A stretch of 64,000 nt of DNA from Bremia lactucae (taxonomy: Eukaryota; Oomycota; Peronosporomycetes; Peronosporales; Peronosporaceae): positions 4,975,840 through 5,039,839 of the forward strand of contig NC_090621.1 in the NCBI RefSeq assembly GCF_004359215.1, given 5' to 3'. The translations under genes were made by a program, and so were the position numbers. The notes under the pieces are model-generated. The model saw only the letters and a list, made by a program, of their open reading frames with translations. It was not told the DNA's origin and ran no database searches. How positions within the stretch are numbered: the stretch's first letter is position 1; the number at the start of each line of letters is the position of its first letter. Shown one piece after another: positions 1-64,000 of the stretch.

Positions 1-242
1 TTCCTTCGCTACCGCTGTCCAACGCGAGGTATTGTATGGAAAAGTCACTATATCAGGTTTGGACCGGGAGGAAACCAGCGCTGGCAAATCTAAAGGTGTT
101 TGGCTGCCATGCATTTGTAACAGTTCCAAAGGAAAAACGTCGCAAGATTGACTCTCGAACGGTACGCTGTCCATTTCTCGGCTACTCGAAGCATGAAAAA
201 GCATATCGTTTCGAAGAAAGATTGAGAATGGCCGTGTACTAG
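1..242 (+). pseudogene. Copia-1 integrase C-terminal fragment
   Basis: Tail of a Ty1/copia integrase, the enzyme that inserts retrotransposon cDNA into the genome. Seen: KPALANLKVFGCHAF, then PKEKRRK and CPFLGY, the conserved end of copia integrases. The frame is open from about position 3, so the fragment enters from outside the window and the D,D,E core is not visible. The frame stops at 240-242, while homologous sequence carries on in another frame, which marks a small indel. Copia-1 reads on into the linker and reverse transcriptase on the same strand. Family call is firm. Confidence 0.85.
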
Positions 243-714
243 TGAGTTTGATGCAAAATTTATGGAAGACATGTTTGACAGTGAGAGATGCGTCCGCCAG
301 AATAGCGCGATTGTTGTTCAAGAGGCTGATGAATTGGCCGATGACGACTCTCCACAACTCGAAGAAACTGATCAAGAGAATGAAGAATGTGAGCAGAGCG
401 AAGAAATGGAGCCTGGCACCAAGCGGCACGAAAGGACTCAATCGCTCGAAAAAGCAGCTGAAATTCCAACGTCTAAGCGACACAGTAGATACCAATCAGT
501 AAAAGAAATGTCTGCTACGGCACACGATTTTGAGGCTGCGTACGTTGTGGATTCAGTGGGAGAAATGCCGACCACGTTCAAGTCGGCGATGGAATCCAGC
601 GACGCAGCCAAGTGGCAAGAAGTATGCAACTCGGAAATGGAATCGCTTCAAAAGAACAAGACATGGACGCTTGTGCCGCTACCAAAAGGGCGCAAGCCAA
701 TAGGCAATCGGTAA
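243..714 (+). pseudogene. Copia-1 integrase-RT linker and start of reverse transcriptase
   Basis: Acidic, Glu/Ser-rich linker joining integrase to reverse transcriptase in a copia polyprotein. The frame from 262 holds ERTQSLEKAAEIPTSKRH, then the RT entry WQEVCNSEMESLQKNKTW and LVPLPKGRKPIGNR. Copia-2 has the matching linker at 2950-3501 on the other strand, so the two are one family. TAA at 712-714 replaces the Trp codon of the expected NRWVFRVK motif, so the protein is broken here. Confidence 0.8.
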
Positions 715-1234
715 GTGTTTCGCGTCAAAGAAAATCAAGACGGTATAGTGGAGCGACACAAGGCGCGTCTAGTGGCTAAAGGCTTTGCACAGAAGTTTGG
801 CATTGACTACGAAGAAACGTTTGCGCCTGTGGCCAAGTTTACATCTATTCGGATTCTGCTCAGTTTGGCTGCCAAGTACGGACTTACTGTCCATCGGATA
901 GACGTAAAGACAGCGTACCTCAACGGCCAGCTCGACGAGGACATCAACATGGCGCAGCCAGATGGCTTCAATGATGCAATCAATCCGGACTATGTGTGCA
1001 AACTAGAACGGTCAGTGTACGTGCTGAAGCAGTCGCCTCGCATGTGGAAGAAGCCCCTCGATGATTTTATGCTAGGGCTCGAGTTCAAGAAATGCGAATC
1101 TGGCCACTGCGTCTAAATGAAGCGTGGTAGGCAAGATATGATCTTTGTTGCGCTTTACGTCGATGACTTAATTTTGGCTAGCAGTAATGAAAAGGTCAAG
1201 TGAGCACTAGTTGGCAAAATGCAAAGTAAATATA
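715..1234 (+). pseudogene. Copia-1 reverse transcriptase, truncated
   Basis: RVT_2-type reverse transcriptase. Seen in order: [65 protein letters not shown] stop (TAA, 1114-1116) follows ESGHCV, then the same frame continues to the catalytic YVDD box near 1159. The frame breaks again at TGA 1198-1200. At 1234 the RT ends abruptly against an LTR-like repeat. RNase H and 3' LTR of this element are absent. Confidence 0.85.
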
Positions 1235-1384
1235 TTAAAGGACTTAGTTCGCAAACCTATTGCTTGTTACCTCTAAGCCAACCATTACTTCTAGCCAATT
1301 AGCGCTTCTGAAATATTCTAGAAGCTTCTGACGTCATCAACTGACGTCATTACCGGTATCTGCCGGTACCCGCCTTTGGCCTGC
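1235..1384 (-). repeat. LTR-like direct repeat, copy 1 (3' side of copia-2)
   Basis: About 150 bp that recurs in the same orientation at 4526-4703, so the two copies bracket copia-2 as LTRs would. Shared blocks: TTCGCAAACCTATTGCTT, TTCTAGAAGCTT, two TGACGTCA-type boxes, and CCGGTACCCGCCTTTGGC. The C-terminus of copia-2 RNase H runs into it. I find no target-site duplication outside the two copies and no clear TG...CA ends, so these are probably truncated LTRs. Confidence 0.6.
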
Positions 1385-1874
1385 TTGCTGCATGAGACGC
1401 CTTTTTCACAGCGTCCTTAAGAACACTCCCACTCGACTCGACAGCTCTTGGGCCTTGTATCCCGAGCTTGCCACGAAGTACGCAAAACTGTGTCGCTGGA
1501 ATTGGCTTGGTCATATCGGCCAGCATGTCGAGAGAAGAAATATATTCGAGAATCACTTGACCGTCTTTAACCTTGTCGTATACAAAATAATATCGAATGT
1601 CGATGTGCTTGTTTTGCTTGTGATACTCTGGATTCTTTGCCATTGCAATTGAGCCTTGGTTATATTCATAAATCTTGACCGCTCTATCCGTGGACATCTC
1701 ACCGAGCTCGCACAGAAATGTTTTAAGCCATACTGCCTCTTGTGTCGCCTCTGACAGTGCCATGTACTCAGCTTCTGTAGATGATAGAGTCACCGTATGC
1801 TGTTTCTTGATCTTCCAGCTGACACACCCGCCACTCATCATAAAAGCGTAGCCGCTTGTGCTTCTTCGTGACAT
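1350..1874 (-). pseudogene. Copia-2 RNase H
   Basis: RNase H domain that removes the RNA strand during reverse transcription. Seen: RRSTSGYAFMMSGGCVSWKI, TVTLSSTEAEYMALSEATQE (the catalytic STEAEY box), then NKHIDIRYYFVYDKV. The box after KIYEYNQGSIAMAKNP replaces the usual Asp-Asn with Tyr-Asn, removing a metal ligand. The frame is open for 174 codons and ends inside the LTR-like repeat. Longest intact frame of copia-2. Confidence 0.88.
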
Positions 1875-2943
1875 CGTCTCTCCGGCCCAGTCCGCATCCG
1901 AAAACCCTTGCAGTCCATTATGAGTTGCTGCTTGAAACTCGATGCCACGGCATCGAGTTTCGTGAGTCCTTGTACCTTATATATACCTGAAAACCCTTTT
2001 GAGTGCTTGCCAGTGTGTTGGGCATGGGTCTGCAACAAATTGGCCAAGTACTCCAACTGCCGCAGCGAGATCCTGGCGTGTGCCAACCATAATGTATCAG
2101 GCAACCGACAGCATTTCGATACGGCACACCGACCATAGTTTCACTGTGCTTGCATCCGCCTTCGCACATGGACTTGGTCAGCTTGAGTCCTGGACCCTGG
2201 GGCGTCCTAACGGCCTTACTGTTGTCCATGTTGAACTTCGCTAAAATATTACATGCAAACTTGGTCTGCCGCATCGTGAGTGCCCCAATCTCAAAGTCTT
2301 GCTCAATTTCAATTTCAGGAAATTACTTGAGCTGGCCCATATCCGTCATCTCAAATATGTGGCTCAGGGCTAACTTAGTTTCTTGTAGCATCTTGCTGGT
2401 ACTGCTAGCCAATATAAGTCATCGACGTATCATGCAACAAAAATCAGGTTATGCTAGGACTGGAATTTAAGAAGTGTGAATCCGATCACTGCATCTAAAT
2501 GTAGATGCAGTGATCGGATTCACACTTCTTGAATTCCAGTCCCAGCATAAAGTCGTCAATTGTCTTGTTCCACATGAGAGGTGATTGCTTCAGACCGTAC
2601 AGCGACCGTTGTAACTTGCACACGTAACCTGGATTGGCTGTATCACTGAAGCCATCAGGCTGCGTCATGTAAATATCTCCGTCGAGCTGACCATTAAGAA
2701 ATGCTGTTATCACATCCATTCGATGGACCGTAAGTCCGTACTTGGCAGCCAGAACTTAGCAAAATCCGGATCGATTAAAACTTCGCCACCGACGCAAACG
2801 TTTCTTATAGTCGATGCCGAATTTTGTGCGAAACCTTTCGCCACAAGGCGCGCCTTGTATCGCTCAACTTCACCAGCTTGGTTTTCCTTAACTCGAAATA
2901 CCCATCGGTTGCCGATTGCCTTACATCCTAACGGCAGGGGCAC
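1875..2943 (-). pseudogene. Copia-2 reverse transcriptase, split by a fold-back
   Basis: N-terminal half at 2943-2505: [66 protein letters not shown], ending ESDHCIYI. The catalytic half resumes at about 2443 with YVDDLILASS and RQTKFACNILAKFNM, PYRNAVGCLI. Between the halves sits an inverted copy of the preceding 49 bp (see the palindrome). A stop precedes YVDD, and a frameshift near 2830 scrambles the segment after GFAQN. Strongly supported as copia RT, not functional. Confidence 0.85.
2449..2550. repeat. Fold-back palindrome 1, inside copia-2 RT
   Basis: Arms 2449-2497 and 2502-2550 are reverse complements over 49 bp with 2 mismatches; the loop is 4 nt (AATG, 2498-2501). The right arm is genuine minus-strand RT sequence (LGLEFKKCESDHC). 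The left arm is the same codons on the plus strand. RT codons continue on both outer sides on the minus strand, so this is an inverted duplication placed within the gene. Confidence 0.95.
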
Positions 2944-2949
2944 AAGTGT

Positions 2950-3540
2950 CTAAGTCTTGTTCTTTTGTAGCGAGTCCATTTCCAAGCTGCACGCTTCCTT
3001 CCATTTTTTTAGCTGCGTCATTGGATACCGTCGCCAACTTGAACGTGGTTGGCATTTCTCGCACTGAAAATCCACAACGTACGCAGCCTCGAAGTCTTGA
3101 GCTGTAGCTGACATTTCTTCAAGCGATTGATATTGACTGTGTCGTTTGGGCCTTGGCGCTTCAGTCGCTTTTTCGAGCGATTGGGTCCTTTGGTGTCGCT
3201 TTCTGCCAGGCTCAAATTCTTCATTCTGCGCAGATTCTTCATTTTCGTGATCGGTTTGGTCGTGTTGTGGGGAGTCCTGTTCAGTCGCTTCATCATCATC
3301 TTGAATAACGACCTCATTATAGCGCCGGTCGCGCTTCCCACTATCAAACGTATTTTCCATAAACTTTGCGTCGCGACTGACAAGCACACGACCACTCTCA
3401 ACTTTTATGCTCTGAGTAGCCAAGAAACCGACAGCGTACCGACCAAGCTTCAAATTTGCTTCGCTTTTCCTTAAGTACTGTAAGCTATGCATGGCATCCA
3501 AAAACCTTCAGATTCGTTTCGCAGCAGAGATACCGTGGTA
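2950..3540 (-). pseudogene. Copia-2 integrase tail and linker
   Basis: Minus-strand frame 3501-2950 reads GRVLVSRDAKFMENTF, an acidic stretch, RTQSLEKATEAPRPKRHSQY and MSATAQDFEAAYVV, matching the copia-1 linker. It ends in the RT lead-in CSLEMDSLQKNKT. Just upstream, NLKVFGCHA follows directly on the start of the integrase at about 3520-3540, so the catalytic core of the integrase (the D,D-35-E region) is deleted. Confidence 0.78.
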
Positions 3541-4057
3541 AAGTGCGAGTACTCATCCGTGAAAGTGAGAAGTACCGCTTGCCGCTAAAAGTTGTTGACT
3601 GCATAGGTCTACACACATCACTGTGAATAACTTCCAACAGTTTCTTTGCATGATGTGGTGACTTTTGCATCAAACTCACTCGCGTTTGTTTGCCAATCGC
3701 ACAACGATCGCACAGCTCCCACTGATTGACCGACGCAAGATCAATGTCAACACCATAGTTCCTTTTGACGATAGTGTCTAGACCACTATATCTAATGTGT
3801 CTAAGTCGAAGATGCCAGAGGTACGAAGTGGTGTCCCCATGGCATCCCGACGAGCTTGTCACATTGGCTTCGTCAGTGCCGACGAGCGTCGTGCATAGCC
3901 TAAACAGCCCTTTACCCTCACGGGATCCAAGTTTTCACTGCAATCCTTTTGCTTTAGCAAAGCATCCGTCACTTTCAAACGTGACTGGACCCACGTCCTT
4001 CGTAAAGCGTCCAACGGAGAAGAGATTGCGCGATAATTTCGGAATATGCCATACTCC
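3541..4057 (-). pseudogene. Copia-2 GAG-pre-integrase zinc region and integrase start
   Basis: GAG_pre-integrs-type domain that precedes copia integrases. Seen on the minus strand (frame 3862-3485): LWHLRLRHIRYSGLDTIVK, then CDRCAIGKQTR, with the His/Cys ligands of the HHCC zinc site, then LLEVIHSDVCRPMQSTTFSG where the integrase core begins with its first Asp. The core is cut short after the KRYF block by the deletion described for the linker. Frameshifts separate this from the protease. Confidence 0.82.
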
Positions 4058-4330
4058 TCAAAGCACTTCCTTCTTGGTTCCATGCGGAGTCTTCATATAC
4101 ATCACGATGTTACCAGTCCCGACTGCCTGGACAACACCATCGTCTGCTAAGTGAACGTCCACCGGAGAAATACCCTTGAAATTCTTCATGAACTGTTTCG
4201 AGTACGTCATGTGCTGTGTCGTACCTAAATCGACCAGCCATATGCAACTTGACTTGGTAGTCTTCAAATGTCCACCAACCGAAAAAAAGATAATCGTCAG
4301 AGTCGTCTTCACTCTGCGCGACGTTTGCAC
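4058..4330 (-). pseudogene. Copia-2 aspartic protease
   Basis: Retropepsin that cuts the polyprotein. Minus-strand frame reads SSCIWLVDLGTTQHMTYSKQ, where copia proteases normally read WLLDSGAT.HM; the active-site triad is D-L-G rather than D-S-G. DVHLADDGVVQAVGTGNIV follows, as usual. One frame covers 4405-4058, but its first third is not gag frame, so an indel lies near 4330. Confidence 0.75.
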
Positions 4331-4525
4331 GCTGTAGCCGCTGTCGTTCTGTGTTCTCGCGAATTCGCACGGGGCACTTAGCGATCCAATGCCCATGCTA
4401 CCCAAAGTAGTTACAGGTGCTGTTGGCCTTGACCGGTTTTTGGCGTCCCTTACGCCGACCGTTGTCCGTTGTCATAAACGCTTGTCCTTGCCCGTGGCGG
4501 CTCCATCGAAGCCGCCACCTTGTTC
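4331..4525 (-). pseudogene. Copia-2 gag tail with ruined zinc knuckle
   Basis: On the minus strand TTDNGRRKGRQKPVKANSTC leads into a CCHC zinc knuckle that binds RNA in gag. The knuckle reads C-N-Y-F-G-stop-H-G-H-W-I-A-K-C: the second Cys is Phe and the Lys codon is a stop. The remainder of gag is missing; the LTR-like repeat starts directly at 4526. Confidence 0.7.
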
Positions 4526-4703
4526 CTTCGCAAACCTATTGCTTCTTACCCTTAAGCCAACCATTACACTTGTAGCCAATCATCGCTTCTGGAATCTTCT
4601 AGAAGCTTTTGACGTCATCAACTGACGTCATCTCAATGACTTCACCGCATGACGTCATTCCCGGTATCTACCGGTATACACCGGTACCCGCCTTTGGCCC
4701 GTC
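4526..4703 (-). repeat. LTR-like direct repeat, copy 2 (5' side of copia-2)
   Basis: Second copy of the repeat at 1235-1384, about 28 bp longer. It carries three TGACGTCA or near-TGACGTCA palindromes between 4610 and 4655 and repeated CCGGTA motifs at 4665-4687. It abuts the copia-3 RT abruptly at about 4704. It probably holds the copia-2 promoter, but no transcript start can be assigned from sequence alone. Confidence 0.6.
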
Positions 4704-5104
4704 AAACGTTTCATTCCATACGCGCGACGCTTGTTTGAGTCCGTACATAGCCTTGACCAGTTCCAAACAATTAAAATTGTCATCAAACTGTACTCCTTCA
4801 GAGATCTCGCAATAAACTTGTTCTTTTATGATTCCATACAGAAATGGAGTGTCACATACTTGACAACCGGCGAAAAGGTTTCGGTGTAATCAATGCCGTA
4901 CTTTTGTTTGAAGCCATTCGCGACGTGGCGAGCCTTGTATTTGTCGATAGATCCATCCGCTCTGCGGTTGATCTTAAACACCCATTTGGTACCAATGGCA
5001 CGTTGAGCGTGTGGCAGCTCGGCAGCACAAAATACCACGCAGAGCATGATTTCGAGCTCCATACGAATTGCCTCGCGCCAATGAACTTGCTGCGGTCCAT
5101 TCAT
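4704..5104 (-). pseudogene. Copia-3 reverse transcriptase, N-terminal half
   Basis: A second copia family. The frame 5104-4826 reads VHWREAIRMELEIM, AIGTKWVFKINRRADGSIDK and KYGIDYTETFSPVVKYVT. After an indel, codons between 4826 and 4704 give AMYGLKQASRVWNETFD. The catalytic YVDD half is missing: the gene is cut where the copia-2 LTR-like repeat begins, which suggests later insertion or rearrangement. Confidence 0.85.
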
Positions 5105-5660
5105 TGCCTCTTAGAAAGACTTAGGCTCTGATAAGTCGATCGATCTTTCAACGGCATTAGCACTTGCACGCCAAAACAGAGGAGAAGCAGCTTCGTCATC
5201 TTGGTCATCATTCTTTTCTGCATCGTCTTCCATACGCGATTCAATGGGCGCGCTTGCTTCTTCAAGACCATTTTGTTGTCGAGCAGCAGGTAATTTCCTG
5301 GGTAGGTTTCTCTTTTCACTTTAGCGACCTTTTCGCTTTCCTGTCTGCTTGTACTCCATTTTTGGGGAAGCAATTTCGAGATCTTCAAATTCCGAATCAT
5401 CGACATCTTCGTCCAAGCTTATCGGCAGAAACTCGAGAACAGACTCATCGAAGTTAACATCGCGACTAATAATAACTTGCCCTGCATCGACGAAAAGACT
5501 CGATAAGCTTAAGATGTTTCTTCGTAACCGAGAAAAATTCCGACGCGAGCCTTAGGGTCCCATTTAAGTCGTTTTTCCTTTGGAGTTAGAATGTACGTCC
5601 GGCAGCCAAATACACGCATGTGTTTTACACTGGGCTTCGACTCTTAGACAATCTCATAAA
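5105..5660 (-). pseudogene. Copia-3 integrase C-terminus and linker
   Basis: On the minus strand, 5640-5520 codes for the copia integrase tail (KHMRVFGCRTYILTPKEKRL, then FLGYEE). It is followed by an acidic Asp/Glu-rich linker down to about 5105, where the RT begins. The tail and linker are in different frames with stops, so no protein is possible. The order matches copia-1 but the sequence is clearly another family. Confidence 0.72.
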
Positions 5661-6060
5661 GAGTCTTATGCTCAAACTTTGGGTGACGGCAGTCAATTCT
5701 TGACGTATATGGCTGTCATTGCTGCCTCAGCCCAGAAACACTTGTCGAGCTTGGCGTGATGCAGCAAACTGCGTCCAATTGTAACAGTTGTCCGAATAGC
5801 ACGCTCTGCCGTCCCATTAGTCTGTTGGGCGTACGGAACTGTAATTTGATGCTCAATTCCTTCATCTTCGTAGAAAGTCTTGATCGAGCTTGTCGCGAAC
5901 TCACGAGCTCCATCGTGCACCCACCTGTTCTGGCTAGAATTAGAGTCGCTCAACCAAGCGATCTCTATAGCAAAACAGGAGGGCTTTAGCCTGAAACAGG
6001 CTTCGTCACTCGGGGTCATATCGTCCACCGAGACGACACGAAACCATAGGTCTAGAACTG
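5661..6060 (-). pseudogene. Copia-3 integrase core
   Basis: rve-type catalytic core. The frame 6028-5693 reads VHDGAREFATSSIKTFYEDE (second Asp of the triad), then QITVPYAQQTNGTAERAIRT (the catalytic Glu in AERAIRT), then CFWAEAAMTAIYVKN. The first Asp lies in sequence that is degraded or missing upstream of about 6060. Recognition is strong; 111 codons remain open. 6061-6229 holds nothing I recognise. Confidence 0.88.
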
Positions 6061-6229
6061 ATGGATGTCTCGTATACAGAGAGCGAGAAACCTTGCTCTT
6101 CGAGTTACTAACGGTTACAAAATTAAATCGTTGTCAAAAGATAGGCCACTAACTACCCTATAAGTGTAGTGCCCCACGGCCAGTGCCTAAAATCACTGAG
6201 CAAAAGAACCGACCTCTCGCTAGGAACAG

Positions 6230-6790
6230 CGGAAGACGCATATCTGACGCTGTTGCGAAATCGCATCGGCGAGGCGGCTCGTCCATAAACGGTCGGGGTC
6301 AGTAGGTGCGGAGCGCCCTACTGTTCCAGCAACGTCAAAAGAATTTGCAGGCCTTTTGACGAAAGTTGCTCCGTACACACATAAATTGTGTGAAACTGCC
6401 ACACGGGATGAGGTTAACCTCATCACCCTGAAAATAAAAATGTAAAATAAATGCCACTTAAGTCCCTAGCCGATTGTGGGTCGTCGAATAATTTTATTAG
6501 ACGCCAATCGCGAGAAGATCGTAGACTCAAACTTATTGAGCGCAATACCCCTTTAACGAGGATGACAGTGCGCCTAGCAACAGGCGTATCTGTAACGGTA
6601 AAGAAACGTGTGGTTGGTATACAAAACACATGAAGGGCTAAACAGTACGATGATGATTATATCGTACCAGATTTGGATGACAAATTTGATGTCATCCTTA
6701 AATTACCATGGCTCAGAAAGTACAGGCCATGTTTAAATTGGCAGCATCAAGCCGTGACGATGCCTGTCTCTTGTTCCTGAGATGGCCAAA
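6230..6790 (+). pseudogene. Gypsy A gag end and protease
   Basis: Ty3/gypsy gag C-terminus and retropepsin, matching gypsy C (62450-63000, minus) block by block. Seen: LADCGSSNNFIRRQSREDRR near 6465-6530, RMTVRLATGVSVTV, then DLDDKFDVILKLPWLRKYRP at about 6675, the second conserved protease motif. The active site is D-C-G rather than D-S/T-G, shared with two other copies in the window. Frames are broken around 6633 and 6780. Confidence 0.82.
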
Positions 6791-6953
6791 TGATGAACAT
6801 CTTGGAGCGTCCACAAGCTTGTGAATGTCCTACGAGTGAGTGCGGTGGCCTCACCTGTGGTTCAGGCGTTTACCTGACTCCACACGACCTCAGTGTAAAT
6901 ACCCAACTCACTGTGGAGTTAGATCCTGACGGATGTGCACAAGCACATGCAGC

Positions 6954-7080
6954 GTTGAAGGTCCTCCATTGTGATGTGGTCATAGTTACCGACGGCTACA
7001 GGCGGCGTCGAAGGTCCACAATTGTGACGCGGATATAGTTACCGACGGCTGTGCACAGCACAGGCAGCGTCAAAGTTCGA
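6954..7080 (+). repeat. Degenerate tandem repeat in gypsy A protease-RT linker
   Basis: Two units of about 53-62 bp, starting near 6954 and 7007, share GAAGGTCC..C.ATTGTGA and ATAGTTACCGACGGCT, and a third begins near 7069. They lie just after the protease, where families C and G also carry variable linker sequence. Role unknown. Confidence 0.7.
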
Positions 7081-7650
7081 TCACTCAAATAAGTTGAGTT
7101 GTACAAAACAAGGATATTTGCTTGAAAAGCAACATCCAAGAAAGTTTAAAACGCCTTCCTATAAGAGGCAGTGCAAAAGTCCTAGGTCGACTGGGGAGTC
7201 GATCGTTGAGGATCTCGCTGTGGTAACCAACCACAGCTAGAGGCAGTTGAGGAGGATACTCCCCAAATAAATTCTTGTCCCCGAAACCTGTGGTCAAAGG
7301 TTCACAGGTACCTTTGGAAATAAATTCCAGAGAGGAAACTGAGACAATAAGTGTCTTAATAAACAATGATTCAAGTGTAGACGCTTAAACACTTGATCTA
7401 ATAGCAGTTCTAAAGTCAATTTCGGAGATAACTCAGTTGTCAACGAAAAAATTGAAACGGTTCTTGCGTAATCTGCGTAGTGAAAAAGTCAAGCAGATCT
7501 GCGTACTTGTCACAGTTGATAACTACGTGGCCGACATTCGGTCGGCGATAGTATTTACTGAGAACGAACTGTTTCTTAGCAGCTCATCGATGGACGAAAG
7601 TAACCTCGATGAGAAGACTCGGAGGAACGTTTATCTACCAATCTTATGAG
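7081..7650 (+). pseudogene. Gypsy A protease-RT linker
   Basis: Polyprotein segment between protease and reverse transcriptase. The frame 7437-7649 reads LRSEKVKQICVLVTVDNYVA and SSSSMDESNLDEKTR. Gypsy C holds the corresponding region at 61561-62449 in poorer condition. No known enzymatic motif. The frame is interrupted at both ends. Confidence 0.6.
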
Positions 7651-8550
7651 TATTTGAAGACAAAATCCGTTGTATAAGGGTCTGATCGAATTAAAGGAGT
7701 GCGAGTTATGTGTGTTGCATAAGGATAAGGGTACTCGACACGAATTCGACCTTATTTTGAGTTCGAAATCCTGTGTCATGAAGCAGTGATCATTGCCTCG
7801 TGAACAAAAATTAGCAATCGACAATGTTCTTGCCGACCGCATAGCAGCGGCTCATCCGAGGGAGTCAACCTGCCCACAATAGCTCTACGACCTTATGTGT
7901 ACGTAATGTAACAGGAGGATGACGGATTGTGAATGCATTTAATAAATTGAACGCTGCAACGGTACCGGCTCAAACGCCGATACCACGAAAAGACGTAATC
8001 ATTGATGGTATGTCGAAGAGTACTATCGTTTCGCCAATGGATCTGATGGATGGATTCTATCCGATCCTTATGCGTGAACAATATATCCCGTTCATAGCAG
8101 TAAGCACCCCAAGCGGAATGGCTACTTATGCCACAGGGGCTTTGTAATTCCCCTGCGACATTGAACAGATGTGTAACCGATCTGTTGAGATCGGTGCGGG
8201 ATTTCGCAAAAAGTTATTTGTACGATGCATTCGTCCATAGCCGGGCCATGGACGGATAGACGGACGTGCAAGCTCATAAAACTCACGTTCGTCAGGTTCT
8301 TACATTTATGCGCACGCACGAGTTGTATGCAAATCTCAAGAAGTGAATATTCGCTGCAAGCGAAATACCACTTCTTGGGTGCAATGTGGAAAAACATGGT
8401 ACACGCCCGGATCCGGAAAAGATTAAGGCGATCACCGATTGGCCTGAGCCAGTCGATGAAAAGGGACTTCAAAAGTTCCTCGGCTTAGCGTTGTACCTGC
8501 ACAAGTACTCAAGCAATTACGCCGAAACGACAGTACATCTTTCTTGAAGG
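7651..8550 (+). pseudogene. Gypsy A reverse transcriptase
   Basis: RVT_1 domain. Seen: GTRHEFDLI near 7734, then NAFNKLNAATVPAQTPIPRK and VIIDGMSKSTIVSPMDLMDG (frame 7929-8147), PFIAVSTPSGMATYA. The catalytic YFDD box is reduced to Y-D-A before FVHSRAMDG near 8225. The thumb follows at 8410-8530 (DPEKIKAITDWPEPVD in another frame, then LALYLHKYSSNYAET). Several frameshifts. Same family as gypsy B and C. Confidence 0.87.
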
Positions 8551-9190
8551 AAAAAATAGTGGTCACGGAACGTTGATCGCCAGACTTCCTTTAAGGGTAT
8601 TAAGCAAAGAGTGATGCAATTGCCAATCCTGGCGATTGCGGACCAAGACCGACCATTTCATGTGGTCTGTGACGCCAGTGATTTTGCAATCGGCTGTGTG
8701 TTAATGCAATATGACACAGACGGCGCAGAGCGCGTCGTTCGCGTCAGCTTCAACCAGCTGAACGCAACTAACCAGTGCATGACAAAGAATTCCTTGCCAT
8801 GTTATACGCACTAGCTAGGTTTAGGGTCTATCGCTTGGGAGGTAGACCGCTCATTGCGTATACGGACCATGCGTCTTTACGCTCGGCCGTAAACGGTCCA
8901 AACCGCTCTCAAAGAATGGCGAGAGGGTTGTCTTTCTTCACGGACTATAACTTCCCCGTGAAAATAAACAGGATGACTTAACGTCGTCGCTGATGCTCTT
9001 TCGCGCCAACCCGACTTTGAGCCGGGGTGCGCAAGCGGACAGTGAGCATACGGCCACTGTTGCAACAATAAGTGTTTCGTCGTCAACATTATTTTCCGAC
9101 ATTAGAAAAGCTTTTCAAGAAGATAAGGCTCTTAAAGGGTTGATGGATTGCCTTAGAAATCCATCCCAACAATCCTTAAAAGGATTTTAA
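8551..9190 (+). pseudogene. Gypsy A RNase H
   Basis: Frame 8611-8814 reads FHVVCDASDFAIGCVLMQYD (first catalytic Asp). Frame 8775-8981 reads MHDKEFLAMLYALARFRVYR (catalytic Glu) and LIAYTDHASLRSAVNGPNRS (Asp), with SQRMARGLSFFTDYNF. The tail that normally reads NVVADALSRRPDFEP is present but frameshifted at 8980-9030. All core acidic residues survive, split between frames. Confidence 0.88.
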
Positions 9191-9990
9191 ATAGTTTCTC
9201 AACAGATCAAAAGACAACTCGCAATGGGTTACTGTATTACACAGCCATTACTGGCGACACACCTCGTGTCGTCATCCCAACCCGTAATGATTTGCGTTTA
9301 CGCATCATGTATGAGTGTCACGATACACCAATTAGTGGTCATCGTGGACATGAGAAGACCTATCTCACGATAAGTTGCGAGTATTACAAGCCGCGCCAGT
9401 ATGATTTCATCCGCAAGTAGATGCGGAGTTTATTTACCAATGAAGCCCAGTGCTTCATCCCGTGATCCATTACAACTTCTGCCTGTTCCCGCAGTGTTGC
9501 AGTCTTAATCCATGGACCTCGTCTTCGGATTTCCTGACGACGAACATAAGAACAATGGTGTTCTTGCTTTTGTTGATCGTTTTAGCAAAATGGTACATCT
9601 TGCTGAAGTACCGGAGTCGATCACAGCCAAAGGCTGTGCACGTGTCTTTGTTGACACGATATTTTGACTCTATGGGTGACCCCGCGAACTGGTCTCAGAT
9701 CGAGAGCCTAGAACCACGGCGGAATTGGCAAACTGTGTTTAAATCAATTGGAACACTGTTGAAATGTTAACTTTTGATCATCCTTAAGAAGATGGTCAGA
9801 CGGAGTGGGCAAACCGTATTCTCGAAGAGATTTCTCGCGGATACGTCTATTCTTTTAAGAGTTGGAACGAGCTCTTGCCGATAATAGAATTTACCATCAA
9901 CGATTCAGTGCATGCTTCTTCAAGCATACCCCATTTTTGGTAAATGTCTTACGCCACCCACCTTGTTTGGAGGGAATTCTATTTACGTGG
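9191..9990 (+). pseudogene. Gypsy A integrase: H2C2 finger and catalytic core
   Basis: The H2C2 zinc finger region starts near 9280 (NDLRLRIMYECHDTPISGHR, GHEKTYLTIS). The core follows with MDLVFGFPDDEHKNNG (first Asp, near 9512), LAFVDRFSKMVHLAEVPESI, SDREP (second Asp, near 9690) and EDGQTEWANRILEE (Glu, near 9790). Stops at 9418 and in and around the core make it non-functional. Matches gypsy B 53280-54080 and gypsy C 60060-59460. Confidence 0.86.
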
Positions 9991-10640
9991 GAAAGAACTC
10001 ACTCGAGTAAGGACATTTTAGCTCTTGCCGTCACGCATTAGCGGTAAGGTCAATGCGAGGATACGAATGTTGATTTAATCAACATTGAAGTTGACAAACT
10101 CAGTAATACAATAATGATATTACAGACTTTGACAACGATGCTAAAAGACTCAGCACCGAAAACAATAATATTAATGAGAACGATAATACCCTCAATAATG
10201 AGGAGATTAATATCTCCGCAGTGCGAGCCGGTCGCACTGAAACAGAAATAAAACCCAGTCAGCAGGTGATTTCCTGTTGGATAGAAAAGCAGTGGCCCGT
10301 TTTGTACAGGATTCCATTGCTGATGCGGTAGACCGATAGAAATAGAACTCTCACAAAAATGGAAGAGCAAAAATACTTTCATTTAATGTTAATGACCTAG
10401 TGGTACTGTCTACTGTAAACCTAAAAAACATGTAGTGACGAATGTAGGCAGTAATAAATTACTACCCAGGTCTATCGGCCCGTTTCGTGTACTACATCGC
10501 CAAGGCAATGTGTACACGATCGAGCTGCCTCTTAGTATGCGTACGCATCCTACGTCTTATGTTCAGCGTCTCCGCCGTACCATCAGTACGAGACTTCTTC
10601 CGGTTCCGGATTTCACCGGAACAGTCTAGGGCATTCACCA
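9991..10640 (+). pseudogene. Gypsy A integrase C-terminal tether
   Basis: An Asn/Asp-rich spacer (10060-10240) is followed by QSAGDFLLDRKAVARFVQDS and the GPF-type motif RSIGPFRVLHRQGNVYTIEL at 10474-10530, ending HPTSYVQRLRR. Families B and C carry the same spacer, with DFLL.R and FVQDSIADA. The opposite strand carries the C-terminal part of AO-1. Confidence 0.8.
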
Positions 10641-12282
10641 AAGCTTCATGGTTCCGAGCCAAAGCCGTATCTTCTCGGTACCGACTCTGATTGTCTTGAA
10701 TCAGACGATCCACTCATTTTTTCTCCAAGGGAATGATCTTCTGACGAGCTGTCACCATCTCGTTTTGAAGGAACTGATGTGTCCTCTCGTTCGCCAGTTG
10801 ATCCGTCGCAACCTGCACACAATTTTAATCTACCAACTGGTCACGAGAAACATTATTAGCCATCACCGCTAACTCGCGGCGACGGGATCGCTCGTGATCA
10901 GAATCCTTTCTCAAAAAATAAAGGGCGTGATCCGAATCATGATGTTGATTCGGGTTCGTCAAACGAGGCGAACCCGACCCCCCCCCTCCACATCCATTGA
11001 CGGATTCGAGTGGTGAGAAGCATTTTCTTGTTGAAAGCTTTTCGAACCACCCAGAGGTAAATAGAGTTCGAACGAGATATCTCGTTCGTTGGCGAGGGTA
11101 TCCACCCTCACATGATAGCTAGGAGCCTCGTTCCCAATTGATGTTGGACGTTCCAGGTTTCGTCTTGCAGTACGAACAGCCCCATCCTCCTTGACAGAAG
11201 GTCCATCGGAGAACGAGCGCTTTCCGCGCTCGTAATAGGATTGGAGGTTCTCAATCCCTTCACGCATCTCGTAAGAGATGAGCGTTCTCCAATGAAGATC
11301 TTTAAGAAATATGCTTTCTTTTGGGGCATGACCTGCACCCTTAAAACAGCAGGAGCATGGGTCCCCCCACGAGAGGCAAGGAATCCCTGTCTCCTAAGAC
11401 AAACAGTACAGCTTATATCATGCACCGACTACGGTCTGTTTCTCGAACCGCTCACGGAAAGCATTTAGCTTGTCAAGCCAGACCTCACGGCCTATTTTTG
11501 TACATGCTGTATAAAAGCTGTCGAAGTTTAGCGCAAAGGTTTGACATCCTTTGTCAGCTTAGAGGAGTACCACCGATGCCGGAAAAGGCATCGGTGAGGA
11601 ATTTCGTCTCATCCTCACCGGGCATGTGAAACCTGGATGAGTTGAATAGCGGAATATGACATCGATCGTTGTTCATACAGACCAACGAATGAGGTTTCTC
11701 CTAGAGGGCAACCAAGGCCGATTTTCAGGAGCGAACCGCAACGTATTGCGATCCCTCTCGTGTTGGCTCATGTTAACGTCAACGTTAACTTAGCCCTTGG
11801 AGCGATCTCTAGAATCACTCCCTTCCTGGTGATGCAAACTATCACCACCAGCAGCACTCTTCCCCTCGCGACCACTTAATTTTCTGGGTGACGCATGCTA
11901 ACGTTACCAGAGTGGTCATCGCTCACGGAGTCATCGGATGATGACTCCTCACCAAAGAGGTTCGACGAGTCGAATAACCTCGTCATCACCCCTCTAGTTG
12001 TCACGTTAGAACCTGAAGGCTTAACGGACTCGGCCCCGGGTGATCCAGCGGCCTTTACAGTAGACACTGAGTCCGGCGATGCCGGTGACTTGGTCCACTC
12101 ACCTACAGTCGGTGTAGCAGATGACTTGTCATCGTCACCTCCAATGGGAGTAGGTGACGTATTCCCCGCAGTAGACGTATTAGCGTCCATTGATAAATTT
12201 CATTACCAACAGCTGCACTGTACCGTGCAGCTGTCAGCTTTGCGGCCTCACGGGCCACGCGCACAGACTTATTAGTCGCCAT
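10490..12282 (-). pseudogene. AO-1a: antisense ORF of gypsy A, broken
   Basis: Extra gene on the strand opposite to pol, inside the element between pol and the 3' LTR. The start at 12282 reads MATNKSVRVAREAAKLTAAR, followed by a Ser/Asp/Gly-rich acidic region (12190-11876). A central part reads VWLDKLNAFRERFEKQ, then IPCLSWGDPCSCCFKG and SYEMREGIENLQSYYERG. It crosses the chromodomain (TLANERDISFELYLPLGG) and ends in a coiled-coil-like tail with SGEIRNRKKSRTDGTAE near 10600. Copies at 56565-54900 (-) and 57181-58999 (+) align with it, including in parts that do not overlap pol. Stops and frameshifts break it here. Function unknown; not gag, since gypsy C has a separate gag. Confidence 0.65.
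10960..11190 (+). pseudogene. Gypsy A integrase chromodomain
   Basis: Chromatin-binding domain that targets the integrase. Seen from about 11010: EKHFLVESFSNHPEV, then RTRYLVRWRGYPPSHDS, a stop where WEPRSQL expects Trp, then EPRSQLMLDVPGFVLQYE. All aromatic-cage-type positions up to the stop are present. The entire domain is overlapped antisense by AO-1a. Pol ends shortly after 11190. Confidence 0.86.
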
Positions 12283-12412
12283 GTTGATTTCGGTCAAAAT
12301 CAATTTATGAAAATAAAATCGGAATTATTGTTAAAATCAACATACAAAAATTAAAGGGAAAGACATAATAGTATATCGTTTCACCCTACATCAGTCACTA
12401 TGGTGACTGTTG

Positions 12413-12428
12413 GTTAAGTGGTGGTGAG
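12413..12428 (+). promoter_or_regulatory. Candidate polypurine tract of gypsy A
   Basis: GTTAAGTGGTGGTGAG lies directly before TGTAACGGGG, in the position of the plus-strand primer of an LTR element. Families E and C have purine-rich tracts at the same place before TGTAACGGG. It orients the element as +. Confidence 0.5.
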
Positions 12429-12720
12429 TGTAACGGGGTCCCGTTACACAAGTATTATATCCTATAGGAGGAATAGGAAATAATATTTCCTATGAGAGGA
12501 AATAAATGAAGAAGTTTAAAATTATTATCTTTATTAATTTTGACTTCAATAGTTCCATTAATACCAAATTTGGTAATATTGATGCAATTAGACATTAGTT
12601 CTATTGATTGGTTGATTTAAGTTTAAATCAACCCCGCCAATCGGTTTAAGACACGATTGTGCGGTGCGCAAGAAGGTGCCATACCTTGTTACTTATTAAT
12701 ATAATAGGTTCAGTAGTAAG
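12429..12720 (+). repeat. LTR2 copy, 3' LTR of gypsy A
   Basis: Starts with the palindrome TGTAACGGGGTCCCGTTACA, then an AT-rich body (TTATTAATTTTGACTT, TTTGGTAATATTGATGC) and GTGCGGTGCGCAAG. The same sequence occurs at 19007-19234 and 52225-52495, all on +. The right end is uncertain. 12721-12954 shows nothing else recognisable and may be more LTR. Confidence 0.6.
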
Positions 12721-12954
12721 TAGAAGATCGTTTCGTAGGAATGTGAATAGATTAATACAGTCTTACCTTTTCTCTATTCTAAGGCCTTAGTCTAGACCTT
12801 TACTCTGAAGACCCTTAGCTTCTTAAGAAATCGTCCTCGGTACCTTTGTGTACGTGAAGCTTCGAGGCACCTATCCTACACTGTAATCAGTGTATGATTA
12901 ACTAGTACTGGTCAGCACTAGTGAAATGTGCCTTGTTACACAAAAAAACCTTGG

Positions 12955-13110
12955 GAAAACGAGCGCTTCGTGAGCTCGTAAAAGAATTGTAAGCTATCAA
13001 TCCCTTCGCGCTTCTCAGAAGAGATGCACGTCCTCCAGTGAGAGTCTCTAAGGGAGTACGCAATTCTAGGGGCATGGGCTTCACCCTAAAGCAGCAGGAG
13101 ACGCGGGAAG
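12955..13110 (-). pseudogene. AO-1 fragment
   Basis: Minus-strand codons read GEAHAPRIAYSLRDSHWRTC and SSEKREGIDSLQFFYEL, the central block of AO-1 (AO-1a has GAGHAPKESIFLKDLHWRTL and SYEMREGIENLQSYYERG). No pol sequence flanks it, so this piece is separated from its element. Confidence 0.65.
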
Positions 13111-13499
13111 TGCGACGTCTTTAGACGTGCTACATGTGAGTGCTTACTTACTCGCTTTCCTACCGAGCTTAAATATAGCCATGACGGAGGCTATGGACGT
13201 TTTCGTTTATTTAATCCAGAAAAGGAGATTTCCTTCCTCTTTGCCCTCATATGTGTTAACACTGACAGCAAGAGGGCGAGCCTTAGGCTCCGGATCAGGT
13301 ACAGGATTGTACCGAGTTCCGCTAAGTGATCCTTTGCTGCCCGATAAGAGAGGATTCATATTAAGTCTTTAGGCCTTGCATCAAGAACATCTGGGCCTGG
13401 GAAAGGTTGTGATCTATGTGATCGAGCCCATACAAAGTTCTGAGCTTCTTATATGCTACTCGTTTCGCTTTGAAAGTTTGGGGAAGATATCCATGCCAG
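13111..13499. other. Unassigned interval
   Basis: Contains an 81-codon plus-strand frame (13127-13372) with a hydrophobic start and a Gly/Ser-rich end. I see no family motif, no second copy in the window and no ribosomal or tRNA features. Most likely degraded retroelement sequence. Confidence 0.3.
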
Positions 13500-13915
13500 A
13501 AGAGGCTAAATTTAATTAATTATCAAGTGTAAATTGCCTGCGAGTGCTTCCAGGTGTAGCGAAGCTACTTCGCTCCTCTATACTTAAAGAGTCGCTTAGT
13601 TCTATAGTCTTAAGAAGTTTAACAACTTCGTAAGTCGTACAAGCTCGTATAACTTAATGAATCCTAGTTCAAGGGACCAATGGTTCGTAGACCTGAGCGA
13701 TATCTATGCTTGCGAGTGTGTACATGCGGCTTTGTACTATCACAGATCATTGGCAAGCCTTAGTAACGCATTTGACGGTTTTAGATCAAACGGGGAACTG
13801 AACTATATTTAATATTACGACCTTACTCTAATTTCATTTAAATATAATTTTGGCCTCCAGATCTTTATCTGAGCAATTTTGTCATAAAACGGTGGGTTAA
13901 GACGAGAGAGATCAG
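13500..13915 (-). repeat. LTR3 copy, inverted
   Basis: Reverse complement of most of 26074-26560. Shared blocks include GTACAAGCTCGTA, AATCCTAGTTCAAGGG, a TTTTGGCC..CA stretch and GGGGAACTGAA. The other copy follows gypsy I, so this is the LTR of that family in minus orientation, without adjacent coding sequence. Confidence 0.6.
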
Positions 13916-14084
13916 ATATTAATCTCCAAGATGTTCCATTCCTCGGACTATATTGATGAGGAGTCATCTTGTAATGACTCCGATCTAAAGAGCCCCCGTA
14001 CCGGGAATGCTAAAATGTACCACCAGGAACGAAGGATTGTAAAGATCACTTCAACAGAATGTTAGTCTGCAACTTAGCATTAAC

Positions 14085-14300
14085 CAAAGGAACGGAGACC
14101 GCAATTCGTTGCGGTTCGCTCCCGAAAAGAGTCTTGGTTGCCTGCAAAGGGCAACTTGGTTCGTTGGTCTGCTATGACCAACGAACGGTATATGACCAAC
14201 GAGCGGTATAAGATCCCGTCGTCACTCATCCAGACTTCACAGTTTGGTGACAACAAAAACGAATTCTTCATCGATGCGTTTTTGGCATCGATGTTACACT
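14085..14300 (+). pseudogene. AO-1 fragment
   Basis: Plus-strand codons resemble the segment of AO-1a at 11760-11580 (LRFAPE, WLPS, a Phe/Asp-rich FFIDAF block). It includes an 18-bp tandem duplication at 14173-14208. With the 12955 fragment it gives two detached pieces of AO-1 within 1.4 kb. Confidence 0.5.
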
Positions 14301-14479
14301 TGGACGCGTGCTAAGGATGCAACTCCTTTTAGTTTTACGCTTCGGGAGCATTCATACAGAATGTGCAAATCGTAGGCTGCGAGACCTAGTTTGACAAACT
14401 GGTTATGGCATGTGACAGGATTGAAAACAGGTACTTAGTTGGTGCACCCTATAAGTTGCACCGCTCGTCCAAGTAGGCA

Positions 14480-15180
14480 GGTTTACCTTGCCTCTCGTGG
14501 GGTGTGATTTGCCAAAACATCATCTGACTAGCATGTTTGTCCCATCTAATCAGATTTCTCGCACACGATCACGATATTTAGCGGCTCGTCAGGGTAGACC
14601 GATCCTAGGAGACTACGCCCAGGAGTTAAGAGCTCTTTTTGCCGCTATACATCAAGGCCGAGGGCAAGAAGTGGTTAAATTATTCGTTCATAATGGAAGA
14701 CCTTAATGCGGGGGTTGCCCAAACGGAATTGTACCAATCTCATCCCGTTACTTTAGAAGCGGCAATTGCCATGGGGTTACGCGCTGAGTTCGACTTTAAG
14801 TCCTCTCGCGTTGGTACGCAGAAATATTGGAAAGCCCGTCGAGCGCATCAGATTTGTCTATTAGTAAGGAGAAGAAAAGCTGTGGAATAGCATTCAAACA
14901 TCGTAGATGTTATATGCGAGAAAGCACTAAGCACTTGCGCCCGGCTTGTCCGTTGCGCAATTCGCGCAAAGCTCGAAGCATCAATCCCACCTTATACCAG
15001 AAAGCTGTACGGTGCGGGAAACGCCGAGTGGGGCCGGGCGGTCTACTGGGGAAGAACTAGGGTCGGTAAACCATTAGGAGGAGAGGATAAACAGGGCTTA
15101 GTTACAAAGACCTCTGTGCTTAATGGTATGGGACGTGAATGCAAGCCCGGCTTGTTTGTCACTAAGTCAACTTTAAGGCT
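14480..15180 (+). pseudogene. Family D gag, truncated
   Basis: Retrotransposon capsid precursor. Frames read MFVPSNQISRTRSRYLAARQ, GRPILGDYAQELRALFAAI, then NAGVAQTELYQSHPVTLEAA and AIAMGLRAEFDFKSSRVGTQ. A ruined CCHC knuckle follows near 14905 (RRCYMR ... HLRPACPLRN). The minus-strand copy at 45001-45764 is the same family and leads into a protease. Here gag is cut at about 15180 by the E-1 chromodomain. Confidence 0.83.
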
Positions 15181-15189
15181 TTGACAAGA

Positions 15190-15320
15190 CATGGTGAATT
15201 TTCGGGTATCCTCTCCACTGGACGAGGATTTGATGCTTCTTCCTCACGGAGCGGTGGGCAAGCAAACTTTTAGCAAGGAAGCGTTGATTCCCATCCGCAT
15301 CCAATCAGTGCAGGCGGCGC
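15190..15320 (-). pseudogene. E-1 integrase chromodomain, partial
   Basis: Minus strand reads GNQRFLAKSLLAHRSV, then KKHQILVQWRGYPK, the first half of a chromodomain; the same block is complete in E-7 at 50570-50768. The second half (FDSWEPSDVPG) is missing at the junction with gag D. Confidence 0.78.
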
Positions 15321-16245
15321 TCGATAGGAGTGGCGATTTTGCCCACATAATCGCTGCTGCCTTTCCCGCGATCGTTCAGTTGCAGGCATTAAGCGCTGCT
15401 GAACGACGCATTGGGGATTTCGAGGGTCAAGTCTTGCTACTGACCTCGGCTTCATGATGCTCGCGCGAAAAATCGTCAGGGTTACGAACGCTTGAAACTT
15501 CGGCTGGACATCTTTAAGAAGTTAATGCTGAGGAACCGTATTACGCGCGTGGTATCTCTCGCTCTCCGAGTCCGTTACGTTCTCATGGGAAGAGAAGGTC
15601 GGAGGCAAGTCTTTCGCCTTCCTCATTTCCCCCATCTGTTTAATACTGAACCCATGGTCGGTGTCACCAACAGTCTCCTTAGACTGATGGGAATATGTGA
15701 CCTCATCTGGGTCCACATACCGTTTGAGACGACCCACGTAAAAGACGGGGTGCATCTTCATATATGGCGGGAGGGTGAGCCTATAATTTAGGTCTTTGAC
15801 CTTCTCGACCACAGTAAATGGCCCAATGTAACGTAGCAATAATTTTAAGTACCCCCAGGTAGTACAAAAATTGCGATTTTAGGTAGAGTAACAGTACTTA
15901 ACAGTACTTTATGTCGAACACTTAAGCATTCATTATTTTTGCGACCATTTCAGTCAGCATTCTTTTGTTTATCTTGTGCGCTTGCCGTTGCGCCACGGTC
16001 ACGGACTTTTCGTGGGATGGCTAATCGCTCATCCACAAAGTGTTAAGCCTCGCTCAGGCTTTTAGCATTCAACTCGCCTATGACATCGCCGGAATCGTTC
16101 GTAGGACGTAGTTGTAAGCAACGAAACATCGCTATTGTGTGAGAGCACATGCATTCCTTGCCGTGACTACATACTGACCACTGCCAACCCGGCAGGGTCA
16201 CTAAGGCAAGTTTCGTCGTTGAGATGATACCCTCGCGGGTCATCG
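15321..16245 (-). pseudogene. E-1 integrase C-terminal region
   Basis: Frame 15839-15522 reads LRYIGPFTVVEKVKDLNYRL, then MHPVFYVGRLKRYVDPDEVT, the GPY/F-type module that follows gypsy integrase cores. Upstream, 16249-15850 holds the linker with AQDKQK and RNGRKNNE, frameshifted. Matching regions: E-4 34340-34840 and E-7 49800-50200. Confidence 0.85.
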
Positions 16246-17040
16246 TCATATTGACGAAGCTATGTCCCTCTTTCGCACCGAGCGTAGTGAGGGGCCCTCC
16301 CCCACTAAAACTCGGGCGCGCACAAACGAGACTGGCATCCGAGGATGGAGCAGTCCGTTAATATAAAACGGTGTCTCACCCGTACTGGCGTGGACACTGT
16401 TATTTATAGCGAACTCCACAAAGGGCAATTGCTTGCTCCACTCTTTGGGAGTTGCTATAGTGCGCAAGACATCCGCCACGACCCGATTGGCACGTTCTGT
16501 TTGGCCATCGGTCTGGGGATGATCTGCGGTCGACATGTGGAGCTTGCTACCTAGCAGCTCAAACACTTGTCGCCAAAGCCCGGACATAAAACGTGGAGCC
16601 CGGTCCGATACTATGGACTCGGGCATCCCGTGTAGTCGGTTAACATGATCCAGAAAAGAGAACCTACTCCTTGCGTGCGACCGATGTTTTACATGATGCT
16701 AAATGCATCATTTTGCTCAGTCTGTCTGCGAAGACGACGAGCCCCGTATGACCCTTGTGATCAAGCGGCATGCCAAAACATGAAGTCCAGACTTAATGAT
16801 TTCCAACAATCCATTGGAATTGGTACCGGCTTCAGTGGCGCACTGCTGGACGGTGCAGGCTTAATGCGCTGACACTGTTCGCAAAAGCGAATATAGTTGG
16901 CCACCCATTTTTATAGGTGTGGCCACCAAAATTCCCCTGACACTCGTAAGAATGTCTTTTCACGGCCCAGATACCCACTAGATGGTGCATCATAGAGCTC
17001 GTGAAGGACATTAGCTTGAGACTGTGTCAGGAGGAAAATA
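16246..17040 (-). pseudogene. E-1 integrase H2C2 finger and core
   Basis: Frame 16626-16246 reads MPESIVSDRAPRFMSGLWRQ (second Asp of the triad), ADHPQTDGQTERANRVVADV (catalytic Glu), QLPFVEFAINNSVHASTGET. Upstream on the minus strand, YDAPSSGYLGREKTFLRVSG and CEQCQRIKPAPSS give the zinc finger (17000-16840). The first Asp region is frameshifted near 16760. Close to E-4 at 34844-35835. Confidence 0.88.
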
Positions 17041-17900
17041 GATTCTCAAGGGATCACAAGGTGACAGATGATGCCACAACAGGCCATCGCTGTAGCTATA
17101 GCGATTAAGTTTAGCTTGCAGGTGCCACAGAAGGGAATTATTTCGTCCACCGAAGTGATCGAACAGCAGGCGACAGTGGTCGTCCTGACTGTAACTCTCT
17201 TGTATATCAGCGGCTAATGAGCTCGCTACGTGGTATTCTTTATGGCTGCCAACGTTGACGGCTGAAATTGTGCTTTAGCACTACACACACTTTTCCTGGT
17301 GTGTTACCTCGAAATCTGGTCTGCGCGATAAAGCGTCAGCCAAGACATTCGACTTACTCGGCTTGTATTCAACTTTGAAATTAAATTCAGAGAAGAGTGT
17401 AAGCCTTCTTGCCATTCGAGACGAGAATTGCGGTGAGGTTTTAGCAGTCCGCAGTGAAGCGTGATCCGTATAAATCACAAATGGTTCGGTCCCCAACAGA
17501 TGCACTCGAAACTTAACAAGAGCATACTTTATTGAAAGTAGCTCCTTGTCATGCACAGGGTAATTTTTTTGTTCCCCATCTTTAAAAGGCGGGACTGATA
17601 GGAGATGATACGGTCAACGCCGTCGTCATCCTTTTGCATGAGCGCGCTGCCGATTGGAGAATTACTTGCATCGCAGACGACGCTAAAGGGCTTATCGGTG
17701 TTGGCAATATCAAGACCGGTGCCTCAACAGGATATTGCTTCACTGGTGTGAACGCATCATCTTGTTCTTTCAACCAAACCCATTCTGCGTGCTTCTTAAG
17801 AAGATCAGACAACTGTTAAGTTTGCTCAGCATTATTCTTGCTATATGTATGCAAGTAATTAGCGAGCCATAAAAATTGGCGCAAATACCTAACCTAAATT
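17041..17900 (-). pseudogene. E-1 RNase H and end of RT
   Basis: Frame 17556-17281: MHDKELLSIKYALVKFRVHL, PFVIYTDHASLRTAKTSPQF, SNVLADALSRRPDFEV, an RNase H C-terminus with Glu and Asp ligands. Frame 17812-17582 holds the RT thumb (LSDLLKKHAEWVWLKEQDDA) and VEAPVLILP, then a frameshifted first-Asp block. RT codons end near 17895 against LTR1 pieces; palm and fingers are gone. Confidence 0.86.
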
Positions 17901-17959
17901 GATTACAGTGAGGGTGGGGCGCCTCGACTACTCACGTACAGAGTAGCTAAGAAGTCTAA

Positions 17960-18525
17960 GCAGTTAAAGGTAAATGCTAAGGCTTTAGAATACAGAAAAA
18001 GTAAACTGTACGAATATATTAAGTTCCTACGTAACGATCTTCTATCTACTAATGAATTATTATAATATAAGTATCTACGTTTTGTAACCAATCAATAGAT
18101 GCCACCTCTGTAAATGTGCACCACTACGTTGCGAGCGTGTTGTTCCGAATACCTCGGATTCGCTAGCCGTCTTCCCTTTTAATGTGAATACACCTATGTG
18201 CATCACATACACGACGGTGGGTCACTTTGTGCACCACACCTAAGTGGAGGTCTAAGTACTTCATATGAAGTAATTGACCATCCCGTTAAGTACACCAAGT
18301 GTACTTAATGAATTGACAAACAAAAAGCAACTTTTGCCCGTTACGCGTCATCTTTTCTATGTAAATATGCTTATGTATATCACATACACAAGGGTGGGTC
18401 ATTATGTGATCCTTACCCTAGTGGCAGGTCATAGTACTTCATATAAAGTAATTGACTTCCCACTAAGTGTACTTAATGGGTTTGTAACTTTAGGCCATTT
18501 AGTCCGTAACAGCTCTAGATTCGCC
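17960..18525 (-). repeat. Two overlapping LTR1 pieces
   Basis: Two minus-oriented LTR1 segments lie in tandem (about 18090-18350 and 18350-18515). Each has ATCACATACAC..GGGTGGGTCA, an AGTACTTCATAT..AGTAATTGAC block and a CACTAAGTGTACTTAATG-type stretch; the first ends near GCCCGTTAC. The full LTR1 is seen at 51782-52224 and 28472-28917. Confidence 0.6.
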
Positions 18526-18539
18526 CGCCTATAGCTGTG

Positions 18540-18889
18540 CTCTCATAGCTGTGACGTCACGAAAACGGTCACCCGTCTTTTCGTGCGCAATGTGTATTAG
18601 GAAGTAAGTTTAAGGCTGGTCTGTGTTGAATTTAAATAAAATATTAAGGGTTTTATCCAATGGTCAGATGCATCTCTGTAGATGCGCTTCCCTACGTGGC
18701 GAGCATTTTCATTTAATATACCTTCACTCGCAGATGACGTTAGTCCCAGACGTCATCCCTGAAACGTAAATCCACCTGCGCATCACTTACCCAAGGATGT
18801 GTAACTAAATGAACTTCAAACGGGCGACAGGTCAATTAATTTTACACGAATGAAGTAACATAAGGCAGCTAGCCCGTTACACTACTAAC
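18540..18889 (-). repeat. LTR1 copy with adjoining polypurine tract
   Basis: LTR of family E on the minus strand, starting TGTAACGGGCTAGC at 18889. The minus strand just outside (18890-18910) reads CCGAGAGAGTGGTTAGTAG, a purine-rich tract in the same place as GAGTGGCGTGG before the E-7 LTR1. So this is a 3' LTR whose element has been lost beyond about 18960. Confidence 0.6.
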
Positions 18890-18990
18890 CACTCTCTCGG
18901 CGCAAAGGCGCCATTCCGTCTCGTAATTATAAGAATTCTCTTCTGCTGTAAGCAGTATGATTTTGATATATACTATCACACGGTTTTAGA

Positions 18991-19006
18991 AAATTGAAAT
19001 GGGGGG
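18991..19006 (+). promoter_or_regulatory. Polypurine tract before LTR2
   Basis: AAATTGAAATGGGGGG ends exactly at the TGTA start of an LTR2. This is the clearest polypurine tract in the window and fixes the LTR2 orientation as +. Confidence 0.6.
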
Positions 19007-19234
19007 TGTATCGTTACATAAATATTATTTTATACAAGAGGATATATATATATTATTTCCAATAACAGGAAAAAAACAAAGAAGTACATTTTTATTATCT
19101 CTATTAATTTTGACTTAATAGTTCCAATACAACCGAAATTGGTAATATTGACGCAATAAGACATCAGTTTTATTGATTGGTTGATTTAATATTGAGTCAA
19201 CCCCGCCAATCGTCACAAGACACGATTGTGCGGT
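19007..19234 (+). repeat. LTR2 copy
   Basis: Begins TGTATCGTTACATAAATATT, a decayed form of the TGTAACGGGG palindrome, followed by the shared body (TATTAATTTTGACTTAATAG, TTGGTAATATTGACGC, CAACCCCGCCAATCG) and GTGCGGTGCGCAAG. Cut at about 19235 by E-2. Confidence 0.65.
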
Positions 19235-19790
19235 GCGCAAGAACCAGCGTGCAAGACGCGTGAGTACTTCATCGACCACTGAAGGTTCGGGAAATGCAGG
19301 TGCGCAGTAGGGCGGTATGCCCTACTGACGCTGATTCTGAAGCTAACTCTAAGTTCAGTGTTATCGATCAAATGGGCAGCATAGTCCCTGAGGTGCTGAA
19401 TTTTTGAAATTTCGAACCTCAATCCTGCTTGTCTTAAGCGCTCGAGTACGAGGTTATGACCATGTGATGACCCTCCTTGTGGATTCGGATGCATCACAGA
19501 ATATTGTGAAACTCGCGGCTCTTAAACACAGACCGGGTGATGTATGAGTCCCTTTGCCAGGATAGCAAGCTAAAAGAGGCGTCCTTTCGTTTTGCGAACG
19601 TTAAGTCTGAAGGTGTTCAAATTAAACTCTGCCTTCAGTTTAAGTGACTCATCCTGTCGAGAGAAGTTCACGGTGCTAGGTATGGAGAGTCCGTATGACC
19701 TCATTTTAGGCATGCCATGGTTGGCAAGACGCCGACCATGAACAGATTGGCGTACACGTGCAGTTGCTAACTCTTAGCAGGACACCGGAA
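19235..19790 (+). pseudogene. E-2 gag end and protease
   Basis: Starts in the gag-protease junction (NQRARR, STSSTTEG). The retropepsin near 19460 reads MTLLVDSDASQNIVKLAALK; the active site is D-S-D instead of D-S-G. Further codons resemble LGMESPYDLILGMPW (19680-19715), the second protease motif. E-6 at 47104-47640 and E-3 at 32370-32061 are the same region. Several stops. Confidence 0.78.
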
Positions 19791-20528
19791 AAGGATGTGC
19801 TCCTACGAGAGGCCTATACAACTGATGTTGTGTCGAACATAGTTGAGGGTGCGTTAACGGGATGTCAAACGTAACCAGCTTGGAGAGACTGGTGTAGTGA
19901 GAAGGACGAGGACAAGTAGTCATGCGTCTAATTGTCCTGCACAGAGCCGAGAGCTTGTGGCAGCGGATAGCGAGCTGACATGAAGGAAAGCGTCGCAAGA
20001 ACCGGCACAGAGCCTAGAGCCTGGTGCTGTTGGAAGGGGTGCGTTAGCCACAAGTGCAACGGCACCCGCTTCCCAGAAAAAGGTCGTGGTGACTCGAAGA
20101 ACGAGTACCCGACAGATTAAGACGATCAAAGGCACGTCTAAACGAGCGACCTTGTGATCAGTCTTTAATAAAGATGACGAACGAGGTGTTCGAGGCCGTC
20201 AAAGACGAAATTGCGGAGGCATCCTCAGTTGAGGTGCTCCGGCAAGTCTTTAAATCTGCCGAGGAGATAGTAAATCTCCCGGAGATGTCGTGGGATCTGT
20301 TCCTTGCCGAATTAAAGGAAGGAAAGATCCACGAAATTGTCGCACCAGTTCCGGGAGAGAACTTGGTGGACTGTTGCTTGTCGTCCACAATGGACTAGAG
20401 CGTCCTAGAAACGGACAAAAAGTAACGGTTCGCTGCTCAAGGCTGGAAATCCTTGAAAGACAGTCCGTTCTTTGAGGTTCTGTGGAAACATCGCGATGTG
20501 TTCCCAGAAGAAGTGCCGAGCCGCCAAC
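19791..20528 (+). pseudogene. E-2 protease-RT linker and RT start
   Basis: Frame 20174-20398 reads NEVFEAVKDEIAEASSVEVL and PEMSWDLFLAELKEGKIHEI, an acidic helical linker. After a frameshift FFEVLWKHRDVFPEEVPSRQ opens the RT. The RT is cut at 20528 by family-G copy H in opposite orientation. The same linker is at 42153-42960 (+) and 32060-31400 (-). Confidence 0.75.
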
Positions 20529-21117
20529 CAGTGCTTCAAAGTCGCGTCATTTGCTCTTCGTTTGACGCGGTAACCGCCTCGCTCGTGATCAACATACCTA
20601 ATTCACGGTGTCTCCTTTCAGGTCACGAACAAAATTTTCCAGGAAAGTCCTGGAAAGCGTGTAATCAAGGAAGCGTCACGAGGTGGACTCGCGACTTCAA
20701 TGTGTTGGCGCCTTTGCGGACTCCCTTTCACGTCAACTATAGCGTGGACCCATTCCAAAGCTGAATTTCTTATTGCTTGATCTCTGTCGTGCTTCGAGAT
20801 GATACTCGAAGCTGGAGAACCACAGTCAGATGATGAACGCTCACCCCCTTTAGGCACTGGATGTCCTCATCCATGATGCCGGAAACACGTGACGGGAGTA
20901 ATCCATGCTCGACCGTCCACACTTGATGCGGGAGCTCCTGTGGGAGTCCCTGCTCAACCATAAATTTTCCATGTGGGAAACCTTGGCTCGACCACAGTGG
21001 ATGATGAATGCGAATCCCGGTCCGACCATCATGTTATCGCGTGGGGACTCCTGTCCGCCCAAGTCATAATCGTGTGAGAGCCCGCTCAACCACAACTGCC
21101 CCTTCTCTTTCATGAGG
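20529..21117 (-). pseudogene. Family G copy H: protease-RT linker
   Basis: Near-identical reverse complement of 37226-37875 in gypsy G. It carries a degenerate minisatellite-like block (GAGCCAAGG/GAGCAGGGA units around 20930-21010) and the block 20540-20764 whose plus strand happens to be open. In gypsy G the same sequence leads into RT. Here it is truncated at 20529, so H has no RT. Confidence 0.75.
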
Positions 21118-21597
21118 GATAGATTTTATATATAATACGATAAAATATAAACCAGTCCGAAAATTACTTCCTAGTTCGTGAGTGCGCATGTGGAGCCGGA
21201 TTACCGCACCCGTGATGTCACTGAGTCTACGGCTTATATGAGGTTGCTTAGGCGCCCCCCAACTACCTCACTGCACGTGAGAGAAGACAATCACGTTGCT
21301 TCCTCGCTGTGTTAGGGTGTGTGCTTAAGTAGAGCGTGGCCGCAATAAACGTGCCCGCCTACACCTTTAAATGCCATTTTAAGAGAAATGTGTATTTTTC
21401 TGATCTCTTGTGAACTTTTCTTGAGATAAAAAATGTGCGTCCGTTTCATACAACTCAACTTTACTAGTACATCCAAACTCTACGAGCAAAACACTTCCAC
21501 CTTTTGTAACGGGGTGTATGGTTAAATGAAATTAACACTTAAAAATTGTCAATAAATATGTTATCTAAAAGGTGGATAATATTTGACGGATATTACT
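21118..21597. repeat. LTR-derived insertion in copy H
   Basis: Absent from the matching point of gypsy G (near 37205-37226). It comprises the 3' part of LTR1 (+, about 21150-21364, ending CCCGCCTACA), 140 bp of unknown sequence, and the first 93 bp of an LTR4-type repeat starting TGTAACGGGGTGTATGG at 21505 with TTATCTAAAAGGTGGATAAT. Confidence 0.7.
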
Positions 21598-22180
21598 GGG
21601 GGATGGGTGCAGATGGGAACCCCGGTTAAATTACTGCATGCACGTGCGGAAATTCCTGCTCAACCGCGTTTTTGACGCGCGGGGAACCCACTCGACCGCG
21701 TCTTCTCATCCGCATCGTTCTCCATTCTGTGAAGAGAGTAGTGTAGTACAGAGGGCCATCGCTCAGTCTGTGCACCGCAGGGAGGCGTCGTGAACTCACG
21801 ATCCACGGCTGTGCCGTATGGGTCATTCACTTGGGGAAACCAGGCGATGGGTAAACACTTCACTGACGTTGAACTTGCGTTAACGTCTCACTGATCTGGC
21901 TAACCGTCGATCTGGGGGTTATAACGTGCCAGTCATGACATGCCTAGGATACAATCGAATGCATAGCTCGTCGCGATAACCAAGAAATGCGGCAATGACA
22001 CTTCGCGCCGCGATGTACGATGAGGTTTCCCGTCTACCAACTTGACAATGACTTGACCAGGCCCCTCGCGGACCAGAATTCTGGGAGGAAGTATCGACAA
22101 ACAGTTTTACGAAAGAAATTTCACGTCGCTCCTGGGTCCAAGAGTGCTCGTTGAGGTCGCCAGCCATCGGCGACATATAA
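21598..22180 (-). pseudogene. Family G copy H: protease
   Basis: On the minus strand near 22155 one frame reads RALLDPGAT followed by a stop and NFFR, which I take as a retropepsin active site (D-P-G). YRDELCIRLYPR follows at about 21980-21945. From 21936 to 21600 the sequence is the inverse of 36849-37200. No open frame spans the domain. Confidence 0.55.
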
Positions 22181-23366
22181 AGTGACAGTAATCATACGTG
22201 AATCACCATTTGCAGTGGTGGCATTTAGCCGTGCACACAGCACAGGAGGGCTGAAAGGTCGAACTGCCACCGAAGGAACCAGACTTTCATTCCAACCAGT
22301 GAAGCGCCCTGGGCCTACTGGTCTCGGCCGTACTTGGACGTGCGACCGGGGCAGCGTCTACATGGGCGTCCCCCACAACGCCGATATCGGTGATGGCGCG
22401 CAGTATTCAGCCGTGCGATGCCCAGACTTTCGACAACGAAAGTGAACCATCTGACACGGTGTGAGCGTCACCCTTATAGGGAGTCACACGTCGTTGGTCA
22501 CCCGACGACTCAACCGCATCGATCTCCATAGGTTCAAGACCAGAGAGGACCGTATGACGGTGACACCGAATGCATGGCATAAGCCTTGGTGACCCTAAAG
22601 TCCTCATGGAGGCAATGGCAATGGTCTCCTACAATAAAGCAGGCTTCGCACACGCTTAAGCGATAAGCGGGTCTGCCCCTCGCGCATACCAACCTTAATG
22701 ACGTTCACACGTCTGTACATGTACATGTCCATGGGATATGTGATGATTAACGATGCAAGATGCCGAGATATGGAGGTATTTGACCGTAGTCGTGCATCGT
22801 CATTTTACCCTGACGCATGGACAGGAATCTTGTGCGCAACAATCCTCTCCTCTTGCGGTGACTCGAAGGCAAGACGAAAGTCATCCTGGACGGCACCCAG
22901 GGTGGGGGAAGCGTGCTCGTCCACGGCGATCTTACCAATGGCCCATTCCTTGGCTTTCCCGGTGAGACGGGGAAGAAGGAAGTAGACCTTCGCCTGGGGA
23001 ATCTCGAGGAGCCTCGATGCGATGGCGATGTCGACTTCTTGGAACCATCGATTTAGCGACAATCAATCTTTGCCTTCATCTGAGTAGTTTCCATCTTCAC
23101 GGAACCGTACCATGAAGATTGCGAGGGAGTAAAAGCTTGCCAATTGGATTCGGCGAGCTCGAGGCCATAAACTCATGTATAGCGAGACGTGTGCGTCGGG
23201 GACGCTGATCTCACGAACGCTTCTCCTGATATCGCCACGAGGCGGCTGAAGACATCCCACTCAACACCAGTGAGATGGAAGAAGGTCGTGTGCTTTAGAA
23301 GCAAATCTGGAACGTCAAATTACGAAGTTCGCTCATCCCAAACTCGAGCATGGGAAGGACTACTAA
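22181..23366 (-). pseudogene. Family G copy H: gag
   Basis: Capsid region at 23062-22805: [60 protein letters not shown], a retrotransposon gag (Retrotrans_gag) signature. The C-terminal part (22607-22407) has GLEPMEIDAVESSGDQRR. The N-terminal piece lies at 23260-23063. No intact CCHC knuckle is visible. Gag follows the 5' LTR and primer site directly. Confidence 0.82.
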
Positions 23367-23375
23367 GTGCTACCA
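23367..23375 (-). promoter_or_regulatory. Candidate primer binding site of copy H
   Basis: Minus strand reads CGCAACA-TC-TGGTAGCAC: two bases after the LTR end CA comes TGGTAGCAC, which resembles the initiator-tRNA type primer site (TGGTAGCAG). Fits a 5' LTR at 23804-23378. Confidence 0.45.
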
Positions 23376-23377
23376 GA

Positions 23378-23804
23378 TGTTGCGGGGCTTGAACGTCCCG
23401 TCACTAGCTGACACGAAACGCTTGAGGAAGCCTCCAGCCTAAGTATTAGGTATCAACCAATATTTTTTCATGTACTAAGTACGACCGTGTTCCCGCCTTT
23501 CGGGAACCACTCATTTTTAGGTAATTTTTAATTGCCCACGTTGGGCCTTTAGGTCCCCAATCATGAGCCAATAATAAATTGTTACGCTGTGCCCGCTATT
23601 CGGGCACAGGGCATGATCGAAGAGGTCATGGGGGACGTACAAAGAGGACTCCTACAAATGACCTTTACAGAGGTAAGAAAGCGAACTCCGTTTATATGTA
23701 GAAATTTAGAGCGGGGGTGTAGCACTATAAGACAGACACAGCACCTGCCTACAAATATATATTTTTTATTTTGCTGTGTTAATCCTGTAATGTAGCCCAT
23801 TGCA
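23378..23804 (-). repeat. LTR5, 5' LTR of copy H
   Basis: On the minus strand runs from TGCAATGGGC to CGCAACA, about 427 bp. It matches gypsy G's 3' LTR (41804-42152): TACAGGATTAACACA, TTGTAGGCAGGT, GTGCCCGAATAG, TTACCTAAAAAT, GGGAACACGGTCGTACTT. It carries about 110 bp near 23640-23735 that gypsy G lacks. Hairpins GTTCCCGCCTTTCGGGAAC (23481-23499) and GTGCCCGCTATTCGGGCAC (23591-23609) are inside. Confidence 0.75.
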
Positions 23805-24400
23805 AATTCCCCCTTGGGTGCTTCTTTGATAAGCGAGGTCTTAGAGCGAATCTCGCTAAGGTTAAAGCCATAATTGTTTGGCCGGTTCCTAAAAACCAAA
23901 AGAGGTTGAGCCTCGCCAAGTACTTGCATACATATAGCGAGCATTACGCTGATACTAGGCCATTATCCAATCTCTTTAAAAAGGACACAGACTGGTGCTG
24001 GACTAGCACCGAGAATGATGATTTTAAAGCAATTTAGGATAGTCGTATCCATGCCTCGATTCTGTCGCTGCCAAATCTAAATTGGCATTTTAGCGTCGTC
24101 TGTGACGCATCGGATTTTGCCATCGGTGCTGCTCTGTTTTAAACAGATAATGATGGACAGCTTAAAGCTGCGGAAAAAGAACTATCTAGTTCATGTCAAA
24201 GAGTTACTTATGCTCTTTTCAAATTCAGAGTTTATCTGCTAGGCTTTTAATCCGATTGTGATATGTACAGACCACACGCCTGTACGAACTGCGATTAAGT
24301 TGCCCCATCTCTCACAGAGAATGGATCGATGGCTTGGTGGGGGGATTAGCCGATAGGCTTGCTGATATCAGCCCTGTTACCGTTCAGAAACAAGTACGTG
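23805..24400 (+). pseudogene. Gypsy I RT thumb and RNase H
   Basis: Plus-strand codons: AKYLHTYSEHYADTRPLSNL, FKKDTDWCWTSTENDDFKAI, then FSVVCDASDFAIGAALF (first RNase H Asp, near 24085), TYALFKFRVYLLGF and a frameshifted TDHASLRT-like block at 24265-24290. A family distinct from A, D, E and G. RNase H jumps directly into the integrase C-terminus near 24390, so the integrase core is deleted. Confidence 0.82.
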
Positions 24401-24830
24401 AATTTCTCGGAACGCGGTTAGTGTCTTAAGACATGTGCATCACACATTCGCTGATAGCCAAGACAAACAGAAAGAACAAGCGGATGCCAAAGGCAGGAGT
24501 TGTACTGATTCTTATGCGTTCGGAGATTCAGTTTTACTAAATGCAAAAACTTTCTATAAATTTGGTTTCTGCGGTCTTTCAGGCCAAATTGCGCCCGCGC
24601 TTTAATAGGCCAAGAAGGGCCTACATTACATGCTATACCTTCCTCGCAAGCTGCGTACACACCCAGAGTTCTACGTTGGCTTGCTTAAGCAAGATCGACA
24701 CCCTTCCCACGTGGACTTAAAGCCGCTTGCGCCGAGACAGGCGGCCATGCCGCAAATTGCTACATCCTCATCAGGATGTCCAGTTAGCCCTTAAAATGAG
24801 ATTGTTAACGTTCCAGTTGAAAGACGGGTT
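24390..24830 (+). pseudogene. Gypsy I integrase C-terminus
   Basis: Codons read DSQDKQKEQADAKGRSC, YAFGDSVLLNAK, KLRPRF in a neighbouring frame, then LPRKLRTHPEFYVGLLKQDR and APRQAAMPQIATSSSGCPV. This is the module after the gypsy integrase core, before the chromodomain. Stops and two frameshifts. Confidence 0.78.
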
Positions 24831-24949
24831 TAAGCCGCTTTAAAAGAGCCCTCAATACGAGCAAAGCCCTCGCGAAGAAGATGCATCTCGTGAAAAAAAA
24901 GCATTAAATGCTTCCACCGACATTTCGGCCCCCTCTCGCGTAGCTCGAT

Positions 24950-25125
24950 GAGCAAGGGACCCTTCCGTTTCACGTGAAGAAGCTCCTAAAGCGAAGTTGT
25001 CGCAAGGACCAATAGCAGTATCTGGTGAAGTCGCTTGGGTACCTCTCTTTGGAAAACTCTTGAGAGTTTGAGGTACCTCTTCGGCAAGATTTCTCGTACG
25101 GAGTTGACGTTTTTTAGCGCCGCAC
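24950..25125 (+). pseudogene. Gypsy I chromodomain
   Basis: Codons read FHVKKLLKRSCRKDQ, stop, QYLVKSLGYLSLENS, stop, EFEVPLRQD: a chromodomain with Q-Y-L-V-K-x-L-G-Y and the Trp of NSWE turned into a stop. Pol ends here. AO-3 follows on the other strand after about 130 bp. Confidence 0.75.
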
Positions 25126-25249
25126 TCAGGGTGAACTTGCATCAAACGACGCTGCCCATCAATAGAAGTGAATATAGATGTATCTCTAGCCTCAGTGCGG
25201 CTTCAACCCATGAATGCGCGGGTAACTGAAGCACTGGCTAGGCCTTTCC

Positions 25250-26003
25250 TCAATTTGAGGCAGATATGCCGGACGTAACTGGCCTTTGGTCTTAAGCTTT
25301 GCAAAACTAAAGAAAAGCTCTTGTTCAAACGAACAGGAGCCACATTCACAGGCTCTCTAATGAATTAGATGTTGCGGAGGCGACGATTCGATGGACCCAA
25401 TTCTTATAAGAAGCATCGTTTGCGCTTTTAAATTCGTTAGAAACAAAACGATCGGTACCCCCTCGTTGAGGTCACCGAAGCCCCACGGACCTGATCACGC
25501 AAATGCGTCAAATACTGATGACGCGTTTTTACCTTGGGCGTAAGGTATCGCTCATGAAGAGCGTCGCGAGCAGCGAGCTCCTCCGGCGTCGTCGTCTAAG
25601 GTTCGGATGTCCAGATGGTCAAGCTGCGACCCGTAACTTCTTGGAGGCGGTCTTTAGCACTAATTGGAGTGAATCGATATTCACTATGAGCTTTTGCCTT
25701 CAGAAGGTATGCAGCTTGACGACGAGGTTGTTTCTCTCTGGAGAATCTCTGCTGTTGCTCTTCATCGAGCGGGTTCGTGATTATCTCGGCCTCCTGGTCC
25801 GGTGTCCTGCGCAATGCAGCTAAAACATCAGCGGCCATGCAACTCTGGGAACGGATTTGCGGCCCGACGAGATTCGTCCACGCGACGAGGCGCGTTCAGT
25901 TGTGTTCTGCTTTGCTTTTTCTGACGGCAACTAAGTGTGAGTCCCGAACTCTTTGCTCCTTCCTTTTCGATAAAATGATGGTGGACTATAAAAAAGTCAC
26001 ACT
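25250..26003 (-). pseudogene. AO-3: candidate antisense ORF of gypsy I
   Basis: Between the gypsy I chromodomain and its polypurine tract the minus strand has an 80-codon frame (25838-25596): MAADVLAALRRTPDQEAEII, NPLDEEQQQRFSREKQPRRQ, SAKDRLQEVTGRSL. One stop later it continues PEELAARDALHERYLTPKVK. Hydrophilic and charged, no known domain. A possible start is ATG near 26003. Only one copy is present, so coding is inferred from position and frame length; weaker than AO-1 and AO-4. Confidence 0.4.
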
Positions 26004-26059
26004 CCATTCCAACCTCAAAGAAGAAATGAAGCGAATGTTGCCACTCGGTGCCAACAGTC

Positions 26060-26073
26060 TGATGGGGGAGGGT
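26060..26073 (+). promoter_or_regulatory. Candidate polypurine tract of gypsy I
   Basis: CTGATGGGGGAGGG precedes TACATTTCGG. A G-rich purine run at the expected position, downstream of pol and before the LTR3 copy. Confidence 0.45.
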
Positions 26074-26560
26074 ACATTTCGGTTGGTGAACCGTTGTTGT
26101 GGTACATTTACTTTATAAATAAAATACCCTTTTGTTCTAATTTAAATAGTTAACCACTAAATCCCATTTTTGTGAAAACATTTGTGGCAGCCGCCAGAAA
26201 ATAATTTGGCGGCCAAAATCTATTTAATTTAGCTAAGGTAAAGTTTTAAATTTGATAATTAAAATAAATTCAGTTCCTTTTTTGATCTTACAGCGTCTAG
26301 TGCCCTCCTAAGGCCTGGGCGTTTATACACGAATGAAAGAAACCTTTCTAAGGTATATCATCTCGAGCACTACAACGAACCCCTTGAACTAGGATTTGTT
26401 AAGCTCTACGAGCTTGTACAACTCACTGAGTTGTTGAGCCTATGAGTTCTATGGAACTAAGTGACTCTGAGTTCATAAGTCTTTTCTTACTTAAGGAGCT
26501 AGGTAGCTCCGCTAAAACCGCGCATCAGGGCGGAATTACTGACTAACCTAACCACTGAAT
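26074..26560 (+). repeat. LTR3 copy, 3' LTR of gypsy I
   Basis: AT-rich sequence that recurs inverted at 13500-13915 (TTTTGGCC block, AACTAGGATT, TACGAGCTTGTAC, GGAGCTAGGTAGCTCC). It follows the gypsy I polypurine tract. The exact start is uncertain by about 20 bp because no clear TG terminus is visible. Confidence 0.55.
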
Positions 26561-27404
26561 AAAGTTCCCCAGTGGCTGCCTAGAAACAAGAATACTTAAG
26601 AAATTTCTCTGCTGTCCTCGCTAATGCTTTCAATCGTCATGCCAGAACCCTACCCCTTCCATGCGCGAAAGCACTAATCTTGGTGATACGTTAATCGTTT
26701 GAAGCCCAATAAGCCGGCGGGCAGCAGCGGAAACCATTGACCTCTCACCCTTCTCAGTACCACTAGCTTGACATCCGTACAAAGGTAGCAAATGGCTCTC
26801 GCCTGACCCTAGTGATTTTCGGGTCCCTCGCATCACAATTGATCTGCGTAGGCTACTGTATAAAATTTGCACTAGTGCGTCGCTTCTAGACATTAAACGG
26901 CTTGACTTCAGCAAGGTCTATGCATCAACAAACGACATAACTTGCTGCATATCCTTATATCAATTTTGGATTTAGACGATGCCCATAAATAAAGCGCTTC
27001 TCAGCGCCACGACTCTTTAGCTTTGCCCTGGAGCGATTGTGCTACTCAGCTTTCGCAAAAAAACAGTTTGGCACCCCTTAAAGGGCTGCAATCTTCCCAC
27101 TTCTGTTGTGATTTACTTTAAAGCGATATTACAAGACCTACGCAACCACCTTCGGGTTTATAAATGCGCGAAACATAACAACATTGTGTTTGTCAATGAT
27201 GCGGATTTATTTTACCATGCTCCTACTCATCTCAAGCGAATACCATTTTTGTCCAGCGAGTATTTCGGACATGTCTTTGACCACCAATGTGAGAAGAGCT
27301 GAGCGAACAACAATTGATCGTGTGCTCTGGACGCGAGCAGTGAGGTTTTTAGTGGGCGCTGACTTGTACCTTAGAACAAGTGTCATCACGGAAGCGATTA
27401 TCAG
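26561..27404. other. Unassigned interval
   Basis: Holds a 94-codon minus frame (26914-26630, Ser/Arg-rich) and an 87-codon plus frame (27039-27302, with His and Cys residues). I recognise neither and find no second copy in the window. Probably eroded retroelement sequence. Confidence 0.3.
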
Positions 27405-27718
27405 TCTATACGTGCGTAATTTAAATCTAGAAAAAGACTTATATTTAATATAAGTAAATATATAAACAAATTTTAGCCAATGAATAGATGCCATCTCAGA
27501 AATGTTTGGCGAGCGCATTGTTCCGAATACCTCTGCTCGCGGATGACGCTGGATGTCATCCCTTGTGTATGTGAATGTACCTATGTACATCACATACACA
27601 AGGGTGGGTCTCTTTGTGATCCTCACTGTAGTGGGCAGGTCATATTACACCAAATGAAGTAATTGACTTCTTAAGTAGACTTAACGAGCGATGCAGTTTA
27701 GCCCGTTCCATTTAAATT
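27405..27718 (-). repeat. LTR1 copy, partial
   Basis: Minus-oriented family E LTR: GCCAATGAATAGATGCCATC, GGATGACGCTGGATGTCATC, ATCACATACACAAGGGTGGG, and the terminal TTTAGCCCGTTCC where TTTAGCCCGTTACA is expected. The LTR 3' portion ending CGCCTACA is missing. Confidence 0.65.
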
Positions 27719-28471
27719 TTACAATTCCGCGTTGCTGATAGCAGAAGGGAGTGAATACGGAGGATGCGGCGAAGGTGACGACAGTGAACGCGTCAAAAAG
27801 GTCAATGTCGCGGTCTGTAAGACCCCATATTTTGCAGCTGCAATTTAGAATAGATAGCATCTAGACATTGCATAAGCGAACGTAGTCTTCTCGAAGGAGG
27901 TGCGGGTGGAGCCATATTTATAAAGCCTTTTAAAGGCGGCTGTTGCGCGCTGTTCCCTTAAGCTCTCGAAAAACGCCCCAGCACCAAGAGAAGACGGTCA
28001 AACTGCATCCTCACTGTATACGCTTTGTTGTGCGAGGGAGCTTTAGAAGAAGCGCTTGTCTACATTAAATCTACGTGACGAAGTTTCGCTTGAGCTCTTC
28101 GGACATATGCTTCAACGCGCACAGCCTATTCCAGCTCAGTTGAGTTGCTCAGATATTTCTGCTTAGAGAAATAGACGCTCACATGTCGGATCACCTGCCT
28201 CCCAACCATTGGTGACAAGGACCTACGGCTCGACATAGCATCCGTTCTTCGTCTACGCAATACAGCAGATCTATACATCCTGTTAGTTATAGCACCGTGC
28301 CGCACCCAATGAGAAGTTATTAGCCAGCGTCTTTGCAACAGCCAAGATTTTTTCTGCTGGGATAAAGAAACAGTCAAGCGCAAGGAAACCTAAAATCCAA
28401 TTAGGTGAACTTGATGCCGCCAAACCCTAATAATAATAAAAAATGCACACGCCAGAATTTGCCTGGCTAAT
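27719..28471. other. Unassigned interval
   Basis: 753 bp between two LTR1 copies. An 85-codon minus frame (28383-28126) is Ser/Arg-rich with no motif I know. GCCTTTTAAAGGC at 27927-27939 is a short palindrome. Could be a flank preserved between two insertions. Confidence 0.3.
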
Positions 28472-28917
28472 TGTAGGCGGGCGCTTCTACAGCGACCACG
28501 CACAATAACGCAAACACCTTCTGGCACAGCAAAGTAGTTCATTGGCGCATAAGGCGGTCTCCTACAACATGGTTATATTCATACACATGTGACTTTACAG
28601 AAGCGGTTACACGTCTTCTCATACGCACCTGTGTATCTGAAATAAGTTTAAGACTGATTTATTTATAGTTGAATTAGAAATCTTCTATTCAATGATTAGA
28701 TGCCATCTCTGTAGATGTGCTTCCCTACATGGTGAGCGAAGTTATTCGTTTTATCTCGGCTCGCAGATGAAGTCATTCCCGGACGTCATCTCCTTCAATG
28801 TGAATGCACCTGTGTGCATCCCATATGCAAGAGTGGGTACCTCACTTGTAATAGGTCAATTAACTTCACGCGAATCGATTAAGCTCTCCATTAAGAGATC
28901 TTAACGGGCATGTAACA
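28472..28917 (-). repeat. LTR1, 3' LTR of E-3
   Basis: Minus-strand LTR from TGTTACATGCCCGTTA (28917) to CGCCCGCCTACA (28472), 446 bp, the most complete LTR1 in the window. It contains the TGACGT/ACGTCA pair at 28768-28790 and CCATATGCAAGAGTGGG. E-3 coding sequence lies upstream in the minus direction, preceded by AO-4b. Confidence 0.75.
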
Positions 28918-29090
28918 AGAGGCTGTAAGTTATTCCCCCCATAAAAACGATTACCTTTTCTATTAAAAACTTCGTCAACGGAAGGGATAAGGAACAGCGA
29001 GTCGTCTAAGAAGCGCCGCTACTGTTCTCTCGTACACTCTTTAAGCGACCAGTGTACGCACCAATTAGGGTGACATCACGCGGCGCTTCT

Positions 29091-29760
29091 CATGCCTCTT
29101 AAAGGGGCAAATCTGGAGTATTATCTGCAGAGACACCCGCTCAGCCCACTACGAATCTTACGTGCCGCTTAATTGCGACGCCAATTCCTACTATCACGGT
29201 TGCAATGTCGATAGCTACTCCTGTCTTTGCGCTACCTATTAGACCCAATAATATGTCTCATTTACTAAGTGAGGATGTAGATTCGTTGCTTGTTGTTGAC
29301 TGCAATGAGTCGACAGCGCTGGCATCGCCACAAGGTGAGGATGAAGTCAGCGAGCCTAAGTGTAAGAGTGATGGCGCTTCTACTTTCATATACAAAATAC
29401 CCATTGCTTTCAACATGGAGGCGTCTAGGCAAACTTGCCTACCATCGACGAGGCAACTTTTTCTTGTCGTCTGCGCCAACTAGCGCAGCGATCATTGATG
29501 AGAGCACTGCCAAAAAAGGTGTAGTTGCTACTGCGTTGGGCAAAAACGCAAAATCTACCGTTTAGACTATCCATTTTGAAGAGTATGACGCAGAAAAGCC
29601 TGATTCTACAGCTCAACCGACGGTGTCCAGTTGATGAGAAAAGCTCGCCGCATTGAAGGCGGCTGGTATATACATCTGCCACTTCCATTCGATTGGCCTC
29701 GTTCGGATGGAACTTGTGCTTCGCACTTATGGAGCGTCACTATAGACGCTCGTGAATTTT
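29091..29760 (+). pseudogene. AO-4b: antisense ORF of E-3
   Basis: Runs opposite to E-3 pol, next to its 3' LTR. ATG at 29091 (MPLKGANLE, QRHPLSP) aligns with AO-4a (MPPKRGKPDG, QRHPHNL). The 92-codon frame from 29205 has SIATPVFALPI, LLSEDVDSLL and GASTFIYKIPIAFNMEAS. Frameshifted continuation reads SSAPTSAAIIDESTAKK, EYDAEKPDSTAQPTVSS and TIDAREF. AO-4a carries clear counterparts (SVATPIATGA, FSSEDVD, SPIAPNMETP, SDAEEPERIAPPTARE, LDARNYY). DNA is well diverged yet the peptide pattern holds, which favours a real protein. Broken by stops here. Function unknown. Confidence 0.6.
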
Positions 29761-30189
29761 GTGGCGTTTAACACTCGTGGATCAATTAACGATAGGTTCC
29801 CAAAAATCGGTCGTGTTGCGCTCTAATGAAACGAATGTTCAGTACAAAGCCGAATTATCGCGCAGTTCAGCCACATTCAGACGCGGTGAAACAACGGTCG
29901 CAGCGAATAACTTCAATGTTTCGCGTTTGAGAGAACTCATAGGCGGTACTGTACTTCCTACATCTCTTCATCACGCAGACTACTATTCCAACTGTTGCTC
30001 TTTTTCATAGGTTGACACCAGTTCCAACTTGTTGACGCGCAGGGCGTCGACCGGTTTCTAAGAGTCGAGACACTTCGGATATCTTCTACATTTGACGAGG
30101 ATCCGAAGATTATGCTTCACGGATTATACAAATGTATCGCCATCCTACGCGATACGTTTGTGAATTTATTGCGGTCCTCAGTGATGTGT

Positions 30190-30610
30190 CATCCGCGTAA
30201 CCACAAATGGTCTGTTGTCTTACGGGTACACTCGAAACTTAACAAGAGCATATTTGAATAAAAGTAGCTCCCAAACATGCACTGGGTAATTCATTTCAAC
30301 AGCTCTTAAAAGTCGGACTGGTTATAGATGACACGGTCGACGCTGTTATCATCTTTCTCCATTGGCACGCTCCCGATAACAAAATTGCTTGCATCGTAGA
30401 CATGGCTAAAGAACTAATATGTGTCGGGGAATGGCAGCACCGGTCTCTCTACAAGAGATTGCTTCACTGCTGTGAACGCATCTACTTCATTCTTTGACCA
30501 AACCCATTCTACATCAGTTTTAAGGAGGTCAGACAAGGGCTTAGTACACTGCATAATTTTCTGCTGTACTTATGCGAGTAACTAGCGAACCCTAGGAACT
30601 GGCATAGATC
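30190..30610 (-). pseudogene. E-3 RNase H
   Basis: Minus-strand codons: LSDLLKTDVEWVWSKNEVDA, AVKQSLVERPVL, HVYDASNFVIGSV (first Asp block), VDRVIYNQS, LFKYALVKFRVYP and a degraded TDHASLR at about 30200. The integrase that should follow is deleted: 30190-29760 holds only scraps before AO-4b. Confidence 0.8.
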
Positions 30611-31340
30611 CTTCACTAGAAGTGGATTCGCCATTCCTCTATAGCCTTTAACTTTTCAGGGTCTGCTCGTACACCATGTGTACTTACAATGCAAGCTGAC
30701 ATACGATTGGGCGTCACCAAAGTCTTTAACACAGCGTCCAAATGATCCTTGTGGACTATTTTGCTCAGCACATCCTCGGTTCTACTATGAGCGAATACTT
30801 CGTCAAAGTAATGGTCGCTTAGACACAGTGCTGACGTATCACGTAAGACACCACTAGGTAGAATGTCGCCGGTGCGTTTTTCGAATTTTGGGGCACTACT
30901 TGCCACTCTTAAAACATATTGCTTTGGGTGCTTACTGCGGTTTTGACTACATCGGACTCTCTCGTGAGAATCTAATAGAAGCCATCTTTTCAATTCAACG
31001 CGGGAAAGATAGTTGACTTTCCCACGAGGTCAACAAAACATCTTTCCGCGGGATTGGCGTTTGCGCTGGAATGGTAGCCGTGTTCAGCTTATGTAAGCGT
31101 GAATCACGCGCCATCCACTTGTGGCCTTACGCACATAGAAGGTCGGGCTGCAGTGCGGCAACTTGCTTTCACGAGCATTCTCCGCCTTGGCTCGCTTAAA
31201 TATACAATCGACTTGTTCCTTCGGCACCGGCGACAAAATCTTTGTGCCAGGTTCCCAGTTAATATCATGCCTGGTGCCCCTATCGGCGGGAGGCGGCTCA
31301 GTACTGTTCTCGGTATTCATCGTGGGTTTTCCACATAATG
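30611..31340 (-). pseudogene. E-3 reverse transcriptase
   Basis: Frame 31320-31084: PPADRGTRHDINWEPGTKIL, PKEQVDCIFKRAKAENARES, LPHCSPTFYVRKATSGWRVI. The palm region around 30835-30800 has HYFDEVFAHSRTE, so the second catalytic Asp is Glu. Frame 30993-30616 carries MSACIVSTHGVRADPEKLKA. Same family as E-1, E-2 and E-4. Confidence 0.85.
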
Positions 31341-32060
31341 TCGTTAAAGGGGCTGTTCTTTGACCTTGAGCATCGAGCTGGTTCTCTTCTCGGTCTCCAA
31401 AGAACGCTTATCCATTGTAGGCGATGGGCAACAGTCCATCAAGCTCTCTTCTGGAACTAGTGCGACTATATCATGGATCTTTCATTCCTATCGTTCGGAC
31501 AGGAACATATGTTACGACATCTCCGGCAGTTTTCTATCTTTTCGGCAGATCTCGAAACGTGCTAAAACACCTCACCTTCGTAGCCTCCGTTATCTTGTCT
31601 ATGACGGCCTTAAAACAGCTCGTTCAAAAATCCAACCGGTTGGACCAGGACTAAATTAAAGGTCTTTCGTCTCGACGTCGCTCGGCTTTGATCGACCGTA
31701 TTTGTCAGTCAATCGAGTCCCGAGTCACCAAAGCCTTTGACCTGGAAGCAGGAGCCGTCGATCTCTCGGGTATGTACTTTCAACCGCACCAGGCCATGGG
31801 CTCTGTGCATATTCTTGCGACGCTTGACTTCTGTCAGCTCGCTATCTACGGTCACAGGCTATCGTCTCTGTGCACGACCATTAGAGGCATGACGACTTGT
31901 CGGGACACTTTTCAACTACACCAGACTCGAGGCGTCAATTGGGACCTGGTGACGTTAGATTTACCGCCAACGCACCCTCAACTGTGTTGGACGCGACATC
32001 AGTTGCATAGGCCTCTCGCGGGGGCACATCCGTTCCGGTGTCCTGTGTAGAGTTAGCGTC
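31341..32060 (-). pseudogene. E-3 protease-RT linker
   Basis: Reverse complement of the E-2/E-5 linker: minus codons give TPERMCPREAYATDVASNTV (E-2 has LREAYTTDVVSNIV), SRADRSQASQE-like repeats, and the PEMS block near 31530. No enzymatic motif. Many stops. Confidence 0.65.
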
Positions 32061-32370
32061 TGTGTATGTACGCTACTCCAATAAATGTTGGTTTTTGCAA
32101 CCATGGCATGCTTTGGATGAGGTCATACAGACTATTCATTACGAGCTCTTAGAATCCCTCGCTACAGTCACTAAAGCGGAGCCGAGTTCAATCTCAACTC
32201 CTCCAGATTCTACGAGTTTGCTAAACTATCGGTCGCCTCTTCTCGCTTGCCATCCTGAAAAGCGACTCATGACTCGCTGGTATCTATTTTAACGCCGCGA
32301 GTTTTTCAAATATATGATGGATTCGAATCCACGAGAAATGTCATCACACAGTCGTAGCCTCGTACTCGAT
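32061..32370 (-). pseudogene. E-3 protease
   Basis: Minus strand near 32360-32310 reads RVRGYDCVMTFLVDSNPSYI, where E-2 has GYDHVMTLLVDSDASQNI. The active-site Gly is Asn here. AFQDGKREEA and RNE-rich codons follow. Degraded. Confidence 0.6.
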
Positions 32371-33480
32371 TGCTATACACCACCAAGATTCAAGTCCGAA
32401 CATTCGGAACCTTCGGGACTATGCTAATCATTGGTTCAATTACTCTGAATATAAGAGTAGCTATAGGTCCGCGTTAGGAGGGCATGACGTCCCTTCTGCG
32501 CTCCTGAATTTCTCGATCCATCAGTGATTAATGGAGAATTCGTGCGCCATGCACGCCAGCTCTTGCCATCGCTTTTCAGGTAGGGAGACCGCCTGCTGGA
32601 CGATTAAGTACCAGCAGCTGCTTTGTCATAGCCGTGAGCCATCGGATGGCCGCACTTGCCGCACTTGTAGCAGACAACCCCTGCGATGCCATACTTTCAG
32701 CCGACGGCTTACACGAAGCTGTTGCCGAGACACTTTTAAAATATTGCTCTTCATCCGAGCCAATTAAGATTGCCCTGACGGCACCATACTGAAAGGGCCT
32801 ATCGCAATGATCCATGTCGCAGTCCGATCATAAATGCGGGCACCCTAACATGTTCCGGGATTGGACCAACAGCAACTGATACCGAGAGCGAGCTCATCTC
32901 CTGCACATAGATCGCATCGTCTGTCAAACTCCAAAGAAGCGCGCCTGTAGCAACACTTCTTTGTTGGCGGCTAATACATTTCGCAAATCATTGTCTTTAA
33001 GTACGTTATGAAGAAAACGTTTTTTGTCCGCCGAAAGAGCTTAGTAAGGAGCTTTACCGCGCAATGCGACATGGTGTTCGACACCATCCGAGTGTCGTCC
33101 TCGATGAGCTGCGCCACATCGCGTTTCTTCTCGGCTAACAACAAGTAGACAATCGTATGCGATGCAGTTCCATTGAACTTGGGACGGTCCATCCGAATGG
33201 ATATCGGCTAATGGTGCCGTAAACAGAGCGTCATAACAGCCCGATTGCGAGTTTCTTTCGAGCCTATTCAAGCCGAAGCTCTTCCTGAGTCTTAGTGATG
33301 AACCCCGCTGCAGCATGACTATGTGCCTTGGACGCGGCCATGCGCTCGCGAGCTCAAATGCCTCAAACTGCTCCAACTGAGCAACATATTTCTCAGGAGG
33401 ACTACCCAAGAGCCTAGCCAGAGCATGCTCACCAAGTCCCTACAGCAGGTGCTCAGCCACCTCCCGATAATTCTTAAGAG
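32371..33480 (-). pseudogene. E-3 gag
   Basis: Minus-strand codons near 33190 read MDRPKFNGTASHTIVYLLLA, and 32690-32620 hold a CCHC-type knuckle C-Y-K-C-G-K-C-G-H-P-M-A-H-G in which the last Cys is Gly. E-6 gag (46690-47103, plus) aligns here, including its knuckle. The capsid core lies in mixed frames between 33409 and 32800. Confidence 0.6.
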
Positions 33481-33565
33481 TGAAAGAAGTGAGCCAAATT
33501 GATTATGAGGCTCATCATCACGGACACGCTGAGAGAGTTGTGAAAGAACTACTATGGCTATAAAG

Positions 33566-33667
33566 TGTAGGCGGGCGTTTTCATGCGACCTCGCACTACA
33601 ACACACTCCTTCGGGCACAGCGAGGTAGTTGGTGGGTCTCAAAGGCAGAATTACATAACAAGGCTGT
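33566..33667 (-). repeat. LTR1 fragment, 5' LTR remnant of E-3
   Basis: Last 100 bp of LTR1 on the minus strand, ending CGCCCGCCTACA at 33566 directly upstream of E-3 gag. Its upstream part is replaced by another LTR1 in opposite orientation starting at 33668. Makes E-3 span about 28472-33667. Confidence 0.6.
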
Positions 33668-34135
33668 TGTAACGGGCTAAAGTGCCTAATGTTACGCACC
33701 TGTTAAGTATGAACGGGAAGTTAATTACTTCATGTGAATTAATGTGGCGTGCCACTATGGTGAGGATCACAAAGTGACCCACCCTTGTGTATGTGATGTA
33801 CATGTGTACATAGGGATGACGTCTAGCGTCATCAGCGAGAAGAGGTAATCGGAACAATAAGCTTGCCACGTAGAGATGCACCTCTACAAAGTTGGCATCT
33901 ATTCATTGGTTAAAAGTACTATTTTTCACCATAATAAATATTAATCAGTCTTAGAACTACTTCCTAAAAAACAAGTGCGCACGTGAAGACGGATAACCGT
34001 TTCCGTGACGACACTTATTCTAAGATACAAGTTCATTATGTGAGGTCACTTTAAGCGCCCACCAAATACCTCACTGCTTATGAGAGAAGACGGTCAAACC
34101 CGCTTCCTCGCTGCGTGTGCTTGTAGTGTGAGTTA
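33668..34135 (+). repeat. LTR1 copy
   Basis: Starts TGTAACGGGCTAAAGTG; contains GATCACAAAGTGACCCACCC, GTGTATGTGATGTACAT, GATGACGTCTAGCGTCATC, GCGCACGTGAAGACGG and AAATACCTCACTGC. The 3' end (CGCCTACA) is missing. 34136-34339 begins with a short gag D piece (CTGTTCCACAGCTTGAAG, also at 45234) and is otherwise unassigned. Confidence 0.7.
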
Positions 34136-34339
34136 AGCTGTTCCACAGCTTGAAGTTCTTCTTCTTTCTTCTCAAAGAGGATTCGACCAATATGTTCCAA
34201 TCGATGTTCACTCGATGTTCACGCCAGACACAAGAAAGAGAAACATGCGCATGAAATTGTACTCGGGTTGCGCGGTACGTCAGCTGCTGTTCTAGTCTCC
34301 TTTTAGTGAGAGCTCTATTGCTAATGGGTAAGGGTGATG

Positions 34340-34843
34340 GCGCTACCCACGCAAAAGACGGGGTGCGTCTTTTATACCGCGAAAGGCTAGTCTATAATCA
34401 AAATCTCCAACCTCCTAGAACACCGTAAACGGCTCGATGAAACGCGGCAATAATTTCGTAGTTCTCCAGGTAGTACAGAAATTGCATTTTTTAGTAGGGT
34501 AGCAGTAAGTATTTGTACTTTTTCTTTCACTTGAATCGTTCATTATTTTTGGTGACCCATGCTGGTCCGCAAATTGCTTTTGCTTGTCCTGTGCGCTTGC
34601 CATCGCGTCAAGGACTTTTCGTGTGATGGCTAATCACACATCCACAAAGCGTTGAGCCTTGCTTACGCTATTAGCATTAAAATAGCCTATGACACCGCCG
34701 AGAGGTTGGTCATAGGATGTAGTTGCCAATAACAAAACGTCGTTTTCGTGTAGGAGCACATGCATTCCTTGCTGGGACTGCACAGTGACACTCTTAGATG
34801 CCGTGACCGCTGCTAAACTGGCAGGGTTACAAGCGCAAGTCTC
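34340..34843 (-). pseudogene. E-4 integrase C-terminal region
   Basis: Minus codons: DAMASAQDKQKQFADQHGSP, then FCTTWRTTKLLPRFIEPFTV (frame 34603-34415), the GPF-type module, and EVGDFDYRLAF. Matches E-1 15840-15520 and E-7 49900-50110. Stops on both sides. Confidence 0.82.
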
Positions 34844-35835
34844 TCACACTGACATGAAACCCTCACGGGTCATCGTCATAGTGACAAAACTGTGTCCCTC
34901 TTTCGCAATTGCACCAAACGTTATAAGGGGCCCTCCCCCATCAAGACTCGGGCTGCGCCCAAACAAGACTGGCGTCCGAGGATGGCGCAGTCCGTTAATA
35001 TAAAACGGTGTCTCACCCGTACTGGCGTGGACACTGTTATTTATAGCGAAATCCTTAAAGGGCATTTGCAGCTCCACTCTTTTAGAGTTGCTATAGTGCG
35101 CAAGACATCCGCCACGACCCGATTGGCACGTTCTGTTTGGCTATCGGGCTGGGGATGATCTGCGGTTGACATGTGGAGCTTGCTACCTAGCAGCTCGAAC
35201 ACATGTCGCCAAAAATCAGACGTAAGACGTGGATCCCGGTTTGATATAATGGACTCGGGCATCCCGTGTAGTCGGTTAACATGATCCAGGAACAAGAGAG
35301 CTGCCTTTTTGCCTGTGATCGATGCCTTACATGGTGATAAATGCACCATTTTGCTCAGTCAGTCTACACAGACGACTAGCCCTGTTCGACCTTTATGATC
35401 GGGCTGCATGTCAAACATGAAGTCCAGACTTACTGACTTCCAGCAGCTGGTTGCAATCGGTAGCGGCTTCAGTGGCGCACTGCTGGACGGTGTAGGCTTA
35501 CTGCGCTGATACTGTTCGCAAGAGCGAATATAGTTGGCCACCCATCTATATAGATGTGGCCACCGAAATTCCTCTGACACTCCTAAGAATGTCTTTTCAC
35601 GGCCCAGATGCCCACTCGATGGTACATCATTGAGCTCGTGAAGTATTTTCAGCTTGGGGCACATAGATTCCCAAGGGATCACAAGGTGACAGCTGATGCC
35701 ACAACAGGCCATCGCTGTAGCTATAGCGATTAAGCTTAGCTTGCAGATGCGACGGAAGGGAATTTTTTCGTCCATCGAAGTGATGCAACAGCAGGCGACA
35801 GTGGTCGTCCTGACTGTAGCTCTATTGTATCTCAA
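34844..35835 (-). pseudogene. E-4 H2C2 finger and integrase core
   Basis: Frame 35835-35359 (158 codons): LHELNDVPSSGHLGREKTFL (His ligands), YIRSCEQYQRSKPTPSSSAP (first Cys kept, second Cys is Tyr), SVSLDFMFDMQPDHKGRTGL (first Asp). Frame 35349-35041: MPESIISNRDPRLTSDFWRH (expected S-D-R is S-N-R, so the second Asp is Asn) and QPDSQTERANRVVADVLRTI (Glu). Frame 35077-34844: FAINNSVHASTGETPFYING. Best preserved integrase of family E. Confidence 0.88.
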
Positions 35836-36848
35836 AGGCCAATGAGCTCGTCACGTGGTATGCTTTCATGGCTGCCAACGGTGACGGCTATAATTGTGCT
35901 TTAACACTAGACACACTTTCCTGGTGTCTTGCCTCGAAGCCTGGTCTGCGCGATAACGCGTCAGCCAAGACATTCGACTTACCCTGTACTTGTTCCTTTG
36001 ACCAAACCCATTCTGCTTCCTTTTTAAGGAGGTCAGAGAAGGGCTTAGCACGCTCTCCTTAATTCTTGCTATACTTATGCAATTAATCAGCGAGCCCAGG
36101 ACTTAACGTAAATTCTTCACATATCGTGGGATCGGCCACTCCTTTACCGATTTTACCTTGTCTGGGTCTGCTCGTACACCATGTGTACCTACCCTGAAGC
36201 CTAGCGCAGGTATCTCGGGGACTTCAATGACGCATTGCGAGTTGACGTACAATAGGCGTCACCTAGAGTCTTCGACACAGCGTTTGTCATGATGCTTGTG
36301 CGACTATTTCGCTCAGTCCGTACTCAGCCCTACAATGAACGATTACATCGTCAAAGTAATGGGGCAAGATAGCACAATGCTGTCGCATCACGTGAGCCGA
36401 CACTCGGTTTAATGTTGTCTGTGCGTTTTTCAAACCTTGAGGAATCACAATTTACTCCGACAGGATACCGCATGGGGCGCTTACAGCTGTTCTGGCTACT
36501 TCACACTCTCTCATGAGTACCTGATAGTAGCCATCTTTAAATCCAACGCGGAAACGATAGTTGACTTTCCCATGGAGTTCAGCAAGACATAATTCCGCGG
36601 GATTGGCGTGTGTGCCGGTATGGTCGCCGTGTTCAGCTTATCGTAAGCATAAACCACGCACCATCCACCTGTGGCTTTACGCACACAAAAGTTCGGGCTG
36701 CAGTGAGGCGATTTGCTCTTCCGCACATGTCCCGCCTTGGCTCGCTTGTCGAAGAACTGATCGATATAGTCGACTTGTTCTTTCGGCAACGGCCATTGCC
36801 TGGTCACACAATATTTGGCGCCAGGTTCGAGGTCTATCTCGTGCCCGA
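35836..36848 (-). pseudogene. E-4 reverse transcriptase with RNase H deletion
   Basis: Frame 36963-36511 gives GHEIDLEPGAKYCVTRQWPL, VDYIDQFFDKRAKAGHVRKS, CVRKATGGWCVVYAYDKLNT, ATIPAHTPIPRN; its first 38 codons come from the neighbouring gypsy G sequence, so RT proper ends near 36848. The catalytic box at about 36355 is intact, HYFDDVIVH. Near 35995 EWVWSKEQV joins directly to SNVLADALSRR-like codons, so nearly all RNase H is deleted. Confidence 0.84.
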
Positions 36849-37880
36849 CTGGCACGTTATAAGCCCCAGATCGACGGTTAGCCAGATCAGTGAGACGTTG
36901 ACGCAAGTTCAACGTCAGTGACGTGTTTACCCATCGCCTGGTTTTTCCAAGTGAATGACCCATACGGCACAGTCGTGGATCGTGAACTCACGACGCTTTC
37001 CTGCGGTGCACAGACTGAGCGATGGCCCTCTGTACTGCTAGCTTTGTACTTCTGGACACACTCCTCTCTTCAGAGAAAGGAGAACGGTGCGGATGAGAAG
37101 TGGCTCGCACACTAAGATGACGCGGTCGTGTGGGTTCCCGCGCGTCAAAAACGCGGTTGAACAGGAATTACCGCACGTGCATGCAGTAATTTAACCGGGG
37201 TTCCGATCTGCACCCCCCCTCCCTCGTGATTGAGAAGGGGCAGTTGTGGTCGAGCGGGCTCTCACACGATTATGACTTGGGCGGACAGGAGTCCCCACGC
37301 GATAACATGATGGTCGAACCGGGATTCGCATTCATCATTCACTGTGGTCGAGCCAAGGTTCCCATCATCCACTGTGGTCGAGCCAAGGTTCCCACATGGG
37401 AAATTTATGGTTGAGCAGGGACTCCCACATGAGTTTACGGCGGACGAGCAGGAGCTCCCACAGGAGCTCCCGCATCAAGTGTGGACGGTCGAGCATGGAT
37501 TACTCCCGTCACGTGTTTCCGGCATCATGGATGAGGACATCCAGTGCCTAAAGGGGGTGGGCGTTCATCATCTGACTGTGGTTCTCCAGCTTCGAGTATC
37601 GTCTCGAAGCACGACAGAGATCAAGCAATAAGAAATTCAGCTTTGGAATGGGTCCACGCTATCGTTGACGTGAAAGGGAAGTCCGCAAAGGCGCCAACAC
37701 ATTGAAGTCGCGAGTCCACCTCGTGACGCTTCCTTGATTACACGCCTTCCAGGACTTTCCTGGAAAATTTTGTTCGTGACCTGAAAGGAGACACCGTGAA
37801 TTAGGTATGTTGATCACGAGCGAGGCGGTTACCGCGTCAAACGAAGAGCAAATGACGCGACTTTGAAGCACTGAGCCAAA
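36849..37880 (+). pseudogene. Gypsy G protease-RT linker with internal repeats
   Basis: Shares a near-identical inverted copy with 21936-20529. A plus-strand frame (37344-37631) reads [40 protein letters not shown]. 37336-37395 contains two 29-bp units (CACTGTGGTCGAGCCAAGGT) where copy H has one. The left edge is an abrupt junction with E-4 RT. Confidence 0.7.
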
Positions 37881-38890
37881 GTCAGCGCGTGAAGAACGAT
37901 TTGCGCTGCAGTCATGGGAGGCTCTGCTAGAGTGTGGTAACACTGTGTACGATATTGCTCTAGAGAATGCAGACGTAATCCCTGACACGATTCCGGCTGA
38001 AATTTCTGCTGATCGTGGTGTTCTGCACGAGATTGATCTCGTGCCAGGCTCAAAGTATTGCGTGAAACGGCAGTGATCGTTGCCTCGAGATAAGTCGAGG
38101 CTATTGACGAATTCATCGAAGGCCGCCGCGAGGCGGGTCATGTTCGCAATAGTACCTCGCCATATTCGAGTCCAACCCTTTGCGTGAAGAAGGCTACGGG
38201 AAGCTAGCAGATTTTTCATGCGAATAATAAACTAAATGATGCCACTATTCCTGCGCAAAAGCCTATCCCCAGGAATGACATGGTGTCAAACTCCATGTCA
38301 GGAAGCGTTATCTTCAGTGCCCTCGATCTAACCGATGGCTTCCACCAAATCCCGATGCGACCGAGCGATATACGACTCACAGCGGTGGGTACCCCGAATG
38401 GCACGCCATGGGAATGTCTAGTGATGCCACAAGGTTGAAGAATACACTCGCCACTTTCAATCGCATGGTGTATTAAGTCTTGAGACACTTCCGGGGCTTC
38501 GCTCGTGGTTATCTCGATGACATCTTTGTCCACAGTCACGCTGAGAACAACCTCAGCGATGTTTAAGTTCACCTTCGACACTTGAAACAGGTGTTTCAAG
38601 TCATGCAAGACAACAAGTCGTATGCGAATTTCAAGTAGTACGTCTTTCGTGTACTGAAAATTCCGGTGCTCGGTTGCTTTGGGAGTAAGTCGGGAGCTCA
38701 AGCTGATTCAGAGAAGGTGTCGTCCATCTGTTCTTGGCCCACGCCCACGAATCCTTCGGAGTTGCGTCAGTGGCTCGGCTTGGCTAATTACTTGCATAAG
38801 TATACGAAGGATGTCGGTTCTATAAGCCTTTGTCGTCACTTTTGAAGAAATACGCCACGTGGTCGTGGCATCCCGAGCATCAAGCGGCAT
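37881..38890 (+). pseudogene. Gypsy G reverse transcriptase
   Basis: Plus codons: ADRGVLHEIDLVPGSKYCVK, then EFIEGRREAGHVRNSTSPYS, ANNKLNDATIPAQKPIPRND, VIFSALDLTDGFHQIPMRPS, LTAVGTPNGTPWECLVMPQG. The catalytic box at 38505-38535 is intact: GYLDDIFVHSHAE. The thumb follows at 38700-38830 (LRQWLGLANYLHKYTKD). Two frameshifts and scattered stops. Confidence 0.87.
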
Positions 38891-39607
38891 TCGATGCAGT
38901 TGGAAATCGCTTGGCTTCAGCGCCAGTGTTGGTCCTCCTGGAGGGCTTTAAATCATTCCACGTGATATGCGATGCAAGTAACTTCGCAATTGGTTGTGCC
39001 CTTATGTGATTCAATGATGAGGGCCGTGAACGAGTCGTGAGTTATCACTCACGACAGATGAAGTCGGCGTAGAAGAGCTATCCATTTCATGATAAGGAGT
39101 TGTTAGCAATGGGGTACGCACTCATTTAATGAACGCATATTTGCTTTGTATACCGAGCATGCATCGCTGCGCACAGCGTCGAAGACTCCGCGTTTGTCCC
39201 AACGGTTGGCACGCTGGCTGTCCTTCTTTCCGAGTACAATTTCGTCGTGCATTACAAATCGGGCAAGATCAACATTCTTGTTGATGCTCTGTCACGACAT
39301 CCTGACTACGATGCTTGGACCGCGCTGAGTCGCCAGGCTACTGACGACGATGAAGAGGATGATCGATGTGCGATGTTGGTATCGCTGAATTTAAGTCGGG
39401 GTCACCCTCGATTTGTAATTATACGACGAAATAGTCGCTGCTTCCATGATCCTGATTACACGGATATTATCGCTTATCTGCGCGAGCCCAGTGATGATGC
39501 ACTCGGAGCTCTGTCACGAACCAAGCGTGATCAGATTCAGCGTTATAATTTAGACTGTGATCTGCTTCTGTACAGCATCGACCACTTCGATGCTCCTCGT
39601 ACGGTAA
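38891..39607 (+). pseudogene. Gypsy G RNase H and tether
   Basis: Codons near 38955 read FHVICDASNFAIGCAL, then FHDKELLAMGYAL and LYTEHASLRTASKTPRLSQR (Asp of TDHASLR is Glu). Frame 39247-39615: HYKSGKINILVDALSRHPDY, an acidic stretch, DDALGALSRTKRDQIQRYNL, LLLYSIDHFDAPR. The frame is then interrupted by a foreign protease piece. Confidence 0.85.
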
Positions 39608-39800
39608 CCTGGTGATGAGGTATACCTCATCACCTTGAAGTTGAAAGTGACAAATGATTTGTCACTCAGAGCCCTAGTGGACTGCGGAGCGTCGAATAAC
39701 TTTATTCGTCGCCAGTCACTAGAGGGTCGTAGGCTCAAATATGTTGAGCGCGACATCCCCCCAACGAGGATGACGATGCGTCTAGCAACAGGAGCATCGA
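39608..39800 (+). pseudogene. Family A/C protease fragment inside gypsy G
   Basis: About 195 bp reading LRALVDCGASNNFIRRQSLE, then RRLKYVERDIPPTRMTMRLA. This is the protease of family A/C (6450-6600, and 62750-62600 minus), not of gypsy G. It sits between RNase H and the H2C2 finger of G in the same orientation; G codons resume with DNESDLRARILDEWHDAPGG. Confidence 0.82.
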
Positions 39801-40660
39801 TACCAGTAGTCGATAACGAGTCGGATTTGCGTGCACGGATCCTTGACGAGTGGCACGATGCCCCAGGTGGTGGCCACTTTGGCCGCGAAAAGACGTTCTT
39901 GGCTGTGTCTCGTGACTTCTTCTGGTCCCACATGAACAAGCATGCGAAATCTGTTAACAGGTGAAGCTATCTTTATCGTCGTAGCCCCCCTGCGACCATT
40001 GCCGATTGCAGCTGAAACTTAGCATTCAGTTTTGACTTCGGGCTCTTGCTCGATAGACGAGTGTCCTGGGATTTGTCAACAGCAGGATGACACACCTGGT
40101 GCCTGTTCACGCTACGATCACTGCGGCAGCGACCGCGGTGCACTTCATCAGAGCTGTGTTTCGCCATCACGGCTTCCCGGTTCGGACCGTAATCCAATTC
40201 ACATCCGCATTTATTGTGTCACTGTTCGAGCTTCTCGGGACGATAGGCAAATTGAGCGCGTGAATAGAGTCCTCAAAGATGTTCTTCGGTGCTATGCTAC
40301 TTCCTTCGCGAGCTGGAGTGCAATTTACAACTTACTGAGTTCGTACTCAAAAATGCCGATGACGAGTCAACAGGGTTGACGCTTTTTTGTGTATTTGGCT
40401 CGAGATCCTCGATTTCCTACTCTTCTAGCCGTGGGTTGCCCACGGTGCCTCGTGGCTTTACTCTGGGTGTAAGTGAATGGAATAAACAACGAACGAGTGC
40501 AGCCTACGGTATTTTGAGTGCAAATATTGTTACTCAAACCAAGGCGAAGTCTGCTGTTTCGCCTCCACGTGGTGTGGCGAATCTCGCTGGACTTCGCAGA
40601 CACTTATTGACCGTATTCGGATACGCGTTCACCTACTAGCTGAGCGTCGTCAGCCTTGTT
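39801..40660 (+). pseudogene. Gypsy G H2C2 finger and integrase
   Basis: Zinc-finger lead-in DLRARILDEWHDAPGGGHFG, REKTFLAVSRDFFWSHMNKH at 39820-39960; then degraded core codons with FHQSCV-type scrambling to 40290. Frame 40289-40639 holds FVLKNADDESTGLTLFCVFG and SEWNKQRTSAAYGILSANIV. Catalytic residues cannot be assigned with confidence. Confidence 0.72.
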
Positions 40661-41087
40661 CACAGGCTCATCAATATCGTCCTGCGCGACCTCACCATCG
40701 CAAGGGGCCACCACCGCTTGTGGACGTGGAAGGTCAGACTGCTGAACCGTGGATCGCACTATCGGTCACGAAAACCCTCTCCGCGAAGTAACACCGTCGG
40801 CTCATGAGACGCGCGCGTTTTCAACCGCGTTTTATCGTTTACGCTGGCTTGGGCTCCCACCCGAGCAGGATACTTGGGAGCCACATTCCTCGCTTCTCCG
40901 CAACGTGTCAGACGTTGTTCGAGCATATGAGTTTACGAAGTCGGACTACCCCAATGCAACCGCAGGCGTGAATGTTCTCATGGTGAACAAGAACGGTAAA
41001 GAAACCCAAGACATCGAGAACAAAACCTATTTCGTGATTCACGGCGGTGAGATTCAAAATGATGGCAAGAACAAGAACGTCGTCTGA
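40661..41087 (+). pseudogene. Gypsy G chromodomain and pol end
   Basis: Frame 40749-41087 (112 codons): HETRAFSTAFYRLRWLGLPP, EQDTWEPHSSLLRNVSDVVR, AYEFTKSDYPNAT: a chromodomain with W-L-G-L-P and DTWEP, followed by a 40-residue hydrophilic tail (ETQDIENKTYFVIHGGEIQN). Stop at 41085-41087. AO-2 ends 56 bp beyond on the other strand; here the two do not overlap. Confidence 0.85.
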
Positions 41088-41142
41088 CGAGTAGCGCGCA
41101 GCAGGGTGGGCAGACGAATGTGCCCCGCCCTGTGCTGGACAT

Positions 41143-41742
41143 TCAGCTATAATTGACTCGGCTGCCGAAAGTGGTGACGCGGACCACGAATAGCTGCAGT
41201 CCGCCTTTCATAAAGACTGTGCTCGTACTTCTTGACACAGGCTTGCTCGCGTTTACTGAGTGGATACTTAGCGAGGTGTCTTTGCCATTCGTCGCGAAAT
41301 GGACGTGGCACCGAGCCGCAGGAGTGACATGCCTCGTTGACGTAAACGTAGCCGACTTGGTCCTCATTCCAGCCGTTGCCGCATACATTTTTGCGTAAAA
41401 CGCCGATTGAGTAATCGGCGCGAATGTCGTCTCGATTGGCAAGCCATTGTGGAAAGCTCCTCCCATCCTCGAGTAATCAGCTTCCAATGCCGAATGAATG
41501 CGCACTAGAAACCTTTCAAAGCGTCGTACGCAACGTTTTCTTAAGTCTCTTTCCACGTTAACCGCGTAAACGCCGAAAGTAGTCCTGCATCGTTGCAAAT
41601 TAATCCGGAGCGTGATCTCCGGACAGCGCATAAGGGATGAGTTGTTGGTTCATCACGTGGATGGTTGCACTTCCGCTGATGGTGCTCGGGAGTGATGTGG
41701 GGTTTGTGTCGCGCGCTTCGCCATCGTGGCTTCGGTCATATC
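41143..41742 (-). pseudogene. AO-2: antisense ORF of gypsy G
   Basis: Between the gypsy G pol stop and its polypurine tract. ATG at 41742 opens MTEATMAKRATQTPHHSRAP and stops at codon 29. Two further frames follow: one open for 162 codons (41631-41143), Arg/Thr-rich; another, more protein-like, with DDIRADYSIG, VYVNEACHSCGSVPRPF, DEWQRHLAKYPLSKREQACV and KKYEHSLYERR. The CxxC and the S-x-E...YER pattern recall AO-1 (DPCSCC; SYEMREGIENLQSYYERG). The true frame is uncertain; I favour the CHSC frame. No known family. Confidence 0.5.
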
Positions 41743-41788
41743 TGTTAAGGTTTCGAGAATCGAGCACTCAGGGTTGGTGAGTGCTCTT

Positions 41789-41803
41789 TTGAAAAGGGGG
41801 TGA
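41789..41803 (+). promoter_or_regulatory. Polypurine tract of gypsy G
   Basis: TTGAAAAGGGGGTGA directly before TGTAATGGGCC. Typical plus-strand primer, adjoining the LTR5 start. It places AO-2 inside the element. Confidence 0.65.
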
Positions 41804-42152
41804 TGTAATGGGCCACAATACAGGATTAACACAAACAAAATGAACAGTTGCAATTGTAGGCAGGTTCTGTGCCCGAATAGAGGGCTCAACGTAAAGTTCT
41901 ATCGGTTCATTATTGGGAGCCTGAAACCCAATATGGACCAATGCTAAATTACCTAAAAATTAGTGGTTCCCGACAGGTGGGAACACGGTCGTACTTTGGA
42001 CGATTAAAAAATCTTTGTGACGATGATATTTGTACGCAGACACTTGAGCACCGCTCGCAAATGCTCCATATGGTTTTCCACATCGGACCGACCGTGCTCC
42101 GCCCGACTATGGACAAAAGTGGCATAACCAACCACTCCCATAGCATACCGCT
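41804..42152 (+). repeat. LTR5, 3' LTR of gypsy G (truncated)
   Basis: From TGTAATGGGCCACAATACAG. Homologous to 23804-23378 (minus) through GTGCCCGAATAG, CCTAAAAATTAGTGG and GGGAACACGGTCGTACTT. The right end is replaced at about 42153 by family E linker sequence. Confidence 0.7.
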
Positions 42153-43140
42153 CTACGCAGGACGCCGGAAAGGATGTGCTCCTGCAAGAGGACTATACAA
42201 CTGATGTCGTGTCGGACACAGTTCAGGGTGCGTTGACGAAATGCCAAACGTCACCTAGTCCTTCCCAGCTCATAAAGACTGTTGTTGTGAAAAGGACGGG
42301 AACAAGTAGTCATGCGTCCAATGGTCCTGAACAGAGCCGAGAGCTTGTGGAAGTAGATAGAGAGCTGACAAGAAGTCAAGCGTCGCAAGAACCGGCACAG
42401 AGCCTTTAACTTGGCGCGGTTTGAAGGGTTGCGTTAGCCGAGAGAGTAACGGCACCCGCTTTCTAGTCAAAGGTCGTATTGACTAGATTACGAGTACCTG
42501 ACAGATTAGGATGATTAAAGGCACGTCAAAACGAGTGACCTTTGGATCATTCCTGGTCGAAGAGCACGGTCATTTGAACGAGGTGTTCGAGGCCGTCGAA
42601 GACGAAATTAATTTAATTTTAAAACCCTGTAAATGGCGGAGGCATCCTCAGTTGAGGTGCTCCAGCCCGTCTTAAAAGCTGCCAAGGACAAAGAAAAAAA
42701 AATCCCGGAGATGTCGTGGGATCCGTTCCTGTTCGAAATAAAAGAAGAAATAAACCACGAAGTAGTCGCATCAATTCCAGAAGAGATCTAGGAAGACTGT
42801 TGCTCGTCGTCAAGAATGGACAAGAAACGCCAAAAGAAATGATTTGCTACTCAAGGCTGGGATTCCCTAAAATACAGCCCATTGGTGATATTCTGTGGAA
42901 ACATCGTAATGTGTCTCCAGAAGAAGTGCCGAGCCGCCTACCTGCCGATAGGGGCATCGGCCACGAAATTGACTTAGAACCTGGCACCAAGTATCGTGTG
43001 ACCAGGCAATGGCCATTTCCGAAAGATCAAGTCGACCTTCTGTGTGCTAAAAGCTTCATGTGAATGGCGCGCGGTTTACGCTTACAATAAGATGAACACG
43101 GCCACCATTCCGGCGCATCGCGAATCTCGCAGAAAGAGGT
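42153..43140 (+). pseudogene. E-5 linker and RT start
   Basis: Linker as in E-2 (CGGAAAGGATGTGCTCCTGC at 42161). Frame 42716-43063 then reads GDILWKHRNVSPEEVPSRLP, ADRGIGHEIDLEPGTKYRVT, RQWPFPKDQVD. An internal deletion joins this to WRAVYAYNKMNTATIPAH near 43068-43120. The RT palm is missing. Confidence 0.8.
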
Positions 43141-43440
43141 TTATACGAATCAAGCACCACTGGGGGCCGCAATAAACTCACCGCACCTCTCGCCTAGAAT
43201 GGCAAGATGGCGACCATTCTTCTCAAATCTAATTTTTAGGTAAATACAAGCCGAGCAAGTCGATTTTTAAGTGTTTCTCGTGCTAAGGCACAAGTTGAGT
43301 CGTCAACGTTGGCAGTCATGAAGGTATACCACGTGATGATCTCTTTAGCCTCGGAAATAAAGGATGGGGGTGCTAACCGCTGTATGCGGGATATCATCAG
43401 CTCGCATGAGCAGTTGGCAATTACCATCGACTAAGTCAAA
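43141..43440 (+). pseudogene. E-type RNase H end and tether
   Basis: Mixed frames resemble LSPRMARW near 43190, SKSIFKCFSC and VESSTLAVMKVYHV (43270-43340), as between RNase H and the zinc finger in E-1 and E-4 (LLAAMKAYHV). Follows E-5 RT after a deletion of the catalytic region. Confidence 0.55.
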
Positions 43441-43469
43441 GTGTACTGTACATCGTATATCCAACCGTA

Positions 43470-43575
43470 ATGGCGCATTGTTCTTGCTATAATAAGCTCA
43501 ATGCTGCCACAATACCAGCATTGAGCTTATTTTTATAGGCTCAGTGCTGGTATAGTGGCATGTACAATGCGCCAT
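43470..43575. repeat. Fold-back palindrome 2, at the E-5/gypsy D boundary
   Basis: Left arm 43470-43526 and right arm 43539-43575 are reverse complements: ATGGCGCATTGT/ACAATGCGCCAT at the outside, CACAATACCAGCATTGAGC against GCTCAGTGCTGGTATAGTG inside. The right arm lacks about 20 nt. The centre is about 12 nt. Both arms encode RT (WRIV.AYNKLNAATIPA) on opposite strands, and coding orientation flips here from + to -. Confidence 0.85.
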
Positions 43576-44100
43576 GTACCATTTGGCTTTTTGAGACGAA
43601 ATGTTGGTGCCGAATGGGGATATTTACCCTCGCGTACCAATTCAGCCTCGTGCTTAGCACGAAAAAAAGCGTCAATGACGTCACATTGATCCTTTGGTAA
43701 AAGCCACTGTCGTGTAACGCAGTGTTTGATACAGGAAACTTGTCAATTTCATGACGGACACCTCTATCTGGAGGTAAAACCGATGGTGGATTGGTACACA
43801 CCACAACTTGGAATTCCTCAACTAAGGAATAGAATGAATCCTTGAGCTCTTTAAGGATTGATGATCCACTCCGCACACTAAGTGCCACTTTTGTGTCCTC
43901 AAGGACGGCTTCATCTAGAAGCGATGACGAGTTTAACTCAATATTCGGTCAAGTAACCACCATGTCAGATAAGTCACCAACCTTTAAGGCTCGGCCGAAC
44001 TCATCAACAGACATCTCGTCTAGATTTAAGAGCACGTAATGAAGGGATTGCCCCAAGGCTAACTTCTCCCTCGATTTTACCGGTCACACCATTTGCAAGC
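43576..44100 (-). pseudogene. Gypsy D linker and RT N-terminus
   Basis: Minus strand 44040-43842: LNLDEMSVDEFGRALKVGDL, SDMVVT, then LDEAVLEDTKVALSVRSGSS. Frame 43888-43541 continues DSFYSLVEEFQVVVCTNPPS, VLPPDRGVRHEIDKFPVSNT, the RT entry, before frameshifts. RT ends in palindrome 2 after WRIVHA, so palm, thumb and the rest of pol are lost. Confidence 0.82.
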
Positions 44101-45000
44101 GAATGCAACTGCTCGCTCGTATCACTTTATGACGTTATAGATGTTCGCGTCTCTTAAGAGGCCGGAGCATCCACGTTACCAAGTTTCTTAACCTTTATAG
44201 GCTGTGAACCAGAGCTGGTACAGTCGACGAGAAGTTATATAAGTCAAATTCCTTGTCCAGTGGTCGGTTACGTCTCACATTCACGGGCATTAAAAAGGTT
44301 TGACCCGGAATGCCTGGCATCTTTCCAATAGTGTCGCAAGCTCGGTGGACTTACACGTGCCACTCAAGAATATTACACCCTTGATGACTCGGCCCTAGAC
44401 CTACAATGCTTTTAGCATTCAGTGATTCGTTATTGGAACGAGTGTCACTCGACGGAGCACGTGTCGTTCCCCCCCTTTTTCTGAGCCGGGCTCAGGATAA
44501 CTGTATTTAACATTGGAGTTCATTTACTCAGACATTCCACTGTCTAGCACACTGACAGATTTGGTCAGTGATGTTTGTTGCCTAGCCAAGGTGAGTTCAT
44601 GATTCTCCGAAGGTTTGCTATAAAAATTGCGCGTTGCGCCTAAAAAATGCAAGTTTTTCAGTTAATCCCTGGCTCAAGGCGTTTAAGCCAGGCCATACCA
44701 AGGATGAGATAATATCTCGATCGAATCAAGGTCGAGATAGCGTTCCGCACTGTCAAAAATTAGGAACTCAATACCTTAGTTCAGCAAAACTTTAGGAGCA
44801 GTGACACGAGTCCCGGTCGCGTAAGCGAACAGTGATTATATATATCACATTTATGGGCTTCAAGCGCCGCAGCATATCGCGAATTCCTTTCAAGGGAAAG
44901 ACGTCGAGCATAACTATAAGACGCTCCTGAGTCAATTAAAATTGACCATGGCTCATCAAAGTCGCCTGAGCGACTAATAGGCCAAGCTTATACTCACGCC
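44101..45000 (-). pseudogene. Gypsy D protease
   Basis: Minus strand at about 44955-44860 reads DEPWSILIDSGASYSYARRL, SLERNSRYAAALEAHKCDIY, with an intact D-S-G-A-S active site at 44934-44920, the only canonical gypsy protease site in the window. The following protease body and early linker (44860-44100) carry many stops and no clear second motif. Confidence 0.78.
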
Positions 45001-45764
45001 CCGTGCCCTTACGTAAAGAGCTAATTGGGACTTGGTCCTGTTTACTCTCACCTCCCAAAGGCTAAACATAATCTAGGTCTTCCCCAGTAGGGCGCCCCAC
45101 CCCTGCTGGGCATCGACGTTTTCCCACACCGTACCAGATTTCTGGTGTAGGTCGGGATTGTTGCTCTTTCGAGCTTTGCGCGCGTTGCGTAAGGGGCAAG
45201 CCGCGCAGGTATAACATCTCCGAATGTTTCTATGCTGTTCCACAGCTGAAATTCTTCTTCTCCGTTCTCAACGAGTTTAATAGTATTTTTTCACCCATTT
45301 TAAAGCGTTCATCATCTTACGACCATTTCGGTCCGCATATTCTTTTTGCTTGTCCAGTGCGCTTGCCATCGCGTCTCGGACTTTAGGAGTGATGGCTAAT
45401 CGCTATCCACAAAGCGTTGAGCCTCGCTCACGCATTTAGTATCAAACTCGCCAATGTAGGTCCATGAGTTCCGGTCAATTCGACGACCCTGATGTGCTCG
45501 AATTGCTTGTACAGTTAACGGGCGCGCAAAGCCGAGCGAAAGTCGAATTCAAAGCGTAGCGCTATGACAACTGCATCTTCAAAAATAACGGAATGGGATC
45601 GGTACAATTCCGTCCGGGCAACGCCCTCGTTTAGCCCCCCCATATAGACGGTCACTAAATTGTTTCTTGCACCGGATCTTGATGCGTAGCGGCAGTGAAA
45701 GTCCATAAAGACGGTCACTAAATTGTTTCTTGCACCGGATCTTGATGCGTAGCGGCAGTGAAGG
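45001..45764 (-). pseudogene. Gypsy D gag, interrupted by E sequence
   Basis: Capsid end at 45718-45515: NLVTVYMGGLNEGVARTELY, RSHSVIFEDAVVIALRFEFD. The knuckle region at 45270-45080 gives RRCYTCAACPLRNARKAR, with only part of the CCHC set. Between them, 45275-45500 resembles the family E integrase C-terminal linker (GCGCTTGCCATCGCGTC, AAAGCGTTGAGCCT), so gag carries a foreign piece. Same family as 14480-15180. Confidence 0.78.
45646..45762. repeat. Tandem duplication in gag D
   Basis: A 54-bp identical block (AGACGGTCACTAAATTGTTT ... GCGGCAGTGAA) occurs at 45646-45699 and 45709-45762, period 63 bp (21 codons, in frame). Confidence 0.95.
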
Positions 45765-45849
45765 TTATCTAAAGAAGATCTATGCTTGTAGGGTTGTTAC
45801 TTGTGGCAGAGACTGCAAAATTAAAAGTGAGTATATCAGTTGAATGTAT

Positions 45850-46115
45850 AATTTGTGATGAATTGATTCACGTCCATTCATTTTCTTCGAAACTTTGCTG
45901 GCCTTTCGTTCCTATCGTCCATAGGTTTGCAACCACATTTTTTCCTTACGTTGTAAGTCACAGCACAAAAATAAGGGCGTCAGTATCTAACAGAATAGCG
46001 CAGATGAACCCCAAACATTAGTTCCCTATAGCCTTAACTTCCAGCCTTGGCAGCGCTCGAACCCACGACCTTTCTTTAAGTTCTTCCACATCATACCGAC
46101 TGAGCTACAATGTGA
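45850..46115 (-). mobile_element. SINE-like element copy 1 (tRNA-derived)
   Basis: The minus strand starts with tRNA-like promoter boxes: TGTAGCTCAGTCGGTATG (A-box type) at about 46112 and GTCGTGGGTTCGAGCGC (B-box type) near 46045. The body follows: GGGAACTAATGTTTGGGGTT, CATCTGCGCTATTCTGTTAG, ATACTGACG. The same order appears at 49700-49420. T-stem pairing is poor, so it is not a working tRNA. Ends are uncertain. Confidence 0.6.
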
Positions 46116-46264
46116 TTAGAATCTAGGCTAGCCTTTTCCCTACTTAAACCATACACATTGTATGCAAACACTCAATCAAACTATGCGAACAAACTATCCT
46201 TTCCTACATGTGCACATATGTAGTTTCAGAGATGCAACATCACTTTTAACACTCTCCTTGATGT

Positions 46265-46680
46265 TTCACTCGGTGTTTGCTTAAATGTGCATCTTGAGAC
46301 TCACAACGAACTTGCTGTGCTTGTCCTTTGCAAGCGCCTTCGTCAGTCAATCGGCCACCATATCTTCCGTAGGCTTGTTATCCAACTCGATGACCTTGCG
46401 TTAGATTTTAACACGTGAAAAGCGAAACTTGATATCGATGTGCTGGTTCTTGAATGGTAGACGGGGTTCTTCGCTAATGCAATACATCCTTGGATATCTG
46501 GATAGATCCTTGTGGGTCCGTTTTAAGGAAACTTCATGTCCGTCAACTACAATCGAAGCCAGGCCGCTTCTTCAACTGCGTTGTAGAGACTCATCTACTA
46601 AGCCTCTGTGCTCGAAGTCCCTACACTTGGCTGCTGCTTCTGCTTCCACGAGATAACACTACCATTTCAGGAAGAAGACG
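46265..46680 (-). pseudogene. Copia-4 RNase H fragment
   Basis: Minus-strand codons: TSSTEA followed by a double stop where EYMSL expects Glu-Tyr, then SLYNAVEEAAWLRL, PDIQGCIALAKNPVYHSRTS (Asp-Asn of DNQGCI changed), and a frameshifted HIDIKFHFV-like tail. A copia family distinct from copia-2. No flanking copia domains. 46116-46264 is unassigned. Confidence 0.7.
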
Positions 46681-46689
46681 TATCTAGTT

Positions 46690-47103
46690 GTCGAGCGTCG
46701 CGTATCCAAATCGTAAAGCTATCCCTGCAAGAATATGTGCTGGAGCTGCGGTCGTCGTCGGCGTCCATTAGCGTGGGTCCGATACGGAAACACATTTAGG
46801 TGCCCATGTTCATGAACGGACCGCGGCGCGGCTCATCGCGACAGGCCCTTTTTAGAAAGGCGCCGTCGACGATGGAAGAGGCAATCCGAATTGCCTTAGT
46901 TGAGGTGCAATCCTACAACAGTGCCTCGGCGACAGCTCATTTAAAGCGGTGGGCGAAAAGCTGTATGCCATTCCAATGGAGATGGGCAATTAAGACGTAA
47001 TCTGCTTAAAGTTCGGCAAGTGCGGCCATATGATGGCTTGCTGCTATGCCACAATATCTGCTGGGGCTAAAACGCTCAGCAAGAAGACTACCTACCCAAA
47101 GGG
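46690..47103 (+). pseudogene. E-6 gag with zinc knuckle
   Basis: Frame 46800-47000: MFMNGPRRGSSRQALFRKAP, STMEEAIRIALVEVQSYNSA (capsid end). After a frameshift the knuckle at 47018-47060 reads C-L-K-F-G-K-C-G-H-M-M-A-C-C, where the second Cys is Phe and the last spacing is off. PKGACKNQRARR then leads to the protease. Matches E-3 gag (-). Confidence 0.78.
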
Positions 47104-47640
47104 TGCTTGCAAGAACCAGCGTGCAAGACGCGAGTACTTCATCGACCACTGATACTTCATCGACCACTGAGGGTCCAGAATGCAAAGCGCAGTAGGGGTA
47201 GGATGCCCTACTGACGCAGGTCCTGAATTACCCCTAAGCTCAAAGTTATCTAACAAATGAGCAGCATAGTCCCTCCGTCCCTGAGGTGCCGAAATTCGAA
47301 CTCAACCCTGCTGGTCTATAGAGCCCGTGAACGGGGTTACAACCATGTGATGTGCATCACAGAATTTTGCGAAATTCGCGGCTCTTAAATAGAGACCGGT
47401 AATTTATGAGTCGCTTTGCCAGGATGGCAAGCGACCTTTCGTTTGCGTACGGCGCGCTCGGTAAGTCTGAAGGAATTCGTGTTGAACCTCGCCTTCAGAT
47501 TAAGTAACTTTTTCTGTAGAGAGAAATTTACGGTGCTAGGTATGGAGAGTTTGCATAACCTATGCCATGGTTGGCAAGACACCAACCAAGGATAGATTGG
47601 CGTACACGCACAGTTGCTAACTGGTAGCTGAGGCTGGCGC
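47104..47640 (+). pseudogene. E-6 protease
   Basis: Collinear with E-2 19235-19760 at DNA level (GCAAGAACCAGCGTGCAAGA, CTATGCCATGGTTGGCAAGA), with an 18-bp duplication (TACTTCATCGACCACTGA) at 47135-47170. The active-site DSG codons are deleted near 47345. 47641-47789 holds a scrap resembling an integrase C-terminus (QKENADKHE) on minus. Confidence 0.7.
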
Positions 47641-47789
47641 GTGTTTACTTGTGCCTAGGCTGAATCCCTTAGGCCTTCTGTAGTCAATAATACACGATCA
47701 TATCTGGAACTTGCTCATGTTTGTCTGCATTCTCTTTCTGTTTATACACTGCAGACTGAAACGCATGTCAAGTGGTCGCGCCGACTTAA

Positions 47790-48166
47790 TCGACGCGTAG
47801 AAGGCAAGCTACAGTCAGGACGAACATTGTCACCTGCTGTTGGATCACTTCAGTGGACGAAAGGTTTCTTTTCCGTCGCACCTGAAGGCTAAGCTTACTC
47901 GATTTAGCTACAGCGATGGCCTTTTATAGCACCAGCTATCACATTGTAATTCTTTGACCAGCTTAGTCTCCCATGACACATATCTCAAGCTGAAAGTACT
48001 TTACGAGCTCAATGATGCACCATCGAGTGGGCATCTGGGCCGTAAAAAGACATTCTTACGAGTGTCAGAGGAATTTTGGTGGCCACTCCTATATCGATCG
48101 GTGGCCAACTGTATTCGCTCTTGCGAACAGTGTCAGCGCATTAAGTCTGCACCGTCCAGCGGTGAT
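47790..48166 (+). pseudogene. E-6 H2C2 zinc finger
   Basis: Frame 47954-48169: LKVLYELNDAPSSGHLGRKK, TFLRVSEEFWWPLLYRSVAN, CIRSCEQCQRIKSAPSSG, with the His-His-Cys-Cys ligands in place. RT, RNase H and integrase core are missing on either side. It ends at the start of palindrome 3. Confidence 0.85.
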
Positions 48167-48280
48167 TAATCTTCTTAGTAATAGGAAACACCCCATTAGC
48201 CAGCCCATCAGCGATAAGCTTTGCACCTATCGCTGATGGGATGGCTAATAGGGTGTTTCCTATTACTAAGAAGATTAATC
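48164..48280. repeat. Fold-back palindrome 3
   Basis: Arms 48164-48216 and 48228-48280, 53 bp each with 2 mismatches; loop 48217-48227 (AGCTTTGCACC). Arm sequence (GATTAATCTTCTTAGTAATA, CACCCCATTAGCC) is not recognised elsewhere in the window. It lies exactly after the E-6 zinc finger. Confidence 0.95.
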
Positions 48281-48620
48281 TTTCGGGAAATAATATTACC
48301 TCTAATGGCTAAATATCAAACAAAAAAAGGGTTTTACTGGTCAAGTTTTAGGAGGGTCTTGGGGTAATGACAGGCACTGTAGGGAATATAAAGAGAAGCC
48401 TACTGTAAATAAAGAAAGCTCGCAGCAGTAAGGCAGTCAGTTCGTGAAAACAACCCAATTTATAAAAATCCGTTGATAAGTTAATGAAAACTGACTTAAA
48501 AATTGCCACCAACCGCTAGCATTTAAGTCATGTAAGCGGCGATGAGTTACGAAAATCTCGTTACCTCTTAACTTTTACCTTCCTTAAAACTTCTGAAACG
48601 TACCTCACTGAAGCTGCTGT
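48281..48620. other. Unassigned AT-rich interval
   Basis: 340 bp, AT-rich, without open frames longer than a few dozen codons and without recognised repeats. It separates palindrome 3 from E-7 integrase. Confidence 0.3.
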
Positions 48621-49371
48621 CAATTCCAAAGAATTGTTCGAAGTCGGTCAGTCTGGACTTGATAATTGGCATTCCGCCTGATCACAAGGTCGGACGGGGC
48701 TCGTCGTCTTTGTACACAGACTGAGCATAATGGTGCATTTAGCACCATGTAGAACATCAATCACAGGCAAGGAGGTAGCTCTCTTGTTTCTGGGTCGTGT
48801 ATACCGACTACACGAGATGCCCGATTCTATAGTATCGGACCGGGATCCACATTTTACGTCGGGTTTTGGCGTCATGTCTTCGAGCTGCTAGGTAGCAAGC
48901 CCCACATCTCTACAGCCGATCATCCCCAGACTGATGACCGAACAAAACGTACCAATTGGGTCGTGGCGGATGTATCGTGCACGGTAGCGACTCCAAAAGC
49001 AAGGAGCAAACAATTGCCTTTCGTGGAGTTTGATATAAATACCACTGTCCACGCCAGTACGGGTGGAATAGCGTTTTATAAAAATGGACTGCGCCATCTC
49101 GAACGCCAGTCTCGTTTTTGCTTAGTACGAGTCTTGATGGGGGAGGGCCCGCCAATACGCTCGGTGCAATTGCGAAAGAGGGACACAATTTCGTCGAAAT
49201 GACGACGACCCAAGAGGGTCTCATATCTACGGCAGAAACTTGCACTCGAGCCCTGCCAGTTTAGCAGCGGTCACAACACCTAAGAGTGTCACTGTGCAGT
49301 CACAGCAAGGAATGCATGTGCTCCTACACGATAACGATTTTTGTTATTTATAACTACGTCGTATGACCGAC
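48621..49371 (+). pseudogene. E-7 integrase core
   Basis: Plus codons in mixed frames: GIPPDHKVG near 48675, YRTGIHILR region for the second Asp, and AFRGV / QLPFVEFDINTTVHASTGGI in frame 48963-49202, FYKNGLRHLERQ. E-1 and E-4 are homologous. Linker codons GHNFVEMTTTQEGLIST follow at 49175-49230. Interrupted at 49372 by a 423-bp insertion. Confidence 0.8.
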
Positions 49372-49794
49372 TGTAGAATTACGTTACGCTATGAGCTTGA
49401 AGATGGGCTAACGGTCGAGATTGCAAACCGGAAAGTAAGTTATATTTTGAGTTTATCTTTATCGTACCGGTACTTTATGCGACCGTTATCACTTTCCAAT
49501 CGTTCGCTGCGCCCCCTTTCTCACATATGTGGACCACCACAAACTGGGGGTCGTCACTGTCTGGCAGTACAGTGCTGGTGAACCCCAAACACCAGTTCCC
49601 GAAGGTTTTAGTTTTCGTCGTTGCCGGGTATCGAACCGGTGACCTGAGGGTGGCACTGCCACCTCTTATGCAACTGAGCCACATAGCATGGTTTTTCTCC
49701 CCACTATTTCTCCGTATAATTCTTGTCATACGATCCCCTATACACGCATATGCATAAAGCGCAACACTTTCGATGAACACATCAATTTTTAACG
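49372..49794 (-). mobile_element. SINE-like insertion, copy 2, with target duplication
   Basis: 423 bp flanked by CCGAC at 49367-49371 and 49795-49799; the uninterrupted E-4 sequence (CCTATGACCAACCTCTCGG on its minus strand, near 34710) shows the site without it. The minus strand holds an A-box-like TGTGGCTCAGTTGCATAAG near 49685, a B-box-like CCGGTTCGATACCC near 49630, then GGGAACTGGTGTTTGGGGTT, CACCAGCACTGTACTGCCAG, ACAGTGACG, as in copy 1. The tRNA-like head starts about 100 bp inside the insertion. Confidence 0.65.
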
Positions 49795-50200
49795 CCGACC
49801 TCTCGGCGGTGTCATAGGCGATTTTGATGCCAATAGCGTGAGCAAGGCTCAGCGCTTTGTGGATGAGTGATAAGCAATAACACGAAAAGTCCGTGACGCG
49901 ATGGCAAGGGCACAAGACAAGCAAAAACAATATCCGGACCAATATGGTCGCAAAAACAATGAACGCTTTAGGGTGGGAGAAAATGTACCATTACGTACTA
50001 TCACCCTTCCTAAAATGCAGTTTTGTACTACCCGGAGGTACTACGAAATTTTTGCCGCGTTTCATCGGGTCGTTTACGGTGATCGAAGAGGTTGGAGACC
50101 TACAGTATAGGCTTAGTATATGAAGACGCACCCGTATTTACGTGGGTCGTCTAGAACGTTATGTTGGTCCAGATGAAATCACACATCCTATCCGTCTAAG
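49795..50200 (+). pseudogene. E-7 integrase C-terminal region
   Basis: MARAQDKQKQYPDQYGRKNN (frame 49901-50110), then FCTTRRYYEIFAAFHR and, in the next frame, TTKFLPRFIGSFTVIEEVGD, LQYRLSI (49893-50123): the GPF-type module. The YVGPDEITHP stretch follows frameshifted at 50160. Continues E-7 after the insertion. Confidence 0.84.
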
Positions 50201-50768
50201 GAGGCCGATGGTGACTCCGACAGTGAGTCAAGCGTCGATCTGGTGATGGAGACGGTGAAGGTGATAAAAATCCAGCCGAATGACTCCTCTAACTGACACG
50301 GACTGGAGAGCGAGAGATATTACGCGAGTAACGCAGATCTCTTAGCATCAGGTTTTCTAAAAGGTCCAGCCGAAGTTTAAGCCTTTGGTATCCTTGGGAT
50401 TCTTCGCTCGGATATCTTAAAGATCTGAAGTCAGTCGCGAGACTTGACAATCGAGATACCCGATCCGTCGTTCAGCAGCACTCAGCGCCTGCAACTAAAC
50501 GGATGCGGGATAGGCTGCCCGTGATTAGGGTGGGCGAAATCGCCGCTTCTATCGGGCCCTGCACTGATGGATGCTGCTGGGAACCAACGCTTCCTTGTTA
50601 GAAATATTATTTGCCCACCGCTCCGTGCAGCAGAAACATCAAATCCTCGTCCAGTGGAGAGGATACACAAAGCGTTTTGACTCTTGGGAACCGTCCGACG
50701 TACCGGGCCTAGTGTCTGCCTATGAGAAGGAGCAACAATTGTCGCTCCGCTGGTTCTGTATGGACTAG
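50201..50768 (+). pseudogene. E-7 chromodomain and pol end
   Basis: Frame 50571-50768: HRSVQQKHQILVQWRGYTKR, FDSWEPSDVPGLVSAYEKEQ, a complete chromodomain core with W-R-G-Y and SWEP, then QQLSLRWFCMD and stop at 50766-50768. The lead-in AAGNQRFL is one frame off. A 12-G run lies at 50794-50805, 25 bp after the stop. Confidence 0.87.
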
Positions 50769-50779
50769 CAGGAGCGGCG

Positions 50780-51632
50780 TGATGAGTAGAAACGGGGGGG
50801 GGGGGTACAGTACCGCAATGATTTCTTTCACACGCAAGCGAGCGTAAAATTCCGCTTCGTATTGGTCGCTTGATTTATTTAAATGCAACACGATCGGGAT
50901 CGGGGAACACGACCACGAACTATAGATGCAATAATAATTACGTGCATCGAGAGTAGCGCGCTCTAGGAGCGACGCACTTTTTCCATTCAAATAAGACCAT
51001 TCGGATGGAGGTGGCATCGGTGGTATGCCACCATTTACATATACACGTTCAATGCGACTGGCTTGTGACAACGACTGGACACGCTCACGTGCCGTCGGTG
51101 GAGCTATGCGCTCAGGCTCTTCTGCGTCAGACCCATTTTGAATGATGGTCTGAACGACAGCTGTTGTGGCTCTACCCAACTGAGAAGCAGCTGCGCCTTT
51201 ATGGCTGCGCTCTCACGAATGGTCGCTGCGCTAGCTAGCGCAGACGACGAGAGAGATGCTTTGTTGACGTAAGGTAAGTTTGCCTTTGCAACGTTGGGCG
51301 TCTCCATGTTAGGAGCAATGGGTGAAGTGTAGATAAGCAATAAAGCGCCATCATCCTTTCTCATTTACTCGCTGTGCTCATAACTAGAATAAGGTGATAG
51401 CAGCGGTGTCGAATTATTTCAGTAAATAATAAAACAATGCGACGGATCTACATCCTCACTGGAAAAGTGAAATAGATCTGTAAGTCCATCTATCGCGGCA
51501 GCACCAGTAGCTATCGGCGTTGCAACTGAGACACTAGGTGACGGCTGCGTTTTATCGCTGCGCGTGCTTTAGGCGAGGTTGTGTGGGTGTCTTTGCAGAC
51601 TACCCATCAGGTTTGCCTCTTTTAGGTGGCAT
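50780..51632 (-). pseudogene. AO-4a: antisense ORF of E-7
   Basis: Convergent with pol, in the element between chromodomain and 3' LTR. ATG at 51632 (MPPKRGKPDG), then SVATPIATGAAAIDGLTDLF, SSEDVDPSHCF. Frame 51364-51104 reads LLLIYTSPIAPNMETPNVAK, SLSSSALASAATIRESAAIK. Frame 51179-50709 (156 codons) reads VVQTIIQNGSDAEEPERIAP, PTARERVQSLSQASRIERVY, SEWSYLNGKSASLLERATLD, YEAEFYARLRVKEIIAVLYP and runs 60 bp into the chromodomain antisense. AO-4b at 29091 aligns throughout. About 280 codons if unbroken; here at least three frame breaks. No known domain. Confidence 0.62.
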
Positions 51633-51781
51633 GTCAGGTGCTATGTGATGACAATAATGTACACTGGTCGCTGAGAGTACTTAATAGGGCTTGAAAGACG
51701 CGCATAAGGCAGCTTGCTGTCCCTCTTCCTCCCGTTGACGATTTTACAAAAATGTAAATTCGTCCTTAAAGAGTGGCGTGG

Positions 51782-52224
51782 TGTAACGGGCTAAAGTTGC
51801 CTTTTTGTTACACAAAACCATTAAGTTCACTTTTGTACTTAACGGGATGGTTATTTTCTTTGTGTAAAGTAATTAGACTGTGGTGCACAAGTATCCTACC
51901 CTTGTGTATGTGATGCACATAGGTGCATTCACATTGGAAGCGATGACGGCTAGCGACATCCGTAAGCCGAGGTTTCAGGTAATAGCTCGCCACGTAGGAA
52001 TGCACATCTGTAGAAGCGGCGTCTATTGATTGGTTAGACGTACTTATATTTACTCGATTAAATATAAAGTTAGTCTTAAAAACTACTTCCTAGCTGACAA
52101 GTGCGCACGTAGAGCCTTAATTACCGCTTCCGTGACCGGGTTTTTACTAAGGTACTTAGTTCGATCTGTGAGGTCGCTTAGGCGCCCACCAACTACCTCA
52201 CTGCACGTGAGAAATGACGGTCGA
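51782..52224 (+). repeat. LTR1, 3' LTR of E-7
   Basis: Starts TGTAACGGGCTAAAGTTGCC after purine-rich GAGTGGCGTGG. Contains CCCTTGTGTATGTGATGCAC, GTCTATTGATTGGTTAGACG and CCAACTACCTCACTGCACGT. The last part (to CGCCTACA) is replaced by LTR2 at 52225. Confidence 0.75.
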
Positions 52225-52495
52225 TGTAACGGGGTTTCCCGTTACATAAGTTTCATCTCCTATAAGAGGAATCTTAATATTATTTTCTATGAGAGGGAAT
52301 AAATAAAGAAGTACAAAATCATTATCTTGATTAATTTTGACTATAATAGTTCTAATATTAGCAAATTTGGTAATATTGATGCTCTTTTCATTGGTCGATT
52401 TATGTCTGAATAAACCCCGCCAAAAGTTTAAGGCACAATTGTGCGGTGCGCAAGGAGGCGCCAAACTTAGTTAGTTAGTAGTATAATAAGTTTAG
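52225..52495 (+). repeat. LTR2 copy
   Basis: Starts with the palindrome TGTAACGGGGTTTCCCGTTACA. Body as at 12429 (TTAATTTTGACTATAATAGT, TTGGTAATATTGATGC, GTGCGGTGCGCAAG). It leads directly into gypsy B RT codons at about 52500, so most of the element's 5' half is missing. Confidence 0.65.
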
Positions 52496-52977
52496 TAGAT
52501 TCCGTTCACAGCAGTAAGCACCCCAAGCGGTATGCTCGGGAGTGGCTAGTTCAGTTTGGCATAATTGCGTGGGTACTTGTGCAGGTACGCCGGTTATCCG
52601 AGGAACTTTATAAGTCCCTTTACATCGACTGGAACAGGCCAATCGGTGATCACCTTGATCTTTTCTGGATCCGGGCCTACACCGTGTTTTCCCACGGTGC
52701 ACTCAAGAAGTGGTATTTCGCTTGCAGCGCATATACACTTCTTGAGATTTGCATACAACTTGTGCTTACGCTTAAGTGTAAGAACCTTTCAGACGTACAT
52801 CCGATGTACTTCAACATCCGAATTTTCGTTTTTGGCTCTGCTGTAAACGAAGACGTCATTAAAATAGCTCGGTGCAAAATCCCGCACCGATCCAACAGAT
52901 TGGTTACACATCTGTTATGTCGCAGAAGCATTTCTATGGCATGCAGTACAGCTTTCTTCTTTGTTGAAAAAATGTAA
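52496..52977 (-). pseudogene. Gypsy B reverse transcriptase with inverted segment
   Basis: 52500-52545 reads RT on the plus strand (PFTAVSTPSGM in mixed frame). From about 52560 to 52977 RT continues on the MINUS strand: QKHKLYANLKKC-type codons, PLLECTVGKHGVGPDPEKIK, VITDWPVPVDVKG, LHKYP; the catalytic box is YFND. After 52978 the plus strand resumes with RNase H. So a 418-bp block is flipped in place. Confidence 0.82.
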
Positions 52978-53520
52978 ATTAATTAGTAGTCATTGAACGC
53001 TGATTGTCAGCGTTCCTTTGAGGATATCAAGCAAAGATAAATGCAATCGCCACGATTGGCGATTGCTAACTAAGGTCGACCTTATCATGTGGTTGTGACG
53101 CCAGAGATTTTGCTATTGCACCAGTAAGGGTTCTGTCTTCAACATTACTCGACGACGTAAGAAGAGCCTTTTCAAGAAGATAAGGCTCTTAAAAGGTTGA
53201 TAGCTTACCTTAGAAAGCCATCCCAACAATCCTTATAAGGAAGTCGAAATTGTATTAATCCTCAGCAGATCGATACGCAACACGCAATAGGTTACTGTAT
53301 TACACAGCCATTGCTGGCGACACACCTCGAATCGTCATATCTCCACCCATAATGATTTGCGATTACGCATCCTGTATGAGTGCCGCGCTCCACCAATAAG
53401 TGGTCATAGTGGACGTGCAAACGCCTATCTCACAAAAAGTCGTGACTTCTACTGCCACGCCAGTATAATTTCGTAAGCAAAAACATACGTGCTTGCGAAG
53501 TTTGTCAAAGGGTGAAGCCC
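52978..53520 (+). pseudogene. Gypsy B RNase H remnant and H2C2 finger
   Basis: NADCQRSFEDIKQR near 52995, then a frameshifted YHVV.DARDFAIA (first Asp). The remainder of RNase H is deleted; from 53130 the tether reads FQEDKALKRLIAYLRKPSQQ. H2C2 codons (RLRILYECRAPPISGHSGRA, YDFVSK in a nearby frame) run to about 53520. Confidence 0.78.
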
Positions 53521-54100
53521 AGTGCTTAATTCCGTGCTCCCATACAACCTCTGCCTGTTCCGGCAGAGTGTTGGCAGTCTGTATCCATGGATTTCGTCTT
53601 CGGATTTACCAGAGACGAACATAAGAATAAATTATATTTTTAATTTTAAAAACTTAGTATGGTATTCTTGTTTTGGTTGATCGTTTTAGCGGAATGGTAC
53701 ATCTTGCTGCAGTACCGGAGTTGATCACAACCAAGGGCTGTGTTCGTGTCTTCGTTGACACGATATTTCGACTCCATGGGTTACCCCACGAACTGGTCTC
53801 AGATCGAGACCCTAGATTTACGGCGGAATTTGGCAATCTGAGTTTAAATCACTTAGGACACAGTTAAAAATGTCGCTTTCTGATCATCCTGAAACAGATG
53901 GTCTGACGAAGCGGTCAAACCGTATTCTCGAAGAGATCCTTCACGGATACGTCCACTCTTTTAAGAGTTCAAGCGAGATCTTGCCGATGGTTGAATTTGA
54001 CATCAACAAGTTAGTGTATGCTTCTACAAAGCATACACCATTATTCGTGAATGGCTTACGTCACTCACGTATACCTACCCTGTTTGAGAGTAACTGTTGA
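53521..54100 (+). pseudogene. Gypsy B integrase core
   Basis: SMDFVFGFTRDEHKN near 53585 (first Asp); a 27-bp AT-rich insertion at 53630-53656; frame 53673-53867 VDRFSGMVHLAAVPELITTK, GCVRVFVDTIFRLHGLPHEL, VSDRDPRFTAEFGN (second Asp); frame 53870-54100 LSDHPETDGLTKRSNRILEE (Glu of QTERSNR is Lys), HGYVHSFKSSSEILPMVEFD. Confidence 0.87.
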
Positions 54101-54900
54101 CGAAGAAGGGAGAGGGGATCGCTCGAGCAAAGGACCTTATAGCTCTTGCTTATCACGCATTAGCGCTAATGTCAATGCGAAGGATACCGATGTGAATTTA
54201 ATTAACATTGAAGTGGACAAACTCAGAGATAACAATAATAATATTACTAGCTTTGACGACGATGCTGAAAGACTCAGCGTCGAAAATATTATTAATGAGA
54301 GCGATAATACTCTCAATTCCGAAGAGATTAATATCTTCACAGTGCGAGCCGGTCGACCTGAAAACAAAAATAAAACCGAGTCAGCAGGTGATTTCCTGTT
54401 GGCTAGAGCAGCGTTGGTCCATTTCGTACAGGATTCCATCGCTGATGCGATGGACCGACAATAACGGAACTCTTACAAAAATGAAAGAGCAAACTTAATT
54501 TCATTTAATGTTAATGATCTAGTCCAACTTTGTACGGTAAATCGACCAAACAATAGTGACGAATGTAGGCCAAGCGATGGACGCCGTTGCTGTCGGTCAC
54601 AACATCCCATTGCAAACCAACAAGCCTCTTGATTAGGTATAATAAATTACTGCCCAGGAATATCGGCCTGTTTCGTGTACTTCAACTGGGATGAGACGTG
54701 GTTTCTAAAGATCTCAATGTTCAGTAAAGTATTCTCTTGGGTCCTTTATTTGCTAGGCGTCGCACATCATCCATTACGTGTACGCATCGCCAAGGCAATG
54801 CGTACATGATCGAGATGCCTCGTAGCATGCGTACGCATCCTAAGTTTTATGTTGGGCGATTCCGCTCGTACCATTAGTACGAGGTTCTTCCGATTCTGAA
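54101..54900 (+). pseudogene. Gypsy B integrase C-terminal tether
   Basis: Frame 54051-54464: SRISANVNAKDTDVNLINIE, an Asn/Asp-rich spacer, RAGRPENKNKTESAGDFLLA, VHFVQDSIADAMDRQ. The GPF-type module follows in broken frames (LLPRNIGLFRVL at 54650 and YMIEMPRSMRTHPKFYVG at 54805). About 120 bp near 54660-54780 are foreign to the other copies. Confidence 0.8.
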
Positions 54901-56565
54901 TTACACCGAAACAATCAAGGGCACCCGCCAAAGCCTAACGGTTCCAAGCCAAAGACTCAAATCTCGGAACAGAGTCTGATTCTTTTGAACCAGACGATCC
55001 ACTCTTACCTCTAACGCAGAGATCTTCTGACGAGCTGTCACCAGCCCGTTTTGCTGGGACTGATGTGTCATTTCGTTTGCCAGTTGATCAGCCGCAACCT
55101 GCGCAATTTTCTCAACTGGTCACGAGAAACATTATCAACCGTCACCGCTAACTCGCGGCGACGGGATCGCTCGTGATAAATAGCCTCCCTAAAAAATAAA
55201 GGGTGTGATCCAAATCACGATGTTGATTCGGGCCCGTCAAACGAGGCGAACCCGATCTTTCCTTCCCCTCCACATCCATTGATGGGTGAGAAGCGTTTTC
55301 TTGTTGAAAGCTGCTTGAGCCACCGTGTGGCAAAGGGGGTTCGAACGAGTTATCTCGTTCGTTGGCGAGGGTATCCACCCTCGTATGTTAGTTATGAACC
55401 TCATTCCCAACTGATGTTGGACTTTTCGGGTCTCGTCTTGCAGTACAACACCCGATCGTCCAACATCAGTTGACCCAACCTCATCGGCAGAAGGCCCATC
55501 AGAGAACAAGCGCTTCCGGCGCTCGCAAAAGGATTAGAGGTTCTTAATTATTTGACGCATCTGTTATAGGATGAGAGTCCTCCAATTGGGATATTTGAGG
55601 GAAAATGCTTCGCTTCATGAGGGGCATGACCTGCACCCTTAAAACAGCATGGACATGAGTCCCCCCACGAGACGCATGGAATCTCTGCCTCTCCAGACAA
55701 ACAGTGCAAGCACCGACTCAGGTCCTTTCTGGAGCCGTTCGCGGAAATCATATAGCTTGTCAAGCCAGACCTCACGGCCTATGTTTTGTACATTCTGTAC
55801 AAATTCTCCGCAACCTTTGAACAAAGATTTGACATCCTTTACCCGTTTACAAGTGTACCACAGATGCCGGAAAATAGCATCGATGGAGAATTCCGTTTCA
55901 TAGTCACCAGGCTTGTGAAGCCTGGATGAGTCGAATATGATATTGATCGTTGGTCATGGGCAACCAAGGCCTCTTTTTAGAAGCGAACCGCAAAGTTTTG
56001 CGGTCCCTTTCCTATTGGTTCATATTAGCGTTAACGCTAACTTGGCCCTTGGGCGATCACATGAATCACTCCTTTCCTGGTGATGCATACTAGCAGCACC
56101 AGCAGCACGCTTCCCTTCGCGACCACTTAGTTCCTGGTGACGCATACTAACGTCACCAGAGTTATCACCCGCGGTGTCGTCTGATAATGACTTCCACCAA
56201 AGATGTCCGACGAGTCGAATAACCTCGTGATACCCTGCCTGGTTGTCACGTTAGAGCCCAACGGTTTAACGGACTCGGCCCTGGGTGATCAGGTGACCTT
56301 TTAAGTAGCTACTGAGTCAGCCGATCCCGGTGACTTGGTCCAGTCAACTACAATTGATGTAGCGCGTGACTTGTCACCATCACCTGACATGTCATCAACA
56401 GATGACATGTTGCAATCACCTACAATGGGAATAGAAGGTGATGCATTCCCTGCAGTAGACGCATTAGCCTCTACTGAAACATTTGTCTTACTGATAGCTA
56501 CCTGATCCGTGCACTGCCAGCTTAGCGGCCTCACGGCCCACGCGCACAGACTTGGTCGTCGCCAT
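54900..56565 (-). pseudogene. AO-1b: antisense ORF of gypsy B
   Basis: ATG at 56565 reads MATTKSVRVGREAAKLAVHG. An acidic Ser/Asp/Pro-rich region follows (56510-56300: NASTAGNASPSIPIVGDC, SVDDMSGDGDKS). Central part 55903-55548: FSIDAIFRHLWYTCKR, VWLDKLYDFRERLQKGPES, EIPCVSWGDSCPCCFKGAGH. It crosses the chromodomain (DTLANERDNSFEPPLPHGGS) and continues to a helical tail (TARQKISALEVRVDRLVQKN near 55030-54975). Collinear with AO-1a and AO-1c. Broken by frameshifts. CPCC and W-L-D/Q-K/R-L are constant. Confidence 0.65.
55200..55475 (+). pseudogene. Gypsy B chromodomain
   Basis: Frame 55279-55473: GEKRFLVESCLSHRVAKGVR, TSYLVRWRGYPPSYVSYEPH, SQLMLDFSGLVLQY. No stop in the domain; the DSWEP Trp is Tyr. 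Overlapped antisense by AO-1b. Confidence 0.87.
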
Positions 56566-56625
56566 CTTGATTTTGGTCAAAATCAATAATGCGAATACAA
56601 TCGTTATTTTGACTTTAATTAATTA

Positions 56626-57039
56626 TGTAACGGGGCACTTCCGACTTGTACTGCTTCAGCCAAGTCCAAGCGGTACCACGCGTCACTTCGCGTACACTAG
56701 TACGTGAATAGGATGTCTCTCTTTACTGCACTTGCTTTAAAGAGGGCCAAAAGTATACTGCATCTAATATTATTGAGTTCTTTTGTTTCTATCTATTAAA
56801 AGCTAACTTTATCATGTACTAATACAAAACATGTAATAAAGTCTTATCTGTCTCTCTTTTTGCGCGCGTCCAGTGCTGACTAGACCGCGGAGCAAGTAGG
56901 TATAATGGCTTATATCTACCTATGAATAAGCTTCCCGAATACTACAATGTAAAGTAAAATTCTCCGAATATTATCTACCTTTTAGATAATATATAAACAG
57001 CCTTGAGTGTCAATTTCATGTGGCGAAACACCCGTTACA
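56626..57039 (-). repeat. LTR4, 3' LTR of gypsy C
   Basis: 414 bp with inverted ends: minus strand runs from TGTAACGGGTGTTTCGCC (57039) to GCCCCGTTACA (56626). TTATCTAAAAGGTAGATAAT at 56970-56990 and a TATATA stretch nearby may be promoter elements. A polypurine tract precedes it on the minus strand. A 93-bp piece of the same LTR is at 21505-21597. No target-site duplication seen. Confidence 0.75.
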
Positions 57040-57055
57040 TCACACCTCCCTTAAA
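57040..57055 (-). promoter_or_regulatory. Polypurine tract of gypsy C
   Basis: Minus strand reads TTTAAGGGAGGTGTGA immediately before the LTR4 TGTAAC start. Position and purine content fit the plus-strand primer of an element running on the minus strand. Confidence 0.65.
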
Positions 57056-57180
57056 AGACAATCACTCTGGCTGTCATTGAATAGAGTGGTCATTATAGGA
57101 CCACTTAATTGAAAACGGTGTTGATTGGTCAGAACTATCATTTTCAATTCTATCGCCTGGTAAACGAGTCCATGCGGTAA

Positions 57181-58999
57181 GCGAATAGTGCGGGACCTTC
57201 GGCTGCGGTACATGCAGCAGCGGCCGACGCATCATCGTTTTTTACGATAGACATTTCGTTTGCCTTAATACCCTCTTCTCCCACAACACTAGATGTTGCG
57301 GGTGCACGTGGTGAAACACCACGTGAATGCGACCCCTCTTTGGAGGTCGACTATGAATGCGAGTCGGACGAAATGGCCGACTCGAGGAGAACAGAACAGT
57401 CGCCTGGTCGTCGTGAGGCGGCTGACTATGAGCTTTCGAATGAGTGAGCTCAATACGGATAGACGTGCATATAGCCTTCGCTATAGCATGTTTGGTTTCG
57501 ACGATGGGGATGATTTCTCATCGCCAGCACCGTCTCCCGTGCCGTTTCCCGCACATATTTCTGTGCGTGGTGATGACGATGACGTAAGCCATCGTTAAAC
57601 ACACAATACGGATAGACGTGCATATAGCATTCGCTATAGCATGTTTGGTTTCGACGATGGGGATGATTTCTCATCGCCAGCACCGTCTCCCGTCCCGTTA
57701 CCCGCACATATTTCTGTGCGTGGTGATGACGATGGCGTAAGCCATCGTTATACACTTCTTGTGGTACCCCTGCTTTAGTGGGTACCACTCAGGGAAGCGT
57801 AGACACTAAAATGTCTCGTCTTCTCTCTTGCACCTGAGAAGAAGCCGTAGCTTTTGCCCGAACGGCTAGTCAGTAGCTTGTCTAGAGATACTACTCCTCA
57901 CAAATAATATCCCTTAGATATTGCGACAAAGCTACATGGCCTTGATGTCTGCGTGAAGTACTTTTGCGCGGAGGAAGATTTTATCTCGATCCTTTTCTTA
58001 AGCATCGATGGTATTGTGGCAACAACAAGCGAGATAAATTCTCGCTAATGCTAGCCTGGAGCGCGCTTATTCGCTATTTCAAAATCGTTGGGAGCGAAGC
58101 CTGGCTTCAAAGACTTGACGCGATTCGCGTTCGGTTTGAAAAACGAACTCAAACCGGTGCAAGTTTTAAACTGCATCGATTGTCTCGTGAGGCAGGATTT
58201 CCTTGCCTCACTTGGGGTGATATCTGTCCGTGTTGTGTCGACAACACGAAACGGGTGAAAGGGGTTTCTTTGCCCTGGGGAAGGGCTCTCATCTCTATCG
58301 AGACGCGCAATGCGATTAACGTGTTGCAATCAATTTTCATGCGCCGGAGGCACGTGTTTTTTATGGACCTTCTGATCCATCGGATGGGTCTCTTCATACT
58401 GACGGACGAGGCCCTAAACGTCAACAACTCTCTGGGAACGAGGCTCCCAGCTGTCATGCAAAGTTCGATAGCCGGTCCAGCGAACAAGATAACTTATTCG
58501 CTGCCCCTTTATATCACGGTGGTTTACAATACGTTCCACAAGAAAACGTTGACCACCGTGGGAATCCACTAATGGTTGTGGTGGGGCAGGGGGGAAATTA
58601 GGTCCGACCTATGTGTCGGATCTAGAGTCGAAGATCGACAAACTCGACCACTACCTTTATGTATTGGATGGGGGTCTTGATCACGAACGCGGTATGTGTC
58701 ACACGTTGAAACATACGGTGCAGACTCACAGTATCGAACGGTTGGAAGATCGTTCGAAGAGTGCGTACTAAATGTTGGATTACGAATGGAATAATCACGC
58801 TCTTCGTGACGAGCTGTCGTCTGCTCGTCGCGATTTCGAGCAACTTCGGATTCGGCATGAGAATCTCCAGACTCAACATGAGAGTCTGGTTCGTGATCAC
58901 AAGAATCTATTAGGGATTCTTGAAAGGGGTGGTCAGATCCGTCCGCGGAAGAAACCACTTACTGATGGTACGGGCGGAGTCGACCAACGTAAAGCGTAG
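57181..58999 (+). CDS. AO-1c: antisense ORF of gypsy C, best preserved copy
   Basis: Gene opposite to gypsy C pol, inside the element between LTR4 and pol. The N-terminal part (57181-57450) has no ATG and reads DECDPS/DYECESDE-type acidic sequence, then a 51-codon tandem unit (MFGFDDGDDFSSPAPSP). An uninterrupted frame of 202 codons, 57964-58572, reads GGRFYLDPFLKHRWYCGN, EAWLQRLDAIRVRFEKR, KLHRLSREAGFPCLTWGDIC, PCC, ALISIETRNAINVLQSIFMR, then crosses the chromodomain antisense. One base out of frame, 58574-58999 gives a coiled-coil-like tail (YVSDLESKIDKLDHYLYVLD; LSSARRDFEQLRIRHENLQT; GGQIRPRKKPLTDGTGG) with one stop. AO-1a and AO-1b share all blocks. Cys-rich centre plus coiled coil; no family known to me. 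Not gag: gypsy C gag is at 62739-63926. Confidence 0.65.
57452..57757 (+). repeat. 153-bp in-frame tandem duplication in AO-1c
   Basis: Units 57452-57604 and 57605-57757, differing at only a few bases. 153 bp is 51 codons, so the frame (TDRRAYS.RYSMFGFDDGD) is kept; unit 1 ends in a stop where unit 2 reads Tyr. Confidence 0.95.
58340..58560 (-). pseudogene. Gypsy C chromodomain
   Basis: Minus codons 58549-58375: QRFLVERIVNHRDIKGQRIS, YLVRWTGYRTLHDSWEPRSQ, RVVDV, stop, GLVRQYEETHPMDQKVHKK. The best chromodomain of family A/C: cage region and SWEP intact, one late stop. AO-1c is open on the other strand through the whole domain. Confidence 0.87.
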
Positions 59000-59450
59000 G
59001 ATGCGTTCGCATCCTTTGTGGCAATTCTATTGTGTATGCATTGCCTCTGTGATGCAGTACACGGAATAGCTTAAATAACTTGGGTAGTAGTTACTACTAT
59101 CCACTCTAGTGACTACATGTTTAGGAAAGTTTACGGTAGACTGTACTACTAGATCAATAATTTAAAAAAATTTTAAGAACATTTGCTCTTCCATGTTTGT
59201 CTGCGATCCGTTTCTGCCGGTTCATCGCGTTAGCAATGGAATCCTGAACGAAATGGACTACTGATTCTCGATCCAGCAGAAATTTCTCTGCTATTTCATT
59301 TGTTTTATCTTTTTCAGTGCGCACAAAGCGCACTGCCATAAGATATTTATTTCTTTGGATGATGTCATTGCTTCGACATCGACACCATTTGCGTTTTTAA
59401 TAACTTCGACACGTGATGAGCATGAGCCAGAGATGGCTTTATTCGTGCCA
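58561..59450 (-). pseudogene. Gypsy C integrase C-terminal tether
   Basis: Frame 59339-59154: EKDKTNEIAEKFLLDRESVV, HFVQDSIANAMNRQKRIADK, as in A and B. 59150-58960 is degraded and the GPF module is not recognisable. Frame 58958-58569 is open for 129 codons (His/Ser/Asp-rich) on the pol strand, opposite to the AO-1c coiled coil. Confidence 0.75.
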
Positions 59451-60060
59451 GTCCTCCCCCCTTTAACTAGAGATCCCTCTAATAGGGTGGGTATGCGTTG
59501 TAGACGCATGCACCGAATTCATGATTGCAAATTCGACGAGCTCAAAAAAACTCGCTTTAATTCGGATACGATTGGACGTAACCTCAAAGTATCTCTTCGA
59601 GGACGCGGTTTTCGCGTTCCGTCTGACCATCTGTCTCTGGATGATCAAAAGCTGACTTAGTCAGCCGTGTTTCAAGAGTCGGAACTCGGATTGCCAAAAC
59701 TCCGACGTGAACCGTGGATCTCTATCGAAGACTAGTTCACGGGGTAAATTGTGGAGTCTGAATACCGTGTTGATAAAGACATGGGCAAAGTTCGGAGCCG
59801 TGATTGACTCTGGTACTGCAGAAAAATTTACCATCTTGCTGAATCCGTCTACAAAAACAAGGATTCTATTGCTTTTGTGGTCGTCTTCGGTAAAACCGAA
59901 GACGAAGTCTATACATACAGACTGCCAACATTCCCCCGAAAGTGGTAGAGGTTGAAGAGGTGTACGGAATAAAGGGTTAGCTTCACCCGTTGACATACCT
60001 AGCAAGCACGAAAGTACTTGCACACGTACTGGCCAGTATATGTCGCGACTCACTGTGAAA
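59451..60060 (-). pseudogene. Gypsy C integrase core
   Basis: Frame 60053-59661 (130 codons): SVCIDFVFGFTEDDHKSN (first Asp), LVFVDGFSKMVNFSAVPESI, LPRELVFDRDPRFTSEFW (second Asp). After a stop, DHPETDGQTERENRVLEEIL (Glu) near 59640-59580 and LVEFAIMNSVHAST at 59540. The full D,D,E set is present but split by a stop and frameshifts. Confidence 0.9.
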
Positions 60061-60360
60061 TAAGTTTTTTCACGTCCACGATGCCCACTTTATTGGTGCA
60101 TCCTGGCACTTATACATGATGCGCAAGCGCAAATCATCGTTAGTTGGGACGACGACACGCGGACTGTCGTCGGCAATGGCTGTGTAGTACAGTAATGCCG
60201 TTGCGTGTTGTGTATCGATCGGATGACGATCGATTTAAAGCCAATAAATTTTGAAAGCTTTATTGGATGGATTCATCAATTGATCCATTAAACGCAGAAG
60301 GTCTTTATTTTCGTGCAGGCTTTCTTTATGTCATAAAACAGAGTTGACGACGGAACACTT
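60061..60360 (-). pseudogene. Gypsy C H2C2 finger and tether
   Basis: Minus codons include PTNDDLRLRIMYKCQDAPIK and GHRGREK-type sequence at 60165-60075, the zinc-finger His part, and CVLACYVN for Cys. Broken by TAA near 60060. The upstream tether codons (FYDIKKACTKIKTF) are at 60350-60300. Confidence 0.7.
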
Positions 60361-60830
60361 TTAAAGCGTGTTACAACAGTGGGATATTTTTTCACTGTTG
60401 GAGTGCGCTGTCGGTTCAAAATCGAGTCGGCGTGATAACGCGTCAGCGACGACATTAAATCGTCCTGGTTTATATTCCACGGAGAAATTATACTCCGCAA
60501 ACGAGGATATACACCTCTTCATTCTTTGCGAGAAGTGTGTTCTGTTTACGGCCGTGCGAAATGACGAATAGTCCGTATATACGATGAACGGTCTATCTCC
60601 GAGGAGATAGACCCTAAATTTAGCCAGTGTATATTTCATGGCAAGGTGTCCCTTATCATGACTGGGTAATTGCGTTCAGCTGGTTGCAGCTGACGCGATT
60701 GGTAACAGACGACGCGCTCCGCGCCGTCTGTATCTAATTGCATAAATGCACAGCCGATTGCGAAATTGATGGCGTTACAGACCACATGGAATGGTCTGTC
60801 AATCGCCAAGATGGGTGATTGCATCAAGCT
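60361..60830 (-). pseudogene. Gypsy C RNase H
   Basis: Frame 61199-60636 ends with FHVVCNAINFAIGCAFMQLD (the Asp of CDAS is Asn) and VVCYQSRQLQPAERNYPV. Frame 60639-60361 continues MKYTLAKFRVYLLGDRPFIV, YTDYSSFRTAVNRTHFSQRM, VEYKPGRFNVVADALSRRLD. TDHASLR is TDYSSFR. Almost continuous. Confidence 0.88.
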
Positions 60831-61560
60831 ATGCTTTATTTCCTTCAAAGGAACACTTTCAATCAGCGCTCCATTACCATTCCTCGTCTTTTTCAAGAGA
60901 CATGAGAGATGAATTGTCATCTCGGAATAATAGCGCGAGTACTTGTGCAAACACGCCGCTAGTTCAAGGAACTTTCGAAGTCCCTTGGCATCGACCAGAA
61001 CTAGCCAGTCGGTATTTGCCTTGATCTTCTCGGGATCAGGGCGCACGCCGTGTTTACCGACGATGCACCCAAGAAGTGGTACCTTGCCTGCAGCGAATTT
61101 ACACTTCTTGAGATTTGCGTACAACTTGTACTTTTGCATAAGTGTAAGAACCTCAAGAACGTAAATTTTATGAACTTCCACGTCCGTCTTTCCGTCCATA
61201 GCCCGGCTATGGACGAATACATAGTCGAAATAACTCGTTCGAATTCTCGCACTGTCTCAAAAGATTTGTCACGCATCTGTTGAGTGTGACGGGGCGTTCC
61301 TAGCCATTTCCAAAGCATCCCACTGGGAGCGCTCACTGCTGTGTACGGGGATGTCCCGTTCACGCATAAGGATCTGATAAAATCCGTCCATTAGATCATA
61401 GACAAAAAGGTGGTGCTCTCTGACATACCGTCTATAATTACGTCTTTCATAGAATCGGCTTTTGAACCGGTACCGTTGCAGCATCCAGCTTATTGAGTGC
61501 GTGCACTATCCGCCACCCCCAGTGGTTTTTCGCGCACAGAAGGTCGGAGAGCTATGTGGG
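60831..61560 (-). pseudogene. Gypsy C reverse transcriptase
   Basis: NKLDAATVPVQKPILW-like codons near 61490-61440, then frame 61484-61269 LFVYDLMDGFYQILMRERDI. Frame 61363-61001 TAVSAPSGMLWKWLGTP. The catalytic box near 61220 reads Y-F-D-Y instead of Y-F-D-D, before FVHSRAMDG. The thumb is open: LTLMQKYKLYANLKKCKFAA, GKHGVRPDPEKIKANTDWLV, LRKFLELAACLHKYSRYYSE. Least decayed RT, but the active site is altered. Confidence 0.87.
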
Positions 61561-62449
61561 GAGGTTGACTCCCTAACATGCCCGTTTTTAATCAATCGAT
61601 AAGAAAATTATCGGTCGCAAGTACTTGTTCACGAGGCAGTGGCCACTGTTTGATGACACAGTACTTCGAGCCCTGTTTGAGCTCGATCTTATGTCGAGTG
61701 TCTTTATCCTTAGGCAACTCGCATGGAACTGCTTAAGAGAATATATCCCTCAATCTAATAAAATCTTTGTATATAGGATTTGTCTAATGTGACTCCCAGG
61801 ATTGAGTTGTTTATCTCTCAGACCGAGTCTTCACATCGAGAACACTTTCGTCCATCGACGGGCGGCTATGAACCCGTTCGTTCTCTGCAAAAACGACCGC
61901 TGATGTGTACGCTGATCTGCTTGATTCTGCCACTGTGTAGATCTTTCGAGAGCCGTTCAGGTTCTACGGTTGCAAAATGAGTTATCTCTGAAGTTAACTT
62001 CGGAGGCGCATACAGATCAAGGTATAAGCGCCTAATCTTGATCGGTCATTAACCAAGACATTCAATGTCTCGATTTCTTCCTAATACCCCTTTTACCACA
62101 GGCTACCGAGGGATGAATCTCTCGGGAAGCTGAAGTCTAGTCACTTTAGCAATGACTGTCGCCCGCTAGGCGTACATCCATGTCTTAATCCACTCGACTT
62201 ATTTGAGTGGTGGACCTTCGGCGCTGCCTGTGTATTCGCACAGCCGCCGGTAGCTGGCTTCACAGTGTGATTAGTCATCACACTATAATCTTGCGCAGTC
62301 GTACTGATGACTGTATCACAAGTGAGGCCATCGCACTCCCTCGTAGTACATCCACACGCTTATGGACGCTCCAAGACGTTCGTTATATGGCCATCTGATG
62401 AACAGGTGGCAGGCATCTTCACGGGTCGATACTGCCAGCTGATTCTCGG
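61561..62449 (-). pseudogene. Gypsy C protease-RT linker
   Basis: Between protease and RT. The RT entry HKIELKQGSKYCVIKQWPLP lies at 61700-61640. Upstream, ENVLDVKTRSER-like codons (61860-61800) match SSSMDESNLDEKTR of gypsy A. The remainder is degraded, with many stops. Confidence 0.6.
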
Positions 62450-62738
62450 CTCATTCTTTTTGAGATAAGGTAAACCTACGATGACATCAATTTTATCATT
62501 CGAATTAGTACGATAAAATCATCATCATACTGCAAATCTTTAACATGTAATGAAATTTCACTACGTGAAATTTCACTGCTTCCCCTTATTGTTTGACCTT
62601 TTGATTTATCGATGCAACTGTCGCTAGACGCACCGTCATCCTCGTTGGAGGGATGTCGCGCTCAACATATTTGTGCCTCCGACCCTCTAGCGCCTGGCGA
62701 CGGATAAAGTTATTCGACGCCCACAGTCCACTAGGGCG
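62450..62738 (-). pseudogene. Gypsy C protease
   Basis: Minus strand reads SALVDCG near 62725 (active site D-C-G), then RRHKYVERDIPPTRMTVRLA at 62675-62620 and DLQYDDDFIV near 62540, KIDVIVGLPYL-like codons near 62480. Collinear with gypsy A 6450-6720. One frameshift after the active site. Confidence 0.8.
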
Positions 62739-63926
62739 CTAAGTGACAAACCATTCGTTACTTTTAACTTCAAGGTGATGAGATACCTCATCACCAGGTG
62801 CAGAGACACACAATGACTCTGTATTTAGAGCAACTTTCGTCAAAAGATTTGCAAATTCTCGTAAGGTTGCTGGATAAGTAGGGAAATGCGCCACTACCGA
62901 CCCCGACCGTTTTTTGGCGGCCCGCCTCGCTGTTGCGATTCGCGACAACGTCGGACCCGCGACCGTTGCCCTTTTGGCATTCGGTCCATAAGTACGTTCA
63001 GAACCCCTAGGTACTGGGCGTGGGGTACAACACTCATGAGCGTAGTGATCTAATTTTTGACAGCGATTGCATCCCTGCAATCGCTTATTGTTCGAAAAGC
63101 GAGATCTGTCGCTTTCGATGAAAGAGAGGTTCATAGGCTCTGGACTTCCAAGCTCTTGTTGTCTCGGAGGACGATACGATGACGAACTAGCTTGAGCCTG
63201 TATCAAACTAAATTTCTCCTGTCTCGCACCAACATTGCTTCTACAAGCGTATCCAGTTCCAAGCGGAACAGATGGGTCTTCACGGGACCATCCGTAAGAC
63301 CTTGCATGAACACCGTGATCAACGTCTGTTCATGACCTGGATTGTTGGTGATACAAATTGCTACGAACTGTATTTGCTGGGCATAAGCGTGAACATCACG
63401 CTTACCTTGCATGAGTTTCAGAAGCTCTGATCGAGCTCTGAACTCAGCTCTAGGCGGTTCAAACGTCTGTTTAAGCCGGGCTTTAGAAGCCTATAGCGAC
63501 CCTAAGAGATACGGGTCGCGCAACTTGAGGCCTACTGCCTAAGTTTTGGCACGGCCTGCCAAATTTGACTGAGCAAATGCGACTTGCATTTGCTCGTCGA
63601 CGATGTGACGAGCCCCTATGGCATCGTCCAACTCGGCAAACCATTTCAAGAGGGAGTCTTCTTCGACTCATCTGTACTTAGAGATGTCAACCTATAAGGT
63701 TTCCGGACGACGCGTGTGCGTTATCCCATGTACAGGGGTCTGTTTCTGTTGCAATATATAACAGTTCTGCCTGTTGAGAGCCTTGCTGATCAATCGAGGC
63801 TACTTTCAACTTCACCTCGTCAAGTTCATGTTGTTTGAACTTTGTGATGGCTGAATAAAAGGCATCTCTGTCTAAACCGGAAAGCATGGGCTTGATGACA
63901 TCATCCCCGCGGTCGTACTCACTCAT
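62739..63926 (-). pseudogene. Gypsy C gag
   Basis: Start at 63926: MSEYDRGDDVIKPMLSGLDR, FYSAITKFKQHELDEVKLKV (N-terminal helix region). Capsid 63650-63203: LLKWFAELDDAIGARHI, FEPPRAEFRARSELLKLMQG, HEQTLITVFMQGLTDGPVKT. Frame 63206-62739 (155 codons) holds PEPMNLSFIESDRSRF, an intact CCHC knuckle CNRCQKLDHYAHEC (63071-63030) and the run-in to protease. Frameshifts near 63670, 63480 and 63206. Upstream 63927-64000 is 5' leader; the 5' LTR is outside the window. Confidence 0.88.
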
Positions 63927-64000
63927 TCGACCGCACTCTTTTCTATGTCACTTAACAATAAGTAGCTATCACGCGAAACCTGATGCGTATTTCATTATCA

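Follow-up and report, generated by a model that had tools for sequence, protein, structure and literature searches.

The antisense gene found between pol and the 3' LTR of chromodomain-bearing oomycete Ty3/gypsy elements, here designated AO, is best explained as an old overlapping gene that probably encodes a nuclear coiled-coil accessory protein, an element-encoded regulator; a probability of roughly 0.6 was given to this reading. Four families (AO-1 to AO-4) were investigated in the window, the 64,000-nt stretch of Bremia lactucae DNA analysed here, and in the assembly to which it belongs. AO had conserved coding sequence, an antisense position and a defined overlap geometry with pol, was present in recent copies, and had relatives in several oomycete genera.

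The window lies at the end of its contig, and the AO of its element C (AO-1; 57172..58999, plus strand; homologues P0001–P0009) is a real antisense reading in a decayed copy, not one open frame. The ATG at 57172 was followed by a stop two codons on, and a TAG was located at 58997–58999. Homology was found in about four pieces (57181–57447, 57458–57760, 57763–58359, and 58604–58996) with internal stops and frameshifts. The longest stop-to-stop frame was 208 aa (57946–58572), and the last part was out of frame relative to the homologues. The N-terminal part carried a tandem duplication of ~153 bp (57451..57755, plus strand), consisting of two 152-nt copies, 97% identical and 153 nt apart. The folded core was placed at about 57946–58359 and the coiled coil with basic tail at 58604–58996, both on the plus strand. 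A previous sequence-only reading had described 57181–58999 as open antisense sequence; the antisense reading was confirmed, but the frame was broken by stops, frameshifts, and the duplication.

The window was mapped by tblastn with pol, gag, and AO pieces taken from other copies. Element C had, on the minus strand, its own gag (62897..63819; matched with the gag of another copy), a protease (62974–62422), a decayed RT, RNase H, and integrase core (59490..62053; RT 62053–61604, RNase H/integrase 60962–59490), an integrase C-terminal part (58914..59342), and a pol linker with chromodomain (58357..58799), the last being opposite the C-terminal half of AO-1. Since pol was on the minus strand, AO was convergent with it and overlapped its 3' part. 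The LTR at 56626..57039 (minus strand), both ends of which carried the inverted repeat TGTAACGGG/CCCGTTACA, was assigned to element C as its 3' LTR because the adjoining polypurine-rich tract (57040..57060, minus strand, read on the pol strand) lay on the side of C. The gag with zinc knuckle previously proposed for this element was recovered as the tblastn match above, and the capsid and zf-CCHC matches come from the gag of another copy, L069.

AO-1 was also decayed in element A (10492..12282, minus strand; low end approximate) and element B (55489..56565, minus strand). The former was convergent with the pol of element A, which was on the plus strand from gag (5919) through chromodomain (11272) by tblastn; the latter was convergent with the integrase/chromodomain of element B (53130–55449, plus strand). 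In element B, protein homology stopped at 55489, and DNA repeats common with A extended to about 55009. AO started 132 nt from the LTR in C, 146 nt in A, and 106 nt in L069, and in copy B 60 nt from an LTR. A candidate initiator-like motif upstream of AO-1 in three copies (L001, L013 = L031, and L019) carries no weight in the reading given here. A fourth AO-1 fragment, missed previously (14255..14512, plus strand), was convergent with pol pieces on the minus strand (chromodomain 15304–15194, integrase 16039–15704). The 5000–13000 stretch of the window, holding element A with its broken AO, was found at 19 places at 100% identity; whatever produced these places, recent multiplication or an assembly artefact, thus had no need of AO in cis, which counts against the regulator reading.

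Family profiles located fragments of AO-2 in family G (40607..41767, minus strand; best piece 41150–41476), convergent with the chromodomain at 40833–40937 (plus strand); of AO-3 in family I (24855..25895, minus strand), convergent with the integrase C-terminus at 24420–24689 (plus strand); and of AO-4 in family E (50712..51568, minus strand), convergent with the chromodomain at 50595–50741 (plus strand), with a second AO-4 copy at 29103..29768 (plus strand). The best piece of each family had E < 1e-10, and the outer pieces were weaker. Antisense sequence from pol to the LTR had been reported from the letters of the window for families A/B/C, E, G, and I, and the profiles placed fragments at or near those sites.

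Six-frame searches of the same assembly (115,934,607 bases, 220 contigs) listed at least 151 genome matches for AO-1 (150 of 6240 candidates scored), 119 for AO-2 (150 of 150), at least 150 for AO-3 (150 of 1464), and at least 159 for AO-4 (150 of 2753); these matches are stretches, not copies, and one broken copy may count twice. In 48 of the 51 fetched loci with a pol match, AO lay on the strand opposite pol and converged with it (AO-1 29/30, AO-2 9/11, AO-3 8/8, and AO-4 2/2), a count from which six duplicate or repeated loci had been removed, in which the duplicate pair L063 and L064 remains under AO-3, and to which the window contributed four of its own copies. Among the exceptions, the nearest pol piece at L002 came from another family, AO and pol were on the same strand at L040, and at L069 the pol of a neighbouring element was nearest, its own pol being convergent. 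A pol match was absent from 2 of 32 AO-1 loci, 1 of 12 AO-2 loci, 1 of 9 AO-3 loci, and 10 of 12 AO-4 loci, the last being searched with pol queries from other families and holding gaps of at least 100 N in 9 of 12 cases.

Two recent copies had an unbroken AO-2. Locus L069 (C12:714500-724400) had LTRs at about 1803–2118 and 9568–9883, which were 98.7% alike over 317 bases for the LTR alone and 97.9% alike in a wider comparison of 336 columns running beyond the LTR. Its AO-2 was an unbroken frame of 494 aa on the plus strand (ATG 2225, stop 3707–3709). The minus strand between the LTRs held gag, pol pieces in several frames, and the integrase C-terminus; in Pfam scans the gag matched Ty3_capsid, Retrotrans_gag, and zf-CCHC, and the integrase C-terminus matched SH3_Tf2-1 and Chromo (PF00385, E 5.5e-12). 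A polypurine tract (2119–2136, pol strand) adjoined the LTR. A second polypurine-like tract followed the far LTR; therefore, L069 and another element seemingly stand in tandem, which makes the LTR identity of L069 no more than a rough guide to its age. Locus L070, 98.0% alike to L069 over 3934 columns including AO, also had an unbroken AO-2 of 494 aa, and Pfam matched RVT_1, one RNase H region, H2C2, and rve in its pol, spread over two frames. The antisense frame is thus kept open in these recent copies; of the three outcomes that the earlier reading had named as refuting, none was observed in the copies examined.

At the protein level, AO-1 had nine relatives (P0001–P0009). Among the candidates scored, which were those with most words in common, AO-2 had 18 relatives, including Peronospora destructor and seven Phytophthora species, and AO-3 had 37, including Peronospora matthiolae, P. 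destructor, two Hyaloperonospora species, and Albugo laibachii. These relatives in other oomycete genera are protein-level matches, the strand relative to pol being known in the present assembly alone. The earlier suggestion that the gene is shared by several lineages was borne out, AO-1 to AO-4 being at the same convergent place. The relatives were named hypothetical, unnamed, or uncharacterized; naming AO proteins would clean oomycete annotation and make their function testable. Names of host functions, as might point to capture of a host gene, were absent among the 9, 18, and 37 relatives.

Pfam scans of AO-1, AO-2, and AO-3 proteins and of the window AO-4 frame revealed no family above the cut-off; for the AO-1, AO-2, and AO-3 proteins this included PF04195 (Transposase 28), bZIP, and the gag families. 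AO-2 had a near-invariant W-C-A-F-I-R motif and four cysteines with a conservation of at least 90%; its middle was RS-rich, and a coil lay at the C-terminus. AlphaFold2 predicted for AO-2 a helical core block with pLDDT of 64–90 and a coil of up to 95 (mean 57.7, pTM 0.28), and for AO-3 a core block of 60–91 and a coil of up to 95 (mean 62.3, pTM 0.39). Foldseek searches with both models matched no solved structure at E ≤ 0.001, and AO-3 also matched no viral model; therefore, the fold gave no hint of function. The highest 19-residue hydropathy mean in nine AO proteins was 1.16. An env-like ORF was rejected, AO being antisense and a hydrophobic segment absent at this maximum.

The regulator reading may be put together as follows. 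AO begins roughly 60–150 nt inward of the 3' LTR, runs tail-to-tail into pol, and ends at the end of the integrase SH3-like domain; an antisense promoter within the 3' LTR or next to it would drive its transcription. In the overlap, flexible parts of one protein are set against folded parts of the other. The predicted protein combines a helical core with a middle that is flexible and, in AO-2, RS-rich, and ends in a coiled coil that carries basic stretches; it may act as a nuclear oligomer on the RNA or chromatin of its own element. AO would then be an element-encoded regulator with a layout comparable to that of HTLV-1 HBZ and the plant antisense ORFs. A nuclear regulator is the leading idea because of the coiled coil, the RS-rich and basic stretches, and the comparison with Grande GENE23 and HBZ; a nuclear oligomeric regulator of element RNA or chromatin is proposed with moderate confidence.

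The coiled coil, the basic stretches, and the four conserved cysteines of AO-2 would also suit nucleic-acid binding in a particle, and AO could serve in the structure or assembly of the particle, as another gag-like or nucleocapsid-like protein, or travel in it as an integration cofactor, and be no regulator. However, a gag with capsid and zinc-knuckle matches is already present in L069, no gag family was matched by AO, and a separate antisense transcript would be an odd source for a protein that has to match gag-pol output. A particle or integration role was judged unlikely. A low probability was also given to AO countering host silencing, in which convergent transcription would produce double-stranded RNA and the AO protein would shield the element against silencing through small RNAs or chromatin. 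The convergent genes overlap by about 0.6–1.1 kb, and in Phytophthora infestans gypsy elements are matched by small RNAs from both strands (PMC3522703); however, Pfam and NCBIfam scans of AO found no known silencing suppressor domain.

Coding was examined by the position of variants in codons, on the logic that after selection followed by neutral decay shared variants favour the third position and one-copy variants do not. In the AO-1 core (32 copies), variants in at least three copies were distributed as 33/31/60 over positions 1/2/3 (p = 0.0018), against 112/112/102 for one-copy variants; in the AO-2 core (12 copies), the counts were 39/23/81 (p = 7e-9) and 60/57/68. The signal was weaker in AO-3 and AO-4. 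The AO-3 centre (8 copies) gave 48/48/75 for variants in at least two copies (p 0.014) and 125/117/124 for one-copy variants; AO-4 (12 copies) gave 42/33/61 in at least two copies (p 0.011), 22/21/39 in at least three (p 0.024), and 69/74/72 in one copy. The pol stretch of the AO-1 loci gave 32/31/54 for shared and 155/161/149 for one-copy variants. Since the copies are related, these p values should be read only as a guide. The codon test was made on tblastn pieces, which favours conserved stretches; since the one-copy counts were even, it was argued that this preference does not explain the third-position bias.

The median omega was 0.47 in the AO-1 core, which is outside pol (495 of 496 pairs usable), and 0.29 in the AO-2 core, which in L069 partly faces the open pol tail (41 of 66 pairs usable), so that dN/dS was not near 1 there; the pol stretch of the AO-1 loci had a median of 0.64 (347 of 348 pairs usable). 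The AO-2 coiled coil, where shared variants were few, had an omega of 0.37 (21 pairs). Other parts were less constrained or without bias: the AO-1 N-terminal part had a weak codon bias (36/33/46) and an omega of 0.62, the AO-2 RS/linker part had no third-position bias (12/16/11) and an omega of 0.79, and the AO-3 C-terminal part had no third-position bias (44/42/41).

A frame-free DNA alignment of trimmed oriented regions (27 AO-1 and 10 AO-2 copies) showed the third-position pattern in both cores: 8/16/34 pooled over AO-1 windows 60–509 (separate p 0.019, 0.31, and 0.009) and 14/10/47 over AO-2 0–299 (p 0.003 and 5e-7). None of the remaining alignment windows had a significant third-position excess; in three of them the deviation was at the first or second position (p 0.010–0.028). 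The AO-1 core had the fewest shared variants in this alignment, with 17–24 per 150 nt vs. 29–124 elsewhere in the region. In an earlier DNA alignment of whole loci (28 of AO-1), 300-nt windows had shown no clear codon periodicity (lowest p 0.049); this alignment was faulty, with 10470 columns for 3.6-kb sequences and a reversed reference.

Non-coding antisense RNAs are known in other retroelements (PMC7264820), and it is conceivable that in these elements the antisense transcript matters and the protein does not, the frame being incidental to control at the RNA level. The third-position bias in the cores, omega below 1, recent copies whose frames are unbroken, and protein conservation between genera largely refute this explanation, which is very improbable.

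The geometry of the overlap was measured in one copy per family: L069 (AO-2), L033 (AO-1), and L071 (AO-3). In L069, the AO folded core was at 2369–2818 (facing the open pol tail from 2613 on), the RS stretch at 2867–3082, the chromodomain opposite at 3081–3272, and the coiled coil at 3374–3562, opposite the SH3-chromodomain linker; the AO frame ended at 3706 and the SH3-like domain at 3699. In L033, when oriented, the core was at 1253–1651, the chromodomain at 1817–1972, the coil from 2035, and the basic stretch at 2362–2391, with the AO end at about 2421 and the last conserved SH3 motif at 2393–2422. In L071, the coil started at 3401, AO ended at 3637, and the SH3-like piece ended at 3640; a chromodomain-like motif was found near 3299 in a decayed frame, and the SH3-like piece was in a frame other than that of the chromodomain. 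The three copies shared one layout, in which the AO stop was at the end of the integrase SH3-like domain, the coiled coil was set against the SH3-chromodomain linker, a flexible stretch against the chromodomain, and the folded domain lay beyond. The codon phase was also the same, with AO first positions facing first positions of the pol chromodomain frame. This AO/pol overlap is a natural case for how two antisense genes share constraint.

The equal geometry and phase argue for one ancestral overlap, although the same constraint acting in each family could also produce them. Tentatively, AO-1, AO-2, and AO-3 may all derive from that overlap and encode an HBZ-like regulator, evolved independently of those in retroviruses and plants, controlling or shielding the element during convergent transcription. 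AO-1 vs. AO-2 had p 0.035 in hhalign at the AFIR motif, the AO-1 profile had a best E of 0.003 against AO-2 proteins, and 5 of 18 AO-2 proteins had N-terminal scores above the best of 1800 shuffles (10.5 vs. 6.0); the motifs PW, W-x-AFIR, and C-x6/7-C-P-x-C were compared for collinearity. In a set of 3324 frames, however, the AO-2 core frames at the AO-2 loci were not ranked by the AO-1 profile. AO-1 and AO-2 are possibly one protein family. AO-3 vs. AO-2 had p 0.011 in hhalign, over a stretch that includes part opposite the chromodomain and therefore may only mirror pol constraint. No other AO family was matched by AO-4.

A different element inserted beside pol, with AO as its gag or another of its genes, is most improbable. 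The AO of copy B starts so close to an LTR that a gag could be expected there; however, four families have AO in the same convergent place, three of them with the same stop point and phase, and AO overlaps the pol chromodomain region and has no gag match, the element's own gag being present. The gag of a nested element, which the earlier reading had also considered, was refuted for L069, whose flanking LTRs enclose gag, pol, and AO.

In L069, pol was open opposite AO over 1094 nt, and the AO frame had 0 stops in 364 codons. Synonymous permutation of the pol codons gave a mean of 10.2 AO-frame stops, with 0 of 2000 permutations at 0. Up to the chromodomain end, 0 stops were found vs. 3.8 after permutation, with 0.9% of permutations at 0; this is the safer figure, since the pol tail past the chromodomain may not belong to pol. 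The overlap of L070 had 0 AO-frame stops vs. 9.8 after synonymous permutation. Past the AO stop in the same pol frame, 9 AO-frame stops were found in 163 codons, and for the RT/RNase H controls the counts per plus frame were 14, 14, and 24 stops over 395 codons in L069 and 33, 29, and 29 over 871 codons in L070. Although AO partly overlaps pol, and part of the AO-3/AO-2 profile similarity is opposite the chromodomain, an antisense frame open merely through pol codon usage was refuted for L069 and L070 by this permutation (0 stops vs. about 10) and by control stretches with stops in every plus frame; the conserved core also lies past the chromodomain, and next to no probability was given to this explanation. 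With its genome matches, third-position bias, and stop-free overlap, AO is more than chance open sequence.

Antisense ORFs between pol and the 3' LTR, kept across families, have been described in the plant elements Retand, Grande (gene23), RIRE2, and PvRetro13; their function is given as unknown with a suspected nuclear role (PMC7264820, PMC11963269), and Grande GENE23 is described as nuclear (PMC7264820). AO resembles them in being antisense to gag-pol and located between pol and the 3' LTR. It differs in its oomycete host and in having no TRP28 (PF04195) match. In three families AO also shares one geometry of overlap with the pol linker and chromodomain, whereas the region from pol to the 3' LTR in Retand is 2.9–6.6 kb; the AO elements carry a chromodomain, whereas the Retand elements are non-chromoviruses. 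Outside plants, the Boty element of Botrytis cinerea and Sclerotinia sclerotiorum has an antisense ORF between pol and the 3' LTR (PMC7264820). AO is like the ORF of this fungal element in its described position.

Among oomycete elements, the Chronos Ty3/gypsy elements have a chromodomain at the end of pol and a second, plant-type RNase H (PMC5348765). The AO elements share the chromodomain ending pol (PF00385 in L069), but one RNase H region was found in the pol of L070, the one copy scanned. Neither "antisense" nor "opposite" appears as a word in the main text of the Chronos paper (PMC5348765), and among the titles and abstract openings listed, outside subscription papers and Repbase, an AO-like gene in oomycetes was not described. 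Antisense extra ORFs at a similar place are already on record for plant gypsy elements and for one fungal element; the protein families, the host group, and the overlap with the chromodomain region look new.

HTLV-1 HBZ is a coiled-coil nuclear regulator. AO is like HBZ in being an antisense gene that starts near the 3' LTR and has a predicted coiled coil, and unlike it in having no bZIP match in Pfam. The 3' LTR of HTLV holds an antisense promoter (PMC7264820). New families at a similar place in a distant group of eukaryotes point to repeated gain of such antisense accessory genes by LTR elements, as in the deltaretroviruses.

A genome search showed that window 5000-13000 occurred at 19 places in the genome including itself, each match covering 8001 bases at 100% identity. 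Window 1-6000 had 100% matches at 19 other places among the matches listed, and both segments were present together at 18 other places. The adjoining window 13000-17886 reached an identity of 94-97%, compared with 100% for 1-13000. The identical block spans at least 13 kb and encloses a decayed element, with its antisense frame AO-1 at about 10492..12282 (-); this suggests for window 1-13000 either that a large unit spread very recently or that repeats were filled in during assembly. A second block, with bounds unlike those of the first, was formed by window 16346-20000, which was 100% identical to positions 5374894-5378548 of another contig of the same assembly (C10).

The LTRs of the AO-1 and AO-2 elements had the terminal motif TGTAACGGG in common (window 56626, 57039 and 12429; 1803 and 9568 in the AO-2 locus L069). 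In L069, the far LTR was followed by another polypurine-like tract (9568-9901 for the two together); therefore, this element appears to stand in tandem with a second element, one LTR being common to both. The protease-RT interval of the L069 element contained tandem repeats (7482-7874) at offsets of 66 bases and multiples thereof. At the AO-1 locus L032, a tandem array (3018-7632) with a unit of about 1 kb, 93-96% alike, adjoined the element.

Window 57100-57172 contained a stretch that we take to resemble the oomycete initiator motif, and such an initiator-like stretch was located a short way upstream of the AO-1 ATG in three copies. Translation of another AO-1 locus, L033, revealed an open frame past the gag end of the element (64-717), which presumably resembles a Crinkler-type N-terminus.
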